From assembly GCA_025450315.1 (NCBI GenBank), contig JANWHQ010000045.1, positions 62,001 to 126,000 of the forward strand: a stretch of 64,000 bases of DNA, given 5' to 3'. The stretch comes from Caulobacteraceae bacterium (GTDB lineage: Bacteria; Pseudomonadota; Alphaproteobacteria; Caulobacterales; Caulobacteraceae). Made by a program: the position numbers and the translations under genes. Below the pieces are notes generated by a model, which saw only the letters and a program-made list of their open reading frames with translations, searched no databases and had not been told where the DNA came from. Shown in pieces: positions 1 to 64,000 of this stretch (its first letter is position 1; every line of letters starts with the position of its first letter).

Positions 1-519
1 CAAGGCAGTCCATCCCCCCTTGGCGGCGATCTCGCGATAGCGGCCGTAGGCCTGGACCAGAGCGGCGTATCTCGGATCGGCCGGAGCCAGGCCCGCGGCC
101 CATGATGCAAGCTGATGGCCGGCCCGCGCCAGCGCGAAGTCGGCCGCCGCGTCATAGGGTTTGGGCCGGATCGCCCAGTCGGAGGGAAACCGGCCGGGCG
201 CAGTGCGGCCGCCATGCTGGGCCCGGGCGTAGGCGATGGCGGCGGCCTCCAGGCGCGCCTGGGCCTTGGCCTGAAGCTCAGGATCGGGCGACCGCAATGC
301 CGCCTCGGCGTCACCGACGTCGAATTCGCCGGGTGCGAAGCCCTGGGCCTCGGCGCCCTTCAGGGTCTGGATCAGGAGGGCGGCGTCGTCCGCGCTCAAC
401 GGGACGGACGGCTGTCCAGCCTGCAGGGAAACCCCAACCGCCGTCGCGGGGGCGCTCAGGGCTGGCGTCGCTGCACAGGCGCACAGCGCGACGACCAGGG
501 CGGACAGGCGTATCGACAT
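1..519 (-). CDS. L,D-transpeptidase YcbB-type, N-terminal part (runs off left edge)
   Basis: Reading the minus strand from an ATG at 519 gives an open frame of 173 codons with no stop before the window ends, so only the N-terminus is present. It starts with a short positively charged and hydrophobic stretch ending in an AxA-like site (residues about 1-23), a likely signal peptide. The next part, with the residues RYAALVQAYGRYREIAAKGG near the edge, resembles the scaffold domain that precedes the catalytic domain in YcbB/LdtD-type murein L,D-transpeptidases, which make 3-3 cross-links in periplasmic peptidoglycan. The peptidoglycan-binding and YkuD catalytic domains would lie outside the window, so activity cannot be judged. 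The family call rests on recall of the N-terminal pattern only. Confidence 0.6.
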   Translation of the reverse strand, partial: MSIRLSALVVALCACAATPALSAPATAVGVSLQAGQPSVPLSADDAALLIQTLKGAEAQGFAPGEFDVGDAEAALRSPDPELQAKAQARLEAAAIAYARAQHGGRTAPGRFPSDWAIRPKPYDAAADFALARAGHQLASWAAGLAPADPRYAALVQAYGRYREIAAKGGWTAL

Positions 520-526
520 GATCTCA

Positions 527-820
527 TCAGGCCATGGCGGCGGCCCCGGCGCCTTGACGGTGATCAACGCAAGCCATGGCGGCGCAGTCTGCCGGCGACC
601 GGACGCTCGCCCGACTGCGAAGCGTGCGGTGGCCTTCACCGGTCAGGACCACATAGCGGATTTCCAGGCCCCGACGGGCGTGGACGAAGCGGATGAGGCC
701 GGCGTCGCCGAGGCGTTTCAACCGACCCTGGATGGCGCGCGAGACATCGTCGCCGATCGGCTGGGACATGTGCTCGAAGCTGCGCAGGAATTGGACGTCC
801 GAACGAGCTGGCCAATCCAT
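527..820 (-). CDS. small hypothetical protein, possible winged-helix
   Basis: A 97-residue frame between the receiver-domain gene and the transpeptidase gene, on the same strand as both, with a 19-base gap to the gene upstream. Residues about 20-65 alternate predicted helix and strand and contain the pattern RLKRLGDAGLIRFVHARRG, which looks like a winged-helix recognition helix and wing (HTH of the type 'gene X is last, read as repressed or open'). The C-terminal 25 residues look low in complexity and may not be structured. I do not recognise a family. The coding assignment rests on position and strand bias. If real, it could be the DNA-binding partner of the neighbouring stand-alone receiver. 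Confidence 0.4.
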   Translation of the reverse strand: MDWPARSDVQFLRSFEHMSQPIGDDVSRAIQGRLKRLGDAGLIRFVHARRGLEIRYVVLTGEGHRTLRSRASVRSPADCAAMACVDHRQGAGAAAMA

Positions 821-839
821 CTTCGGCTCCGAACGCCTC

Positions 840-1229
840 TTACCGGTCCACCGCTTGGATGAACTCGGCGATCTGGGCGATGAGTTCGCCGCCCATCAGC
901 GGCTTTTCGATCAGCGGCGCTCCGGCGGCGGCGGCCTGGCGGCGGCACTCGAGCGTCGGATTGCTGGCGATGACGACGGCCGGGCAGCGCAAGCCGTCGC
1001 GGCGCAGGGCCCTCAGCAGAGTCAGGCCGGTTTCGTCGGGCAGGGCGTAGTCCAGCACCAGGCAGTCCGCCCGGGGGAAGTCCAGGCTCGCCTTCGCGTC
1101 CGCCGCGCAGGTCGCGATGCAGACGGCATAGCCCTCCGCCCGCAGTGCGAATTCCAGGGAATTCAACACCGCCAGGTCGTCCTCGACGACAGCGATCAAC
1201 GGGAGGTTTACGGAAGAAGCGGAGCCCAT
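840..1229 (-). CDS. single-domain response regulator receiver
   Basis: A 129-residue CheY-like receiver and nothing else. The acidic pocket is visible as VVEDD (residues 14-18), the phospho-accepting Asp is D60 in VLDYALP, and the conserved Lys is in LIEKPL near residue 111. There is no output domain. It lies just downstream of fixLJ on the same strand (58-base gap from fixJ), so FixL or the second FixL-like kinase at 17960 are natural phosphodonors. By analogy with other alphaproteobacterial stand-alone receivers, it may act as a phosphate sink or modulate the kinase. That role is inferred from context, not shown by the sequence. Confidence 0.8.
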   Translation of the reverse strand: MGSASSVNLPLIAVVEDDLAVLNSLEFALRAEGYAVCIATCAADAKASLDFPRADCLVLDYALPDETGLTLLRALRRDGLRCPAVVIASNPTLECRRQAAAAGAPLIEKPLMGGELIAQIAEFIQAVDR

Positions 1230-1287
1230 GCCGCCTTGTGGCGAACGTGGCGGCGACAGGCATTGATCCAGCGCAACCGCCGGACCC

Positions 1288-1905
1288 TCAGTCCTCGATC
1301 GGAGCCGCCTTCAGGGCCATGCGCACCAGGTCCGCGAACGCCGGCGCGCCCATCTTGGCCATCAGCTTGGCGCGGTAGACCTCGACGGTCCTGGCGCTGA
1401 TGCCCAGCTCCCAGGCGATGGTCTTGTTGAGTTGGCCCTCCACCAGCCGTCTCAGCACCTGGCGCTCGCGGCCGGAGAGCGTGGCGATGCGCGCCCGCAC
1501 GGCGGCCTGCTCGGCCTGTTCGGCGTGGCTGGCGCCGGCCTCGTGGAGCGCGGTCCTGACTATGCCGAGCAGACGCTCGTCGTCGAAGGGCTTCTCCAGG
1601 AAATCCTTGGCCCCGGCCTTCATGGCCTCGATGGCGAGGGGCACGTCGCCATGGCCGGTGATGACGATCACCGGCAAGGCCGCGCCGCGATTGCGAAGTT
1701 CGTTCAGCAGCTCCAGGCCGCTCATTTCCGGCATGCGCACGTCGGTGACGACGCAGCCGGCGTAGCCCTCGATCCCGCCGCCCAGGAAGGCGACGGCGGA
1801 CTCGTAGGTGCGCACCGGCAGGCCGGCGGTGTCGAACAGGAAGTCCAGCGACTCCCGCATCGCCTGGTCGTCGTCGATCACATGCACGAACGACTCACTC
1901 GGCAT
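1288..1905 (-). CDS. fixJ: FixJ-family two-component response regulator
   Basis: A 205-residue regulator with an N-terminal receiver (DDD at 11-13, phospho-acceptor D55 in [13 protein letters not shown], Lys in FLEKPFDDE) and a C-terminal LuxR/NarL-type helix-turn-helix ([19 protein letters not shown] onward). This is the FixJ architecture and length. The gene overlaps the 3' end of fixL by 11 bases, so the pair is translated together. FixJ phosphorylated by FixL under low oxygen normally activates fixK-type FNR regulators. No fixK gene lies in this window, but FixK-like boxes occur repeatedly to the right, which fits FixJ standing at the top of that cascade. Confidence 0.9.
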
Positions 1906-3439
1906 CAGCCACCTCTTTGGCGGAGGCCTTGCGGACCGTCATGTGGAACACCGCGCCGCCACTGGCGTGGGGCTCGACCCAGATCCTGCCTCCATGGGCC
2001 TCCACAATAGTACGGCAGATGGAAAGGCCTACCCCCATGCCCTGGGGTTTGGTGGTCACGAACGGCTGAAACAGGCGCTCGGAGACCTCAGGCGCAAGCC
2101 CCGGCCCGGTATCGGCGATGCTGATGTCCACCATCCTGCCCCGGCTGGGCCGGCTCGCGATGGTCAGCTCTCGCCGCGCGCTGTCGCTCATCGCCTCCAC
2201 GGCGTTACGGATCAGATTGAGCAGCACCTGCTGGATCTGCACCTTGTCGACCAGGACGAAGTCGGCGCCCTTGTCGAGGTCGAACACCACCCGCACCCCA
2301 AGCTGGCGGGCGCCGACCAGCGCCAGGGCGCTCGCCTCCTCGACCAGCTTGGCGACGCTCTCCACTCCCTGGCTGGTCTCGCCGCGCGACACGAATTCCC
2401 GAAGGCGGCGGATGATGTCCCCGGACCGCAAGGCCTGCTCCACCGCCTTGGCCAGGGCGTCGCGGACCTTCTGCGACGTGGCGGAGGGGTCGTCCGCCAG
2501 CAGCCGCTGGACGCCGTTGAGATAGTTGGCGATGGCCGAGAGCGGCTGGTTCAGCTCGTGCGCCAGGGCCGAGCTCATCTCGCCCAGGGCGGTCAGGCGC
2601 GAGATGTGCACCAGCTCCGCCTGCAGCTCCTGCAAGCGCTGCTCGGCCGTCTGGCGCTCGGTCAGGTCGCGGATGAAGCCGGTGAAGAAGCGGCTGTCGC
2701 CCGAGCGCATCTCGCCCACCGACAGCTCCATGGGAAAGGTCGAGCCGTCCTTGCGCTCGCCGACCACCACCCGGCCGATGCCGATGATCCGCCGCTCGCC
2801 GGTCTGCTCGTAACGATCCAGATAGCCGTCGTGCTGCACTCGATAGGGCTCGGGCATCAGCATCTTGACGTTGGCGCCGATCACCTCGGCCGGGGCATAG
2901 CCGAACAGGCGCTCGGCCGCGGCGCTGAAGGACTGGATGAGGCCACGGCTGTCGATGACGATCATGGCGTCCGGCACGGTCTCGAGGATCGAGCGCAGGT
3001 GCGCCTCGCCCGAGACGAGATCGGCGTGGGTCTGCTGTCCGGCCGCGATGGCCTGCCGCCGCTGCTGGCCGGCCCAGGACGCGCCCAGGCCCACCACCAG
3101 GAACACCAGCCCGCGCACCACGGCCAGAGCCGCCGGCTCGGCCGCGCCTTCCGCCCAGACGACCCCGAATCCCAGGCCGACGGCGGTGGCCAGGATCCCC
3201 GGGCCGGCGCCGGCATAGATCCCGATCACGCCGACCACCGGGGTCAGGAGCAGGTAGGCCGAGATGCCCCCCATGGCCGACGACATGACGCGTTCGGCGC
3301 CCGCCGCCGCGGTCAGCAGCAGGAGCCCGATCAAGCAACGCACCCTCAGGCTGGCCGTCCACTGTTCGGCCTTCAGAATCTCCGGAAGCTGCAACAGTCG
3401 GCCTTCTGCGCGTTGGTGAAGGAAACGACCACCATACAT
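1895..3439 (-). CDS. fixL: FixL oxygen-sensing histidine kinase
   Basis: 514 residues: an N-terminal hydrophobic region with three or four membrane segments (about 35-125), a PAS domain (about 145-262), a HisKA domain with H294 in [13 protein letters not shown], and a HATPase domain (N box [10 protein letters not shown] boxes DTGPGL and GMGVGLSIC). The PAS domain carries the FixL haem signature: H203 in [11 protein letters not shown] as proximal ligand and R223 in RIIGIGR, the distal Arg that senses bound oxygen. Haem-bound oxygen therefore probably inhibits autophosphorylation, and FixJ, encoded immediately downstream with an 11-base overlap, is the partner. The divergent operon beginning at 3567 shares the promoter region and has a FixK-like box. 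ATG at 3439 is the first available start. Confidence 0.92.
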
Positions 3440-3502
3440 GGGCCTGGCGCCCCTGGCGGCTCAGTAGATTTACGTAACCCTGCCGGGGCGCCTAGCGTGT
3501 TC

Positions 3503-3516
3503 TTGAGCTACCTCAA
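3503..3516. promoter_or_regulatory. FixK/FNR-like box
   Basis: The 14-bp TTGAGCTACCTCAA is a perfect palindrome of 5-bp arms (TTGAG/CTCAA) close to the FNR/FixK consensus TTGAT-N4-ATCAA. It lies 50 bases before the NAD(P)H oxidoreductase start and 64 bases before fixL on the other strand, so it could activate either gene under low oxygen. Confidence 0.65.
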
Positions 3517-3566
3517 AGCCACCGCCCGCGGCGCGTGCAACCTTCAGCCGCGAAGGAGCCCTGGCC

Positions 3567-4172
3567 ATGAAGCACGCCCTGATCATCGCTCATCCCGCGG
3601 CTCGGAGCTTTACCGGCGCCATGGCCAAGGCCTATGCCGACGCCCTGGCCGCCAAGGGCCATGAGGTCCTCGAGCGTGACCTCTACCGGATGGGCTTCGA
3701 TCCCTGCCTGCGCCCGGGCGAAGTTCCGGGGCCGAAGGGCTTCGAGCCCGGCGCCGACGTCCAGGCCGAGCGCGAACTGATCAAGGACGTGCAGTCGTTC
3801 GCCTTCTTCTACCCGGTCTGGATCAACTCGCCGCCGGCCATCCTCAAAGGCTATCTCGAACGCGTGTTCGGCATGGGCTTCGGTTATGGCATGGTGCAGG
3901 GCGGCAACGGGCCGCTGCTCACCGGGCGGAGCATGATCAGCTTTTCCTCGTCGGGCGCGCCCAAGCAGTGGATGATGCAGACGGGCTGCTGGGACGCCAT
4001 GCGAAAGCTGTTCGACGAGCATTTCTCCTCGGTCTGCGGCATCGAGGTGCTGGACCACCTGCATTTCGGGGGCATCGCCCCCGGCATCACGGCGGAGGCG
4101 GTCGAGGGCTGCGCGGCCCAGGTTCGGGCCGCCGCCGACAGCCATTTCGGCCGGCCTGTGCAGGCGGCCTGA
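3567..4172 (+). CDS. NAD(P)H-dependent FMN oxidoreductase, flavodoxin-like fold
   Basis: A 201-residue cytosolic protein of the NAD(P)H dehydrogenase (quinone)/KefF/WrbA-like flavodoxin-fold group. The N-terminal ALIIAHPAARSFTGAMAK is the FMN phosphate-binding loop, and FFYPVWINSPPAILKGYLERV matches the conserved second loop of MdaB/KefF enzymes. It would transfer two electrons from NAD(P)H to quinones or similar acceptors, avoiding radicals. Start ATG at 3567 follows an AAGGAG ribosome site eight bases upstream. It is the first gene of a tight seven-gene operon (gap to pta six bases) and has a FixK-like box 50 bases upstream, so induction at low oxygen is likely. Confidence 0.85.
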   Translation: MKHALIIAHPAARSFTGAMAKAYADALAAKGHEVLERDLYRMGFDPCLRPGEVPGPKGFEPGADVQAERELIKDVQSFAFFYPVWINSPPAILKGYLERVFGMGFGYGMVQGGNGPLLTGRSMISFSSSGAPKQWMMQTGCWDAMRKLFDEHFSSVCGIEVLDHLHFGGIAPGITAEAVEGCAAQVRAAADSHFGRPVQAA

Positions 4173-4178
4173 TCCACG

Positions 4179-5141
4179 GTGGCGCCTGTCAGGCCCAGCC
4201 CCCCGCCGCAGATTCCGTCAGGACATGAGTTGTTCCGCCGGATCCTGGCGCAATGCGCGGGCCTCGATGCCCTGCCCACCGCTGTCGTGCATCCGTGCGA
4301 CGTGATCAGCCTGAGCGGCGCCTTGGACGCCGCCGCCGCCGGGCTGATCCACCCCATCCTGGTCGGCCCCGAGGCCAAGATCCGCGCCGCGGCGGCCGAG
4401 GCCGGACTCGACATCTCGCCCTTCCGCCTCGAGCCCGCGCCCCACAGCCACGCGGCCGCAGCCCGGGCGGTGGAGCTCGTGCGCGCCGGCGAGGCGGCGA
4501 TGCTGATGAAGGGCGCGCTGCACACCGACGAGCTGATGCGTGAGGTGGTGGCGGCCGACAGCGGCCTGCGCACCGCGCGCCGGATCAGCCACGCCTTCCT
4601 GATGGACGTGCGGCACTATCCCCGCCCGCTGGTGATCACCGACGCGGCGATCAACGTCACGCCCTGCCTGGAAGAGAAGCGCGACATCGTCCAGAACGCC
4701 ATCGACCTGGCGATCGTGCTGGGGATCAAGACGCCCCGCGTCGCGATCCTGTCGGCGGTGGAGACGGTGACGCCCAAGCTGCCCTCGACCATCGACGCGG
4801 CGGCCCTCTGCAAGATGGCGGACCGCCGGCAGATCACCGGCGGCCTGGTGGACGGCCCCCTCGCCTTCGACAACGCCGTCAGCCCCGCCTCCGCCGAGGA
4901 GAAGGGCATCGTCTCGCCGGTCGCGGGCCTGGCCGACATCCTGGTCGTGCCCGACCTCGAGGCCGGCAACATGCTGGTCAAGCAGCTGACCTTCCTGGCC
5001 GGCGCCGACGCGGCGGGGGTCGTCCTGGGCGCGCGGGTCCCGATCGTGCTGACCAGCCGGGCGGATTCGCCGCTCGAGCGGGTGGCCTCCTGCGCCGTGG
5101 GCGTGCTGCTGGCCCACAGCCGGGCCCCGATCGCGGCCTGA
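4179..5141 (+). CDS. pta: phosphate acetyl/butyryltransferase
   Basis: A 320-residue member of the PTA/PTB family, converting acetyl-CoA plus phosphate to acetyl phosphate and CoA. Family regions seen are the N-terminal HPCDVISLSGALDAAAAGLI, MLMKGALHTDELMREVV in the middle, and the C-terminal LADILVVPDLEAGNMLVKQL. The length fits the short class without the extra regulatory N-terminal domains of long Pta. Translation starts at GTG 4179, six bases after the preceding stop. ackA follows after three bases, so the two form the usual acetyl-CoA to acetate pathway that makes ATP by substrate-level phosphorylation when respiration is limited. Confidence 0.9.
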   Translation: MAPVRPSPPPQIPSGHELFRRILAQCAGLDALPTAVVHPCDVISLSGALDAAAAGLIHPILVGPEAKIRAAAAEAGLDISPFRLEPAPHSHAAAARAVELVRAGEAAMLMKGALHTDELMREVVAADSGLRTARRISHAFLMDVRHYPRPLVITDAAINVTPCLEEKRDIVQNAIDLAIVLGIKTPRVAILSAVETVTPKLPSTIDAAALCKMADRRQITGGLVDGPLAFDNAVSPASAEEKGIVSPVAGLADILVVPDLEAGNMLVKQLTFLAGADAAGVVLGARVPIVLTSRADSPLERVASCAVGVLLAHSRAPIAA

Positions 5142-5144
5142 CCC

Positions 5145-6254
5145 GTGGCCGGGCTGATCCTCGCCTTGAACGCCGGCTCCTCCAGCCTCAAGGCGGCCCT
5201 GTTCGAGCTTGGCCCCGATGGCCCGCGCCCCGCCGGGCGCACCTTGATCGAGCATCCCGCCGGCGCCGCCGAGGCGGTGGCCATGGCCCTGGCGTGGGCC
5301 AACGCGGCGGCTGCGGGCCGACCGTTGGCGGCGGCCGGGCACCGGGTGGTCCACGGCGGCGCGCGCTTCCATGCCGCGACCCCGATCACCCCAAAGGTGA
5401 CCCAGGACCTGGACGCCCTGACCCCGCTGGCGCCCCTGCATCAGCCCGAGTGCGTGGCCGCGATCCGCGCCCTGACCCGGCTCGAGCCCGACCTGCCGCA
5501 GGTGGCCTGTTTCGACACGGCCTTCCATTGGGGCCAGCCCGCCGTCGCCCAGCGCCTCGGCCTGCCGCGCGCCCTGCACGATCGCGGCGTGCGCCGCTAT
5601 GGGTTCCATGGCCTGTCGTACGAGCACGTGGCCGATCGCCTGCGGGCGCTGGATCCGGACCTGGCCGCCGGCAAGGTGATCGGCGCGCACCTTGGATCGG
5701 GCGCCAGCCTCTGCGCCATGGCCGCCGGGCGCAGCGTCGACACCACCATGGGCTTCTCGCCGCTCGATGGCCTGTTGATGAGCACCCGCTGCGGCTCACT
5801 GGACCCGGGGGTGGTGCTCTATCTGCTGCAGCACGAGAGGATGGCGGCGGACGAGATCCAGGACCTGCTCTATCGGCGCTCGGGACTCTTGGGCGTCTCG
5901 GATCTGAGCGGCGACATGCGCGAGCTGCTGGCCAGCCCCGATCCTCGCGCCGCCGAAGCGGTGGAGCTGTTCGTCCGGCGCGCCGCCCAGTTGATCGGCG
6001 CGCTCGCCGTGTCCCTGGGCGGCGTCGATGGCCTGGTGTTCACCGGCGGAGTGGGGGAGAACAGCGCCGACGTCAGGGGGCGCATCGCCGCCGAGCTCGC
6101 CTGGCTCGGCCTGGAATTGGCCGATCAGGCCGGCGCGGGGGAACGTCGGATCCACAGCGCCTCGAGCCGGATCGCCGCCTGGGTGATCCCCGCCGACGAG
6201 GAGATCGTCATCGCCCGCAGCGTGATCGTGGCGCTTGGGCTTCCGGTCCATTGA
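5145..6254 (+). CDS. ackA: acetate kinase
   Basis: A 369-residue enzyme of the ASKHA acetate/butyrate kinase family that turns acetyl phosphate and ADP into acetate and ATP. Diagnostic segments are LALNAGSSSLKAALFEL at the N-terminus, the catalytic region FDTAFHW, RYGFHGLSYEHV, IGAHLGSGASLCA and the C-terminal VFTGGVGENS. It is somewhat shorter than the usual 390-400 residues but all core motifs are present. It starts with GTG at 5145 three bases after pta. Its TGA stop lies inside a FixK-like 14-bp site that precedes the universal stress gene. Confidence 0.92.
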   Translation: MAGLILALNAGSSSLKAALFELGPDGPRPAGRTLIEHPAGAAEAVAMALAWANAAAAGRPLAAAGHRVVHGGARFHAATPITPKVTQDLDALTPLAPLHQPECVAAIRALTRLEPDLPQVACFDTAFHWGQPAVAQRLGLPRALHDRGVRRYGFHGLSYEHVADRLRALDPDLAAGKVIGAHLGSGASLCAMAAGRSVDTTMGFSPLDGLLMSTRCGSLDPGVVLYLLQHERMAADEIQDLLYRRSGLLGVSDLSGDMRELLASPDPRAAEAVELFVRRAAQLIGALAVSLGGVDGLVFTGGVGENSADVRGRIAAELAWLGLELADQAGAGERRIHSASSRIAAWVIPADEEIVIARSVIVALGLPVH

Positions 6255-6264
6255 TCCACCGCAA
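6251..6264. promoter_or_regulatory. FixK/FNR-like box (imperfect)
   Basis: TTGATCCACCGCAA keeps the left TTGAT half-site and the CAA end of the right one. It overlaps the ackA stop and ends 58 bases before the universal stress protein start, suggesting an internal low-oxygen promoter in the operon. Confidence 0.45.
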
Positions 6265-6322
6265 GGCGCGCGGTCGGCCGCCGGCGCATCCTTCGACCGC
6301 TGACTGGTAGAAGGAGCCCGCC

Positions 6323-7156
6323 ATGTCGTACGCGTCCATCCTCACCCACTTCGCCGCCGAGCCCGAGGCCGAGGCGCGGCTGATGCTGGCGGCCGACCTC
6401 GCCAACCAGTTCGACGCGGCCCTGATTGGCGTCGGCGCGGAGTTCTTCGAGCCTCCCTCCATCGCCCAGAGCGTGGGCTATGTGGACGGCGAGACCCTTG
6501 TCGCCGAGGCCACCGCCGTCCGCGACGACCTGCAGCGGGCGAAAGTCAGGTTCCTGGAGATCGGCAAGACCGTTCGCGCGGGCTCGGACTGGCGCGCCGG
6601 GGTCGGCCTGCCGTGGGAGCTGGTGGCCGAAGAGGCGCGCGCCGCCGACCTGATCGTCTGCGGGCAGGACCGCCCGGACAGATGGGGCCTGCACAATCAC
6701 GCCAATCCGGGCGACGTGCTGATGCTCGCCGGACGCCCCGTGCTGATCGCGCCGGCCAAGCTCGCCAAGATCGACGCCTCCAGCGTCCTGGTCGCCTGGA
6801 AGGACACCCGGGAGTCCCGGCGCGCCGTGCTCGACGCCATGCCGTTCCTCACGCGCGCCAAGCAGGTGCTGATCGCCGAGGTCTGCGAACGGGCGGACGA
6901 GGAGGACGCGCGGTCGCGCACCGCCGATGTCGCGGAGTATCTCGGGCGTCACGGCGTCAAATGCTCTACGGCCGTGCGCGAGTGCGGCCACGGACAGCCG
7001 TCGGCGGCCCTGCTGCAGATGGCGGCCATGCAGGACGCGGGACTGATCGTCGCCGGCGGCTACGGCCACGCCCGGTTTCGTGAATGGGTGTTCGGCGGCG
7101 TGACCCGCGACCTGCTCGCCGGCGCGACGCGGGCGGCGGTGCTGCTGAGCCACTGA
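6323..7156 (+). CDS. universal stress protein, tandem UspA domains
   Basis: 277 residues with two Usp-like halves (about 1-145 and 148-277). The second half ends in the UspA ATP-binding-like signature GGYGHARFREWVFGGVTRDLL; the first half has ADLIVCGQDRPDR, a weaker version. Tandem Usp proteins are typical of hypoxia and dormancy regulons. The start ATG at 6323 follows AAGGAG. There is a 68-base gap after ackA, larger than other gaps in the operon, that contains a FixK-like site, and only seven bases separate it from the phosphorylase gene downstream. Confidence 0.85.
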   Translation: MSYASILTHFAAEPEAEARLMLAADLANQFDAALIGVGAEFFEPPSIAQSVGYVDGETLVAEATAVRDDLQRAKVRFLEIGKTVRAGSDWRAGVGLPWELVAEEARAADLIVCGQDRPDRWGLHNHANPGDVLMLAGRPVLIAPAKLAKIDASSVLVAWKDTRESRRAVLDAMPFLTRAKQVLIAEVCERADEEDARSRTADVAEYLGRHGVKCSTAVRECGHGQPSAALLQMAAMQDAGLIVAGGYGHARFREWVFGGVTRDLLAGATRAAVLLSH

Positions 7157-7163
7157 GCCGCCG

Positions 7164-8711
7164 ATGGCGCCTCGGGAGAGACCGGACCGGGCCGCCGCGC
7201 CGGCGCAGGCGTTCGGCCTCAAGGTCAAGCGCCTGCCGCTGAACACGTTTCGCGAGAACGTCATCGTGCTCGGCCGGAACTGCTCGGCCCTGCATCCCGA
7301 ACGCTTCGCCGGCTCGCGCAAGCTGACGGTGCGGAGCGCCCGGACCTCGATCATCGCCAGTCTCGACATCGCCGAGGAAGGCGATCTTCTGGCGAACGAC
7401 GAGGTCGGGCTGACCGAGCCCGCCTTCCGGAGGCTGGGAGTCAGGGAAGGCGAGCGCGTGGAGGTCTCCCCGGCCCGCGCGCCAGCCAGCCTCGATTGCG
7501 TCCGGGCCAAGATCGGCGGCCAGGTCCTGTCCCGCAGCGAGATGGCGCAGGTGATCGGCGATCTCGCGGCCCACCGCTATTCCGACATGGAGATCGCCGC
7601 CTTCCTGATCGCCTGCGCCAACTTCCTGACTACCCAGGAGGTGGTCGACATGACCGAGGCCATGGTGGACTCCGGCGCGCGGCTCTCCTGGCCCTCCCAG
7701 CTCATCGTCGACAAGCACTGCGTCGGCGGCGTGCCGGGCAACCGCACCAGCATCATCGTCGTGCCGATCCTGGTGGCGCATGGCCTGACCGTGCCCAAGA
7801 CCTCCTCGCGCGCCATCACCTCGCCGGCGGGGACCGCCGACACCATGGCGCAGCTGGCCCGCGTGGATCTCGGCGTCGAGGAGATGCGCGCGGCGGTGGA
7901 AAAAGCCGGCGGATGCATCGTCTGGGGCGGCCACGTCAATCTGTCGCCCGCCGACGACATCCTGATCTCCGTCGAACGCCCGCTGGGCGTCGATACGCCC
8001 GAGCAGATGGTGGCCTCGATCCTGTCCAAGAAGGTCGCGGCGGGCTCGACGCACCTGCTGCTCGACATCCCCATCGGCCCCACCGCCAAGGTGCGCGACC
8101 TGGAGAAGGGCCACCGACTGCGCAAGCTGTTCGAGTTCGTGGGCGGCTCCTTCGGGCTGAACATCGAGGTGACCCTGACCGACGGATCGCGTCCGATCGG
8201 CCGCGGCATCGGGCCCGAGCTGGAGATCCGCGACGTGCTGGCCGTGCTGGACCGGTCCGCCGGCGCACCTCGCGACCTTCGCCACAAGGCGCTGCGCCTG
8301 GCCGGCCAGCTGCTGGAGTTCGATCCCGGCATGCGCGGCGGCGAAGGCGAGTCCCGGGCACGCGAGCTTCTGGACAGCGGCGCGGCCCGCACGGCGCTGG
8401 ACCGGATCATCGCCGCTCAAGGCGACGGCGGCTCGGATCGTTCGCTCGGCGGGCTGACGCACGAGGTCTACGCGCCGAGGGACGGGGTGGTGGCGTCGAT
8501 CGACTGCGCGCGGATCAGCCGGGTGGCGCGTCTGGCGGGCGCGCCGGCGGACCCTGGCGCCGGCGTCCTTCTGCTCAAACAGGTGGGCGAGGTGGTGCGC
8601 AAGGGCGAGCCCCTCTGCCGGATCCACGCCCGCGAACCGGCCGATTTCGGCTTCTCGGTCGAGTGGGCCGCCGACGACGCAGGCTTCCTGATCCAGGCGA
8701 GCGGCGCGTGA
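7164..8711 (+). CDS. AMP phosphorylase-type nucleoside phosphorylase (thymidine phosphorylase family)
   Basis: 515 residues. The core matches the DeoA family (DKHCVGGVPGNRTSIIVVPI phosphate-binding loop, KTSSRAITSPAGTADTM). It also has an N-terminal extension of about 85 residues, as in AMP phosphorylases, which cleave NMPs with phosphate to base plus ribose 1,5-bisphosphate; simple DeoA enzymes lack this extension. I therefore favour the AMP phosphorylase group over thymidine phosphorylase, but substrate choice is an inference. The start is read as ATG 7164, seven bases after the usp gene. The downstream PRPP synthetase homologue overlaps it by four bases (GTGA), supporting a joint role in nucleotide and ribose-phosphate recycling. 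Confidence 0.82.
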   Translation: MAPRERPDRAAAPAQAFGLKVKRLPLNTFRENVIVLGRNCSALHPERFAGSRKLTVRSARTSIIASLDIAEEGDLLANDEVGLTEPAFRRLGVREGERVEVSPARAPASLDCVRAKIGGQVLSRSEMAQVIGDLAAHRYSDMEIAAFLIACANFLTTQEVVDMTEAMVDSGARLSWPSQLIVDKHCVGGVPGNRTSIIVVPILVAHGLTVPKTSSRAITSPAGTADTMAQLARVDLGVEEMRAAVEKAGGCIVWGGHVNLSPADDILISVERPLGVDTPEQMVASILSKKVAAGSTHLLLDIPIGPTAKVRDLEKGHRLRKLFEFVGGSFGLNIEVTLTDGSRPIGRGIGPELEIRDVLAVLDRSAGAPRDLRHKALRLAGQLLEFDPGMRGGEGESRARELLDSGAARTALDRIIAAQGDGGSDRSLGGLTHEVYAPRDGVVASIDCARISRVARLAGAPADPGAGVLLLKQVGEVVRKGEPLCRIHAREPADFGFSVEWAADDAGFLIQASGA

Positions 8712-9601
8712 GCGTCGCCGTGCACGCCTTCGGTGAAGCCCAGCCGGCCGCGCGGGCGCTGGCCGAGCGGCTCGGCCTGACCTGCGCGCTGGTGGCGACA
8801 CATCGGTTTCCCGACGGCGAGTTGCTGGTCACCGTGCCGGCGCCCGCCGAGACGGTGATCGTCTATCAGGGCCTGGACCGGCCCAACGACAAGCTGGTCG
8901 AGTTCGTGCTGGCGGCCGAAGCGTGGCGGCGGCTGGGGGCCCGGCGGCTGGTGCTGGTCGCGCCCTACCTCGCCTATATGCGCCAGGATCGGGCGTTCAT
9001 GCCCGGCCAGGCGATCAGCCAGCGCGCCGTCGCCCGGCTGCTCGAGGGGCTTTTCGACCGGCTGGTGACGGTCGACGCCCATCTGCATCGCACCCACAGC
9101 CTGGCCGAGATCTTCGGCGGCATGCGCGCCGAGAACCTGTCGGCCGGCGCCGTGATCGGCCAATGGCTGGCGAAAGAGACATCACCTGCCGAGACCCTGC
9201 TGGTGGGCCCCGACGAGGAATCCTCGCCCCTGGTCAAGGACGTGGCCGCCCGCTTCGGCGCGCCCTGGACCACCTTCGTCAAACAGCGCCAGGGCGATGC
9301 GACCGTCCGGCTGCAGGCGGCAAGGCCCGATCTCATCGGTGGGCGGAAGGTCGTGCTGGTGGACGACATCTGCTCCAGCGGCGCGACGCTGATGTCCGCG
9401 GCCCGCGAGCTCCAGGCCGCCGGCGCCGCCGAGGTGCGCGCCGTGGTGGTCCACGCCCTGTTCGATGGGCGGACGGCCGCCCGGCTGAGGGCGTCCGGGG
9501 TGACCCACATCGCCTCCACCGACTCCGTCCTTCATCCCACCAACTGCATCGAGCTGGCGCCGCTGCTGGCGTCCGCCCTGGCCGACGAGGTCTCCGCATG
9601 A
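8708..9601 (+). CDS. ribose-phosphate pyrophosphokinase homologue
   Basis: 297 residues of the PRPP synthetase family. RFPDGE, the YMRQDRAF ATP-binding loop and the PRPP-binding motif KVVLVDDICSSGATL are present. It is slightly shorter and more divergent than housekeeping Prs, so it is probably a second, specialised copy. It may interconvert ribose 5-phosphate plus ATP and PRPP plus AMP; next to an AMP phosphorylase and acetate kinase, running toward ATP from PRPP is conceivable. Translation begins at GTG 8708, overlapping the previous stop as GTGA, and its own stop overlaps the next ATG as ATGA, so three genes are coupled. Confidence 0.85.
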   Translation: MSVAVHAFGEAQPAARALAERLGLTCALVATHRFPDGELLVTVPAPAETVIVYQGLDRPNDKLVEFVLAAEAWRRLGARRLVLVAPYLAYMRQDRAFMPGQAISQRAVARLLEGLFDRLVTVDAHLHRTHSLAEIFGGMRAENLSAGAVIGQWLAKETSPAETLLVGPDEESSPLVKDVAARFGAPWTTFVKQRQGDATVRLQAARPDLIGGRKVVLVDDICSSGATLMSAARELQAAGAAEVRAVVVHALFDGRTAARLRASGVTHIASTDSVLHPTNCIELAPLLASALADEVSA

Positions 9602-11199
9602 GCATCAGGCTTCACTTCCACGGCGCGGCCGGCGGCGTGACGGGCTCGTGCTTCCGCCTGGAGACGGGCGAGGCGTCCCTCCTGGTGGACTGCGGCATGT
9701 TCCAGGGGCCCAAGACCGCCAAGGAGCTGAACTACCGGCCCTTCCCCTTCGACCCCAGGCGCATCGACGCCGTCCTGCTGACCCACGCCCACGTCGACCA
9801 TTCCGGCCTGCTGCCGAAACTGATGCTGAACGGGTTTGCGGGACCGATCCTCGCCACCGCCGGCACGCGCGACCTGTGCGCGGTCATGCTGCCGGATTCC
9901 GGCGGCATCCAGGAGCACGAGGTCGAGATGCTCAACCGTCGCTTCCAGCGGCGCGGGCGCCGGCCGGTGGAACCGATCTACACGGCGGCGGACGCGGCCG
10001 ACTGCATGCGTCTGTTCTCCAAGGTGAAGTACGACGACTGGATCGACGTGGCCAAGGGCGTGCGGGCCAGGTGGTGGGACGCGGGTCACATCGTCGGCTC
10101 GGCCTCGATCGAGATGGAGATCGCCGGCGAGGGCGGCCCCACGCGGCTGCTGTTCTCCGGCGACATCGGACCCGGCCATAGCGACTTCGTCGGCGATCCG
10201 ACGGCGCCCTCGGGCCTCGACCACCTGATCATGGAGTCGACCTATGGCAAGACCGAGCGACCGGTCCTCACCACCGCGGACCGGCGCCGGGTGCTCGCGC
10301 AGGAGGTGGCGGCGGCCCATGCCCTGGGCGGGCCGCTGGTCATTCCGGCGTTCGCGGTGGAGCGCACCCAGGAGCTGATCACCGACCTGCTGGCGGTGAT
10401 GCGCGACGGCTCGGCGCCGTCCGGCCCGATCTTCCTGGACTCGCCCCTGGCCGTGAAGGCCACCGAGGTGTTCCTCGAACGCGGCTGGAACCCGGCGGCC
10501 GGCGAGAATCCCTTCTCTCCCTTGAAATCGTCGGGCCAGCTCCACACCACCGAGTCGGTCGACGAGAGCAAGGCGCTGGAGCGGGTCACCGGTTGGCACG
10601 TGATCGTCGCCGCCAGCGGCATGTGCGACGCCGGCCGCATCCGGCACCATCTGAAGCGGCTGCTCTGGCGGCCGCAGGCGACGGTGATGCTGGTCGGCTA
10701 TCAGGCGACCGGCACGCTCGGCCGGCTCCTGCAGAACGGCCAGCGGCATGTGCGCATCCAGGGCGAGGATATCCGCGTGCGCGCCGCCATCCGCAGCCTT
10801 CAGGCCTATTCCGGGCATGCCGACGCACCGGCGCTCGCCGCCTGGGCCAAGGCGCGCATGCCGATCGCCGGCCAGATCTTCCTGGTGCACGGCGAGCCGG
10901 ACAGCCGCCAGGCCCTGACCCAGCGCCTGGTCGAGGCGGGGGTCGCCGCGGCGACGATCAACGCCCCGGAGATCGACGACAGCTTCAGCCTGGCCGGCCG
11001 GGCCTGCGAGCCGGTGGGAGAGACCCATCGTCTGGCCGCCGGCGCGGCGGGCGCGCCCGACTGGCACAATGCCCGGGCGCAGCTGCTGCTGGATCTGGAC
11101 GAAACCTTGGAGAACGCGCCGGACGACGCCGCGCGGCGCGCGCTTCTCGGCCGGCTTCGGACCGCGATTGAGGCGCCGCCGGGGGCGCCGGCAGCCTGA
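9598..11199 (+). CDS. beta-CASP metallo-beta-lactamase RNA exonuclease
   Basis: 533 residues. The metallo-beta-lactamase domain has the zinc motif LTHAHVDHSG (H63, H65, D67, H68), further ligands in GHIVGSAS and LLFSGDIG, then a beta-CASP domain (PAFAVERTQEL, IVAASGMCDAGRI, AYSGHADAPAL) and the C-terminal LVHGEP motif. This is the bacterial CPSF73/YSH1-like RNase group that cuts or trims RNA. Its start overlaps the prs-like stop by four bases (ATGA). In this operon it could supply nucleotides for the phosphorylase. A C-terminal tail (about 465-533) beyond the family core has no recognised domain. It converges with pfkB, leaving one base between stops. Confidence 0.9.
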   Translation: MSIRLHFHGAAGGVTGSCFRLETGEASLLVDCGMFQGPKTAKELNYRPFPFDPRRIDAVLLTHAHVDHSGLLPKLMLNGFAGPILATAGTRDLCAVMLPDSGGIQEHEVEMLNRRFQRRGRRPVEPIYTAADAADCMRLFSKVKYDDWIDVAKGVRARWWDAGHIVGSASIEMEIAGEGGPTRLLFSGDIGPGHSDFVGDPTAPSGLDHLIMESTYGKTERPVLTTADRRRVLAQEVAAAHALGGPLVIPAFAVERTQELITDLLAVMRDGSAPSGPIFLDSPLAVKATEVFLERGWNPAAGENPFSPLKSSGQLHTTESVDESKALERVTGWHVIVAASGMCDAGRIRHHLKRLLWRPQATVMLVGYQATGTLGRLLQNGQRHVRIQGEDIRVRAAIRSLQAYSGHADAPALAAWAKARMPIAGQIFLVHGEPDSRQALTQRLVEAGVAAATINAPEIDDSFSLAGRACEPVGETHRLAAGAAGAPDWHNARAQLLLDLDETLENAPDDAARRALLGRLRTAIEAPPGAPAA

Positions 11200-11200
11200 G

Positions 11201-12172
11201 TTAGGCCCGCGCCCGTTCGGGCCTGGCGTCGTCCGCGACGTCCTGCAGGATCACCTGCGGCAGCAGACGCCGAACATCGGCCGCCCGGCAGAGCTCGGTC
11301 CCCGACGCCAGCAGGGCGGCCGAACCGCCGGCCACGCCATAACGGAAGGCCTCCTCGAGGTCCTTGCCCGACGCCAACGCCCAGACCATCGCGCCCAGGA
11401 AGCTGTCGCCGGCGCCTATGGTGCTCGCGGCGGTGATCGGGAGCGCCTGGGCCCGGATCGCGCGATCCGCCGTCACCAGCAGCGCACCGTCCGCGCCCAG
11501 CGTCAGGGCCACCGCGCCGACCCGGCGCTGCTGGACCAGCTCGCGGCAGGCGCGGACCATGGATGGCTCATCGGGCAGGGCCTCGCCGGTCAGCTCGCGC
11601 AGCTCGCCGAGGTTGGGCTTGATCAGCTGAACGGGCCGATCCAGGGCCGCCTTCAGCGCCAGCCCCGAGCAGTCGAGCGCGAGGCGCGCACCCCAGCTGT
11701 CCACGATCTCCGCGATGCGGGCGTAGAAGTCGCTCGGAACACCGGGCGGCAGGCTGCCGCTGGCGCAGACGAAGTCGGGCTGCCCGTCGAGCCGGGCGAA
11801 CGTCTTCAGGCACTGCATCCACTCCGCCCCGTGCAGATGCGGTCCGGGCAGGACGAAGCGGTATTGCTCGCGCGTCGACTCGTCGACCACGCTGACGTCC
11901 TCGCGCGTCTGGCCCAGGATCGGCACGGTCACGCTGTCGATACCCTCCTCGTCGACGAGCTGCCTCAGCATCTGACCGACCAGCCCGCCCACGGGATAGA
12001 TGGCGGTCACATCCGCCCCCAGCCGCCGGGCGACCCGGGCGACGTTCAGGCCGCCGCCGCCGGCGTCACGGCGCCCCATCCGGCATCTCAGCTTGCGCGT
12101 CGGCTCGACGCACTCGGCCGACGTCGAGACGTCGATGGCGGGATTCATGGTGAGGGTGACGATGCGCGGCAT
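11201..12172 (-). CDS. PfkB-family sugar-phosphate kinase (1-phosphofructokinase/6-phosphofructokinase 2-like)
   Basis: About 323 residues of the ribokinase fold. The N-terminus IVTLTMNPAIDVSTS and GGGGLNVARVARRLG match PfkB/FruK/LacC, and TIGAGDSFLGAMVWALASG holds the catalytic Asp and anion hole. It probably phosphorylates fructose 6-phosphate or a related sugar phosphate with ATP. I prefer ATG 12172 because a GGAGAG site lies just upstream; ATG and in-frame codons to 12196 are also possible. Two FixK-like boxes lie 48 to 88 bases upstream in the region shared with the PAS gene. Its position among hypoxia genes recalls pfkB in mycobacterial dormancy regulons. Confidence 0.88.
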   Translation of the reverse strand: MPRIVTLTMNPAIDVSTSAECVEPTRKLRCRMGRRDAGGGGLNVARVARRLGADVTAIYPVGGLVGQMLRQLVDEEGIDSVTVPILGQTREDVSVVDESTREQYRFVLPGPHLHGAEWMQCLKTFARLDGQPDFVCASGSLPPGVPSDFYARIAEIVDSWGARLALDCSGLALKAALDRPVQLIKPNLGELRELTGEALPDEPSMVRACRELVQQRRVGAVALTLGADGALLVTADRAIRAQALPITAASTIGAGDSFLGAMVWALASGKDLEEAFRYGVAGGSAALLASGTELCRAADVRRLLPQVILQDVADDARPERARA

Positions 12173-12219
12173 GGGGCTCTCCTGCGCCAGCATCATCCTT
12201 CGACCGGAGTCGCCCCGCC

Positions 12220-12233
12220 TTGAGGAAGGTCAA
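12220..12233. promoter_or_regulatory. FixK/FNR-like box
   Basis: TTGAGGAAGGTCAA, a 14-bp near-palindrome, lies in the 139-base divergent gap between pfkB and the PAS gene, 48 bases from the pfkB start. Confidence 0.55.
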
Positions 12234-12246
12234 GTCGGCGGGGCGG

Positions 12247-12260
12247 TTGACCCGCATCAA
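12247..12260. promoter_or_regulatory. FixK/FNR-like box
   Basis: TTGACCCGCATCAA, matching TTGAT-N4-ATCAA at nine of ten arm bases. It lies 52 bases before the PAS protein start, the better placed of the two sites for that gene. Confidence 0.65.
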
Positions 12261-12311
12261 TGAGGCCTGGGCCACGGGCGCCTAGGAAGGGCGCCGATAG
12301 AGGCCACAGCC

Positions 12312-12788
12312 ATGATCGCCCGCACCATCATCCAACGCCGCGCCCGGACCAGGCCCCCCTACCCGCTTCCCGCCCACCTGACGCCGGAGCTGGCGCGGGT
12401 CCACGCCTACTGGGGCGGACTGCTTCGCGGCGGCGCCCAGATGCCGTTCTGGGACGATCTGAGGCTGACCGACCTGGCCGACCTGGCAGGCCGGCTGCTG
12501 CTGGTGGACGTGTTCGAGCGGCCGGCGCGCTTCCGGATCAACGAAGTGGGTTCGGAGCTTTCCACGGCGCCGGTCGCGGGCCGATTCCTGGACGAAGTGA
12601 AGCTCGAGGCGCCGCTGGAGTACCTGGCCTCGCAGTGCAGCGCGACGGTGGAGTGCGGCGCGCCGACCTTCTTCCGCGCCGCCGCGGAGCGAGCCGAGAT
12701 CATGGCGGCGCCCTATGGCCGCCTGCTGCTGCCGCTGTGGGGCGATGGGCGGATCGGGCTGTTGCTGGGCGCGGTCGAGTTCGGCTGA
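12312..12788 (+). CDS. PAS-domain protein of unknown role
   Basis: 158 residues, cytosolic. After about 30 variable residues the sequence LARVHAYWGGLLRGGAQMPFWDDLRLTDLADL and the following strands fit the PAS_5-like domain seen alone in many alphaproteobacterial proteins of similar size. No kinase, HTH or cyclase domain follows, and no obvious haem or flavin ligand can be picked out. It faces pfkB across a region with two FixK-like boxes and converges with ppsA (34-base gap). It could be a signalling partner in the low-oxygen response, but nothing in the sequence names its target. Confidence 0.75.
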   Translation: MIARTIIQRRARTRPPYPLPAHLTPELARVHAYWGGLLRGGAQMPFWDDLRLTDLADLAGRLLLVDVFERPARFRINEVGSELSTAPVAGRFLDEVKLEAPLEYLASQCSATVECGAPTFFRAAAERAEIMAAPYGRLLLPLWGDGRIGLLLGAVEFG

Positions 12789-12822
12789 GACGACCCGGTC
12801 AAGGCCGACATCCCGACCGGAC

Positions 12823-15261
12823 CTAGGCCGGCTCCCTGGCCGCTTCGGCCGCCGCGTCGATGCGGGCCTCCGCCTTGGCCGCGATCCTGATCGTGCCGGC
12901 CAGGCTGGACGGATTCACGCTGATCGACTCGATGCCCCAGCCGATCAGGGCCTCGGCCACCTCGGGATAGCTGGCCGGAGCCTCTCCGCAGATCCCGATG
13001 TGGCGGCCATGCCGTTTGGCCCCGGCGACCGCCAGCCGCATCATCTCCAGGACGCCCGGATCGCGCTCGTCGAAGTCGAAAGCGACGATCTCGGAATCGC
13101 GGTCCACGCCCAAGGTCAGCTGGGTCAGGTCGTTGGAGCCGATCGAGAACCCGTCGAACAGCCTGGCGAAGGCGTCGATGCGGATCACGTTGTTGGGAAT
13201 CTCGCACATCACGAACACCTGCAGGCCGCGTTCGTGGCGCCTCAGACCATGACCGGCCATGGCGGCCAGCACGCGCTTGGCCTCGGTCTCGGTGCGCACG
13301 AAGGGGACCATCACCCGCAGGTTGGTCAGGCCCATGTCGTCGCGCACGCGCTTCAGGGCGGCGCACTCCAGGGCGAAGCCCGCGGCATAGGCCGGATGGT
13401 CGTAGCGGGAGGCGCCGCGGAAGCCGATCATCGGATTGTCCTCGGCCGGCTCGAAGTCCCTGCCGCCCAGCAGGCCCGCGTATTCGTTGGTCTTGAAGTC
13501 CGAGAGCCGGACGATGACGGGCCGGGGATAGAAGGCCGCGGCGATCACGCCCACGCCCTCCGACAGCCGCTCGACAAAGAACGCCGCCGGGTTGGCGTGG
13601 CCGCGCGTGCGCCGGGCGATGGCCGCCCGCGCACGGGCCGAGGTCACCTTCGCAGGATAGGCCAGGGCCATGGGATGGATGCCGATGTCGCGCTGGATGA
13701 TGAACTCCATCCGCGCCAGGCCGACCCCGGCGCTGGGCAGGGCGGCCAGGTGGAAGGCCTGGTCCGGATCGCCCAGGTTCAGCATGATCTCGGTCTTGGG
13801 ATGCGGCAGGGCGGCCAGATCGATGGCCACGGTCTCGAACGGCGCCTCGCCCTCCAGCACCCGGCCCTCCTCGCCGTCCGCGCAGGAAACCGTCACCCGC
13901 ATGCCGGTCTTCAGCCGGTGGGTGGCGTCGCCCGTGCCGACCACGGCCGGCACGCCGAGCTCGCGGGCCACGATGGCCGCATGGCAGGTCCGTCCGCCCC
14001 GGTCGGTGACGATCGCCGCGGCCGTCTTCATGACCGGCTGCCAGTCCGGCGTGGTGTTGGAAGCGACCAGCACCTCGCCGGGACGGAAGCTTGACAAGTC
14101 GCGTGCGGATGCGACCACCCGCACCACGCCCGAGGCGATCTTCTCGCCGACCGCGCGGCCCACCGTCAGCACCGGGGCCGATCCGGTCAGCCTGTAGGTC
14201 TCGAAGCTGGCCGCCGCCCGGCGGGACGCCACCGTCTCCGGGCGCGCCTGGACGATGTAGAGCTGGCCGTCGACGCCGTCCTTGGCCCATTCGATGTCCA
14301 TGGGCGTGGGCCGGCCGGCCTTGGCGGAATAGTGGTCCTCGATGGCGATGGCGTAGCCCGCCAGTGCGAGGGCCTCCTTGTCGGAGATGCAGAAGCGCGA
14401 GCGCTCCGCCCGCGAGGTCGGACGATTGCAGGTGACGTCGCGACCCTTGCCGCGCGCCCCATAGGTCATCCGCAGCTGCTTGCCGCCCAGGCTCCGGCGC
14501 AGCACCGCCCGGAAGCCTTTCCGGTAGGTGGGCTTGTGCACATAGAACTCGTCGGGATCGATGCGCCCCTGGACGATGTTCTCGCCCAGCCCGTAGCCGG
14601 CGGTGATGAACACCACTTGGCGGAAGCCGCTTTCGGTATCCAGGGTGAAGATGACGCCGCTGGCCCCGAGGTCGGACCTGATCATCTTCATCACCGCGAC
14701 CGAGAGTGCGACCTTGAAGTGGTCGAAGCCGTTGTCGATCCGATAGCCGATGGCCCGCTCGGTGAAGATCGAGGCGAAGCAGCGGCGGCAGGCCTCGAAC
14801 ACCTGCGCCTCTCCGGCGATGTTCAGGAAACTGTCGTGCTGGCCGGCGAAGCTGGCGTTGGGCAGGTCCTCCGCCGTGGCGGAGCTGCGCACGGCGACGG
14901 AGAAGTCACGGCCGCAACGACGCTTGAGCTCGCGATAGGCCTGGACGATCGCCTGGCGCAGGACGGGCTGGTCGGTGGCGTCGTAGACGATCCGGCGCGC
15001 CTCGGCCGCGCGAGCGGCCAGAAGGTCGACGTCCGTCTTACCGAGGCCGTCCAGCAGCCGGTGCAGGGGCGCCCATGCGCCCGCGGCGGTCAGCGCCTCG
15101 CGGTAGGCGTCGGCGGTGATGGCGAAACCGTCGGGGGTCTTCACCCCCTCGGATGCGAGCGAGGAATAGAGCTCGCCCAGCGAGGCCGTCTTGCCGCCGA
15201 CGGAGGGGACGTCCTCCGCGCGGATGTCCTGGAACCATCGGATGAAATGCGGCGCGGCCAT
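12823..15261 (-). CDS. ppsA: phosphoenolpyruvate synthase
   Basis: 812 residues with the normal PEP synthase domain order: ATP-grasp domain (VGGKTASLGEL at the N-terminus, VRSSATAEDLPNASFAGQHD), the phospho-His swivelling domain (GGRTCHAAIVARELGVPAVVG), and the PEP/pyruvate TIM barrel (VMVPFVRTE, CEIPNN, GSNDLTQLTLGVDRDSE). It converts pyruvate, ATP and water to PEP, AMP and phosphate. It lies downstream of hsp20 on the same strand, but a strong intrinsic terminator stands between them, so it probably has its own promoter or depends on read-through. The normal domain order here contrasts with the permuted relative at 55952. Confidence 0.93.
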   Translation of the reverse strand: MAAPHFIRWFQDIRAEDVPSVGGKTASLGELYSSLASEGVKTPDGFAITADAYREALTAAGAWAPLHRLLDGLGKTDVDLLAARAAEARRIVYDATDQPVLRQAIVQAYRELKRRCGRDFSVAVRSSATAEDLPNASFAGQHDSFLNIAGEAQVFEACRRCFASIFTERAIGYRIDNGFDHFKVALSVAVMKMIRSDLGASGVIFTLDTESGFRQVVFITAGYGLGENIVQGRIDPDEFYVHKPTYRKGFRAVLRRSLGGKQLRMTYGARGKGRDVTCNRPTSRAERSRFCISDKEALALAGYAIAIEDHYSAKAGRPTPMDIEWAKDGVDGQLYIVQARPETVASRRAAASFETYRLTGSAPVLTVGRAVGEKIASGVVRVVASARDLSSFRPGEVLVASNTTPDWQPVMKTAAAIVTDRGGRTCHAAIVARELGVPAVVGTGDATHRLKTGMRVTVSCADGEEGRVLEGEAPFETVAIDLAALPHPKTEIMLNLGDPDQAFHLAALPSAGVGLARMEFIIQRDIGIHPMALAYPAKVTSARARAAIARRTRGHANPAAFFVERLSEGVGVIAAAFYPRPVIVRLSDFKTNEYAGLLGGRDFEPAEDNPMIGFRGASRYDHPAYAAGFALECAALKRVRDDMGLTNLRVMVPFVRTETEAKRVLAAMAGHGLRRHERGLQVFVMCEIPNNVIRIDAFARLFDGFSIGSNDLTQLTLGVDRDSEIVAFDFDERDPGVLEMMRLAVAGAKRHGRHIGICGEAPASYPEVAEALIGWGIESISVNPSSLAGTIRIAAKAEARIDAAAEAAREPA

Positions 15262-15286
15262 GGTCTTCCTCGACGGGGCGAGAGGG

Positions 15287-15333
15287 AAAAAGGGGGCGCT
15301 CCTCGCGTTTTGGGGCGACGGGGGAGCGCCCCC
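15287..15333 (-). terminator. intrinsic terminator after hsp20
   Basis: On the minus strand an 11-bp perfect stem (arms 15323-15333 and 15292-15302, GGGGGCGCTCC/GGAGCGCCCCC) is followed by five U's. It begins 11 bases after the hsp20 stop and ends 26 bases before the ppsA start. Confidence 0.8.
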
Positions 15334-15343
15334 AGCCGACGGC

Positions 15344-15823
15344 TCAGGCCGCAGGCTTCACTTCGATCTTCTTGGCCTGGGCCTTGGCCGGGGTGGGGAT
15401 GGTCACCTTCAGCACGCCCTTGGACATGCTGGCCTTGATGTCGTCGGTCTTCACCGACTCCGGCAGCCGGATCGAGCGCGAGAACGAGCCGTAGCCCCGC
15501 TCGACGAAGCGGTAGTTCTTGTCCTTCTGCTCGCTCTCGAACTTCTTCTCGCCGCTGACGGTGAGGACCCCGTCCGCCACCGAGACGTCGATGTCCTTTT
15601 CCTCGAGCCCCGGCAGCTCGACGGTGAGCTCCAGGCCGGCCGGGGTCTCGGCCAGGTCCATCTTGGCCTTGATTTCGGCCATGGTGCGGGTGGGCGTGAA
15701 GGCGGGCGAGAAATCGTCGAACAGACGATCGATCTCGCGCTGCAGCGATCCGAAGACGTGGGGGAAGTGCCGCGTCGGAACCGGGGCGCCTTGTTTGACG
15801 GGAACTTGGGCGGAAGCGGTCAT
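15344..15823 (-). CDS. Hsp20/alpha-crystallin small heat shock protein
   Basis: 159 residues: a short N-terminal arm, the alpha-crystallin domain (about 50-140; ELPGLEEKDIDVSVADGVLT, FSRSIRLPESV) and a C-terminal extension. Family members hold unfolding proteins as large oligomers without ATP. The start ATG 15823 is chosen because GGAGG lies seven bases before it; an in-frame upstream start at 15922 would add residues unlike the family. A FixK-like box is 56 bases upstream, so oxygen control is as likely as heat control, as with the dormancy-linked alpha-crystallins of other bacteria. Confidence 0.92.
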   Translation of the reverse strand: MTASAQVPVKQGAPVPTRHFPHVFGSLQREIDRLFDDFSPAFTPTRTMAEIKAKMDLAETPAGLELTVELPGLEEKDIDVSVADGVLTVSGEKKFESEQKDKNYRFVERGYGSFSRSIRLPESVKTDDIKASMSKGVLKVTIPTPAKAQAKKIEVKPAA

Positions 15824-15878
15824 AGCAATCCTCCGATTGGCTGAGGGTTCACTGAACTTCGGTCGCGCCGGCTGCGCC

Positions 15879-15892
15879 TTGACCCAGCGCAA
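15879..15892. promoter_or_regulatory. FixK/FNR-like box
   Basis: TTGACCCAGCGCAA, 14 bp, keeps TTGA and CAA ends with one weak arm. It is 56 bases upstream of the hsp20 start and just beyond the end of the host-attachment gene. Confidence 0.5.
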
Positions 15893-15940
15893 TTGTCGGC
15901 CGCAATTTCCCTGCGGAACCACGGCGACCGGCGGGCGGGA

Positions 15941-16375
15941 TCAGCCCCGCTCCAGCCGGCGCAGCCATCCGCCGAGCTCATGGTCGGGCGTCTTGGTCAG
16001 GTCCTTGCCGAGGGTCCGCGCCAGCATGGCGGCGGCGCTGGGACCAAGCCGCTGGCGGATCGCGCTGAGCATCCGCGGCGGCGCGATCACGGCCAGGCGC
16101 TCCAGGCGGCCGGCCTGGGCCTCGGCGTTGATCTCGCGCGCGAGGTCTTCGGCGAAGCGGAGGCGGCGCTGGCTGCTGACGGTGTCCCGCGCCTCGACGT
16201 TGAACCGCTGGCCGCTGTGGCCTTCGAAGACCACGCCCTCGGGATGGCTCCGCTGCGGCTCAGAGGCGAACAGCTCCCTGACTGTCACGAAGTCGTCGGC
16301 CTCGTCCGAACGCCGGACCCATCTGGCCCGGGCCCCGTCGGCGATGATGAACTCGGTTCTCAGGGGCTTGATCAT
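15941..16375 (-). CDS. host attachment protein family (baeRF-like) protein
   Basis: 144 residues. The start PLRTEFIIADGARARWVRR, the middle RFAEDLAREINAEAQAGRLERLAVIAPP and the end LGKDLTKTPDHEL match the small proteins annotated as host attachment protein, later grouped with bacterial and archaeal eRF1-like (baeRF) domains. That suggests contact with ribosomes or tRNA rather than a proven role in attachment. The ATG at 16375 overlaps the stop of the preceding gene (ATGA). It is the last gene of a three-gene operon whose promoter holds two FixK-like boxes, so a role in hypoxic translation control is plausible. Confidence 0.75.
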   Translation of the reverse strand: MIKPLRTEFIIADGARARWVRRSDEADDFVTVRELFASEPQRSHPEGVVFEGHSGQRFNVEARDTVSSQRRLRFAEDLAREINAEAQAGRLERLAVIAPPRMLSAIRQRLGPSAAAMLARTLGKDLTKTPDHELGGWLRRLERG

Positions 16376-16878
16376 GGGGCGGCTCCAGTCAGATGGGTCG
16401 CGGGCGCCAGAATCCGGCGCTCGAATTCGCTGGCGCACCACTCCTCGACCTGCCGCAGGTTCGCGCTCGACAGGAAGGTCGCCCGCAGTTTCGACCACTC
16501 GTCGGAGGCCTGGGCGATGTGCCGCTCTCGCAAGGGCAGCTGCAGGAGGCGGCGCTGGAACACGCGCGCCTCCTCCGGCGCCGCGTCGCGGATCAGGTCC
16601 TCCAGCCGGGGACGGACCGATCCGATGGTCGCGGCGGACCGGGCGAGCACATAGTCGAGGGTGGTGACGATCCGAAGCAGCGACGCGAACAGCCGCGGAC
16701 CGGGGTCCTGGGTCAGCTCGGCGCCGAGCTTGCGCAGGTTGGCCACCTCTCCCTGGGACGTGGCCTCGGTGGCGTAGCGCAGCACCGAAGAGACGATCTC
16801 CGGACGAACGGTTCTGGGCAGGTGGGCCAGGAAGTCGAAGACGATGCCGGCGATGTCCCAGCCGTCGCGGATGCTCAT
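16372..16878 (-). CDS. hypothetical protein, mostly helical
   Basis: 168 residues, soluble, with no recognised family. The sequence is rich in Arg, Leu and Glu and looks almost all helical (for example ERRILAPA and LEDLIRDAAPEEARVFQRRL). It has no Cys pair, signal peptide or membrane segment. It overlaps both neighbours by ATGA junctions, so all three products are probably needed together. The context is a FixK-box operon with a host-attachment/baeRF protein. Being short and helical, it could be an adaptor, but this is a guess from shape only. Confidence 0.65.
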   Translation of the reverse strand: MSIRDGWDIAGIVFDFLAHLPRTVRPEIVSSVLRYATEATSQGEVANLRKLGAELTQDPGPRLFASLLRIVTTLDYVLARSAATIGSVRPRLEDLIRDAAPEEARVFQRRLLQLPLRERHIAQASDEWSKLRATFLSSANLRQVEEWCASEFERRILAPATHLTGAAP

Positions 16879-17042
16879 GGCCGGCGCTCCGCCGCCAAAG
16901 GCCGGCGGCTGGAAGCTTGGAGCGCGAGGTGGAGGCCCGCGGCGGCGGCCACGCCCATGTAGACGCAGAGCAGCCGGGCGTGGTCCATCGCGTGCACGAC
17001 CCCCGCCAGGACGTCGGGGGACAGGATCGTCCTTGCAATCAT
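16875..17042 (-). CDS. small membrane-associated hypothetical protein
   Basis: A 55-residue frame starting at ATG 17042, which has AAGGAG nine bases upstream; a longer reading to 17105 lacks such a site. Residues about 19-42 (HARLLCVYMGVAAAAGLHLAL) are hydrophobic enough for one membrane helix, followed by a basic tail. No family is recognised. It is the first gene of the three-gene operon, 50 bases downstream of a FixK-like box, and its stop overlaps the next start as ATGA. Confidence 0.6.
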   Translation of the reverse strand: MIARTILSPDVLAGVVHAMDHARLLCVYMGVAAAAGLHLALQASSRRPLAAERRP

Positions 17043-17091
17043 GACCTGGCTCCTTCGCCCGCGACGAAAGACCTGGGCGCCGAACCGCGCC

Positions 17092-17105
17092 TTGAGCCGG
17101 ATCAA
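17092..17105. promoter_or_regulatory. FixK/FNR-like box
   Basis: TTGAGCCGGATCAA matches the FNR/FixK pattern at nine of ten arm bases and lies 50 bases upstream of the minus-strand operon start at 17042. Confidence 0.65.
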
Positions 17106-17123
17106 CTTCCCGGGCGCGCCGGG

Positions 17124-17137
17124 TTGATCCCGCGCAA
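17124..17137. promoter_or_regulatory. FixK/FNR-like box
   Basis: TTGATCCCGCGCAA lies 70 bases before the BON gene and 19 bases from the preceding box. The two together form a larger GGATCAA...TTGATCC inverted repeat between divergent genes. Confidence 0.55.
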
Positions 17138-17206
17138 AGCGTCGACGGAGGAAGGGCCTATGCGTCTCAAGAGGCCGCCGAGGCGGTCTTGATGAGGAGA
17201 CCGGCG

Positions 17207-17848
17207 ATGACCGACAAGCAACTGCGTGACGACGTCCTGAAGGAGCTGGACTGGGAGCCCAGCGTTGACGCGGCCGACATCGGAGTCACCGTCGAGAACG
17301 GCATCGTGACACTCTCGGGCAACGTGCCCACCTACTCCCAGAAGATCGCGGCCGAAACCGCCGCACGCCGCGTGAAGGGCGTCAGGGCCATCGTGCAGAT
17401 GCTCGAGGTCCGGCTGGGCGTGGCGGACGGCGACGAAGTCCTGGCCCGGCGAGCGCTCGACGTGCTCGACTGGAACGTCTCGATCCCCAAGGGCGCGGTG
17501 CAGGTCGAGGTTTCGCACGGCCTGGTCGTCCTCAGCGGGCAGGTCGACTGGGAATTCCAGCGGCGCGCCGCCGACGAGGCCATGCACAAGCTGGGCGGCA
17601 TCGTCGGCGTGGTGAACAACATCAGCCTGCGGCCCCGTGTCTCGCCGTCCGACGTGAAGATGCGGATCCAGACCGCGCTGGAGCGTCACGCCGACATCGA
17701 GGCGGCCAAGGTCCATGTCGATGTCGACGGCGGCAAGGTGACCCTGACGGGCAAGGTCAAGACCTGGAACGAACGCGATCTCATCGAAAGCGCCGTCTGG
17801 GCCGCCCCCGGCGTTCGCACCATCGAAGACCGGGTCAGCATCGGCTGA
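17207..17848 (+). CDS. triple BON-domain protein
   Basis: 213 residues made of three BON repeats (about 3-70, 77-140 and 145-213), each with the pattern V.VENGIVTLSG, V.VSHGLVVLSGQV and VDGGKVTLTGKV. BON domains bind phospholipids or sit in osmotic and envelope stress proteins. No signal peptide is visible, so a cytosolic or membrane-surface place is likely. ATG 17207 is preferred over the in-frame codon at 17189 because of the GAGGAG site. It has a FixK-like box upstream. A GC-rich hairpin follows its stop. Confidence 0.88.
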   Translation: MTDKQLRDDVLKELDWEPSVDAADIGVTVENGIVTLSGNVPTYSQKIAAETAARRVKGVRAIVQMLEVRLGVADGDEVLARRALDVLDWNVSIPKGAVQVEVSHGLVVLSGQVDWEFQRRAADEAMHKLGGIVGVVNNISLRPRVSPSDVKMRIQTALERHADIEAAKVHVDVDGGKVTLTGKVKTWNERDLIESAVWAAPGVRTIEDRVSIG

Positions 17849-17855
17849 CCGTCAT

Positions 17856-17875
17856 GGCGGGGCGAAAGCCCCGCC
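17856..17875 (+). terminator. hairpin after the BON gene, possible terminator
   Basis: A perfect 8-bp GC stem closed by a GAAA tetraloop begins seven bases after the stop. No U-run follows, so it may protect the mRNA end or stop transcription only weakly. Confidence 0.5.
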
Positions 17876-17959
17876 GCGTCCGCAGACCGGACCGGGGCCG
17901 CCCCCAGGACATCGGTCCGTGGCAGACGGTCGTGCGCGGGATCAAATCCAGGCCAAGAC

Positions 17960-19498
17960 ATGACCTCGGCCTCGGATTATCCTGGCCGTCGGTGGATGGC
18001 GGCGATGACCGGGCGGCAAGATCTGGATTTCGAGCGGCTCTTCGAAGCCTTGCCTGATCTTTGCGTTGTTCTTTCGCCGGATCTGGTGATCGTTTCGGCG
18101 AACAGGGCCTTTCTTTCCGCCCTGACAGCCGAGCGCGACCAGACGGTCGGCCGTCGTCTGCTCGAAATCTATCCGGGCGCCCGCAACGCGGACTTTGCGC
18201 GCCAGCTGTCGGCATCCCTCGATCAGACCCTGGCGACAGGCAGGGCCCAGACCACCGGGGTCCAGAGATGGGACATCCCTTCCTCCATCGGCGCCGCGCA
18301 GGCGCGCTACTGGATCGGCGCCAACACCCCGGTTCTCGCAGATCAGGGCCAAGTGCTCTGGATCGTCCACCAGCTCAAGGAGGTCACCGAAGCGCGGCGC
18401 GGCGATGAGGATCGCGAGCGGCTGGCCAGCATCGTGATGAGCTCGCACGACGCCATCGTCGGCAAGACGCTCGATGGCGTGGTCACCAGCTGGAACCGGG
18501 CGGCCGAACAGACCTTCGGCTACGCCGCCGACGAGATCGTCGGGCGCCACATCGGCTTGCTGTTTCCGCCCGACCGCCTAGCCGAGGAAGACATGATCGT
18601 GGCGAGGTTGAAGCGCGGCGAGCGCATCGATCACCACGAGACCGTGCGGCGGCGCCAGGACGGGCGGGACATCCGGGTCTCGATTTCGGTCTCGCCAATC
18701 CACGACGACCACGGACAGGTCGTGGGCGCTTCCAAGATCGTCAGGGACATCACCGACCAGATGCTGCTGCGCGAGAGGATGGACCAGCTGCAGGCGGAGC
18801 TGCTGCACGTCTCGCGTCTCAACGACATGGGCCAGATGGCGTCGGCCTTCGCCCACGAGCTCAACCAGCCGCTCTCGGCGATCGGCAACTACGTTCACGG
18901 GATTCGCCGGCTGATCGACGCGGGCGATCTCGTCCGGGCGGCGGACGGGTGCGACCGGGCCGCCGACCAGGTCGCGCGCGTGGCGGACGTGATCCGCCGC
19001 CTCAGGGACTTCGTGAAGAAGGACAAAGCAAGCCAGCAATTCGAGGCCCTCGCGCCGGTGATCGAGGCTGCCAGCGCCCTGGCTCAGGTCGCGGTCCGCA
19101 GCGAAGGCGTGAGCTTCAGCCACCGGTTCTCGCCGGATGCGCCCGACGCGGTGATCGACAAGGTTCAGGTGCAGCAGGTGATCGTGAACCTGGTCCGCAA
19201 CGCCGTCGAAGCGACGGCCGGCTTTCCCCGGCGCGAGATCGTGATCGCGACGGAGCCTTCGGCCGAGGGCATGGTGGAGATCTCCGTGTCGGACACGGGG
19301 CCTGGGATCTCGCCGGCGGTTCGGGAGAAGCTGTTCCAGCCCTTCGTCACCACCAAGGCCACGGGCATGGGGGTCGGGCTTTCGCTGTGCAGGACCATCG
19401 TCGAGGCCCACGGAGGCCGCATCTGGGCGGACAACGCCGCCGCCGGAGGCGCGGTCTTCCGCTTCACCGTGCCGGCAGGCGGCGACACGGCGCCGTAG
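17960..19498 (+). CDS. FixL-like PAS-PAS histidine kinase (orphan)
   Basis: 512 residues: PAS (about 22-145), a second PAS (about 155-275), HisKA with H299 in [13 protein letters not shown], and HATPase (NLVRNAVEA, DTGPGI, GMGVGLSLC). The kinase part is close to the FixL at 1895, but there are no membrane segments. The second PAS lacks the His and Arg of the haem pocket: where FixL has [11 protein letters not shown] this protein reads PPDRLAEEDMI. It therefore probably senses something other than oxygen through FixL-type haem. No response regulator lies next to it; FixJ or the lone receiver at 840 could accept its phosphate. Confidence 0.88.
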   Translation: MTSASDYPGRRWMAAMTGRQDLDFERLFEALPDLCVVLSPDLVIVSANRAFLSALTAERDQTVGRRLLEIYPGARNADFARQLSASLDQTLATGRAQTTGVQRWDIPSSIGAAQARYWIGANTPVLADQGQVLWIVHQLKEVTEARRGDEDRERLASIVMSSHDAIVGKTLDGVVTSWNRAAEQTFGYAADEIVGRHIGLLFPPDRLAEEDMIVARLKRGERIDHHETVRRRQDGRDIRVSISVSPIHDDHGQVVGASKIVRDITDQMLLRERMDQLQAELLHVSRLNDMGQMASAFAHELNQPLSAIGNYVHGIRRLIDAGDLVRAADGCDRAADQVARVADVIRRLRDFVKKDKASQQFEALAPVIEAASALAQVAVRSEGVSFSHRFSPDAPDAVIDKVQVQQVIVNLVRNAVEATAGFPRREIVIATEPSAEGMVEISVSDTGPGISPAVREKLFQPFVTTKATGMGVGLSLCRTIVEAHGGRIWADNAAAGGAVFRFTVPAGGDTAP

Positions 19499-19528
19499 GA
19501 GCGCCGCCTGAGGTTTCGCGTCCGGGCC

Positions 19529-21061
19529 TCAGGCGACTCGCCCGGACAGCGCCCGGGCCAGGGCTTGCGGCTCGGCCGCGCCTTCGCGGGTCCAGCCGAT
19601 CGGACCTGGATCTTGCCGGAGCTGGCCGCGCAGCACGCGGGCGTCGGCGTCCGAGGCATCGCCGGATCGCCCCGCGAGACGGCGTTCCAGCACTTCGGCC
19701 GGCGCCTCGAGCCAGGTTCCGGCGAAGGACAGCTGCAGCCCGCCGGCCAGGTTCTCCGCGGCCTGACGCTGGTCGGCTCGCAGGAAGACCGCATCGAGCA
19801 CCACGGGCCAGTCCGCCCGCAGGCACAGCTCGGCGACGCGGAGCATGGCCGCATAGACCTCGCGGCTGGCCCGCTCGGTGTAGGCGCGGCGCGGCAAGGG
19901 ATCGCGCGGCCCCTTGCCCCAGAGCCGCTTGCGGATCTCGTCCGACCTCAGGACCACCGCGCCGGGGAACGGGCGCAGCAGCGGCGCCAGCACCCGCGCC
20001 AGGGTCGACTTGCCCGATCCCGAGAGGCCGCCGACGGCGAGCAGCATCGGCCGGGCAGGTTCCAGCAGGCCCTCCGCCAGGTCGAGATAGCGCCTCGCGG
20101 CGGCGGCGTCGCCGGCGTGGCCGCAGACGTGGGCGCGCACCGCCGCCCGAATCGCCTGGAACAGGGGCAGCACGGCGAGCCCGCCCCAGAGATCCGGCCC
20201 GAAGCTGCGCGCGGCCTCGTCGAGCCAGCCGTTCAGGGCGCGGCTCGCGCCGTCCTCCTTGCCGCGGAAGCCCAGGTCCATCAGCAGGAACGCCAGGTCG
20301 TACAGGACGTCGATCTCGCTCAAGGCGTCGTTGAATTCGATGCAGTCGAAGGGCGTGGCGCGGCCGTTCTCCACCAGGATGTTGCCCAGGTGCAGGTCGC
20401 CGTGGCAGCGCCGCACGAACCCCGCGCGCAGCCGCGCGTCCAGCAGGCCGGCGTGGGCCTCGATCGCCTTGTCGGTGGCGGTGAGGAGGCGCTCGACCTG
20501 GGCCGCGTCGAGGTCCTCGCCCAGCTGGCGCAGCTGCCGGGCGTTGGAAACGGCGACGTCCCGGAGGCCCTGCGCGCCTCCGCCCTTCGAGCCGGGCGGC
20601 GCGCGGGCATGCATCTGCGCGATCCGCCGGCCCAGCGCCTCGGCGAAGTCGCCGACCACCAGCTCGGGCCGCTCCGAGAGCACGGCGGTCTCGTCGAAGC
20701 GGCGCATCTCCAGCGCCCAGTCGATCACCTCGCCCTCGCCGCCCAACGCGAAATCGCCCTCGGCCGTGCGGACCACCGAGCGCACGGCCCGATAGATGTC
20801 CGGTGCGCTGGGCCTGTTGAACTCCAGTTCCCGCTCCGCCGCCCAGCGGCGCTTCTCCAGCGTCGTGAAATCGACGAAGCCGAAGTCCACCGGCCTCTTC
20901 AGCTTCAGGGCGAACTCCGGATAGAGGAAGACCCAGGAGATCGAGGTGTCGATGCGACGCTGGCAAGGCTCGGCGCGGCCGGCGCCCGCCATCAGCCATC
21001 GCTCGAGCGCCGGCTCGAGCCGCGGTCCCGGAGGGCGGGCCGGGGGGCGGTCGCGGTTCAT
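19529..21061 (-). CDS. fused APH-like kinase and P-loop kinase
   Basis: About 510 residues. The N-terminal part (about 20-330) is an aminoglycoside-phosphotransferase-like fold with the catalytic loop RCHGDLHLGNIL and metal site FDCIEFND. The C-terminal part (about 335-510) is an AAA/zeta-toxin-like P-loop kinase with GLSGSGKST and LRSDEIRKRLWG. This fusion is known and widespread; its substrate is unknown. The ATG at 21061 was chosen because the longer reading adds a low-complexity basic leader. It lies downstream of the alternative oxidase on the same strand (66-base gap) and could be co-transcribed from the same FixK-controlled promoter. Confidence 0.85.
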   Translation of the reverse strand: MNRDRPPARPPGPRLEPALERWLMAGAGRAEPCQRRIDTSISWVFLYPEFALKLKRPVDFGFVDFTTLEKRRWAAERELEFNRPSAPDIYRAVRSVVRTAEGDFALGGEGEVIDWALEMRRFDETAVLSERPELVVGDFAEALGRRIAQMHARAPPGSKGGGAQGLRDVAVSNARQLRQLGEDLDAAQVERLLTATDKAIEAHAGLLDARLRAGFVRRCHGDLHLGNILVENGRATPFDCIEFNDALSEIDVLYDLAFLLMDLGFRGKEDGASRALNGWLDEAARSFGPDLWGGLAVLPLFQAIRAAVRAHVCGHAGDAAAARRYLDLAEGLLEPARPMLLAVGGLSGSGKSTLARVLAPLLRPFPGAVVLRSDEIRKRLWGKGPRDPLPRRAYTERASREVYAAMLRVAELCLRADWPVVLDAVFLRADQRQAAENLAGGLQLSFAGTWLEAPAEVLERRLAGRSGDASDADARVLRGQLRQDPGPIGWTREGAAEPQALARALSGRVA

Positions 21062-21127
21062 GGCTGGAGCTCGGAGCGCCGCATCGGAAACCCGCGTGCC
21101 GGACGGGGGCCGGCCGCGCAAGGCCTG

Positions 21128-21811
21128 TCAAGCGGCCCGGCCGACCTCGGCGGCATGGCGGGGATATTCGGAGAACTTCGCGGCCGGGCGGCGGCCCGCC
21201 AGCTGGTTGGCGAAGTCGTGGTTGACGTCGCGGTGGTGGGCCTCGTCCGCGCGCACCACCACGACCACGTCGCGCAGCGTCGCGTCGTCCGACAGGCCCC
21301 AGTAGTGCTTCGCGATGGTCGGCGCGGGCACGTTGGGCGAGCGCCCCTCGTCGATCTCGGCCAGGTAATGGGTATAGCTGATCATCGCCTCCTCCTCGAA
21401 GTAGCCGACGATCCGGTGGGCGGTCCTGGCGCTCGCCAGGTAGAGCAGGAAGAAGGCCACGTAGAAGACCCACTGGACCGCCAGCACCACGAACCGTTCG
21501 AACAGGGTCGGCTGGGCGATCTCGATGAAGGTCATCAGGTGCATGCGCTCGTTCTCCGCCTCTTCCATCAGGGTGCGGATCCAGCCCTTGTCGTCGCACA
21601 TCCGGCGCAGGCAGGTCAGGTGATTGACGGTGGCGCCGACCATGCCGGGCACCGCCGCCACGGTCTCCAGCACGATGGCCCTGTGGCCGTAGCGCCTGGC
21701 GAAAAAGGTGTCCGCGCAGAAGCGCAGCGCCTTGGTGAAGCCCAGGGCGATGTGGTCCGACAGGCCCTTGGGCCGGTGATGGACACGGAGATCGACAAGC
21801 GGCGGCGACAT
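21128..21811 (-). CDS. aox: alternative oxidase (di-iron ubiquinol oxidase)
   Basis: 227 residues with all AOX di-iron motifs in order: [36 protein letters not shown] and [12 protein letters not shown]. The Glu and His ligands are intact. A hydrophobic stretch between the second and third motifs fits membrane attachment. The enzyme oxidises ubiquinol and reduces oxygen to water without pumping protons. The start is ATG 21811 with GGGAGA upstream; a TTG at 21817 is less likely. A FixK-like box lies 90 bases before the start, so expression is probably tied to oxygen supply. AOX is patchy in bacteria but known in alphaproteobacteria. Confidence 0.92.
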
Positions 21812-21901
21812 GAACAAGTTCTCCCTGGCCCTCCGGTCGACGAGCCGACTGGTCGCAGGGCCGTGTCGGGAGGCTTGTCGGCGAGCCTGGCGGGCGCCGC
21901 C

Positions 21902-21915
21902 TTGATCCTGCTCAA
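21902..21915. promoter_or_regulatory. FixK/FNR-like box
   Basis: TTGATCCTGCTCAA keeps TTGAT and the TCAA end, and lies 90 bases upstream of the alternative oxidase start in the divergent gap before the secreted protein gene. Confidence 0.6.
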
Positions 21916-22053
21916 CGGCGCCATCCTGGATCGTCGGAACGTGCTAAGAGGATCCAGGACGGCTTCGCGGCGGACCTGATGTTGGCCGGCGCGGGCTTTC
22001 GCCGTCATGCACACGGGCGCTCGCGAGGGCGCCTCGTCCAGGACGGAGACACC

Positions 22054-22638
22054 ATGCGCGCTTCCTCTCTCGCCAGCCTGATCATCGCCCTTGGCCTGGC
22101 CTCGACCGCCGCCGCCCAGCAAGGGCCCCAGGGCCAGCGCGTCACCGGAAAGGTCAGCTCGGTGGCCGACGGCGAGGTGGTGATCGCGACCGCCACCGGC
22201 CCCGTGCACGTGGCGCTGACGCCGCAGACCCGCATCCTCAAACGGGAGAGCGCGCGGGTCGAGGACATCGCCCCCGGCGCCTACCTCGGCACGGCCAACC
22301 AGACCAACCCCGACGGGTCCTCCGGCACCTCGACCGAAGTCCACCTGATGGACAACGGACCGAACGTGCACGCGCCGATGAACAACGCCGGGCTGGTGAT
22401 GACCAACGGCCACGTGAAGTCGGTGAGCACCACCAAGGCCGGACGCGAGATCGATGTGGACTACGGCCAGGGCGCCACCCAGCACATCGTCGTGCCGGAG
22501 AACACGCCCACGACGCGGATGACCAGCGCCGGCGTCGGCGACCTGGCGCCCGGCGAGGACATCACCGCCCTCACCCAGCCCGGCGCCGACCAGAAGCCGA
22601 CCGCGAGCTTCATCAGCATCAGCGCGCCGGCGCATTGA
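22054..22638 (+). CDS. secreted protein, DUF5666-like beta-rich
   Basis: 194 residues with a clear signal peptide (MRASSLASLIIALGLASTAA, cleavage near AAAQQ). The mature part alternates short strands such as VTGKVSSVADGEVVIATATG and VALTPQTRILKR, like the OB-type repeats of DUF5666/metal-binding periplasmic proteins. The ATG at 22054 follows GGACGGAG; an earlier in-frame start would spoil the signal peptide. It stands alone, divergent from alternative oxidase and convergent with the glycosyltransferase. I do not know its function; a periplasmic binding role is a reasonable but unsupported guess. Confidence 0.7.
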   Translation: MRASSLASLIIALGLASTAAAQQGPQGQRVTGKVSSVADGEVVIATATGPVHVALTPQTRILKRESARVEDIAPGAYLGTANQTNPDGSSGTSTEVHLMDNGPNVHAPMNNAGLVMTNGHVKSVSTTKAGREIDVDYGQGATQHIVVPENTPTTRMTSAGVGDLAPGEDITALTQPGADQKPTASFISISAPAH

Positions 22639-22671
22639 GAACCGACGGGCGCCGGGCTCGCGTCCGGGCCT

Positions 22672-24174
22672 TCAGCCGCGCCTGATCAAGGACATCAGGC
22701 GATCGCGCCATGACGCCGGGGCGGCGCGCGACAGGACATAGCGGACCCGATCGCGCCGGCCGCGCGGCCGCTCGATCCGCGACAGCGTCCAGCCCTCGCG
22801 CGCGCCCGCCAGCATCAGTTCGGCCAGATCCGGCAGCGAGGGGCGGGCCGAGGCGGCCGCCTCGCGCGCCCGGCGCATCCGCAACCTGGCGGGCAGTCCG
22901 AGGCTGCGCAGCAGTGCCGCCCGTTCCAGGCGGCCGGTGGCGCGCGCGACGTCCACGCCGGTCCTCGGCCAATCGACCGTCTCGATGATCAGCTCTCCGG
23001 TTTCGGCGGACAGGCGGGCGGCGGCCGACATGATCCTTTGGACCTGCCTGGCCGAGCAGTGGCCCTCCTGGGCGGCCCAGACCAGCGAACGCAGCATCGG
23101 CGCGGGCGTCCGCATCTGCGCGGCGATCGCCACCGGGATGACGACGTAGGCGCCGTCGCCGGACAGGAACATCCGCTTCATCTGCCGGCTGAGCGTCAGC
23201 ACGACGCCGCCGTAGGCCGCGCCCGGATCGAGGTCGGTCACCACCACCCCGGTCTGGAACGCCTCCGTGCGGGCGTCGCGGAGCGCGGGCGCGTCGGCGA
23301 ACTCGGCAGGCTCCTCCGGCGATGACGGGACCGCCAGGGACGGGCTGTCGGCGGCGACGGGGACCACGCGGTCCGGCCACTCCACGACCCCGCCCGGCTG
23401 GATGTCGTTGTTCCAGGTGCTCTGGAACGGGGCGTCCCACGCGGGCGAAAGGGTTTCGGCGGCGCCGCCGGCGGGCTCGGACAGGAACAGTTGCCCCCGC
23501 CTCAGGTCGTGGCCGCGGGCCCGCATGGTGCAGCTGGGGATCATGCCGTAGATCTGGAAGTACCGGTCGATCTGGCTGTCGCGGAACCGGATCCCGTTGC
23601 GCACGAAGCACCCCAGGGCGGCGTACAATTCATGCGCCCTGAACATGCGCATCCACAGGCCGCTGCCGTATTCCACGTACGGGCGCCCGTCACGCTCCGC
23701 CTTCAGCACGGCCGCCGCGTACTGCACGGCCGCGTCGAACGCCTTGGCTTCCGGCCGCCAGCTGGTGATGTCCAGCCTGAGCGCGACGCTGGCGATGTTC
23801 GGATACTGGCCGAGCAGCTCGATCTGCTCGTCGATGAAGGATTCCGGCGCCTCGATATCGCCGTCGGACAGCACGATGTAGTCGTAGTTGTCCCTGATGG
23901 CGAACAGGTCGTCGTGCAGGGCGCACAGCATCGAATTGAACACGGCGTTGCGTTCCGGAAAGTAGGCGCCCGCGACATCGCCCGCGGCGATCGCCTGCCG
24001 GATCAGCTCGCGGGCGGGGCCGGAATGCCGGCTGGGATTCTCGATGGCGAAGACGTCGAAGGGCCTGCGCGCGCGGGCGCGCTTCAAGGATTGCAGGCAG
24101 CCGGCGGCCACCTCGCTGCGGCCGTAGAACAGCGGCATGACCGCGACGCGCCCGCGAAACTCGCTGTCCGTCAT
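22672..24174 (-). CDS. glycosyltransferase family 2-like protein with C-terminal extension
   Basis: 500 residues. The first 270 look like a GT-A fold transferase: VAVMPLFYGRSEVAAGCLQSL at the start, and IVLSDGDIEAPESFIDEQIELL holding a DxD-type metal site. A later region has FRDSQIDRYFQI and the disordered stretch near residues 290-330. The C-terminal 170 residues are helical and basic and match no domain I know. It probably transfers a sugar to a surface polymer, but the acceptor is unknown. It is the last chromosomal gene before the island; the tRNA-derived repeat begins 94 bases upstream of its start. Confidence 0.7.
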   Translation of the reverse strand: MTDSEFRGRVAVMPLFYGRSEVAAGCLQSLKRARARRPFDVFAIENPSRHSGPARELIRQAIAAGDVAGAYFPERNAVFNSMLCALHDDLFAIRDNYDYIVLSDGDIEAPESFIDEQIELLGQYPNIASVALRLDITSWRPEAKAFDAAVQYAAAVLKAERDGRPYVEYGSGLWMRMFRAHELYAALGCFVRNGIRFRDSQIDRYFQIYGMIPSCTMRARGHDLRRGQLFLSEPAGGAAETLSPAWDAPFQSTWNNDIQPGGVVEWPDRVVPVAADSPSLAVPSSPEEPAEFADAPALRDARTEAFQTGVVVTDLDPGAAYGGVVLTLSRQMKRMFLSGDGAYVVIPVAIAAQMRTPAPMLRSLVWAAQEGHCSARQVQRIMSAAARLSAETGELIIETVDWPRTGVDVARATGRLERAALLRSLGLPARLRMRRAREAAASARPSLPDLAELMLAGAREGWTLSRIERPRGRRDRVRYVLSRAAPASWRDRLMSLIRRG

Positions 24175-24267
24175 GGCTCCAGCCCCTGCGACATCCGCGG
24201 TCCCCGATCCGCAAGGCCGAACGCCCGCGCGCGCCGACTCCCGCCGGGCGGGCCACCTATAGTCTGA

Positions 24268-24322
24268 TTGGAGCGGGCGGGGGGAATCGAACCCCCGACA
24301 TTCAGCTTGGGAAGCTGACGTT
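24268..24322 (-). repeat. attL: 3' fragment of tRNA-Gly
   Basis: This copies the anticodon-loop-to-CCA part of the tRNA at 60487-60560 and then departs abruptly after 24322. It lacks the D arm and 5' acceptor strand, so it is not a functional tRNA. Two bases differ from the intact gene, and they are paired positions in the T stem (G-C here, C-G there), so each copy keeps a perfect stem. It is probably the displaced original 3' end of the host tRNA gene. Confidence 0.9.
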
Positions 24323-24381
24323 AAATGATGAATTTCAGGGACTTAGGATACAACTCACATCCTGACCGCACCTAGACGATT

Positions 24382-26730
24382 TTAATCACCAGGTGCCAGC
24401 TCGAGCAACTGATCAAGCACCCTCCTGGCGTCATCCGCGGCTGCGGAGGCCAGATCAGCTTCGGTGATGCCGATCAGGCTTCGGACATCCTTGCCAAGAC
24501 GTTCGACGTGCGGAGCGAATTTGGAGTCGTCGGGCAGGAGAGCCATCGCCGCAGTGAGCTCATCAAGAGCAAACAAGACGGTGACCCACGCTTCAATCAT
24601 GTCGATGGGCAACTCTTGATATCGCGGATCGATGGCCAGCTTCTTGATCGGCGCGTCCTGACCAACAAAGAAGGCGGCAAGCACGCGGACAATGAGGCGG
24701 GGCCAGCCGGTCTCAGTTTCATCACAGGCGAGGCGATCCCGATGTCCCAGGAGAAGGAGCAACCAAAGCCTGAGGCGGAACACATGGTTGGCCCCAATGG
24801 CGCCGGCCCCGGCCTGAGCCAGGACGGTCTTGCGATAATCGGCGACGGCCTTCTCGATTTGGTGAGCGTCGAAGATGACCCGCGAGCGGTGGCTCTCGGC
24901 CCTATTTGCTGACGCGCCAGCTGGAGAACGCCGAGTCGGCGCGCCGCCGTTCGCGACGCCAGCTTCGTTCCCCTCGCGAACTTGATCTTCCTCGAGAAGA
25001 TCCTCGTACGAGGGACGTTCACCGCCGGAAACAAGGTCGCTCAAGAAGCTTCGCATGACATCGACGCTGCTGCCGGCAAGAGCATTCCGTGCTCCGACAC
25101 CACCATGCCCCTGTCCTTCCGGTGGCGGCGTTCGGACTCTCAAGAAGGCTTCGTAGCCAAGTTGGACAGGCAGCTCGGCCTCTGCAGACGAGCGCCCTTT
25201 GGGTCCCAGCCGACGCGGAATTGCGAGTGCAGTCTGCTCCTCTTTGTCGGCGCGTTCGAGCAGGTCGAGGAGACTGAGGAGCCTCATGTCCAGAGCGCCA
25301 ATTTCCGGCAGCGCACTCGTCACCCGGTCGACGCTCAGGGCGTTCCTTTCCCGACGCCGCAAACGCAGACCTTCTTTGTGCGCAATGATTGCAACTCCGG
25401 AATTCCCGTTCGGGCCCGACGCGCGGGCAAACTTGGCTCCCTCCCCCGCACCATCGATGGTCGATGTCAGAGAGCCATCCGAAGCTCGCCAAGCGGTGGG
25501 AGCGATGCGGCCGACCGGCTCCAGTTCGGGTTCCTTCAGCAATTCGATCGTGACGTTCATAGGGTCGAGTCCCGTCGCTGGCCGCCAAGTCAGTCGATTG
25601 AATTCCATCTCGAACGAGCCGGGCGATCTCGCGGCAGGGTCCTCCAGGGGCAATGGCGCCTCGACTGCCAGTGGCGGAATATCGGAAGCGGCCAAAGCCG
25701 GACCGGAGAGAGCCTTGTCGAGCTTCAGATCCGAGACAACTGTCCCTTCTGGGACCCGCCTGTACAGGCACGCCTCAGCGTTTTGGCCCTTTCGGCCCGG
25801 AAGGCCCATTGCTGCGATAGTGCAGTTGGCGCTCCCCGAAAGGACGTGATCGAACCCGCCTCCCGTCGCGATCACGAGCTTCGCGTGGCTGAACCGCTCG
25901 GCGGGCGAAGCCTCACCAGGAACCAACTCCTTCACTTCGACATCCAGATCTCCAAGTGCTTCCACCGGGAACCGTTGCCGGCCTGTTTGGATCAGCACGA
26001 CCGTGTGGCCGGGCTTGAGGGTTTGGATAAGTGCGCGAAGGGCCAAGAGGCCATCGTCCCAGTAGGGGCTGATCACCACCAGTTGGTCGATGCGGGTATC
26101 GTCAACTTCGAAAGCAAAACGATCGATGATTGACAGCTCTTGCCGGGCCTCATTGGCGATGAAAGCGAGCTTGCTTCCGTCCGCTAGTGTCCAGCTCCGC
26201 TCTGGTGGGACGTCCTGGGCGTCAGCCAACCACGGCGTTCGTGCCTCCAGCCAGGTGAAGGCGTCCCTGACTGGCCCCTGCTCCTCCTCGACCAAATCAG
26301 CCAGATAATTCCAGACCGCAACCGCGAACGCACGCTCAGGGCTTGGCGCGCCGGTGCACTCGACCTCCGTCACCACCTCCCGGTTTCCGGCGATCCCAGC
26401 GGATGTCGCATTGGCCGAGCCGACAACAATTCGAGCGCCGTCACGCCCGACCTGAAAAACGATCTTTGGGTGGAAGACCCCGGACCCATGCGGTGGCGTG
26501 TGGACGACATAGTCCTCCCCGGCTTTGGCGGGTAACGCCCCGCCGTCTGCAAGAGCGAGGGAGACCATGCCGGAGTCGGCCAAAAGCACGATGTTGCCCG
26601 CCCCCGCACCGAAAAATTGGGGCGCCAGCACCTGCTCGAACGCTGTGAACTCGACCCCAAAGGTTGTGACAATCGTGCTGTGAAAACCGCGCGGCGTCAG
26701 CTTTCGGGTAAAGCAATCGTAGAGCTTCAT
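24382..26730 (-). CDS. PLD-fold protein of the defence operon
   Basis: 782 residues. Two half-motifs of the phospholipase D superfamily are visible: HPKIVFQ followed by GSANATSAG (about 107-130) and FSHAKLVIA followed by SGSANCTIAAMG (about 280-305). Each has His, Lys and the G-S-x-N loop but no clear Asp, as in other PLD-like nuclease proteins of restriction systems. The C-terminal 400 residues are not recognised. In DISARM-like arrays a PLD protein is a standard, possibly nucleolytic part. Its ATG overlaps the previous stop (ATGA), it is last in the operon, and it ends only 60 bases from attL. Confidence 0.75.
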   Translation of the reverse strand: MKLYDCFTRKLTPRGFHSTIVTTFGVEFTAFEQVLAPQFFGAGAGNIVLLADSGMVSLALADGGALPAKAGEDYVVHTPPHGSGVFHPKIVFQVGRDGARIVVGSANATSAGIAGNREVVTEVECTGAPSPERAFAVAVWNYLADLVEEEQGPVRDAFTWLEARTPWLADAQDVPPERSWTLADGSKLAFIANEARQELSIIDRFAFEVDDTRIDQLVVISPYWDDGLLALRALIQTLKPGHTVVLIQTGRQRFPVEALGDLDVEVKELVPGEASPAERFSHAKLVIATGGGFDHVLSGSANCTIAAMGLPGRKGQNAEACLYRRVPEGTVVSDLKLDKALSGPALAASDIPPLAVEAPLPLEDPAARSPGSFEMEFNRLTWRPATGLDPMNVTIELLKEPELEPVGRIAPTAWRASDGSLTSTIDGAGEGAKFARASGPNGNSGVAIIAHKEGLRLRRRERNALSVDRVTSALPEIGALDMRLLSLLDLLERADKEEQTALAIPRRLGPKGRSSAEAELPVQLGYEAFLRVRTPPPEGQGHGGVGARNALAGSSVDVMRSFLSDLVSGGERPSYEDLLEEDQVREGNEAGVANGGAPTRRSPAGASANRAESHRSRVIFDAHQIEKAVADYRKTVLAQAGAGAIGANHVFRLRLWLLLLLGHRDRLACDETETGWPRLIVRVLAAFFVGQDAPIKKLAIDPRYQELPIDMIEAWVTVLFALDELTAAMALLPDDSKFAPHVERLGKDVRSLIGITEADLASAAADDARRVLDQLLELAPGD

Positions 26731-28268
26731 GAGAGCTCACTGAGCAAGTCTGAGCCGCGGGCCGTCAGCCCGGCGCCGCCAAGGAGTCGCAAGTCTTCGA
26801 GGAAGGTGATTGCAGGCCCAAGCCTGGGCGTCGTCAGAACCGGACCGTAGCTGGCCCGATATCTCAGACGTCCATCGTCCGCCTCGAAGAGGAACGTGTA
26901 ATCTCTTTGGCGTGCGAACTTCACCATCGCGACTTGCGAGTGACGTCTGATGACCCGCTCCGCGAGCAGCTCGCCGATCACCTCGCTCAAGCTGTCCTCT
27001 GCGCGCTCCGCCAAGAACGAAAGCTCGCTGTTGATCGAGCGGTTGAACACTCTTGGATCAGTCTTCGGAAACAGGTTCTGGATCGCGTGCTGGAGGTCAG
27101 GTCGCGCACGGACTCGGTTCTCGACAGCGCCAATCAAGGTGATTGCCGATGCAACGGCTTGTTGGGGAAGACCGACCACCGGTAGGCGTGTGAGGGGCGA
27201 GGCCAGCGCAGAGGGATCATCGACACCAAGGTCGGCCACGAACCTCGACCAGGGCGTATTCTCTCTGCCAGGCAATGACGCGATCGCGCGCTCGGTTGAG
27301 ACAGCGACGAGCTCACGGAACGTCAGCCCCTCGCCTCCCCGAAGGGCTTCGGTTGAGAGTCTAAGAAGGACGGCGAAGGCAAGCTGCAGCAGATCGTGAG
27401 CCTGATAGGCTTCCCACTGCAGGCGCTCGGGCTCCAACGCATCGCCAAACGACGCCGGAGCGGCACCGAAGAGCTCCCACCTCACCTGGTCGGCGGATGG
27501 CTTGTCGCCGATCCTTTCGGCTACCATCAGCAGGAGTTGAAGCGTCCTGCATCGCACCGCATCCTGCTGCCCCGGAGCGTCATGGAAGCCAAAGAGCGCG
27601 TTGAGGTAGATCGAAGCCTCTGAGGAGTCAGGGTCGATGCGCGACGGCAGGATGCCGTGAAGCGTGGCCAGATCCGACCGTCGGACGACGGCGCTTTCGA
27701 TGGCGGCCAGAATGAATTCCTCGCGCTGGTGGCCGATGCTCTCAGCGAATGCAGCAGCCAACGGCAGGCCCAGGTGCGGTGTTGGCACCCAGATTTGGTT
27801 TCGCTCATCCTCGGCCTGTCCGAGTAGGCCCAACTCGAGCATCTGAGTGGCGTAGGCGCCGCCGTAGACCCCCATGCGCTGTTGAAGGTAGAGGCTGCTC
27901 CCCGACGTTTCGGTGGCCGCCGCGAAGTCTATGAGATCGTCGCCCTTGGCGGCATGAAGCCGACCGCCGGCCCAATCCACGCCAGCGACGCCGATTTCAT
28001 CGCCCGCGTCCGCGGCCGCGAGTGCGTGGAGCGCCTCCGCGCGGCGAACCCATCTCCGCCACACTGTGGCATCGGTGTTTCCGCCAGATCGCTTGGCATA
28101 GGCCGCGGTCAGCCAGGCATAGAGCCCGTAGGGCCGAAGTCGCAGAGTGACGTTGCTGATGCCCGGCAGGAGGTCCTGATAGAGGTTGATCCCGCTGGTT
28201 TGGAGGCCAAGCGGATCGAGACCACGTTTATCGGCCGGTTCTGTCCATTCGGTCGACGGCGCCGCCAC
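26727..28268 (-). CDS. defence-operon protein of unknown family
   Basis: 513 residues, soluble, with no catalytic motif that I can recognise. The N-terminus (NLYQDLLPGISNVTLRLRPYGLYAWL) and middle suggest an all-helical protein, and the last 90 residues (YTFLFEADDGRLRYRASYGP) include a few strands before a final helical tail. It starts three bases after the DUF499 gene and overlaps the PLD gene by ATGA, so it is a fixed member of the same translational unit. Position suggests a structural or specificity subunit bridging ATPase and PLD protein; the sequence alone does not prove it. Confidence 0.7.
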   Translation of the reverse strand: MAAPSTEWTEPADKRGLDPLGLQTSGINLYQDLLPGISNVTLRLRPYGLYAWLTAAYAKRSGGNTDATVWRRWVRRAEALHALAAADAGDEIGVAGVDWAGGRLHAAKGDDLIDFAAATETSGSSLYLQQRMGVYGGAYATQMLELGLLGQAEDERNQIWVPTPHLGLPLAAAFAESIGHQREEFILAAIESAVVRRSDLATLHGILPSRIDPDSSEASIYLNALFGFHDAPGQQDAVRCRTLQLLLMVAERIGDKPSADQVRWELFGAAPASFGDALEPERLQWEAYQAHDLLQLAFAVLLRLSTEALRGGEGLTFRELVAVSTERAIASLPGRENTPWSRFVADLGVDDPSALASPLTRLPVVGLPQQAVASAITLIGAVENRVRARPDLQHAIQNLFPKTDPRVFNRSINSELSFLAERAEDSLSEVIGELLAERVIRRHSQVAMVKFARQRDYTFLFEADDGRLRYRASYGPVLTTPRLGPAITFLEDLRLLGGAGLTARGSDLLSELS

Positions 28269-28271
28269 GGT

Positions 28272-31200
28272 CTATTCGATCGACTTCTCGATGAACCCGA
28301 GGGTGTTGGCGTTTTCGATGAGTGTTCGCACCTTTGCACGCTCGAGACCTGTGGGAACCTCCGCCTCGATCTCGAGCCTGAGCTTCACCTCGGCGCCCGG
28401 CAGCGTCGTGAGTTGCTCGACGATCGCCTCGACAATCTGATGGATGTCCTTCGCGGGCCGTTCCGCCGAGATCATCACCGTTCCGATGAAGCGGGTCGGC
28501 CTTTTCTCGGTCGGGGGTGTGACAGGCGTGCCTTCAGTTGGCTGCTCACCGACACCAGACGCTCCTTCGCCCTTCTCTCCCTGGTCACCGGTCGGCCCAG
28601 GTTGCGCCGGCGGCGGGCGGTGCGCTTCGGCCACATCGAGCTTCACGATCAGGCTATCGCTATCGATGACCACGGCGGCATTGGGGGCTTTCTCGATTGC
28701 CAACCCCAGGTAGGTGTCCGATTTCTCGTCCCATCGCTCGGCATAGGCGAAGGGGCCGGGCAACATGCCGCTCACGGCCGCCTGCACGGCTCTGATCAGG
28801 ACTTCCTGATTCTTCAGTCGCGGCAGGTAGATGTAACGATTGAGGTACTCTCGCAGATCCTTCAGCGACAGGTGCGGCTTGCCATTCCAGATGTATTTCT
28901 TGAGATCGCGATCGAGGCGCGTCGGCCCGAGTTCTGTGAGCAAGCCTTCTTCGGCCACGAGCTTCTTGCTCGCCCTCGCCAGAAGCCCATCCTGCGCGGG
29001 AATCTTGCCAGACACCCACTCCACGTCGGCCTGCGCGCTCTCCTGCGCAGGATAATGGAGGTAGCACCAAGCCTCTTTGAGGCGCGTCCTCATCGTCTCG
29101 TTCGCTTCGGCCAGCTTCGCCTTGGCAAGTGCGCTGTCGCTCTGGGTGAGGTTCAGGCGGTCGGTGTCGCGAACGATCTCGCCCCAGGCCAACGCCGAAC
29201 GCACGGCGTCTTTCAGGTTGTCGAGGTGGCGGGCGTCCGCGGCGATGAAGACCAGCATATTGCGATAGACGCGCGGCGTGCTGGCGCGCTGCATCAGGAT
29301 GTCTTTGGCCTCGGCCAGCGCCTCAGAGCCGTCGCGCCCGTTGTGGGGATGGGCGACGCCCAGCACCACGGCCCGCACGCCGCCAGATTCATCGGGGACT
29401 TCGGCCGACGACGCGGGCGCAACCTGCACGGCGTCGAAATGCCCCCGATCCGCCAGACTGTTCACATACTTGCTCAGCTCACCGTCGATCGTCATCAGGA
29501 CGAGCGCACTCTCGATCTGGGCCGCACGGTCGGCCGCGATCCGGTTGAGGCTGGCCGACATTGAATACCAGTAGCGACCGAGGTCGGCGTGCATGAACTT
29601 GGCTTGGTTGGTCAGGCGCCGAAGGGCATCGCCGAAGATCGCCGGGCGCTCGCCGGGCTGCACCACGCCGAGATTGATCTGCTTGTCGTCGAGCCCCGTG
29701 TTCTGCTGCTGGTGGGTCGGCGCCGTCCCCATGAAGATCGCGCGGGCGACCCGTCTGGTCGCCGAGTAGCGGTTCAGGTTTGGCGCCGCCTGGTCGATCT
29801 TGTAGGGCGTCGACGTCAGGCCATCGACATCGCCGGCGATGATCGACTGCCAACTCACGTCGAGATAGTGCAGCAACTCCGGCTCTACACGCGGTGAGCT
29901 GACCGCAACACTGCCCGGCATGATCATCACCGAGGGATCGCCGTTCATCCAGAGCTCGTGAATGGCCTGCGCCATCAAGCGCAGCACGCCGCGCGTACGC
30001 TGGAATTTCTCAAGCGATCCCCAGGTCGTATAGAGCTGATCAAACAGCTCGGGATGGATCGGATAAGCCTTCTCCAGCTTGCGCCTGTAATCCTCGTCCG
30101 CACAGCCCTGCGGGAAGTCGTTGGCGTTTTCGCGATAGAGCTTGGCGAACTGCTTCAGCGTGTTGTCACGGTGATGGAACTTGTCGCCGGGAATCTCCTT
30201 GAACAACCGCCGCCGGACGATCTCATAGCTCTCTTCCTGGCTCGCCGGTCGCCATGAGGACTCGACCCGGCTGAAGGTCTGTTTGAGGCGGACCAGCGCC
30301 TCCTGGCCGCCTTCGCCACCAACTTCGATCTGGGACGCCGGCAAGGAGGCGACCAGCAGCGTCTTCGGGCTGGCTTTTACCGCCTCAGTGAGCGACTGGA
30401 CGAACGACAGGTTCGCATCGAACGAGCCCGACGGTAGTCCTTCGACCCGGTAGATCTGGCGCAGATAAGCGACCCATTCGTCGATCAGGATCAGGCACGG
30501 TGCGTATTTGTTGAAGATCGCTTCGAGCATGGCGGAGCCCGGCGCAATTCCGCTGGCATCGTTCTCGGCGATCATGTCGAAGGCCTCGGCCCCGCCAAGC
30601 TGCCAGGCCAGTTCGCCCCAGGTCGTGCGAATTTTGCGGCCGCCCTCGGCGTTGAGGACATCCTGTGGCCCCCGGGAGGTGCCGACGAGTACAGCGCGAT
30701 TGATGCGCTGGGGCACACTGAGCCCATGTTTTTCGAGCAACTGGTCCAGTCCGGGCAGGTCCTGGACCGGCGCGGAGCCCGCCATGTGATAGAGGGCGAG
30801 CATCGAGTGGGTCTTGCCGCCTCCGAAATTGGTCTGCAGCTCGACCACGGGGTCGCCGCCACTGCCGGAGAGTCGCTTGGCGGCGCCGATGAGAAGCGCA
30901 CTCAAGCCCTCGGTTAGATAGGTGCGGCTGAAGAACTGCCGCGCATCGCGATAGTCGGCAGGCGCACTGCCCGAATGCACCTTGGCGAGATCTGCCGCGA
31001 ACTCGGCCTGCTGGAACTCGCCGGTGGCCACGTCCTGGTGTGGCTCGACCACGTCCCGCCAGGGGAGCAGGCCGGCCACGGTCTCGACCGAGATCTCCAA
31101 GCGCTGAGTCTTGCGGCGTTCCTCATTGCGCTGAAGTTCGGTGAACTTTGTGCGCAGGATCGTGTCGCGCATCTTGGAGAGCTGCTCGGCAGTCTCACCC

Positions 31201-31568
31201 GCGCTGATCGCTTCCATCAGACGACGCATCGAGTCGAGCGCGCGTTCAGCGTCGTCATAGGTGAAGGTCTCATTGTGCGAGAGCTTGTTGCGGACATCGC
31301 CCAGCTCATTCACCAGCGATCGTTCCGCGCGGCCGAGCACGGTCCTGAACGCATCATTCCAGAACCGATCCATCGCGTTGAGCAACGCGGCCTGATCCCA
31401 GCCAACAGCGCCGTCGCTGTTAGGACGCAAGTTCGGAAGTTTCTCCAGGACCTGGACTTGCCAGTGTCCTTTGAGTGAGCTTTCGAGCCTCTTTTCGACG
31501 AAGGGAATGAGTGCCGCTGGGAGCAGCTCCATTCCCTCGAAGACATACTGACGCGTACTCTTGGCCAC
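28272..31568 (-). CDS. DUF499 ATPase with N-terminal Swt1-like HEPN domain
   Basis: 1098 residues. Residues about 1-125 look like a Swt1-type HEPN domain, with the RX4H motif RNKLSH at 93-98 that is the catalytic signature of HEPN ribonucleases. A large DUF499 (COG1483) P-loop ATPase follows, with Walker A NFGGGKTHS near residue 250 and Walker B CLILIDEWVAYL. The C-terminus (from about 1000) has a Pro/Gly-rich linker and a small domain. DUF499 genes regularly pair with DUF1156 methylases in defence islands, as here (11-base gap). The HEPN end could make this subunit an RNA-cutting effector triggered by the ATPase, which is my inference. Confidence 0.88.
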   Translation of the reverse strand: MAKSTRQYVFEGMELLPAALIPFVEKRLESSLKGHWQVQVLEKLPNLRPNSDGAVGWDQAALLNAMDRFWNDAFRTVLGRAERSLVNELGDVRNKLSHNETFTYDDAERALDSMRRLMEAISAGETAEQLSKMRDTILRTKFTELQRNEERRKTQRLEISVETVAGLLPWRDVVEPHQDVATGEFQQAEFAADLAKVHSGSAPADYRDARQFFSRTYLTEGLSALLIGAAKRLSGSGGDPVVELQTNFGGGKTHSMLALYHMAGSAPVQDLPGLDQLLEKHGLSVPQRINRAVLVGTSRGPQDVLNAEGGRKIRTTWGELAWQLGGAEAFDMIAENDASGIAPGSAMLEAIFNKYAPCLILIDEWVAYLRQIYRVEGLPSGSFDANLSFVQSLTEAVKASPKTLLVASLPASQIEVGGEGGQEALVRLKQTFSRVESSWRPASQEESYEIVRRRLFKEIPGDKFHHRDNTLKQFAKLYRENANDFPQGCADEDYRRKLEKAYPIHPELFDQLYTTWGSLEKFQRTRGVLRLMAQAIHELWMNGDPSVMIMPGSVAVSSPRVEPELLHYLDVSWQSIIAGDVDGLTSTPYKIDQAAPNLNRYSATRRVARAIFMGTAPTHQQQNTGLDDKQINLGVVQPGERPAIFGDALRRLTNQAKFMHADLGRYWYSMSASLNRIAADRAAQIESALVLMTIDGELSKYVNSLADRGHFDAVQVAPASSAEVPDESGGVRAVVLGVAHPHNGRDGSEALAEAKDILMQRASTPRVYRNMLVFIAADARHLDNLKDAVRSALAWGEIVRDTDRLNLTQSDSALAKAKLAEANETMRTRLKEAWCYLHYPAQESAQADVEWVSGKIPAQDGLLARASKKLVAEEGLLTELGPTRLDRDLKKYIWNGKPHLSLKDLREYLNRYIYLPRLKNQEVLIRAVQAAVSGMLPGPFAYAERWDEKSDTYLGLAIEKAPNAAVVIDSDSLIVKLDVAEAHRPPPAQPGPTGDQGEKGEGASGVGEQPTEGTPVTPPTEKRPTRFIGTVMISAERPAKDIHQIVEAIVEQLTTLPGAEVKLRLEIEAEVPTGLERAKVRTLIENANTLGFIEKSIE

Positions 31569-31579
31569 GACGCTCCTCC

Positions 31580-34387
31580 TCAGAGATCTAATCGGATCTG
31601 CCGATCGCCGCCTGTGTCATGGATTGTCGCTGCCTGACGTGTAAGCTCCGTCCAGTCGGCGATCAATGCGTTGTAAGCGGTCGCTTCTTTCGCATCCTTC
31701 CGTTTATTGGCGCTGATATCATAGAGGCAGTAGGCGAGATCCTTCACGGCTTCGGCTCTTGTCTCTATCTTCTTCAGCAGGACGGCGGTGCCGTGCGATG
31801 TGCCGTCCTTCTCGTGCTGCCGGACCAGATATTGGAGGCACTCCCAGACAGTCAGGTGACGATCACTTCCCGGTTCCCAATCGTCGTCTAACTCATCGCG
31901 TGACAGAATGCGCACCCGACCGGCTGCACTATGGACAATCCCTGCATGCTTAGCGCTCTCCACTGAAATTCCGCGCGCCGTGGCGATATTGTTCGCTGTG
32001 CCGTAATCACCAGCCTTCAACCCATTCTGCTCGAACCAAGTAATCGCAAAGCGGGTGTCGGCATCAAACTCTCCCTGGATGCCGCCCAGGTACTCATCGA
32101 GTTCCCGGTTGATGAGCTGGAGCGCGGTCTTCACGCTCATCGGGTGGTCGCCCGACTCCAGTACCGCCTCATATCGCGAGAAGACTCCCATGCCGGGGCC
32201 GATCGCCGATTGTGGCATATCAGCTGGAGCGATGTTTGCCGCTTGAAGCTCGGCGATGGCCGGGGGGAGTTCACGCTTCAAATCACGGATGAACTCCGCG
32301 CGAGTGATAACCTCGGCAGAAGCTTCCTTCTTGCGGCAGACGAGGATCACAGAGTTGGCGAGCGCATTGGAACCAGCTGCTCGCATACGATTGGCGAGCT
32401 CGGTGCGCAGTGGCCAGGTCCGCACGACCGAGTACCCCGCCTCAAAGACTGCCCGAAGAAAAGTTGCCCATCCGGTCGAGCTGATTCCTTCTTGATCGAT
32501 CTCACTCTGCTTGAACGCATAGTATATAGCGGCAGGGTAGAATTCAGAAGATTGCAAGACCATTTTGGAAATGGCGCTTGTCATGCCGTTAAGGAAGAAA
32601 GCTTCCGCCGCTTCCTTATTACCGTGGCGATATGGAGTCGCGACGAGCTCATCTGATTTGGGCGTCGCCAGTAACGCGAAAAGATCCGGATAGATTTCCT
32701 TTAGGCTTCTTTTCATCCACACGAAAAGAAAATCCGACAGATCCGCATATCCTATGTTATCATAGTATGGAGGATCCGTTGAAATTACCTTTCCTTGAGA
32801 AATAGTCTGAACCGATGCGTTTTCCTGGGTAATAGATCCGGCAACAGATGAAGGTAATGCCGAAATGGCGAGTGCGATCCATTCAATACTTGGGGTCCAT
32901 GCTCCTGACGAAGCCCCAAAAACATTCCCCTCACCGAAATCCCACGTCATTGGAATAGCTTGGCGAGCGAAAGTGTTTCTCAATTGTAGTTTAGACGGGC
33001 TGGAATCCCAGGTCGCAATAGTTGAGTTTCGATCGGCGACCTTATTGACGGCCATCGCTAAATACACGCTTACAGCTTCAGAATATGCGCTAGCTCCCTG
33101 GCCACCATCACGAAGCGGACGGAGATCATCGGAGAGGCCAGCCTCGCGAGCGTCTTTCTCGATCTCAATTCGTGCCTCATGCACAAGCTCGCTAAATGTA
33201 TTCAATGCTACAAGTTGGCGATCCGTGAACAGATCGCCGAACGTCTTCATGCCATAGTCTGGCGGTGTGAATGCTCGCCGATCCGGTGACAACAACATTT
33301 CGGGCCGCCAGGAGGGTTTTGCTGAAGTAGCGATGTCAACGTGGTCCTGTGTCGGTTCCACGTAGATGCGTTCCCTATTTCCCTCGGCCACAATTGCGGC
33401 TAGCGCCTGCCCCAAGCCGCCATGCGATGCAGCTCTCACATGAGCCATGGTGATCGCCGTATCTGAAAGAATGCAGCGGAAGTTGGCCCCACGGCCGGCT
33501 TTGGTACCCTCCTTCGCTGCTGCGATCTCTGCCTTGGTCCCGCCAGTCCGGATTCGATAGCTTATGGTCTTCGCCGCCTTGTCGACGACGGGCTCGATCC
33601 ATGCTTCCTTTCCTGGCCTAGAGCTCAGTAGGAAGCTGGACGCGATCGGCACTTGCACGTTGGAAAAGGCAGGGTCGGGGCTGGGCACCGTGCGTACCCA
33701 GATCCACGCGATCACCGTTGCCTTACCGCCCCCGTACTTTTTTGGCAGGTCCACCTGGGGGTAGAGTTTCCCGATGCGCTCCCACGCCTTCTGACGCATC
33801 CATGCGCCATAGTACTTCACGTCCTCCGCCAGCCCTCCCGCGTTCCGGTAGAAGGTTCGATCCTTGGCCCCCGGATGAACAGGCGGCTTGTCCGTGAAGA
33901 GCGGCGGGATTTCGATCATCGCCTTCCCAATCATGACCGCGACCGGGTTCAGGTCTGAGCCGTAGGCGGGTAGGCCTAAGCGTTGCGCTTCGAGCGGGAT
34001 CGAACCGCCACCGGAGAACGGATCGTAGATCGCCGGTAGCTTGCCATCGCAGCTCTTGCGGATTTCAGCTCGCGCGCGCTCCAGCACCTCTTCGTTGGTC
34101 GAGTTCTCCCATTTCACCAGCTCTTCGATGATATCGAAAAGCCGCTTTCGTTCGACCTCAACGGCCTCCGGCGTGGGGAACCTGTCTGGATCACTTGAAG
34201 GGTCATCAACGAGCTGGGCAAACAGGACGGCGCGACACGCCGCTAGCGGACGCCGCGCCCACCACAGGTGCAGAGTGGACGGATGCCCGTGCCGGATCGA
34301 CTTCTCCCGTGCGGACGCCGCATTGATCGCTTCGAGAGGGATCGCGACTTCGATGAGCTTCTTCTTGATGTTATTCGTTGAGGTCAT
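31580..34387 (-). CDS. DUF1156 adenine-specific DNA methylase
   Basis: 935 residues of COG1743. The N-terminal DUF1156 part (AIPLEAINAASAREKSIRHG, LHLWWARRPLAACRAVLFAQL) is followed by SAM motif I (DPFSGGGSIPLEAQRLG) and catalytic motif IV DPPYYDNIGYADLSDF near residue 560, typical of amino-methyltransferases acting on adenine N6 or cytosine N4. It would mark host DNA so that the array ignores self. It overlaps the GHKL gene by 17 bases and leads DUF499 by 11. The central 1 kb is distinctly AT-richer than its neighbours, a sign of separate origin or relaxed codon use. Confidence 0.9.
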   Translation of the reverse strand: MTSTNNIKKKLIEVAIPLEAINAASAREKSIRHGHPSTLHLWWARRPLAACRAVLFAQLVDDPSSDPDRFPTPEAVEVERKRLFDIIEELVKWENSTNEEVLERARAEIRKSCDGKLPAIYDPFSGGGSIPLEAQRLGLPAYGSDLNPVAVMIGKAMIEIPPLFTDKPPVHPGAKDRTFYRNAGGLAEDVKYYGAWMRQKAWERIGKLYPQVDLPKKYGGGKATVIAWIWVRTVPSPDPAFSNVQVPIASSFLLSSRPGKEAWIEPVVDKAAKTISYRIRTGGTKAEIAAAKEGTKAGRGANFRCILSDTAITMAHVRAASHGGLGQALAAIVAEGNRERIYVEPTQDHVDIATSAKPSWRPEMLLSPDRRAFTPPDYGMKTFGDLFTDRQLVALNTFSELVHEARIEIEKDAREAGLSDDLRPLRDGGQGASAYSEAVSVYLAMAVNKVADRNSTIATWDSSPSKLQLRNTFARQAIPMTWDFGEGNVFGASSGAWTPSIEWIALAISALPSSVAGSITQENASVQTISQGKVISTDPPYYDNIGYADLSDFLFVWMKRSLKEIYPDLFALLATPKSDELVATPYRHGNKEAAEAFFLNGMTSAISKMVLQSSEFYPAAIYYAFKQSEIDQEGISSTGWATFLRAVFEAGYSVVRTWPLRTELANRMRAAGSNALANSVILVCRKKEASAEVITRAEFIRDLKRELPPAIAELQAANIAPADMPQSAIGPGMGVFSRYEAVLESGDHPMSVKTALQLINRELDEYLGGIQGEFDADTRFAITWFEQNGLKAGDYGTANNIATARGISVESAKHAGIVHSAAGRVRILSRDELDDDWEPGSDRHLTVWECLQYLVRQHEKDGTSHGTAVLLKKIETRAEAVKDLAYCLYDISANKRKDAKEATAYNALIADWTELTRQAATIHDTGGDRQIRLDL

Positions 34388-37300
34388 AGACCAGCCTGTA
34401 CGTCGCGGGGTGAAGGGTGATCTCGCCGCCTTCGCGAAGCTCGCGCAGGTGGCTTCCCGTCATCTCGGCGGGCTCACCTTCGGGACTGAGGAGAATGAAC
34501 GAGTAGACGTCTGGCCTCTGGTCGAGCAGGCCCCAGACATCTGCTTCGATCTGGAGCGGCTCGCGCTCCAGGCAATGCTCCCTCGGAGAATAGTGACGCA
34601 GGACCTCGCCGTTCGATGAGCGGCGTTCCCAAGGAAATTTTGCACCTGCGACGCGGGCGATCCAACTCCCGTCGGAATGGAAGAACCGGTCGTCGCCATC
34701 GGCCTTGTAGCCCAGGGCGAGGGCGAAGCGCGCCATGACGCTCGGCCGCGCCGGCTTCGGAGCAGCTCGAGGCTTGGTGATGACCTCAGAGTCAATCAGT
34801 TCGCTAGCCAGCGCCTCCGGTTCCGAATCGGGATTGGCCGCCTCTGATGGTTCATCCGCTTCGAACACGTCCAGCACATTCCCGGGTGGCTCGGCTTCGA
34901 CCACGCCGACGTCCTCATCTTCACTCTGGCGCAGACCGTGCGCGGGGGGGGCTAATTCGGCTATATTGTCGGTGTTATCGACTTGCGCATCGGTCACGGC
35001 GGTGGCGGCGGCGGGCTCCGGACCGAGCGTGAAGTTCTCCTCGAGATAGGCCTTGATATCCTCCGGCGACCTCTCGAACGCGTACGCCAGCGCAGCCCGA
35101 ATTTCCGCGCTCAGGCTCTTCCCAATCTCCTCAGGCACGCGCTTGGCAAGCTTGGCCTTCGACAACGGGCCGACGAACAGCTTGCCATCGAGCCACAGGA
35201 CGTCCGTGAGCCGCGCCGTGCCGGCCGGGACACCGTCGAGATAGGGAATGACCTCCAGTTTGGGCGCCGTAACCCAGCTTGTCCGCGTGATCGCGGTCGC
35301 GAGAGCCTGCACACGCTCGGATTCGGCAGGATCAGCAAGCTCGATCCGTCCAAGCTGAGTCCCGAACGTTGTCAGCCAAGGGCTCCGGCCTTCCGGGCCG
35401 GCGAGCAACGACGGTTGGCTGAACCTCTCTTCAACGAGGTCCGACAGTGCTGGCAGCGCCGAGAACGGCGGCGTTTGCACGATTTCCGCCGGCAGTCGCT
35501 GAAGGTCTGCGGCCTTGCGTTTGACCCAGTCGTGCAGGTGACTCCACCGGAACAGGGTCTGCATGCTCAGCGCGTAGGCGAGCGTGTCGACGGGAACCCA
35601 TTCGCCCAACAGGTTCACCCAATGACCGCGCTCCTCCCAGATGCGGGTCGGATATCGGACTAGCAAGGTCCGGACGCGGCGGGCGTCATCCGTCGAGAGG
35701 GCCTTTCCCGAGGGCAGTGTCCCTAGCCATTGCAGCGCCAAGTCAGCAGATGGACGTTCGGCGACACCGATGCGCCGCCACATGCTGAGATCGAGCACCG
35801 AGGCCCGGATTACCGCGGCTCCGGGAACGTCCTCTTCGTCGCCGGCGAGGAACACGCCGCCCGCCATCAGCCATGTGCCGTCCTGCGCGAGGATCAGCTT
35901 CTCGGTCTTGAAGGCATCCTTGATGTTCTGGGCGTCCCCTGTGGAGCAACCGTCAAGCATCTGGTCGAGGCGGCGATACCATTTCTCGACCTCATGCGCC
36001 GGAGCCTTTTCGGATTTCGCCAAGGCGCGGAGTCGGTCGAGCAGACGACCGGGTCCGCTCGGCGTGCTGCGGACGCCGAGCAGGTCGAGCAGCGGGCGCG
36101 TCGTATCCCGGTCGAGCAGCCCATGCACGAAAGGCTCGATGTCGATCAGAGATTCCGTTCCGGGCGTTCTGCGCAGCAGGTCCGTCGGAAGCTGAATCAC
36201 GTCGCGTGTGTCCGGAAGACAAGGCTTGCCCCTTAGTTTCAGCAGCCAATCCGCCAGCAAGGGCTCCGAAGTGATGGATCGTGTCGATCCCGTGGTCGCG
36301 ACCTGCGACAGGCGCGCGCTCGACGCCCGCGCCCAGTAGCTGTCGCGCTGTTGCAGAATCCGCGCGGCAACCCTCGCCCATATCCGCGGGTCGGTCTTCG
36401 ACACCGCCTCCCAATGCTTCCAGTAATCGGCTGAGAAGTCCCAATCGTCGATGACGAAACTGTCCGTGACGTAGGGATAGTAGACCGACCCACGCAGCCC
36501 CCGCGCCTGCGCCTCCGTCGTGACCCGCTGCCGCCCGTAAATGCTGCCCCGCTTCGAGATCAGAGGCACAAACGTCTGGAGTCCAGAGCGACCGGAAGAC
36601 ACCCATCGCAGCCAATCCTCCCGCGAGCAGGACTTGAAGTCCGTTACATAGTCGGCGTGCAGGAGCTGCGTCTGCTGAACCGCCTGCGGCAGCAAATCCT
36701 CGAGCGCACCGTCTTCGTCGAACAGGATCGCCTTGGCGATTGGTCGGAGCTTCAAGTCGGCGCAAACATACCGGAAGGAGTCTCCGATGGCGGCGCCAAG
36801 CTTGGCTGCGATCTGGGCGAGCTGGACGCATTCGGTCAACTTAGGCTGGGCCGAGCCGAAATAGTCCGCGGCAACTCGCTCGATCACGGCATTGACGTCG
36901 CTCGTGTCGTCCAAGCCGACCTCTTCGAGCACAGCGAAGGCAGCCTGGACGGGGTCGTTCCGACCGCCGGCGCCCTCGGTCTTGTCGCGCCTCTGCTCGG
37001 CGAGGAAGCGGGGCCAATTCTGATTCAGGACGATCAGATGGCCGGCGAGGAATACCCAATCTTCCTCCGACTGCAGCAGCTTCTTCTCGCCAAGCCGCAC
37101 CACCTCGGACGCCGAGTAGAGGACCTCTTTGCCCTGGACGGGCACAATTCGCAGCCGGTCGGCGTCTTGGCATTGCCAGCTCGTCACCTCGGGCGCGATG
37201 TAGGACCACAGGTTCAGCAAATGACGCCAGGTCGACGGCCGAGGGAGATGGTTGGTGCGCAGCCTCTGAAGGAGATCGGCCTTCGAGAATTCCTCAACCA

Positions 37301-38675
37301 GATTCCAGCGAACGAGCTTGTTCCGGTCTCTAACCGACACGTGCTGACACAGCGCCAGCCGTGCCCCGGCGTCGAGCAAGGCCATCGCCTGGTCAGCTGG
37401 CCAGATGTCGAAAATCTGCTGCGGAACGACAACGGCGCCCTTGGCGGTGACGAGCTCACCTTCTTCAGTGAGCACGATCGGCCGATCACCGACGGCGTCC
37501 TCAAACGCAAGCTCAACAATCGCGGCGCAAGACCCTTCGAGCGAACTGACCTCACGGTCTACGTCGGGTAGCAGTCCATAGGCGTCAGCGCGGTCTCGTG
37601 GGCTGGTCTTCGTCTGTTCGAGCCACTCCGACATCGCGCTCGCGGCAAGCTCGCCGGCGCGCTTCAGGAGCCAGCGGTTTGTTGGCGACGTCTCCGGATC
37701 TTTGATCTTGAGACGCGCGGGGTCCTGGATGAATGGGGCATTGCAGGCAAAAGGAAGTGGTGTTTCGACCCCGGTGGGCAGCACCACGTAGAGCCTTCCC
37801 TTGGCGCCCAGGACGATCTCAACCCGGCACGGTGGAAAATCGCCGCTGTCCTCAGCACCCAGCATGCGCTCCTTGCGGATTTCATCGAGCGAGTCGGCCG
37901 GAAAGGCCTCCTCTTCCGACCGGACCAGCAGGAAGGGATCTTCCGCCTTCTGGTCCAACGCCATCCATTCGCTCTGGGCGATGGGGCCGGGACCGAGGCT
38001 CTGCCAGTGCACTGCATCATCGCCAAACTGGAGGCGGCGAAGCTTTCTAAAGAAGAGCAGCGAGACTGGGCTCTTCAGCCATTCGTCAAGGTTCTTCTCG
38101 AGCTCCCGGCGCAGCAAAGGGTTCGCGATCGCCACCTCGACCCGTGTCAAACCGGACGTCAGGTGCGTACCCTCGATCCAGAGCGGCTCCGTGAAGCGAG
38201 CGCGTTCGAATGCTACCGCCAGGGTAGGCGTGAACAGCTCGACCCGATCCCCCAAGCTGAACGTGCTCTTGAAGCCAATCCCGCGAAATCCGATCGTGTG
38301 GAGCGCTCGCTTGTTCGAATAACCGAAGCGGCAGATCGACGCGAAATGAGCCTCGATGAAGTCCTCGCCGTTGTGCTCGAACACGAAGCGATCGTTCTCG
38401 ATCGACACACGCGCTTCGCTGGCGCCGGCGTCGTCGGCGTTCTGGAGCAGCTCAGAGAGAACATGGCGCGGGCTCTGCACCTGCTTGAACAGCTGGTGCC
38501 ACGGACCGGCAAGCTCCGGGTCCGCCTCAAGCTGGTCCCAGCGCTTGGACGCGCGTTCCCTGATCGACTGAAAGTATTCCGGTTGCGGCGCTCCTACCGG
38601 AGCCGGCTGACGTGCGCCGCTCATCTCGACACCACCGAAAGCCGCCTCTTGAGGCTGGCCCGATAGCCGATCCAT
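34371..38675 (-). CDS. giant GHKL (sacsin-like) ATPase of the defence operon
   Basis: 1434 residues. The N-terminal 200 form a sacsin/Hsp90-like GHKL ATPase: N box ELLQNADDAGA near 75, HNGEDF, and GFRGIGFKSTF near 125. The rest is a long multi-domain region with no family I recognise, including an acidic linker (about 1215-1285) and a C-terminal domain (about 1300-1434). Such sacsin-like proteins occur in defence islands but are not a core part of classical DISARM. The gene is inside the operon, 32 bases after the helicase gene and overlapping the methylase. ATG 38675 is used; ATG 38624 is also possible. Confidence 0.8.
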   Translation of the reverse strand: MDRLSGQPQEAAFGGVEMSGARQPAPVGAPQPEYFQSIRERASKRWDQLEADPELAGPWHQLFKQVQSPRHVLSELLQNADDAGASEARVSIENDRFVFEHNGEDFIEAHFASICRFGYSNKRALHTIGFRGIGFKSTFSLGDRVELFTPTLAVAFERARFTEPLWIEGTHLTSGLTRVEVAIANPLLRRELEKNLDEWLKSPVSLLFFRKLRRLQFGDDAVHWQSLGPGPIAQSEWMALDQKAEDPFLLVRSEEEAFPADSLDEIRKERMLGAEDSGDFPPCRVEIVLGAKGRLYVVLPTGVETPLPFACNAPFIQDPARLKIKDPETSPTNRWLLKRAGELAASAMSEWLEQTKTSPRDRADAYGLLPDVDREVSSLEGSCAAIVELAFEDAVGDRPIVLTEEGELVTAKGAVVVPQQIFDIWPADQAMALLDAGARLALCQHVSVRDRNKLVRWNLVEEFSKADLLQRLRTNHLPRPSTWRHLLNLWSYIAPEVTSWQCQDADRLRIVPVQGKEVLYSASEVVRLGEKKLLQSEEDWVFLAGHLIVLNQNWPRFLAEQRRDKTEGAGGRNDPVQAAFAVLEEVGLDDTSDVNAVIERVAADYFGSAQPKLTECVQLAQIAAKLGAAIGDSFRYVCADLKLRPIAKAILFDEDGALEDLLPQAVQQTQLLHADYVTDFKSCSREDWLRWVSSGRSGLQTFVPLISKRGSIYGRQRVTTEAQARGLRGSVYYPYVTDSFVIDDWDFSADYWKHWEAVSKTDPRIWARVAARILQQRDSYWARASSARLSQVATTGSTRSITSEPLLADWLLKLRGKPCLPDTRDVIQLPTDLLRRTPGTESLIDIEPFVHGLLDRDTTRPLLDLLGVRSTPSGPGRLLDRLRALAKSEKAPAHEVEKWYRRLDQMLDGCSTGDAQNIKDAFKTEKLILAQDGTWLMAGGVFLAGDEEDVPGAAVIRASVLDLSMWRRIGVAERPSADLALQWLGTLPSGKALSTDDARRVRTLLVRYPTRIWEERGHWVNLLGEWVPVDTLAYALSMQTLFRWSHLHDWVKRKAADLQRLPAEIVQTPPFSALPALSDLVEERFSQPSLLAGPEGRSPWLTTFGTQLGRIELADPAESERVQALATAITRTSWVTAPKLEVIPYLDGVPAGTARLTDVLWLDGKLFVGPLSKAKLAKRVPEEIGKSLSAEIRAALAYAFERSPEDIKAYLEENFTLGPEPAAATAVTDAQVDNTDNIAELAPPAHGLRQSEDEDVGVVEAEPPGNVLDVFEADEPSEAANPDSEPEALASELIDSEVITKPRAAPKPARPSVMARFALALGYKADGDDRFFHSDGSWIARVAGAKFPWERRSSNGEVLRHYSPREHCLEREPLQIEADVWGLLDQRPDVYSFILLSPEGEPAEMTGSHLRELREGGEITLHPATYRLVYDLNE

Positions 38676-38707
38676 GGATCAGCCATGATCAGCCCCTTTT
38701 GCGCTTC

Positions 38708-42208
<3,501 letters not shown>

Positions 42209-42274
42209 CACCCGCCCTCCTGGCTCGCGCTAGAATGAACCAAGCTCACCTGGCTTCTCAACTTTAGTTTGTAG

Positions 42275-43813
42275 CTAGACCGGTTCATCGACGAGGAGTG
42301 CAGTCGCGCTGCCATCGAGTCGGACAGACTCCAACGCGGAGTCCGCCGAAGGAAGGCCGACGAGCGGGTCCACACCGCCAGGCAAGTCCGTGGTCTCCAC
42401 ATCGCGGAGCCTACGCTCCACAGCCCGCGTGCGGCGGCCCGCCTCCTCAACGGTATTCTGCACTGTCTGAAGTTGCTTGCCGAGCTTGTCCCAGACGCCG
42501 CCGTAGCGCATGAACTCGGCCTTGGCCGCGCTCAGCACCTGCCACACCTCGCTCGAACGCTTTTCGATGGCCAGGGTGCGAAAGCCCATCTGCAGGCTGT
42601 TCAGAACGGCCGCCAGTGTGGTGGGGCCTGTCAGCATGACGCGTTGCTGCGACTGGAGCTCGGAGCACAGGCCCGGACGCCGGATGATCTCGGCGTAGAG
42701 GCCCTCCGTCGGCAGGTAGACAATGGCGAAGTCCGTCGAATGCGGCGGGTGGACGTATTTTTCCGAGACCGACTTGGCCTGCGCCCTCACCGCCCGCTCG
42801 AGCGCCGCGCCGGCCTTGTCCACCTCCTCGATTGAGCCCGTCTCCTGTGCCGCCAGCAGCCGCTCATAGTCCTCATGCGGGAACTTGGCGTCGATCGGCA
42901 GATACACCGGCTCGCCGTCGCCCTTGCCCGGCAAGCGGACGGCGAACTCCACCATCTCGCCAGAGTCCGGCTGGATCCGGACGTTTTTCTCGAACTGCTC
43001 GGGCGTCAGCATGTCCTCCAACAGCATGCCGAGCTGAACCTCGCCCCAGCCCCCACGCGACTTCACGTTGGTCAGGACGCGCTTCAGATCGCCCACACCA
43101 CTGGCCAGGGTCTGCATCTCGCCGAGGCCCTTGTGCACCATCTCCAGCCTGTCGCTGACCAGCTTGAAGGACTCGCCCAAGCGCTGCTCGAGCGTGCCCT
43201 GCAGTTTCTCATCGACGGTCGCCCGCATCTGCTCGAGCTTGGCCTCGTTCTCCTTGCGCAGCTGCTCGAGGCTCAACGTCAGGGCCTCACGGATGGCCTC
43301 CTGCTTCTTGCCGTTCGCCTCAGTCAGCTGCTCGATCTTGGTGGCGACCGCCTCCAGCGCCTGGCGCTGCAGCTCGCGGGCGTCGACCTGACCCTTCTCC
43401 AATCGCTCGGCCAGGTCCTTCATCGCCTGATTGGTCTCGCCGAGGCGCGTGACCTGGGTGTGGGCGAACGCCTCGCTGGAGCTCTTCAACGCCTCCTCCA
43501 GCTTGGCGCGACCGTCGGCCGCCTCGGAGCGCATCGCGCCGAGTTGCTCGTTCTGCCCCTGCCCGAAGCTGGAGAGACGCGTCTCAAGGCCTTGCTGATG
43601 GGCGGCGAGAGCGCCCCTCACCTCCTCTCGCATGAGCCGGCCTTCGTCGCGGATTCCGGCGAGGATGCCCGTCAACGTCTGATCGAGCGCAGCCAGTCTT
43701 GCCGACTGCTCGGAACCAGACGCGTTCGCGCGGTCGCGCCGGACGAGCGCGATGAGGCTGAAAATGCAGGCCAGTACGGCCGCGACGGCAGTGATGATCA
43801 AGGTCGAGGACAT
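42275..43813 (-). CDS. rmuC: RmuC-family DNA recombination protein
   Basis: 512 residues. An N-terminal membrane anchor (about 5-25) is followed by a long coiled coil (about 40-230, heptad-like Leu/Glu/Lys) and the RmuC domain (GGWGEVQLGMLLEDML, LPIDAKFPHEDYERL, VYLPTEGLYAEI), a PD-(D/E)XK-like nuclease fold. RmuC limits inversions and other rearrangements in E. coli; related proteins appear in phage defence islands. It stands first in the minus-strand array, 63 bases before the helicase. It may be a second, island-borne copy added to the defence operon; whether it acts with the array is open. Confidence 0.85.
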   Translation of the reverse strand: MSSTLIITAVAAVLACIFSLIALVRRDRANASGSEQSARLAALDQTLTGILAGIRDEGRLMREEVRGALAAHQQGLETRLSSFGQGQNEQLGAMRSEAADGRAKLEEALKSSSEAFAHTQVTRLGETNQAMKDLAERLEKGQVDARELQRQALEAVATKIEQLTEANGKKQEAIREALTLSLEQLRKENEAKLEQMRATVDEKLQGTLEQRLGESFKLVSDRLEMVHKGLGEMQTLASGVGDLKRVLTNVKSRGGWGEVQLGMLLEDMLTPEQFEKNVRIQPDSGEMVEFAVRLPGKGDGEPVYLPIDAKFPHEDYERLLAAQETGSIEEVDKAGAALERAVRAQAKSVSEKYVHPPHSTDFAIVYLPTEGLYAEIIRRPGLCSELQSQQRVMLTGPTTLAAVLNSLQMGFRTLAIEKRSSEVWQVLSAAKAEFMRYGGVWDKLGKQLQTVQNTVEEAGRRTRAVERRLRDVETTDLPGGVDPLVGLPSADSALESVRLDGSATALLVDEPV

Positions 43814-43889
43814 TTAGGCCTCCTAAGCTCAAGCAGCAGAAATCGGTGTGATGAAGAGCGCCGCGTGAAATCCGCTCAGCGCGGACCAG

Positions 43890-44156
43890 CTACGCGCACT
43901 CCGGCAAGGCGAGCAGGTTGTCGTTCCAGACCCCGTCCGCGTAGGTGCGGACATCTGGGCCGTTGGGCCCGTCAATCACGCCCACGTCGGCGCGCTTTCC
44001 GTTCACGCGCGTGAAGAAGGTGTTGGTCTTGGACCGGATCGAAGCGACGACTTGCGCGCGCGTCCACTTCCAGCCGGCGCCGCCCAGGTGGGTGATCCCC
44101 TCATGCGGGTTGTCGCGCGGCTGCTTGTTGATGCAAGTGACTTGAATATCGGACAT
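43890..44156 (-). CDS. DUF3892-like small protein
   Basis: 88 residues from ATG 44156, where MSDIQVTCINKQPRDNPHEG matches the usual beginning of the DUF3892 family; the longer upstream reading is probably not translated. It ends VWNDNLLALPECA. The family is small, found in many bacteria, and of unknown role. It faces the WYL regulator gene across a 116-base gap with a palindrome, so it may be under that regulator. A frameshifted copy of its 3' end lies at 60114-60195, near the island's right end. Confidence 0.75.
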   Translation of the reverse strand: MSDIQVTCINKQPRDNPHEGITHLGGAGWKWTRAQVVASIRSKTNTFFTRVNGKRADVGVIDGPNGPDVRTYADGVWNDNLLALPECA

Positions 44157-44225
44157 CGAGGTTCGCCTTTCGGGTCTGGACCGCCAGGGCTTGACCTCGG
44201 CGGGCGGTGGGAATAGTTTCCATAT

Positions 44226-44244
44226 GGGTCTACAAACATGACCC
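44226..44244. promoter_or_regulatory. palindromic operator, probable WYL regulator site
   Basis: GGGTC-N9-GACCC (6 of 7 if extended by two bases on each side). It lies 29 bases upstream of the WYL gene and 70 bases from the divergent DUF3892 gene. BrxR/CapW-type regulators bind such inverted repeats at their own promoters; binding here is inferred. Confidence 0.5.
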
Positions 44245-44272
44245 GTCAAGTTTCTTTTCTCATCGAGGGCGC

Positions 44273-45172
44273 ATGGACCAGCGATCGAGCGGCGCGAAGA
44301 TGCGATGGGGCGCCGAGCAGCGCCTTGAGTTCATCGAGTTCCGGGCCTTTTGGGAGGGGGGCGTGAACCGGTCGGACATCACCGACAGATTCGGCGTCTC
44401 GACGCCGCAAGCGTCCAACGATCTCAGCCTCTACCAGAGGCTTGCGCCGGCGAACCTGCTGTATGATTCCAGCGCCAAGCGCTACGTCGCGTCGCCTGAG
44501 TTCAAACCTCAGTTCCTGACGCCAAACCCCGATCGCTACCTGGCGCAGCTCCAGGCCGTGGCGGAGGGGATGATCAGCGCAAACGAAACGTGGATCGGTG
44601 TCCCGCCCCACGCCCAGGCCATGCCGGTGCCATACCGTCGGGTGGATCCGATGCTGTTCCGTTCACTTCTTGCTGTAATGCGCGAGCGGAAGTCAGTAGA
44701 GGCCCATTACCAGTCGATGAGCGTCCAGCGGCCTAAGGCCTTGTGGCGAAGGATCACCCCGCACGCCTTCGGTTCGGACGGCCTGCGCTGGCACGTGCGC
44801 GGCTATTGCCACCTGGACGGTGACTTCAAGGATTTCATCCTGTCGCGCTGGAGGGGTCTTCGGGCTATCGGCCCGCCAGGCGTTGGGCCGAGCCAGGACG
44901 GCGACTGGCAGACCACCTTCGAGGTCGTACTCGAGCCAAACCCCGCCCTGTCGCCGGACCAGCAGGACGCCGTGGCCTGGGAGTACGACATGCCGGACCG
45001 CCGCGCCGTGCTGCCCGTTCGCAAAGCCCTTCTTTACTACCTGAAGAAGAGGTTACGCCTCGATGTCGATGGCGACTCACCGGCCGAGAAGCCGGTCGTG
45101 GTCGCCAACCGGGAAGCATTCGAAGAGGCCCTCGCGTCCTCCAGGGGATTTGTCAGTGGAGACGCGCCATGA
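44273..45172 (+). CDS. WYL-domain transcriptional regulator, BrxR/CapW-like
   Basis: 299 residues: winged HTH (about 15-75, NRSDITDRFGVSTPQASNDL), WYL-like domain (about 125-210, ITPHAFGSDGLRWHVRGYCH, FKDFILSRW) and a C-terminal WCX region ending near 290. This three-part form is that of BrxR/CapW regulators that repress phage defence genes and respond to a small ligand or damaged DNA. ATG 44273 is used since the upstream in-frame ATG at 44207 adds a stretch unlike the family. The gene is divergent from DUF3892 and the defence operon, and an inverted repeat lies just upstream, fitting autorepression. Confidence 0.85.
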   Translation: MDQRSSGAKMRWGAEQRLEFIEFRAFWEGGVNRSDITDRFGVSTPQASNDLSLYQRLAPANLLYDSSAKRYVASPEFKPQFLTPNPDRYLAQLQAVAEGMISANETWIGVPPHAQAMPVPYRRVDPMLFRSLLAVMRERKSVEAHYQSMSVQRPKALWRRITPHAFGSDGLRWHVRGYCHLDGDFKDFILSRWRGLRAIGPPGVGPSQDGDWQTTFEVVLEPNPALSPDQQDAVAWEYDMPDRRAVLPVRKALLYYLKKRLRLDVDGDSPAEKPVVVANREAFEEALASSRGFVSGDAP

Positions 45173-45203
45173 CGGCTTGGCGACAGTAAGGAGTTGAACA
45201 GAG

Positions 45204-45452
45204 TTGACTAGGATTTTGCGGAAACACCCACGGCAGGGCGCGAGTGAGGAACCGTGGCGCGGATCGCGCGGCTATGAGCTAGCGGCGCCAAGTCTCTCGG
45301 CTAAGGAGCGGAATCTGGCTTCGTCGGCGACCTACGTTCGAACACTCGAAGAGGCTGCGGATCTGGTGGAACGCGGCTATGCGCTGCGCATGGGAGCGCA
45401 TGGAAAGCGTGCGTCGCTGATCAGTCCCAAGAGCCTGAAGGTCGTTCGCTGA
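45204..45452 (+). CDS. small hypothetical protein
   Basis: 82 residues starting at TTG 45204, with AAGGAG ten bases upstream, 31 bases after the WYL gene. It has no recognised domain; the middle SATYVRTLEEAADLVERGYAL resembles a short helical pair, and the end LISPKSLKVVR is basic. Its strand and proximity suggest co-transcription with the regulator. The non-ATG start is read from the ribosome site rather than from a homologue, so the exact start is uncertain. Confidence 0.5.
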   Translation: MTRILRKHPRQGASEEPWRGSRGYELAAPSLSAKERNLASSATYVRTLEEAADLVERGYALRMGAHGKRASLISPKSLKVVR

Positions 45453-45526
45453 ACCGGCAGCACTCCCATCTCAAATGAGCCGGCGTCCAGCTTGGCCGAG
45501 GCGCTTCAAATTAAGAGTTAATCCCA

Positions 45527-46096
45527 ATGCTGCAGTTCATCACCGTTGACGCCAACTCCTCTCCCGTTTTCCGGGAGCTTCGTCCCCATTTCGGCAAGGG
45601 GTTCGAGACAGACAAGCCCTGGGGGCCGCACACCGTCGAGCGTGGCGACGCCGCCCGCCTGATCCGTGTTGACGACTCTGGGCGGCCCACCTGCTCGGCC
45701 GTCACATGGGGCCGCGCGGGCCGAGAAGGCGATAAGCGGTACCTTGAGGACACCGATCCGAGCCGCGTCCAGCGGGGCGTGATCGTCGCGAGTTCGTTCC
45801 GGATGCTGCAGCAGCGTACCACCAATTGGGGTGACTATTACGACGTGAGGTTCTCGGCGCCTTGGGTCTTGATCGGTTGCGCCTGGGACGGAAATCTCCG
45901 CGATGGCCCCACCGGCCTGGCTGTCTTGGTGAAGCGGCATGGAGTCGACGCGCAGGGCAAATTGGCCTTCGAACCTGTGCTCGTGCCCCTTGCTGGCCTG
46001 CGCAACTGGCTGGCGCCGGGGCCCGGCGCCAATCTGTCGTTTCCGCCGCCACCAGGTACATTCAAGATCGATGGCCCACACGAGACGCGTCTTTAG
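45527..46096 (+). CDS. hypothetical protein
   Basis: 189 residues, soluble, no signal peptide. The sequence has evenly spread Gly, Pro and Trp residues (WGPHTVERGDAARLIRVDD, GVIVASSFRMLQQRT, APWVLIGCAWDGNL) that suggest a compact beta fold, but I recognise no family and no catalytic motif. It is 74 bases after the small ORF and reads in the same direction, then converges with the MerR-like gene. The island location and average codon use suggest a real cargo gene of unknown job. Confidence 0.6.
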   Translation: MLQFITVDANSSPVFRELRPHFGKGFETDKPWGPHTVERGDAARLIRVDDSGRPTCSAVTWGRAGREGDKRYLEDTDPSRVQRGVIVASSFRMLQQRTTNWGDYYDVRFSAPWVLIGCAWDGNLRDGPTGLAVLVKRHGVDAQGKLAFEPVLVPLAGLRNWLAPGPGANLSFPPPPGTFKIDGPHETRL

Positions 46097-46237
46097 CGGC
46101 CGCGCGAATGCTTCTTGAGGAGGGCCGGCGCCTCGCATTCATGAGGGCCGTGCCGACGTCTAGCCGCGACCCAAATGGCACGGCACGCTAGCGCCCGAGA
46201 CGCCCCCTGCCCGCACCATCTCACGGGCCTCCCGAAG

Positions 46238-46849
46238 CTAGCTCGGCCGCCTGAACGTCTCGATCGGCTCCCGTGCACGGAAGCTGGCCGGTACCACGAC
46301 CGTGAATAGAGGCCTCGGCGCAGCCTCCACGATGGCCCGAGCAACAGCCCAGAGATTGATTAGTCCGGCGGCTTCGACGTCCTCGCTCATGACGTCGTCC
46401 CCGAGGGCGCGGAGCAGGAAACATCCGCCATTCTCAATAAGGGCGTGCCGGTAGAGCCCTTCGACGGCCGGCAGGTCCGATAGGGTGAGAAGGTAACCAG
46501 CGTCAGTCTCGGCCTCCAGCGCCTGAAGGTAAGCGCTCGCGAGTTCGGGAGGAGCTTCAACCTCTAGTGCCGTATCGCGATGATTTGCGAGGGCGGCGAA
46601 AACGACGCCAGGGGCGGCCTCCTCGGCGATCGTCCGGCTGGCAGGCAGCGGCAGGCCAAGGCCGCGGAGTTTCACCATCACCCTGATCTCGGCCAATTCC
46701 CGTGGCGAAAAGCTCGCGCGGCCGCCCTCGCGCGCCCGAAGGAGGCCCTGGCTTCGCCAGTCGCGCTGAAGATTTAGCGATAGGCCCGTGATGGCCGCCG
46801 CTTCTGACGGGGTGAACTGCCCCTCCCTGAATCGCACACGCACGTCCAC
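46238..46849 (-). CDS. MerR-like HTH regulator
   Basis: 203 residues. Residues about 10-60 (FTPSEAAAITGLSLNLQRDWRSQGLL, then LAEIRVMVKLRGLGLPL) fit a MerR-type winged helix that recognises DNA as a dimer. The rest is helical with strands at the end and shows no Cys or other ligand site I can name, so the inducer is unknown. It lies upstream of, and divergent from, the small ORF and recombinase operon. An array of ACTAT inverted repeats (46885-46929) starts 36 bases before its start codon and probably is its own operator and that of the divergent operon. Confidence 0.65.
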   Translation of the reverse strand: MDVRVRFREGQFTPSEAAAITGLSLNLQRDWRSQGLLRAREGGRASFSPRELAEIRVMVKLRGLGLPLPASRTIAEEAAPGVVFAALANHRDTALEVEAPPELASAYLQALEAETDAGYLLTLSDLPAVEGLYRHALIENGGCFLLRALGDDVMSEDVEAAGLINLWAVARAIVEAAPRPLFTVVVPASFRAREPIETFRRPS

Positions 46850-46884
46850 GAGCTTGAGCCCCCTTGCGATTCGCTTCTGAGTGT

Positions 46885-46929
46885 ACTATCCGTGTCGCTT
46901 CCAACGGATAGTGCATATAGACGCACTAT
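46885..46929. promoter_or_regulatory. operator array of ACTAT inverted repeats
   Basis: ACTATCCGT (46885-46893) and ACGGATAGT (46904-46912) are perfect 9-bp arms. The second overlaps ATAGTGC (46908-46914), which pairs with GCACTAT (46923-46929). Three ACTAT half-sites thus lie between the MerR-like gene and the divergent recombinase operon, consistent with shared control by a dimeric regulator. Confidence 0.6.
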
Positions 46930-46982
46930 GGCGAAATTTATCACGAGCTGCAAGCGGCGGCTCAGCGAAAGGAAGGTGCGTG

Positions 46983-47165
46983 ATGAGGGATGAACTCGAC
47001 ACCAGCGGCTACGACTTGGTCGAGACGCTAGAACGGAACCGCCGGAACAGGGCCGAGGCGGCGCAAGGCCAGGGGCTCGATGAGGTTTCCAAGGTGCTGC
47101 TACCCCTGGCCGTAGCGTTGGCGCGCTTGACGGCGCGGTGCGAGGTGGCGGGAGCGGCCCGATGA
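46983..47165 (+). CDS. small hypothetical protein upstream of recombinase
   Basis: 60 residues from ATG 46983, preceded by GGAAGG. The sequence MRDELDTSGYDLVETLERNRRN is charged, and the second half is a likely amphipathic helix. There is no family match. Its stop overlaps the next ATG (ATGA), and the next pair does the same, so it is the first of three coupled genes ending with the serine recombinase. Starting at the first in-frame codon (46881) would run through the ACTAT operator, so the ATG is preferred. Confidence 0.55.
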   Translation: MRDELDTSGYDLVETLERNRRNRAEAAQGQGLDEVSKVLLPLAVALARLTARCEVAGAAR

Positions 47166-47461
47166 CCCGGATAGCCCTCTATTTCGGCGATGGCCGCAAG
47201 ATCTCCCGTGCAGAGCTGCGCCACGAGTTCCGGAGCGCGCGCGCGTCCGGATTGAGGATCGTCACCATCAAGCGCGAGACGCCGGTGTCGCTGCGGGGCG
47301 GCCGTCGCCCGGTTTTCGAGCGGTTGGTCCGGCGTATGGGCGCGGGCGAATTCGAAGTGATCTCGGCAATTCTCGTCCCAGAAACTGCCGCGGCTGACCT
47401 GCCGCCGCCGCGCGTCGGCGGTCACGTTTGGATCGGCAAGCCAGCCAGGCCACGCCGATGA
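47162..47461 (+). CDS. small hypothetical protein, coupled to recombinase
   Basis: 99 residues from ATG 47162, overlapping the previous stop and the next start by ATGA. It is very basic (many Arg), with a region SRAELRHEFRSARASGLRIVTIKRET that could bind nucleic acid, and no recognised domain. It may be a recombination directionality factor or accessory protein for the serine recombinase that follows, an inference from coupling and charge only. Confidence 0.5.
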   Translation: MTRIALYFGDGRKISRAELRHEFRSARASGLRIVTIKRETPVSLRGGRRPVFERLVRRMGAGEFEVISAILVPETAAADLPPPRVGGHVWIGKPARPRR

Positions 47462-49521
47462 TGTCGATGCCGCCGCCCGGCAGTCGGGTAGTCTTCTACA
47501 GTCGCTACTCCTCTGCCCTGCAGAGCTACAGCTCCATCGAGGGGCAGGAGCGCCTGTGCGCCGCCTATGCCGAAAAGCACGGGTGGGTTGAGGCTGGGCG
47601 GTACAGCGACGCCGAGCGCAGCGGCACAACCACATTGGGCCGCCAGGGGCTGTTCCAGATGCTGGCGGCAGCGGAGCGCGGCGACTTCGACGTCCTGCTC
47701 GTGGAGGACATCGACCGGACGAGCCGCGACGCCGCCGATATGCACCGGATCGCCAAGGACTTGGAGGAGTTGGACATCACGCTCTGCACTGTCGCTGGCG
47801 GTGTCGTGACTGACATGGAATTGGCTTTCAAAGCCGTCCAGAACCAGCAGTTCATCAAACAGAACGCCTTCAAGGTGAAGCGCGGCCAGGAGCTTGTGGT
47901 GGCGAGCGGCCGCATGTCCGGATCGGTCCCATACGGCTATCGCAAGGTCTCCAGATTCGACGCCAAGGGCGAGCCGATCAACGGCCTGCGGGAGATCGAC
48001 CCTCAGACGGGGCCCATCGTGATGCGCGTCCACCTGGACTTCGACGCAGGCAGGAGCACCTTCGAAATCTGCACCGCCCTGAACGCCGAGGGTATCCCCG
48101 GTCCCAAGGGGAGGCTCTGGCGACCGGGCGCTCTAACCGGCAGCCGCCAGGGCTCTGTCGGCATCCTGCGGAATCCCATCTACATCGGCGAGTTCCAGTT
48201 CCGGAAGACCGAGCGCAAGCGACGCAAGGGCAAGATCAAGGTGCGCTTCACCGCGGCATCGGAACGAATCGTCGCGCAGCATCCCGAACTGGTGATCGTC
48301 GACAAGGACATTTGGGACCGAAACCAAGCCAGGCTCGCGGAGAACGACGACCGACCGTTCTATTCGGGAAAAAAGGTCGAGTACGTGTTCAGCGGCAAGG
48401 TCTTCTGCGGCCGGTGCGGTTCCACCTGCTTCAGTAGCAATGGCAGGTATGTCTGCACCGGTCGGGCCGAGACGGGCGTTTGTGACAACACCCGGCGGGC
48501 ACGGCGCGAGGCGGTGGAGGAAAGCGTCTTCCGCAAGATCAAGGAACACTTGCTGACCACCGACCTCTTGGGTCCGTGCGTGAACGCTTATCGCGAGGAG
48601 GCGGAGCGCGCGCTAGCTGAGCACGCGGCGAGGACCGAAGCCGATGGGACGCGATTGAAAGAAGTCGACCAGCGCATCTCCAATCTGATGACCCAGCTCG
48701 GCGCCTCGAGCGAGACCTCGTTCGCCAGCCAGATCATGTTGGGCGAGATCGAGAAGCTGGGCGCGGAGAAGGCGCGCCTCGAGCAACAGAACAGGCTGGC
48801 GCCGCGCCCGGCGGGCCCCGCCCTCGACCCTGAAACTGTAGTGCAGAGCATCAGCACTACCCTCGACGATCTCCAGGGGGCCTTGCAGCGCGACGACCGC
48901 GAGGCCGTCCGCGCGCGAGAGCTCATCCGCGGCTTGGTCGACAGACTCGTGCTCGCCCCCGTACCCGGCTCTACGACTGACGGGCGCGGGGCCGGCGACA
49001 TGACGGTGACAGTAGAGGGGCCGTTAGCGGCGCTGCTCGACCTTGCGGACCTGAGCGTCGATCGCGTCGCCAAGCACGGACATCGGCCAATGTTCGTGCT
49101 TGATAACGCGACTTCGGTCTGGCGCTTCTCCTACGTGTTGGAGTGGCTCGATCCCCGCGTGGCCAAGGTGTACGCAGATCTGCCTGTCGTCTCCAAGCTC
49201 CTGGACGAAGCCGACGTGCCCATCACGCTCGAGGCGTTTTTCTTGGAATTCGCGCGGGGCGGAGCGGTGCCATGCGACGACGACGGACAGACCGCCCGGC
49301 TGCGAGTGCGGCGCGCGGTGGAGCACCTCAAGGGGCGCGGCTTTATCCGAGCCATCATGAGCGAGCGTTCCACCAGAGGCTGGGTCTGGAATGACCGGGG
49401 CATTAGCGACGAAGAGTGGAAGGAGCGGATCAAGAACCCGCCCATGACTCGCACGATTCCGACCATCCGCATGGAGGGACCGGGCGCCGCGGTCGTGATC
49501 ATCGGCGCTCGCGGGACCTAG
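47458..49521 (+). CDS. large serine recombinase
   Basis: 687 residues. The N-terminal resolvase domain (about 10-150) has the catalytic Ser in FYSRYSS (S18), EDIDRTSRD and the helical linker. A recombinase domain (about 160-280; PYGYRKV, FEICTALNAEGIPG) and a zinc-ribbon (CGRCGSTCF with later CTGRAETGVC, near 315-345) follow, then a coiled coil and a tail of 190 residues not typical of the shortest members. It would integrate or excise DNA at attB/attP without a cofactor. ATG 47458 overlaps the preceding stop. No direct repeats flanking it were found that would define its own element. Confidence 0.9.
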   Translation: MMSMPPPGSRVVFYSRYSSALQSYSSIEGQERLCAAYAEKHGWVEAGRYSDAERSGTTTLGRQGLFQMLAAAERGDFDVLLVEDIDRTSRDAADMHRIAKDLEELDITLCTVAGGVVTDMELAFKAVQNQQFIKQNAFKVKRGQELVVASGRMSGSVPYGYRKVSRFDAKGEPINGLREIDPQTGPIVMRVHLDFDAGRSTFEICTALNAEGIPGPKGRLWRPGALTGSRQGSVGILRNPIYIGEFQFRKTERKRRKGKIKVRFTAASERIVAQHPELVIVDKDIWDRNQARLAENDDRPFYSGKKVEYVFSGKVFCGRCGSTCFSSNGRYVCTGRAETGVCDNTRRARREAVEESVFRKIKEHLLTTDLLGPCVNAYREEAERALAEHAARTEADGTRLKEVDQRISNLMTQLGASSETSFASQIMLGEIEKLGAEKARLEQQNRLAPRPAGPALDPETVVQSISTTLDDLQGALQRDDREAVRARELIRGLVDRLVLAPVPGSTTDGRGAGDMTVTVEGPLAALLDLADLSVDRVAKHGHRPMFVLDNATSVWRFSYVLEWLDPRVAKVYADLPVVSKLLDEADVPITLEAFFLEFARGGAVPCDDDGQTARLRVRRAVEHLKGRGFIRAIMSERSTRGWVWNDRGISDEEWKERIKNPPMTRTIPTIRMEGPGAAVVIIGARGT

Positions 49522-49543
49522 TGCAGATTTGAGGATTAAGTCG

Positions 49544-49741
49544 TTGTCGCGTCTCGCCGCCACACCCAGTCAACTGCAGCGCCTCCTCGAGGCCCTGGCC
49601 ACCCTCGGCTTCGTCCCGAAAAGGGTCCAAGTGTCGCCGGACGGCTCGATCACGCTCCACAGCGAGGGAGGCGAGCCCACTTCCGAGCGCGACCTCTTGA
49701 AGGAGTGGGAGGCGCGACGTGGCGGACGACAAGTCCAGTAG
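49544..49741 (+). CDS. small hypothetical protein upstream of integrase
   Basis: About 65 residues from TTG 49544, which has GAGG nine bases before it; an in-frame TTG at 49529 is also possible. The sequence RLLEALATLGFVPKRVQVSPDGS looks like a small alpha-beta protein. It lies between the serine recombinase and the tyrosine integrase and overlaps the latter by 23 bases. By position it could be an excisionase-like factor, but no HTH is evident. Confidence 0.45.
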   Translation: MSRLAATPSQLQRLLEALATLGFVPKRVQVSPDGSITLHSEGGEPTSERDLLKEWEARRGGRQVQ

Positions 49742-50873
49742 AGCGGCGCTGCCGAAGGGGCTCTTCAAGGCCACGACAAGGCTCGCGAGCGGAGAGGCCA
49801 GAACCTATTGGTACGCGTGGCGTGGTGGACCCCGACTGCCCGGAAACCCTGGCACGCCAGAATTCGCAGCCGCTTACAAGGCCGCGGTTGCCGAGCGCCA
49901 AAAGGCGCCGACAAGAGGCGTGCTCGCCGGCCTCGTTGTTGACTATCGCGGCTCTCCCGAGTTCACCGGCAACGCGGAGAGCACCAAGGCCGAATGGTCG
50001 CGCTACCTGGACCTGATCCAGGACGAGAGTGTTCCCCTCGCGATTGGCGGCTTGCCGGTGGACGTCCTCGCTGATGCGCGTGTGCGCCAGCACTTGATGG
50101 CCTGGCGGGACCAGTGGCGGGAGACGCCGCGAAAGGCGGACTACGCCATGCAGGTGCTGTCGGCGGTCCTCAGCTGGGCCAGGCATCGCGGCGTGATCTC
50201 CACGAACATCCTGATCGGCCATGGAACGCTCTATCACTCGGACCGCGCCGATCAGATCTGGACCGACGAGGAGATCAATCGGTTCGTCGCAGCGGCGCCG
50301 TCGCCGGAAGTTGGCTTCATTGTGCGACTGGCCTGCGTCACCGGCCTCCGCCGAGGCGACCTGCTCCGGCTCGAGTGGGGCAACGTTGGCGAGAACGCCA
50401 TCGTGCTGCTGCCGAGCAAAAAGCGGCGCCGAAGCCGCAAGCCGCCGAGGAAGGCGATCATTCCGCTACTTGACGACACGATCGACCTGCTGGCCGAGAT
50501 CAAGAGGCGCCAGAACGAGCAATGGAAGATGGCCGCTTATGCTGCGGAACAAAAGGGCGACATCATCCCGCCGAGGCCCGCCACAGTCCTGACCAGCACG
50601 CGCGGTCGGCCCTGGACCGTCAACGGCGCCGAACACCAAGTCGTCGACACCAAGAAGAAAGCCTGCATCGACAAGCACCTGCACGATTGCCGCGGAACCT
50701 TCGCCACCCGCCTCCGCAGCGACGGCGCAACTACGTCGGAGATCGCGGACATCCTGGGCTGGGAGGAGGATCGGGTCGAACGGCTCCTGGCCATCTACGT
50801 CGACAAGGAATCGGTGGTGATGGCCTTCGCCGGGCGGATGCGCGCCAAGTCTGCAGCCAGGAAGCAGGGCTGA
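49719..50873 (+). CDS. int: tyrosine recombinase/integrase
   Basis: 384 residues from GTG 49719. The N-terminal SAM-like arm- and core-binding part (about 1-170) is followed by the catalytic domain: first Arg in TGLRRGDLLRLEW, HxxR as HDCRGTFATRL near 315, GW in ILGWEEDRVE and the nucleophile Tyr in LLAIYVDK near 355. All catalytic residues appear intact. It is the best candidate for the enzyme that put the island into tRNA-Gly, yet it is 9.6 kb from attR and not next to an att site as is usual, with the selenium cluster in between. Confidence 0.9.
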   Translation: MADDKSSRAALPKGLFKATTRLASGEARTYWYAWRGGPRLPGNPGTPEFAAAYKAAVAERQKAPTRGVLAGLVVDYRGSPEFTGNAESTKAEWSRYLDLIQDESVPLAIGGLPVDVLADARVRQHLMAWRDQWRETPRKADYAMQVLSAVLSWARHRGVISTNILIGHGTLYHSDRADQIWTDEEINRFVAAAPSPEVGFIVRLACVTGLRRGDLLRLEWGNVGENAIVLLPSKKRRRSRKPPRKAIIPLLDDTIDLLAEIKRRQNEQWKMAAYAAEQKGDIIPPRPATVLTSTRGRPWTVNGAEHQVVDTKKKACIDKHLHDCRGTFATRLRSDGATTSEIADILGWEEDRVERLLAIYVDKESVVMAFAGRMRAKSAARKQG

Positions 50874-51147
50874 GCCAATCCATCGGGCTATTTGAAGCGT
50901 TGGGCGGTGTAATCGACCACGGATTCACCCGTTGGTTCGGCCGTCGCGTCACGTGGCAGAAGTCCTACGTCGATGCCGTTTCGGTCGAGTCTCCCTGCTC
51001 CATCCTCTGAAACGTCGTGCGACTGGTCGCATCGCGCTGCCAGAGCGTCGGAGTAGCTGGACGGTCAGGCCACTAACGCACCGGCAAGAGGTCCCGTCAC
51101 GGGGATGGGCTAATTCGCTTGCCAGACTCGAATGGGCAGCATGACGT

Positions 51148-51846
51148 CTAGCGGTGGACCGCGTTGGGTGTGGAACACTGGGATCCGAGCCGCCAGGGAG
51201 GGGTGCTCATCCTCCGCCGCGTTCTTTGAGCCAGGAGGTCCCAACCTTCAAGTCGGCGAATGATCTCCTCGGTCCAGACGTGGGCATTTCCGGAGGACGT
51301 GTCCACGACCAAGTCCGCCTGGAGGAGAACGTCGCGTGCTGGATCTTGAAGGCGGTGCGACGCTTCCTCTTGATCCATCATCATTCGAGGACTTCGGGAC
51401 ATGAGCCGGCGCTCCCTAATGTGATCTGGCGCCCAGAGGCAGACGACGAACGCCTCATCCAACATCGAGCGAGGATGAACCTGGGCGTCCTCGCCCAACA
51501 GGGCGTTGTTCGCCGAATACACCGCCAATCCGTAGGGCGCAGGCTGAGTGAAACCGTACCACTCGGTTCTTGCGGGCCCGATCGCTCTACTCCAGTGAAG
51601 CAGAATGTGCCCGGCCCGCACATAGGTGAGGAACCGAGACTTAGGGACGTGGCGGTTTTCCTCGAAATCGTCATTGTCCCGCGGAGGCCGGGTTACGTAG
51701 CGCTTCGGAAAATTGAGCACGCTGTCGGCAAGGCCGCTTGCCTTCAGAGCATTTAGTAGCGTGGTCTTTCCGGTTCCGCTCGATCCTGCAATGACGAGGC
51801 AGCTCGGCGGGGTCAGCGCCTCAGCCCTCCGTCGTGCCGCGTCCAT
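51148..51846 (-). CDS. PhnN-like (ribose 1,5-bisphosphokinase/guanylate kinase fold) kinase
   Basis: 232 residues. P-loop GSSGTGKTTLLN at about 21-32, RYVTRPPRDNDDFEENRHV after it, and WAPDHIRERRLMSR near the lid match the PhnN branch of the guanylate kinase fold. PhnN converts ribose 1,5-bisphosphate and ATP to PRPP, normally in C-P lyase operons, which are absent here. The ATG at 51846 is two bases after the NUDIX stop, and it is last in the selD operon. A C-terminal tail of about 35 residues is basic and unlike the family. The substrate in this pathway is likely a phosphorylated sugar or nucleotide. Confidence 0.75.
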   Translation of the reverse strand: MDAARRRAEALTPPSCLVIAGSSGTGKTTLLNALKASGLADSVLNFPKRYVTRPPRDNDDFEENRHVPKSRFLTYVRAGHILLHWSRAIGPARTEWYGFTQPAPYGLAVYSANNALLGEDAQVHPRSMLDEAFVVCLWAPDHIRERRLMSRSPRMMMDQEEASHRLQDPARDVLLQADLVVDTSSGNAHVWTEEIIRRLEGWDLLAQRTRRRMSTPPWRLGSQCSTPNAVHR

Positions 51847-51848
51847 GT

Positions 51849-52469
51849 TCAAGCCGATCTCGCGAGGAGGTAACGGAGCAAGGTGCTCGCCGAACGGTCT
51901 TCGAGAATGAAGCCTTCGCGGAACAGTTCCATGGCGGTATCGAAGGCGTAGAACGCCGGTACCACACACTCTCCCTCTGCGGTGATGCACGGACGGGACG
52001 GGAGATGTTCGGACTCCACAGTGACCGTGAAGTAGTAGAGGTCCCACTCCACCGTCGCACCACAGCTTGAGACATGCAGGAGCCTGAGGTCCTTGAAGTC
52101 GACGATTCCCGTCTCTTCTTCAAGTTCTCGGGCTGCCGCCCTCATCGCCAGGGCGAAGAGCTCATCCTTCTCCAACATCAGGGCCTCGAACGAGGCGAAG
52201 TCGTCGACGACCTTTCCTCCGGGGAGCCGGTAGTCCCAGCTGTTGTGCTCATGCCGCCATTCCTTGTTCAGGAGAACCGACCGATCCGTAGTCGCGATGA
52301 CCCGCACCCCGGGCGGTCGCCTGGCTACCTCGAAACGGGTTTCGTGGCCGTTCGGGAGACGCACGCGCTGTTCGTAGACCTGAATAAGCTTGCCTTGGTG
52401 CACCACATCCTTCGGCCCCAGCGGCTCGATCAGGGTCGGAATGTGGGCGCTCTGCGCCTGCGCTTTCAT
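51849..52469 (-). CDS. NUDIX hydrolase
   Basis: 206 residues from ATG 52469, overlapping the desulfurase stop as ATGA. The NUDIX helix is AMRAAARELEEETGIVDF (about 106-123), with the first Gly pair in LPGGKVVDDFASFEALMLE and an unusually long insertion between them. Surrounding strands (WRHEHNSWDYRLPGG) resemble the ADP-ribose/NDP-sugar pyrophosphatase branch. It would cleave a nucleoside diphosphate linked to a second group. In the same operon as a PhnN-like kinase and SelD, it may handle a ribose- or nucleotide-linked intermediate. Confidence 0.82.
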   Translation of the reverse strand: MKAQAQSAHIPTLIEPLGPKDVVHQGKLIQVYEQRVRLPNGHETRFEVARRPPGVRVIATTDRSVLLNKEWRHEHNSWDYRLPGGKVVDDFASFEALMLEKDELFALAMRAAARELEEETGIVDFKDLRLLHVSSCGATVEWDLYYFTVTVESEHLPSRPCITAEGECVVPAFYAFDTAMELFREGFILEDRSASTLLRYLLARSA

Positions 52470-53659
52470 GATTGATCCCCTGATCTCATGAGAGTTCGCC
52501 CCCCAAGGAATGCCAACGCGCTGGTGAAGTGTTCGCACGTGGTGCGGATGTCCTGACGCGTGGTCGACCAGCCGAGGCTCAGCCGGAAGCTAGACCGGAT
52601 ACGGTCATCTGGAACACCGAGCGCACGGAGCACGTGGCTCTCCCGAGCGCCCGCCGCGGTGCAGGCTGCGCCGGTCGAAAAGTGGATGTCCGGCGCGGCC
52701 CGCATAAGGGCAAGGGCGTCTACGCCCTCAAAACCGCCGTTGATGTTGTTGCAGAGCCGCTCCGTGAGGCTGCCGTTGGTAAAAAAGGGGCCGATCCTGC
52801 CGAGGATTCCCAGCAGTTCGTCACGGAGCGCGCGGATACGGGCCGCGTCGCGGTCCAGGTCCCGCACCGCGCGGCTGACGGCGACGCCCATGCCGACACA
52901 TAGCGCGTTGGGCAGAGTACCCGATCGTAGGTTGCGCTCCTGCCCCCCACCTACGGTGAACGGCCGCAGGAATTTCATGGCGCTGGGCCTGCACAACACC
53001 GCGCCGATGCCTTGGGGGCCCCCGAGCTTGTGTGCGGAGACGGTTAGAAAGTCGGCCTTCAAAGCTTCGATCGAAACCGGCATCCTGCCGACCGCTTGAG
53101 CGGCGTCCACGTGGATCAGGGCCCCCCTAGATCGGCAAAGGCCGGCGATTTCCGCGACGGGCTGGACGACGCCAACCTCGTTATTAGCAATCATGATCGA
53201 GACTAGGTCAGCGCCCCCGTCGAGAGCACGGACCAGGGCCTCGAGGTCGACGATTCCATCCGAGTTGACAGGAATCTGGTTGACCTCGGCGCCCGCCCGT
53301 TCGAGCCGGGCTGCGGATTCGAGCACGCACTTATGCTCAATCGCGCTTACGACGAGACGGGCCGGCGACCGTGCAGCAAGTGACGAGACGACAAGATTGT
53401 TCCCCTCGGTCGCGCCACTGGTGAAGATCAGGCCTTCTGGATCCCCGCCGAGCGCGAACGCAATGTCATTTCTTGCCGACTCGATCTGTGTTCTGACGAA
53501 GCGCCCTGAGCCGTGCGTCGCGCTGGCGTTGCCGATGTGGGTCGACCAGAACGGCTCCATGGCCGCCGCGACCTCGGGATGCAGGCGTTCGGTGGCCTGA
53601 TTGTCGAGATAGACGCAGGGCCGGTCGGAGGAGTGGTTGAAGGCGTTGGTTAGGGTCAT
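52466..53659 (-). CDS. cysteine desulfurase / selenocysteine lyase (NifS/IscS-like)
   Basis: 397 residues. PLP Lys K211 in VSAHKLGGPQGIGA, IEHK with His109, SGATEGNN at about 81-88, and the catalytic Cys C333 in STGAACTAAG. The NifS/IscS class takes S or Se from Cys or selenocysteine to a protein persulfide/perselenide. Next to selD it most likely delivers selenium to selenophosphate synthetase, as NifS-like proteins do in selenium metabolism. The ATG at 53659 is seven bases after the selD stop; the stop overlaps NUDIX. The Cys loop (GAACTAAG) is a little unlike housekeeping IscS, which suggests a specialised copy. Confidence 0.88.
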   Translation of the reverse strand: MTLTNAFNHSSDRPCVYLDNQATERLHPEVAAAMEPFWSTHIGNASATHGSGRFVRTQIESARNDIAFALGGDPEGLIFTSGATEGNNLVVSSLAARSPARLVVSAIEHKCVLESAARLERAGAEVNQIPVNSDGIVDLEALVRALDGGADLVSIMIANNEVGVVQPVAEIAGLCRSRGALIHVDAAQAVGRMPVSIEALKADFLTVSAHKLGGPQGIGAVLCRPSAMKFLRPFTVGGGQERNLRSGTLPNALCVGMGVAVSRAVRDLDRDAARIRALRDELLGILGRIGPFFTNGSLTERLCNNINGGFEGVDALALMRAAPDIHFSTGAACTAAGARESHVLRALGVPDDRIRSSFRLSLGWSTTRQDIRTTCEHFTSALAFLGGRTLMRSGDQS

Positions 53660-53666
53660 GACCGCC

Positions 53667-54704
53667 TCACCGCAGCAGTCGCAGCAGTACGCCCGTCACC
53701 GGTTCGCCGACCGAACCGATCAACGAGGGCTCGAGCCCCGCCTCAGCGATGATCGCGGCGACCCGGGCCGCCGCGGTCCGGTCCGCGCAGACGAGGAGGC
53801 CGCCGTTGGTTTGGGGATCGGCCACGATGAGGCGTTCGTGTTCCGACCAGTCGCCCTGGAAGTCGACGAGGCCCTCGTTGTCTCGCAGGTTGCTGGCAGC
53901 CAGGTCTGGGACAGCGCCCTCTCGGGCGGCCGCGCTGATGCCGTGCAGTATCGGCATCTTGCCATAATCGAGCGTCAGGGTGACGCCGCTGGCCTTGGCG
54001 ACTTCGCTGGCGTGACCGATGAGGCCGAAACCAGTGACATCAGTCAGCGCCGTCACGCCAGCTTCTTCGCCGAGGACTGCACCGACAGAATTCAACCGTC
54101 GCACCGTCGCCAACGCGGCTTCGAAGTGGTCTGAGGAGAGCAGGCCCAGCTGCCAGGCAGTAATCGCAATGCCGCTCCCCAGCGGCTTGGTGAGGAAGAC
54201 CTGGTCCCCAGGCTTAGCGCCGCCCTTGGTCTTGATGCGGGTGTCAGTCGTAACCGAGAAGACGGTGAGGCCGATGATGGCGGTCGGTCCACTAATGGTG
54301 TGACCACCAACGATGCGGCAGCGGCCCGTCTCGCGACAGGCGTCCGCGATGCCGCCCATGATCTCTGCACCGGTTTCTTCAAGCGGCAGGACCCATGGCA
54401 GCACCAGCGAGACCAGCGCGTACTCGGGGACGACGCCCGACGCATAGAGGTCGCTGAGCGCGTTCGTCGCCGCGATCCGCGCGGAATCGCGCCAGTCGTC
54501 CACCAAGGGGGTCTGGAAATCGACACTCGCCACCAAGGTCAGGCCCGGGACCCCTTCGATGGGGAGAAAGGCAGCGTCATCGTCACCGCCGCCGCTTACA
54601 GCGGCGACCGCTCCATCGGCGCGGATCGCCGTCACGACGGGCGCGGGCACCTTGCAGCTGCAGCCCCCCTTGGCCGCGAAGCTCGTCGGACCCAGGGACA
54701 GCAT
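53667..54704 (-). CDS. selD: selenophosphate synthetase SelD (Cys type)
   Basis: 345 residues. The flexible N-terminal loop GGCSCKVP has the catalytic Cys C15 in place of Sec and the essential Lys K18, matching Cys17/Lys20 of E. coli SelD. Further motifs are DFQTPLVDD (metal and ATP site), NALSDLYASG, GGHTI, FGLIGHASE and ADPQTNGGLL. It makes selenophosphate from selenide and ATP. The ATG at 54704 is chosen for its GGAG; codons up to 54740 are also open. Sec-synthesis and tRNA-seleno-modification genes are not seen in the window, so the product is probably used by enzymes of this cluster. Confidence 0.93.
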   Translation of the reverse strand: MLSLGPTSFAAKGGCSCKVPAPVVTAIRADGAVAAVSGGGDDDAAFLPIEGVPGLTLVASVDFQTPLVDDWRDSARIAATNALSDLYASGVVPEYALVSLVLPWVLPLEETGAEIMGGIADACRETGRCRIVGGHTISGPTAIIGLTVFSVTTDTRIKTKGGAKPGDQVFLTKPLGSGIAITAWQLGLLSSDHFEAALATVRRLNSVGAVLGEEAGVTALTDVTGFGLIGHASEVAKASGVTLTLDYGKMPILHGISAAAREGAVPDLAASNLRDNEGLVDFQGDWSEHERLIVADPQTNGGLLVCADRTAAARVAAIIAEAGLEPSLIGSVGEPVTGVLLRLLR

Positions 54705-54728
54705 AACCATCTCCGATTCGCGAATGTG

Positions 54729-54847
54729 TGGCAGACGCATTATCTATACGCCGAATTTGGCAGATCGCAATAGGCATGCATAAAACGTATGGCTAGTCGC
54801 GCTACCCTTAATGATACGACGCTTGCGCCCGTTCCGATCTGGCAGAT
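54729..54847. promoter_or_regulatory. divergent promoter with three TGGCAGA repeats
   Basis: The gap between selD and the LysR gene contains TGGCAGA at 54729-54735, 54758-54765 (TGGCAGAT) and 54840-54847 (TGGCAGAT), all in one orientation and 29 and 82 bases apart. They may be binding sites for the neighbouring LysR protein. Base composition is AT-richer than either gene, as promoters often are. Confidence 0.4.
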
Positions 54848-54892
54848 TATGGGGGTGCTGCGCGGACCGCAGAGGTGGATTCGGAGGTGGCC

Positions 54893-55933
54893 TTGAAGGA
54901 AAACCGCCTTTCCCTGGACATCGAGTGGTTGGAAGACTTTCTCGAGGTGGTCAGGCAGGGGACCTTCACCCAGGCGGCCGCCTTCCGTGGAGTCACCCAA
55001 CCTTCCCTGTCTCGCCGGATCCGCAATCTCGAACGCTGGCTCGGCGCCACGCTTTTCAACCGCGACCTTACGGAGGTCGAAAAGCTCGCCGCCCTGCCGG
55101 CTGGCTATCGTCGCGGAACCCTTTCGCTAACTTCCTCCGGGCTCGAACTTCAGAAGACTGCCGGTCAAATCGTCGAACTGATCCGCCAAACAAGAGATCA
55201 GGTCAAGCAAGTTGCTCCCGCAAATTCAATGCCAATTTATACCGTCCATTCACTGGCATCTACTTTCGTTCCTGAGGCGATAAAAGTAATACGGCGGCAA
55301 CTTCCTAAGGACGAATTCGGATTAAATACCACAATCGTTGTTGGAACGATCTCGGATTGCGTGGAGGCTATCTCCTATGCCGTCACCCCGTTTATGATCT
55401 GCTACGAAAATCCGAAACAGCGCATACTATTCCCAGCCGACGTGCCCGCTGAACGGATTAAGTCGATTCGCATAGCCCAAGACAGACTAATACCGGTCTG
55501 CAAATACAGTGAAGCCGAGAAATATCAAAGTCTCATAAAGAACAAGAAGCCAGTACCCTATCTTGCTTATTCTGCCGGAACATATCTCTCACATCTTGTT
55601 CGCGAGAAGATAGAAGAGCTAGATATATCCAATCTAGACCAGATCGATGATGCTCCCATGGCGGATACGTTGAGAAATCTAGCTCGGGCGGGACAGGGGA
55701 TGGCTTGGGTGTTGGAGTCAACGGCAAAGAACGGACTTCAGGCTCGAGAAATCCGGCGTATATTCACTCAGAATTCTGCGGATGAAGCAATACCGCTGAA
55801 TATAATGCTATTTCGAGCGACCGATTACGTCACCAAGAACGATGAACTTATCGCGATCGAGCGAACGTGGAAACGTGCTGGCCAGCTGGAAGAGTTGCTG
55901 GCGAAGGAGTTTAAAGTGGTGGAAGCGTCCTAG
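54893..55933 (+). CDS. LysR-type transcriptional regulator
   Basis: About 346 residues. The N-terminal winged HTH is DIEWLEDFLEVVRQGTFTQA and GVTQPSLSRRIRNLE (about 9-60), then a substrate-binding domain. A TTG start at 54893 has GGAGG five bases before; GTG 54875 is an alternative. It is divergent from selD and leads the PEP-enzyme operon with an 18-base gap, so it probably controls both operons in response to a cluster metabolite. Its coding region from about 55200 to 55900 is far AT-richer than the neighbours, a sign that this part came from a different source. Confidence 0.85.
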   Translation: MKENRLSLDIEWLEDFLEVVRQGTFTQAAAFRGVTQPSLSRRIRNLERWLGATLFNRDLTEVEKLAALPAGYRRGTLSLTSSGLELQKTAGQIVELIRQTRDQVKQVAPANSMPIYTVHSLASTFVPEAIKVIRRQLPKDEFGLNTTIVVGTISDCVEAISYAVTPFMICYENPKQRILFPADVPAERIKSIRIAQDRLIPVCKYSEAEKYQSLIKNKKPVPYLAYSAGTYLSHLVREKIEELDISNLDQIDDAPMADTLRNLARAGQGMAWVLESTAKNGLQAREIRRIFTQNSADEAIPLNIMLFRATDYVTKNDELIAIERTWKRAGQLEELLAKEFKVVEAS

Positions 55934-55951
55934 TGAAAAAAGGCATTGTAC

Positions 55952-58243
55952 GTGGCTGATGGCACGATCACGGGCGCATGGACTCAGCGCGAGACGCAGT
56001 GGGCGCTGAATCGGCTTGGGAGTGTTGAGCTGTGCCTGGGCGCTACCAACCTGCACCAGGATTTGCATTTCTCATCGTTCTATTTGCGCGCCAGCCTCGC
56101 GTCGGAGACGCGTACGCTTTATCCTGGGTACAGCTTCGTCCTCGCGGTCTACGAAGAGGGGGTCGAGCGGTATTATCTCTCGGCTCGTGAGACCGAACAG
56201 ACGGCGTCCTGGTTGATCGATCGATCGGTTTCGGACCCGGCTTGGCTGGCTACCCAGCTGGCGAAGATCGAGCAACAATCGGATGCGCTCCTCGCGGCTT
56301 TTCCCGACGACCTGAACGAGGCGTGCCTGCGCCAAGCGAGTCATGGCTCGTTGCTAGAGCTGTACCGTCGGCACAATGACCTCCACAGGGAACTCTACGC
56401 CTATGCCAGGTTGCCTGAGGCCCTCGATAGAGGGTCCGCCCATTTCACCGACTACTTGAACGGATGCCTGAGGCGCCTCGGCGTGTGCGATGCGGACCTA
56501 CCACACGTCTTTGAGCGGCTGGTAACGCCGGAAAGACCCAGTGTTATCGCGAAGGAACAGGCGGAGTTCGAAGCACTCGCGTTGCAGGCGGCGGCCCTCG
56601 CTCCCCAGCTCCGATGGACGCACTCGCCCGCGATGTTTCTGCCGAACGACATCCGGGAGGCGCTAGGACATCATCGGGAACGGTGGGGCTGGCTCTCCTA
56701 TCACGGCTTCCGACGGCGAGCGCTGCCGACCGAACACGACTACCTGCGGAGGCTGACCGCCCTTCTCGTCGACCCGGAATTGGGTCCGTCCAAACAAGCG
56801 CACGGTGGCACTCGTTCGCATGATCCGGATTTGCTCCGGATTGACCAACACCATCGCGAGTTGTTCCGGCTCTACGCCGAGATCGGCCGCGTAAAGCTGC
56901 ATCGTCGCTACCGGCAACTAAGGAACTTCTATTTCCTCGACATGCTCATGGCCGAATTTGCCCGGCGGCTCGACATTTCCGAATGGGACGTACGCTGTTG
57001 CCTGCCAGAGGAGCTGTTGAAGGCAATGGCGGTCGGTCGGATCGAACCTGAGATCGCCGAGCGGCGGCGCAGCTGCGCTGTGCTTTACACCGACCATGGC
57101 GAGATCGTGCTCACGGGAGACGCATTGGCGGAAACGATGCGAAGGTTGAAGTGGCGACGGACGGTTGATCCCGGCGGAGCCACCCTGCACGGAACATCCG
57201 CTTGCACTGGTTCCGCGCGTGGAACGGCGCGTATCGTGGGCCAGGAGGCGAGCGCCGAAATGCAGTTCAACCGCGGAGACGTCCTGGTATGCGAGGCGGC
57301 GGACCCGGACTTGTTGCCCCTGATTCGGAAAGCGTCCGCCGTCGTCACCCAGCAGGGCGGCGTCGCTTCCCACGCCTCCGTCCTCTGCCGCGAAATCGGG
57401 GTACCTACGGTGGTTGGCGTGGATGGCTTGCTGGACACCGTCTGCAACGGGGACGATCTCCTAGTCGATGCGACGAAAGCAACGGTCACCCGTCTGAGGT
57501 TTGCGGCAGTTCCGGGATACGTCGAACTGGAAGCGCCGCGCTGCAGCTGGGGCCAGGCTGATCTCGTTGGACACAAGGCCGCGAACCTACACCGCGCCGT
57601 TCGTTCCGGATTCCGGGTTCCTCCGTTTACCATTCTATCTTGGGAGGCCGTCAGGACGCTCCTAGAGGAGGATTCAGCGAAGTTCGGACGCTACATCAGA
57701 GATCTCGCACAGGCGTTGCAGCCAAGTGCGTCTGACCCTTCGTTCCTGTTCCGAAGCAGCGCCATCGGCGAAGACTGCGCCGGCCGGTCGTACGCGGGAA
57801 AATATGTGTCCGTTCTCTTCTCGTCCGACCCCGTCACAGCAGGGCGTGAATTCGTGGAGCGGAACGGTCGAAAGGGCTACGAGGGCGCGATCATATTGCA
57901 GCACTTCGTCCCTGCGGCCGCCAGCGGAGTGAGCCTTGATGGCGACGCCCGTACCGGCTCAGGAGAAAGGCTTATCATAGAATCTGTAGCCGGCGCTCAT
58001 AATAGGGTGACGTCCGGCGTCGGCGCCCCAAATCGACTGACATACGACCGAACGACGCAAGAGGTGCTGGTCGGCCAGGCAGCGGATGTCGGAGCCGCGG
58101 AATCGAACTTTCCGGCTGATGAGCTGGTAGCTTGGCTGGATATGCTGGGATCTATCTACGGGCGACCGTGCTATACTGAATGGGGCTACTTCGATGGCGA
58201 ATACTGGCTTTACCAGGTTCGCGGCGGAGCTGTGGAAGCGTGA
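55952..58243 (+). CDS. domain-permuted PEP-synthase-like phosphotransferase
   Basis: 763 residues from GTG 55952 (AAAAAAGG upstream); TTG 55946 is also open. Residues 1-400 are helical and not recognised. A phospho-His swivelling domain follows, with H474 in GGVASHASVLCREIGVPTVVG, and then a C-terminal ATP-grasp domain of about 225 residues (GHKAANLHRAVRSG, FLFRSSAIGEDCAGRSYAG, ending TEWGYFDGEYWLYQVRGG). In PEP synthase and rifampicin phosphotransferase the ATP-grasp part comes first. No PEP/pyruvate TIM barrel is visible. It probably moves ATP's phosphate via His to an unknown substrate. It follows LysR and is eight bases before the MoCF gene. Confidence 0.82.
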   Translation: MADGTITGAWTQRETQWALNRLGSVELCLGATNLHQDLHFSSFYLRASLASETRTLYPGYSFVLAVYEEGVERYYLSARETEQTASWLIDRSVSDPAWLATQLAKIEQQSDALLAAFPDDLNEACLRQASHGSLLELYRRHNDLHRELYAYARLPEALDRGSAHFTDYLNGCLRRLGVCDADLPHVFERLVTPERPSVIAKEQAEFEALALQAAALAPQLRWTHSPAMFLPNDIREALGHHRERWGWLSYHGFRRRALPTEHDYLRRLTALLVDPELGPSKQAHGGTRSHDPDLLRIDQHHRELFRLYAEIGRVKLHRRYRQLRNFYFLDMLMAEFARRLDISEWDVRCCLPEELLKAMAVGRIEPEIAERRRSCAVLYTDHGEIVLTGDALAETMRRLKWRRTVDPGGATLHGTSACTGSARGTARIVGQEASAEMQFNRGDVLVCEAADPDLLPLIRKASAVVTQQGGVASHASVLCREIGVPTVVGVDGLLDTVCNGDDLLVDATKATVTRLRFAAVPGYVELEAPRCSWGQADLVGHKAANLHRAVRSGFRVPPFTILSWEAVRTLLEEDSAKFGRYIRDLAQALQPSASDPSFLFRSSAIGEDCAGRSYAGKYVSVLFSSDPVTAGREFVERNGRKGYEGAIILQHFVPAAASGVSLDGDARTGSGERLIIESVAGAHNRVTSGVGAPNRLTYDRTTQEVLVGQAADVGAAESNFPADELVAWLDMLGSIYGRPCYTEWGYFDGEYWLYQVRGGAVEA

Positions 58244-58251
58244 GAGGCGAA

Positions 58252-58965
58252 GTGGTGACACCAACCGCGAGCCTTATTCTTGTTGGCACCGAACTGGTCC
58301 ACGGATCTGTAGTGGACGAGAACCGGCAGTTCATCGCGCACGAGCTGCGGTCGGTGGGAATCGATCTCATCAGCGTCCATATCGTCAAGGACGATGTTCC
58401 CACCCTTGCGGCGCTGATCCGCCATCTAGCCCCCGTCGTGACCTACCTCATTACCGTCGGAGGTCTGGGGCCGACGGTGGATGATGTCACTCTCGAAGCC
58501 GTGGCGATCGCGCTGGATCGTAGGCCGGTCTACAATGAGCCAACGGACGTGGCCGCGTTTGCTCAGATGTCCGGCAGCGAAACACCACAGCCTTTGCTGC
58601 GGGTCATACCGGAGGATGCGGAAACCATCCTCACGAGCCAGGGCCCTGTTGTCCGAACCGAAAACGTTTTCAGCCTTCCTGGTTTGCCGCGCCTGGTTCG
58701 GGCGCGCTGGCCTGCCGCGGTTTCCAGGTTCGAGCACGGCGCCATTTGCTCCCGCGCTTTGACCCTGCCCCGCGCACAGAGCCAAGTGGCCGGCACCCTC
58801 AGGGAGGCAAGCCGAATTTTTCCGGCCGTCTCGATCGGCTGCTATCCGACTTCGGACGCCCGGGAGACCACTCTTACCTTCGTGGGGGATACGGCGGAAG
58901 CGGTTGAAGCTTGCGTCGACTATGTCCGCACTGAAGTTGATGTCGAGAGGATTGTCTCGGGATGA
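58252..58965 (+). CDS. CinA N-terminal/MoCF-domain protein
   Basis: 237 residues. SLILVGTELVHGSVVDENRQF and LITVGGLGPTVDDVTLEAVA are the MoaB/Mog-type (MoCF) motifs of COG1058, and VSIGCYPTSDARETTLTF with the following helix resembles the KH-like piece found after it. The NMN deamidase half of full CinA is missing. Some COG1058 proteins hydrolyse ADP-ribose; others bind nucleotides or pterin. The start is GTG 58252 (GTG 58240 and 58255 are also possible), eight bases after the PEP enzyme. The end overlaps the dioxygenase start by ATGA, so it is part of the same pathway. Confidence 0.78.
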   Translation: MVTPTASLILVGTELVHGSVVDENRQFIAHELRSVGIDLISVHIVKDDVPTLAALIRHLAPVVTYLITVGGLGPTVDDVTLEAVAIALDRRPVYNEPTDVAAFAQMSGSETPQPLLRVIPEDAETILTSQGPVVRTENVFSLPGLPRLVRARWPAAVSRFEHGAICSRALTLPRAQSQVAGTLREASRIFPAVSIGCYPTSDARETTLTFVGDTAEAVEACVDYVRTEVDVERIVSG

Positions 58966-59867
58966 CCACTCTTGAGGACCTTACCTGTTCGTCGGCGTCA
59001 GTGGAAGCATTGCGCGAAGGCCTCCAGTCCTACGGCGTCGCCCGAATCCTCGAATTCGTTTCGCCAGAAGTAATCGATAGCTTGCGGCACGAGGCGATGA
59101 TCGCGACTTCCGAATTCGCCAACTATCTCAATCCATACGGGCCCTGTTCGAGATTCAGTCTCACCCCACTCCCCGACAATTTGTCCGTCTCAAGAGATCT
59201 GGTGAACGGCAAGCATCTTTCGCCACTTCCGCAACAGTTCCAATCCTCTCGAGCGGTTATTGAAGGAGAGCTGCTGCGGAAAATCACGGAAACATATCTT
59301 GGATCGAGTAGCGGGTTCATGGAGGTTGTGGCCTTTGCGCGTGACCACATTCCCGATCATCAGGCGGTCTACGGTAAGCTCCATTTCGACCGCCGGCATC
59401 AACTGAAGTTCATCATCTATCTCAACAATGCCGATGAGGAGAATGGCGCCTTCGGATGCATTCCGGGATCGCACCGTCTCGGTCGCGAGCTCTACTACCG
59501 GGCATGGCGGCAGACCCTAAGGCTGCGCACGGATGATCCCTTGGAAATCGAACGCGCCGCCTTCGCGGTCAGCGAAGACGAGCCGGTTTACCGGTTGGTG
59601 CCGTGCATTTTCGAAAACGAGCCCAAAATTGGGCCCTATGAGCCCAAGCGCGACCGGCTGACCATATCGGGCGCCGCTGGTACGCTGGTGGCGTTCGACA
59701 CCCACCTGCTTCACTACGGTGGGTTCGTAAAACAAGCGGGAGGGGAACGCTGGACTCTGAAGGGCCATTCGTTCGCTGAGGCTCGTTCGGCGTCGCGTCC
59801 TCCTGAGGAAGCCAGCGGTCCTATTGGCCCTGGCCACCACCACCACCACCACCACCACCACCACTAG
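58962..59867 (+). CDS. phytanoyl-CoA dioxygenase-like Fe(II)/2-oxoglutarate enzyme with His10 tail
   Basis: 301 residues. The iron triad begins with HFD (H141, D143) in YGKLHFDRRHQLKF; the distal His is H248 or H251 in FDTHLLHYGG, and R263 in GERWTLKGHS is the likely 2-oxoglutarate salt bridge. IIYLNNADEENGAFGCIPGSH is the PhyH sheet. It would hydroxylate or otherwise oxidise a small molecule using O2 and 2-oxoglutarate. The C-terminus is GPIGPG followed by ten His (292-301), all coded CAC, then TAG. The gene overlaps MoCF as ATGA and ends the operon. Confidence 0.85.
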   Translation: MTTLEDLTCSSASVEALREGLQSYGVARILEFVSPEVIDSLRHEAMIATSEFANYLNPYGPCSRFSLTPLPDNLSVSRDLVNGKHLSPLPQQFQSSRAVIEGELLRKITETYLGSSSGFMEVVAFARDHIPDHQAVYGKLHFDRRHQLKFIIYLNNADEENGAFGCIPGSHRLGRELYYRAWRQTLRLRTDDPLEIERAAFAVSEDEPVYRLVPCIFENEPKIGPYEPKRDRLTISGAAGTLVAFDTHLLHYGGFVKQAGGERWTLKGHSFAEARSASRPPEEASGPIGPGHHHHHHHHHH

Positions 59868-60113
59868 GTATGTGCTCCCGCAGGGGCTGATATGCACCCC
59901 TGTCATCGCCGCCTGCAGGTCCCCGATCTGCCGTGCGGCGGGCGGTGGAAGTCCAAGGCGGCGCGGAGGTCGGCGCGCCAAGCTCCGAAGCTCTGGTCTA
60001 GGACCTCTGCGGTGCGCCTGCTAGCGAACTGCAGAGTTATACTCCGACCGTGTGGCGGGCGACCGAGCCGCAGCTCCAAGGCAAGGTCGCGCGGTCAGGC
60101 GACTGCCGTAGCA

Positions 60114-60195
60114 AAGGCCCCAACGGCCGTACGTGGGCACCTACGCGGACGGCGTCTGGAACGACAACCTGCTCGCCCTTCCGGAGTGCGCGTAA
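60114..60195 (+). pseudogene. frameshifted 3' fragment of DUF3892-like gene
   Basis: Closely matches the last 80 or so bases of the minus-strand gene at 43890, encoding TYADGVWNDNLLALPECA and then TAA. Compared with it, one base is lost upstream of the conserved stretch, shifting the frame, and nothing upstream matches. It is a relic of a second copy, inverted relative to the intact one. Confidence 0.8.
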
Positions 60196-60421
60196 CGGAC
60201 CGGCGCCATGCGAGACCCGCGCGGCGCCCGGTGCTGCGGATCCCATTGTTTGAGCCCTAGGGAAGCTTCGGCCGTTCGGGCGGCTACCTGCGCACAGCCC
60301 GAAAGCGTCCGCTCCCAGCGTCAGCTAGGAGTCAGGCGTGATTCCACGCGCCGCTCGCGGGACCCGAAACGTGCTCAGCTCAGATCTCCCAGGCCGGATG
60401 GAACACTGCCGGAACTGGCCC

Positions 60422-60449
60422 GCAAAATGGCCTGCAAAACGCTGCAAAA
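60422..60449. repeat. short direct repeats near attR, possible integrase arm sites
   Basis: Three CGCAAAA/CTGCAAAAC units: GCAAAA at 60422-60427, and TGCAAAAC at 60433-60440 and 60443-60450, the latter two exact with 10-base spacing. They sit 36-65 bases inside attR, where tyrosine-integrase arm sites are often found. The link is positional only. Confidence 0.35.
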
Positions 60450-60485
60450 CGCGAGCAGCGGTCGACAGTTAAGTGTTTGAAAAGT

Positions 60486-60540
60486 TGGAGCGGGCGGCGG
60501 GAATCGAACCCGCGACATTCAGCTTGGGAAGCTGACGTTC
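60486..60540 (-). repeat. attR: island-proximal part of the tRNA-Gly gene
   Basis: This 55-bp stretch of the intact tRNA gene is repeated at 24268-24322 with two paired T-stem differences. It includes the anticodon arm, T arm, acceptor 3' strand and CCA, and marks the right junction of the island. After integration this half would come from the island and the 5' part from the host. Confidence 0.9.
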
Positions 60541-60560
60541 TACCTCTGAACTACGCCCGC
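60487..60560 (-). tRNA. glyU: tRNA-Gly(CCC)
   Basis: 74 nt with encoded CCA, read on the minus strand from 60560. Acceptor GCGGGCG pairs with CGCCCGC and is followed by T-CCA. The anticodon loop TTCCCAA gives CCC and sits on a TCAGC/GCTGA stem. The T arm is GCGGG-TTCGATT-CCCGC. D arm GTTC...GAAC is present. It is the integration target of the island at its 3' end and remains intact, so the element restores the gene. Confidence 0.95.
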
Positions 60561-60789
60561 GTTTTCAACGGGTTGGGCGGATTGCGGTCCCGCTTCTGGC
60601 TCCGTCTTGGCCAGCCGCCGAGGCGTCCGGACCGTCTGCGCTTCTGGCATACGGCGGCAGGCCCCGCAAGCAGGGGTCAGCCGCCGCCTCCCGCCCGTCC
60701 CGGGCGCGGCCGGCTCGACAAGGCCGGGGCGGCGCTGTCATCTGGAAACCGGAAGGGTCCTGGGCCAAGCGCGCCGGACCAGGAGAAGG

Positions 60790-62307
60790 ATGGCGACCGT
60801 CCCGCACCCACACCCCACCGCCAAAGCCGGCCTCTGGCGCGACATGGTCAGCCGCCTGTCCGAGGACATCGACCGCGAGCGGGTGTTCGCGGACATCTGC
60901 GACGCGGGCCTGACCACGGGCCGCTACGTGATGATGAGCGTGCTGTCGGCGGCGATCGCCACCCTGGGCCTCATGCTGTCCTCTCCGGCGGTGGTTATTG
61001 GGGCGATGCTGCTCTCCCCGCTCATGGGCCCGATCATCCTGCTGGGCTTTTCGTTCTGGACCATCGACTGGCTGGCGGCGCGGCGCGCCTTGACCAGCCT
61101 GGCCGTCGGCCTGGGCGTCGCGCTCGTGGTGGCCGTCCTGCTCACCTGGGCCTCGCCGCTGAAGGAGCCGACCGCCGAGATCCTGGCGCGCACGCGCCCC
61201 AACCTCTTCGACCTGCTGGTCGCCGCCTTCTCCGGCCTGGCCGGCGGCTATGCGGTGATCCGTCAGCGGGGCGAGACCGTGATCGGGGTCGCCATCGCCA
61301 CGGCGCTGATGCCGCCGATCGCCACCGTCGGCTTCGGGATCGGCACCGCCAACTGGCCGGTGACGCTGGGCGCGCTGCTCTTGTTCGCCACCAACCTCAT
61401 CGCAATCGCCCTGGCGGCGGCGGCGATGTCGGCGCTGTACGGCTTTAGGCCGCATTACCACCTGGCCAACCGGGGGTGGATCGGCCACGTGACGGTGATC
61501 CTGATCGTCATCGCCCTCTGCGTTCCGCTGACGCTGTCGCTGAACACCATCGCCCTGGAGAGCCGCGCGACCGTCAACGCGCGGGACGCGATCCAGGATC
61601 TGTTCGGGCCCAAGGCGCGGGTGACCGCCCTGAGCGTCCGCTCCCAGGGCGGCGCGCTTCAGGTCGACGGACTGGTCGCCACGCCCAAGTACATCACGTC
61701 GGCCTCCGGCAAGGTCGCCGCCAAGCTCAAGTCGACGCTCGGCGCGGCGGCCCGCGTCAGCCTCGACCAGGTGGTCCTCGCCGACCCCTCCAAGCTCGTC
61801 GCGGCGGCGCCCGCGGCCGAGGCGCCCGATCCGGTCGTGGCGGCCGTCCAGAGCCTGAAGGACGCTGTCCCCTTCCCTGCCGACTCCATCGCCTACGACC
61901 CGGCCGCGCATCGCGGTCTGGTGCTGCTGAGTCCGTCCAGCGGGCTGGACCTGGCGGCCGCCGCGATGCTCGAGCAGGGCCTTCGCGGCAAGGCCGGGCT
62001 CGAGAACACGGTGGTGGTCCCGCCGTTGCAGGCCTTGCCGCCCATCGCCGTCACCCTGTCCAGGAAGGCGCCCCCGGCCTTCGGCGACGCCCTCGCCACC
62101 GACGTCTGGGCGCTGCAGCGCTGGCGATCGCAGGGGGTGGCGGCGGCGGTCTGCGGACTCAGCCGCCGCGATCGGCGCGACGCGGCGGTCATCGCGGCCG
62201 CGGGCGCGGCCCTGAAGCCCTTGAACGCCGAGGTCTCGATCGGCGACAGCGCCCGCTGCGCCGGGAAGGTCGGCCAAGGGCCGTGGCTGCAGCTCACGCC
62301 CGGTTGA
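60790..62307 (+). CDS. DUF389 membrane protein
   Basis: 505 residues. About five to seven membrane helices lie between 40 and 260 (YVMMSVLSAAIATLGLML, SSPAVVIGAMLLSPLMGPII, LPLTLSLN-type helix), followed by a soluble C-terminal domain of roughly 240 residues. The family signature AVVIGAMLLSPLMGPI and ATALMPPIATVGFG is clear. DUF389 proteins are inner-membrane proteins of unknown function. ATG 60790 follows GGAGAAGG. It is the first chromosomal gene to the right of the island and converges with the transporter-like gene (seven bases between stops). Confidence 0.88.
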   Translation: MATVPHPHPTAKAGLWRDMVSRLSEDIDRERVFADICDAGLTTGRYVMMSVLSAAIATLGLMLSSPAVVIGAMLLSPLMGPIILLGFSFWTIDWLAARRALTSLAVGLGVALVVAVLLTWASPLKEPTAEILARTRPNLFDLLVAAFSGLAGGYAVIRQRGETVIGVAIATALMPPIATVGFGIGTANWPVTLGALLLFATNLIAIALAAAAMSALYGFRPHYHLANRGWIGHVTVILIVIALCVPLTLSLNTIALESRATVNARDAIQDLFGPKARVTALSVRSQGGALQVDGLVATPKYITSASGKVAAKLKSTLGAAARVSLDQVVLADPSKLVAAAPAAEAPDPVVAAVQSLKDAVPFPADSIAYDPAAHRGLVLLSPSSGLDLAAAAMLEQGLRGKAGLENTVVVPPLQALPPIAVTLSRKAPPAFGDALATDVWALQRWRSQGVAAAVCGLSRRDRRDAAVIAAAGAALKPLNAEVSIGDSARCAGKVGQGPWLQLTPG

Positions 62308-62314
62308 GGCGCCG

Positions 62315-63526
62315 CTACCCGGCCGGGGCGCCCATCACCGCCGCCATGAGCGAGACGACGCCAAGCAGGGCGAACGCGGTCCGCGCCAGGGGCCGCGGCG
62401 CGCCCAGGCGTCGGGCGGCCAGGTAGGCGAGTACGCACTGCATCATGTAGTAGAGCGCGAACGCCCGGGAAGCGGCCGCCACGACCTGGAACGGATCGGT
62501 CAGCCAGACGACCGCGATGGCCAGGGCCGCCGAGGCCAGGAAGCCGGCGACCAGGTTCAGCCGCCGCCGGCTCACTTCGCTGGCCAGGCCCGCCGAACCG
62601 ATGGAATCGGCGACGGCGGCGCTGAGCTGACTCGCCAACGCACCGATCAGCACGAGCACGCCCATGAACGGCGCGGCGAGGTTCATGATGTCCAGGATCC
62701 CCGCCACGCCCTGGGTTTCGGAAGCCCGGCCCAGGAAGGGCGTCAGCAGCAGCAGGAAGGCGATGTAGATCGCCGACGAAAGCCACTGGGCGTAGCGCAT
62801 CGAGCGGATCCGCAGCTCCGCGTCATAGGACTGGCCAAGATAGCGAGACGTTTCGAAGCCCTGGACGGTCACGAGCAGGCCGAGCAGCAGGCCGAGGCTC
62901 TGCGGGCCGACCTTGGCCGAAGGGACAACCACCGGGCTGTTCCAACGCAGCAGCCAATAGAGCGCCAGCGCCGTGAGCATGCCGAAGATCACGCCGATCT
63001 TGAGCGATACGGTCGCGTGGGCGAGCCGCTCCATCCATCGGTGTCCGCCCGACGCGGCGACTGCGGCCAGGAGCACGATGATGGCCGTCACGGCGCTCTT
63101 GGAGACCAGCGCGTGGGCGGCGCCGTCCAGGCCCAGAGGCTTGAGCGCGAACTCGGCCAGCAGCTTCAGGTAGTAGGCGACCGAGACGGCGTAGGCGACC
63201 GCCAGCACCCCCTGGGCCACCCTGGCCCACCATGAGAGCGGATCGTGGAATCCCGCGCCGGCCAGCAGCGGCTCCAGCTTGGCGATGTTGAAGCGCACGA
63301 CGACCCCGAGGGCGTAGGCGATGGCGAGCAGGGCGGCCATGGCCAAGGCGGCGGCGCCGCCGAACTCCCGCGCGAGCAGGGGACCGCAGATCAGAAATCC
63401 GCTGCCGATGATCGAGGCCAGAGGCGTGACGGTCGCCGTCCAGGTGCTGGAGCGGCTGAAGGGGCCCAGCGCGAGGCCGGCCGTGGTGGCCGCGGCCACG
63501 ACCAAGGCGACGGCGAAGATGATCAT
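62315..63526 (-). CDS. multi-spanning membrane transporter-like protein
   Basis: 403 residues with 10-12 hydrophobic helices. The pattern of helices with a small-residue first segment (TPLASIIGSGFLICGPLLAREFGG) resembles APC/Nramp-like fold transporters, but I cannot name a substrate family. Start ATG 63526 is taken (TTG 63538 is also open). It is alone on its strand between the DUF389 protein and a short fragment. A transporter role is inferred from helix count and composition only. Confidence 0.65.
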   Translation of the reverse strand: MIIFAVALVVAAATTAGLALGPFSRSSTWTATVTPLASIIGSGFLICGPLLAREFGGAAALAMAALLAIAYALGVVVRFNIAKLEPLLAGAGFHDPLSWWARVAQGVLAVAYAVSVAYYLKLLAEFALKPLGLDGAAHALVSKSAVTAIIVLLAAVAASGGHRWMERLAHATVSLKIGVIFGMLTALALYWLLRWNSPVVVPSAKVGPQSLGLLLGLLVTVQGFETSRYLGQSYDAELRIRSMRYAQWLSSAIYIAFLLLLTPFLGRASETQGVAGILDIMNLAAPFMGVLVLIGALASQLSAAVADSIGSAGLASEVSRRRLNLVAGFLASAALAIAVVWLTDPFQVVAAASRAFALYYMMQCVLAYLAARRLGAPRPLARTAFALLGVVSLMAAVMGAPAG

Positions 63527-63581
63527 GCCGGGTCCCAATCGAAACTGACCGGGCGGAAGTCCATCCGGCGGGGGCGGGTGT

Positions 63582-63770
63582 CAACTCAAGCGGAAGGCAT
63601 CGGCGAAGGCGCGCAGCTCGTCGCGCCTGCTGCGGATGATGGTGTTGACCACGGTGACCGGCCGCTCTCGGTAGGCCGCCTCCAACCGCCCGCAGGAGGC
63701 GTCGAGGTCGGGGGGTCGAGGGTGCAGACCGATAGGCGGCGCCGCAGGCGACGATCAGTCTCGGCCTCAA
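63582..63770 (-). pseudogene. possible broken gene fragment
   Basis: One minus-strand frame ends PVTVVNTIIRSRRDELRAFA and then a stop at 63582. The coherent text before it (PRPPDLDASCGRLEAAYRER) runs back into a region where another frame reads RPRLIVACGAAYRS, suggesting a frameshift or a deletion. Neither frame has a start with a ribosome site. No family is recognised. Confidence 0.3.
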
Positions 63771-63997
63771 CCTATGCCGGACGCCGGACTACGACCGAAC
63801 TGCAGTTCCTCCGCGCAACCGCCACAGAGGCCAGTATCGTAGAACTCACCTCTCCGTTCCAGCGCAGGAATTTCGCCACACACAAAACAAAACAGCCCCT
63901 GAGCGGCAGCTCTTGTCCGCCAAGCCGAGCGCTTTATTAAGGTGACGCTTTCCTTATCTGACGGGTTGCTTATATCCATGGGCTCAACATGTTCCAT
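63767..63997 (-). CDS. small zinc-ribbon-like protein
   Basis: 76 residues with two CxxC pairs, FCFVCGEI and GLCGGCAEEL, which make a likely zinc knuckle. There is no other domain. ATG 63997 or 63979 can start it; the first is three bases from the window edge, so an even longer upstream context cannot be excluded. Base composition is lower in GC than the flank. The role is unknown; a small nucleic-acid-binding or adaptor protein is possible. Confidence 0.5.
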   Translation of the reverse strand: MEHVEPMDISNPSDKESVTLIKRSAWRTRAAAQGLFCFVCGEIPALERRGEFYDTGLCGGCAEELQFGRSPASGIG

Positions 63998-64000
63998 AGG

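Follow-up and report, generated by a model that had tools for sequence, protein, structure and literature searches.

The window, meaning the whole 64,000-nucleotide stretch of DNA analysed here, contains a cluster of eight genes arranged as two divergent operons separated by a 134-bp region between selD and lysR.

51148..51846, minus strand: P-loop kinase of the guanylate-kinase/PhnN type, final gene of the selD operon (NCBIfam PhnN, PDB guanylate kinase, Walker A)
51849..52469, minus strand: NUDIX hydrolase with an intact NUDIX box (Pfam, E 8e-10; LPGGK...RELEEETG)
52466..53659, minus strand: NifS-type cysteine desulfurase, NifS2 (331 bits to NifS, 329 to DndA; PLP Lys211 and Cys333 kept)
53667..54740, minus strand: divergent selenophosphate synthetase, SelD2, first gene of the minus operon (TIGR00476, 265 bits)
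54875..55933, plus strand: LysR-type regulator (Pfam HTH_1; G+C only 0.52)
55946..58243, plus strand: fused small-molecule dikinase, a PEP-mobile/PPDK_N protein (Pfam PEP-utilizers and PPDK_N; swivel His476)
about 58255..58965, plus strand: MoCF (CinA/FLAD1-like) protein (Pfam MoCF_biosynth and FLAD1_M)
58962..59867, plus strand: PhyH-type Fe(II)/2-oxoglutarate oxygenase (Pfam PhyH, E 3e-9; HxD...H)

ORF, Pfam and NCBIfam checks showed all eight genes to be present with open reading frames. The minus operon reads selD-nifS-NUDIX-kinase, with junctions of 7, -4 and 2 bases, and the plus operon reads lysR-dikinase-MoCF-phyH, with junctions of 12, 11 and -4 bases. The gene families, their order around LysR and the tight junctions are thus as described in the first-pass annotation of this DNA. 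Motif inspection revealed intact catalytic residues in SelD, NifS, the NUDIX protein, the kinase, the dikinase and PhyH, the last with metal ligands at HFD 141-143 and His248/251. With every frame open and the motifs intact, a pseudogene or artefact was ruled out. The phyH gene ends in ten consecutive His codons (a CAC repeat, window 59837-59864), giving a natural poly-His tail that probably arose by repeat expansion.

Some of the family assignments were narrowed. The kinase had been called PhnN-like, but its hit to the NCBIfam PhnN model is a weak one that covers only residues 17-87 and scores 40.8 bits where the cut-off is 156; its best solved-structure match in the PDB is guanylate kinase (E 3e-4), and its Walker A motif is GSSGTGKT. 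With so poor a match, the assignment goes no further than a P-loop kinase of the guanylate-kinase/PhnN type. For the MoCF protein, the best full-length alignment was to the MoCF and middle domains of FAD synthase (8ron, E 3e-22 over residues 3-226). AlphaFold single-sequence models of the kinase and dikinase reached pLDDT values of 33-34 and were discarded.

The plus-strand enzyme previously described as a permuted PEP-type phosphotransferase does contain PEP-utilizers and PPDK_N domains, arranged in the order of a PpsAB/HpeHI-type dikinase and fused into one protein. An N-terminal substrate/helical region is followed by a swivel domain with His476 and a shortened ATP-grasp, the order found across two separate genes in locus L100. 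The L100 relative aligns only across the swivel and ATP parts, while P0013, a 513-aa protein encoded near a CYTH protein in a mobile element of a gut record, is a homologue of the N-terminal region and swivel and has no ATP part. Neither relative lies beside selD. The dikinase alone had no matches in the genome-contig or viral-contig collections, and searches over the order, phylum and class returned only generic PEP enzymes. From its domain order and relatives, the protein probably phosphorylates a small molecule, and PEP need not take part. An uncharacterised phosphotransfer cassette was also observed on a gut mobile element (L098:4523-8127), in which consecutive genes encode an unknown protein of 304 aa, a relative of the window dikinase with a swivel His, a membrane protein and a CYTH protein.

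SelD2 passes the equivalog model TIGR00476 (265 bits, cut-off 125) and falls below the narrower NF002098 (233, cut-off 299). Its active-site motif GGCSCK occupies residues 25-30, and the catalytic pair is Cys27 and Lys30 when counted from the upstream ATG; these are the Cys15 and Lys18 of the first-pass annotation if Met13 is the start. The Asp/Asn metal-site residues (Asp53-55, Asp74, Asn93/Asp97 and Asp234) are kept, so that the residues for making selenophosphate from ATP are present and the activity itself is inferred.

The host genome already encodes standard selenium traits. A canonical selD (415 bits) adjoins mnmH (selU) on a contig other than that of the window, and selA and tRNA-Sec lie 2 kb apart on a third contig (C147); neither selA/tRNA-Sec nor mnmH adjoins the window selD. 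As these traits have a SelD of their own, the one in the window is additional, and by sequence it is a divergent paralogue and not the housekeeping copy. Some caution applies, since the assembly is a draft whose contamination is estimated at 5.7%, and a contig might be of foreign origin. No YqeB was found genome-wide, and the model TIGR04348, which we take to be SenB, stayed below cut-off throughout the genome. Among the cluster neighbours, Pfam and NCBIfam searches gave no match to SenA or SenB, and no MnmH, SelA or selenium-dependent molybdenum hydroxylase (SDMH) gene was present. The earlier statement that selenophosphate users are lacking therefore holds within the window but not for the genome, which has mnmH, selA and tRNA-Sec.

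A tblastn search over plasmids identified one close SelD-desulfurase pair, on plasmid unnamed5 of Sulfitobacter sp. S190 (NZ_CP081125.1). There, selD, a cysteine desulfurase and a DHH gene form an operon with 4-base overlaps that adjoins genes for a tyrosine integrase and TIR-domain proteins. The window and S190 proteins are 43% (SelD) and 47% (NifS) identical. In the SelD tree the two group with support 100/98 (100/100 after three long rows were dropped), and the desulfurases group with support 99/100. Since both SelD branches are long, the SelD grouping rests also on the common gene order. As both proteins pair in the trees, selD plus desulfurase appears to travel as a unit. A desulfurase-like gene has been reported to recur near orphan selD (PMC5029168), so this pairing is not without precedent. 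No other cluster gene (NUDIX, kinase, dikinase, MoCF, PhyH or LysR) is present at the S190 locus or elsewhere on its plasmid. Homologous loci had been predicted to keep selD together with the plus-strand genes; S190, the sole such locus found, lacks them all, which on this single comparison speaks against the prediction.

The window and S190 SelDs both carry GCSCK, DFQ and TNGG; in a sample of about 30 Pseudomonadota SelDs, the corresponding motifs are GCGCK, DFF and TSGG. The otherwise ordinary SelDs of Thiogranum also have DFQ and TNGG, without an adjoining NifS. A signature scan of the genome-contig collection returned 48 SelDs, mostly from Bacteroidetes and gammaproteobacteria, none of which adjoins NifS2, so TNGG by itself is not diagnostic. 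A NifS profile run over 385 alphaproteobacterial genomes recovered only paired desulfurases without selD. In the viral-contig collection, SelD alone, a chimeric SelD/NifS signature and the SelD pair had no matches; NUDIX, kinase and PhyH queries had no plasmid match, and none of the collections searched yielded the complete cluster a second time.

Two other selD neighbourhoods were noted. In Thiogranum and relatives (L079, L080 and L084, about 5500-11700), selD with DFQTPLVD/TNGG is preceded by a binding-protein/sensor gene and followed by a TauE/SafE-like permease, a possible link to uptake of selenium or sulfur oxyanions. In Aurantimonas sp. VKM B-3413 (L085:4989-12877), a divergent selD (GCSAK) is surrounded by genes of the glycosyltransferase, deacetylase, NMN-adenylyltransferase-like, sulfotransferase and methyltransferase types and by two genes for probable 2-oxoglutarate oxygenases, apparently another selD within a biosynthetic cluster.

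The window cluster lies inside a genomic island of 36.2 kb, bounded by a 55-nt tRNA-Gly repeat, with the following features outside the eight genes.

24268..24322, minus strand: left att-like copy, a 55-nt partial tRNA-Gly duplication (direct repeat, 96% identical to 60485-60539)
28272..42211, minus strand: Hma candidate anti-phage operon HmaA, HmaB and HmaC with an inserted TmtA-like ATPase (PADLOC 1580, 1223 and 953 bits)
49719..50873, plus strand: tyrosine integrase adjoining the kinase end of the selD operon (Pfam Phage_integrase)
60486..60560, minus strand: intact tRNA-Gly at the right island end (ARAGORN and repeat)

The G+C content drops from about 0.70 to about 0.63 exactly at the left repeat, so that the island has a lower G+C than the host, and GC3 is mostly 0.56-0.83, compared with more than 0.9 in host genes. 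An integrase, an att duplication at a tRNA and a distinct composition together characterise a tRNA-integrated island. Its cargo encompasses the tyrosine integrase, a serine recombinase, the complete Hma operon, the TmtA-like ATPase, a PLD protein and the selD cluster. Hma is a candidate defence system (PMC8565338). A search for an empty integration site in relatives found the flanks unconserved there beyond the tRNA. That the selD cluster is horizontally acquired island cargo forms part of the best explanation given below.

The ATPase is a HATPase/Sacsin-type protein of 1434 aa (window 34371-38675) between HmaA and HmaB. A 112-nt inverted repeat (77%) was observed at window 43858-43969 and 60116-60227, 16 kb apart; both copies carry the same C-terminal gene remnant (TYADGVWNDNLLALPECA), the recombinases and selD cluster lie between them, and the repeat could delimit a smaller unit within the island. 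On a Thermomicrobium roseum plasmid (L113:3571-6170), a BREX-like operon ends with a cysteine desulfurase gene overlapping brxL, another case of a desulfurase tied to a defence locus.

For the cluster as a whole, we favour a horizontally acquired accessory selenium pathway, with a probability of about 0.42, in which a private SelD2/NifS2 supply and both operons would yield a selenium-containing small molecule. NifS2 would take selenium from selenocysteine or another donor and pass it to SelD2, as the families and their pairing suggest. SelD2 would then use ATP to form selenophosphate, separately from the housekeeping SelD serving Sec and selenouridine, and the selenium could be donated to a small phosphorylated acceptor. 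The dikinase, whose domain order and residues are observed, would phosphorylate a hydroxyl of a putative substrate or intermediate through its swivelling phospho-His, and the PhyH enzyme would oxidise that substrate or intermediate. The NUDIX, kinase and MoCF proteins may produce, trim or recycle an activated form (phosphoanhydride or nucleotidyl), and LysR would control both operons.

This reading draws on the second, divergent SelD alongside canonical selD-mnmH, selA and tRNA-Sec, on the occurrence of SelD2 and NifS2 in one operon both here and on the S190 plasmid, and on tight operons with a divergent regulator in common and intact catalytic residues. Selenium-metabolite genes beside selD also have a precedent in the sen cluster (PMC9814287). 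A divergent SelD tied to its own desulfurase and recurring on another mobile replicon fits a dedicated selenium use outside SelA, MnmH and SDMH. Against it stand the lack of a SenB-like or other obvious C-Se bond-forming enzyme in the cluster and the missing companion genes at the sole homologous selD-nifS locus. The end product, most likely a small molecule containing selenium rather than a tRNA or protein, is probably phosphorylated and oxidised. A phospho-ribosyl or nucleotide-derived product, as first proposed, found no support: the assignment to PhnN is weak, many substrates are used by NUDIX and MoCF proteins, and the dikinase family phosphorylates phenols, pyruvate and rifampin. That both operons form a single pathway is plausible but unproven.

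The main rival treats the plus operon as unrelated cargo. Here, selD-nifS-(NUDIX-kinase) would serve selenium, and LysR-dikinase-MoCF-PhyH would be a catabolic or resistance module that phosphorylates and oxidises another small molecule, in the way that HpeHI and phenylphosphate synthase phosphorylate phenols. S190 retains selD-nifS without the plus-strand genes, the dikinase relatives lie away from selD, the island itself is modular, and the G+C of LysR deviates from the 0.58-0.67 of the other cluster genes, which hints at a mosaic cluster. We nevertheless consider two modules somewhat less likely than one pathway, as the operons have the intergenic region and a regulator in common and the G+C of the other seven genes is similar; one comparison locus is weak evidence either way.

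Alternatively, SelD2 and NifS2 could be spare parts that top up selenophosphate for host Sec and MnmH, ordinary redundancy after gene transfer. Although the host has the corresponding users (selA, tRNA-Sec and mnmH), a canonical selD is already beside mnmH, and SelD2 is strongly divergent, with derived motifs, among unrelated enzymes, which makes redundancy improbable.

Slightly less probable again is an anti-phage role, in which a selenium-modified nucleotide or nucleic-acid mark would hinder phage by a logic like that of phosphorothioation or chain-terminating nucleotides. Hma occupies the same island, the S190 pair sits beside TIR genes and an integrase, SspA and DndA give the best PADLOC scores for NifS2, and NUDIX and kinase are nucleotide-type folds. 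However, the cluster has no DndB-E or SspB-D partner and no nuclease or sensor, the SspA/DndA similarity is common to general IscS/NifS proteins, and cargo of any kind commonly co-locates with defence genes; it is only the location that suggests a defence role. A shift of SelD2 to sulfide or another nucleophile is very improbable: its long branch, the active-site-adjacent changes (DFF to DFQ, GCGCK to GCSCK) and the existence of non-selenium SelD-like families (PMC4210487) are set against retained Cys27, Lys30 and metal-site motifs and against the DFQ and TNGG of ordinary Thiogranum SelDs.

The accessory selenium pathway, on these grounds, may be a candidate new way of using selenium, with a putative product. 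To our knowledge, few biological selenium uses exist: selenoproteins, selenouridine, the molybdenum-hydroxylase cofactor and selenoneine. That mobile elements carry a paralogous SelD coupled to a desulfurase of its own suggests another use of selenophosphate, and the two-locus comparison provides a search signature (GCSCK, DFQ and TNGG plus an adjacent NifS). Genome surveys for orphan SelD would miss such modules, since they can occur in genomes with standard selenium traits. The new pathway first proposed is thus retained as far as SelD2 is not the housekeeping copy and is paired with its own desulfurase on two mobile elements, but not as regards a genome-wide absence of users. A bolder version is doubtful, namely a further kind of selenium-metabolite pathway as island cargo, in which the private SelD-desulfurase pair would provide selenophosphate for a selenium small molecule or nucleotide that is phosphorylated and tailored by the 2-oxoglutarate oxygenase, perhaps for phage defence or competition. 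The combination, the private SelD-NifS pair and the island setting were not found in the literature searched, while the parts belong to known families.

Among known systems, the sen (selenoneine) cluster is similar in placing a selD homologue in a small biosynthetic operon unconnected with Sec or SeU, whereas the window cluster has no SenA or SenB, other tailoring enzymes and its own desulfurase; with no SenA/SenB match among the neighbours, identity with sen was rejected. In SDMH (orphan SelD) loci, too, SelD is accompanied by further selenium-trait genes and lies outside Sec and SeU, but the host genome has no YqeB, the cluster has no hydroxylase, and its MoCF protein is by best match FLAD1/CinA-like and not a Mo-cofactor enzyme; an SDMH cluster was rejected on the absence of YqeB and the hydroxylase. 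NifS2 belongs to the same desulfurase superfamily as DndA and SspA, with similar scores, but the partner genes are missing, and a Dnd/Ssp phosphorothioation system was rejected for want of any DndB-E or SspB-D gene in the cluster. The dikinase resembles PpsAB/HpeHI/CreHI and rifampin phosphotransferase in its swivel-His and ATP-grasp domains, PpsA-PpsB order and kept catalytic residues, and differs from PpsAB/HpeHI/CreHI as a single fused protein with a shortened ATP-grasp and its own N-terminal region, closest to P0013. The two-component PpsAB/HpeHI dikinases phosphorylate phenols via phospho-His (PMC12167813). The S190 locus is similar in having SelD and NifS in the same order, translationally tight, adjoining a tyrosine integrase on a mobile replicon, but has a DHH/pyrophosphatase-like protein as its third gene.
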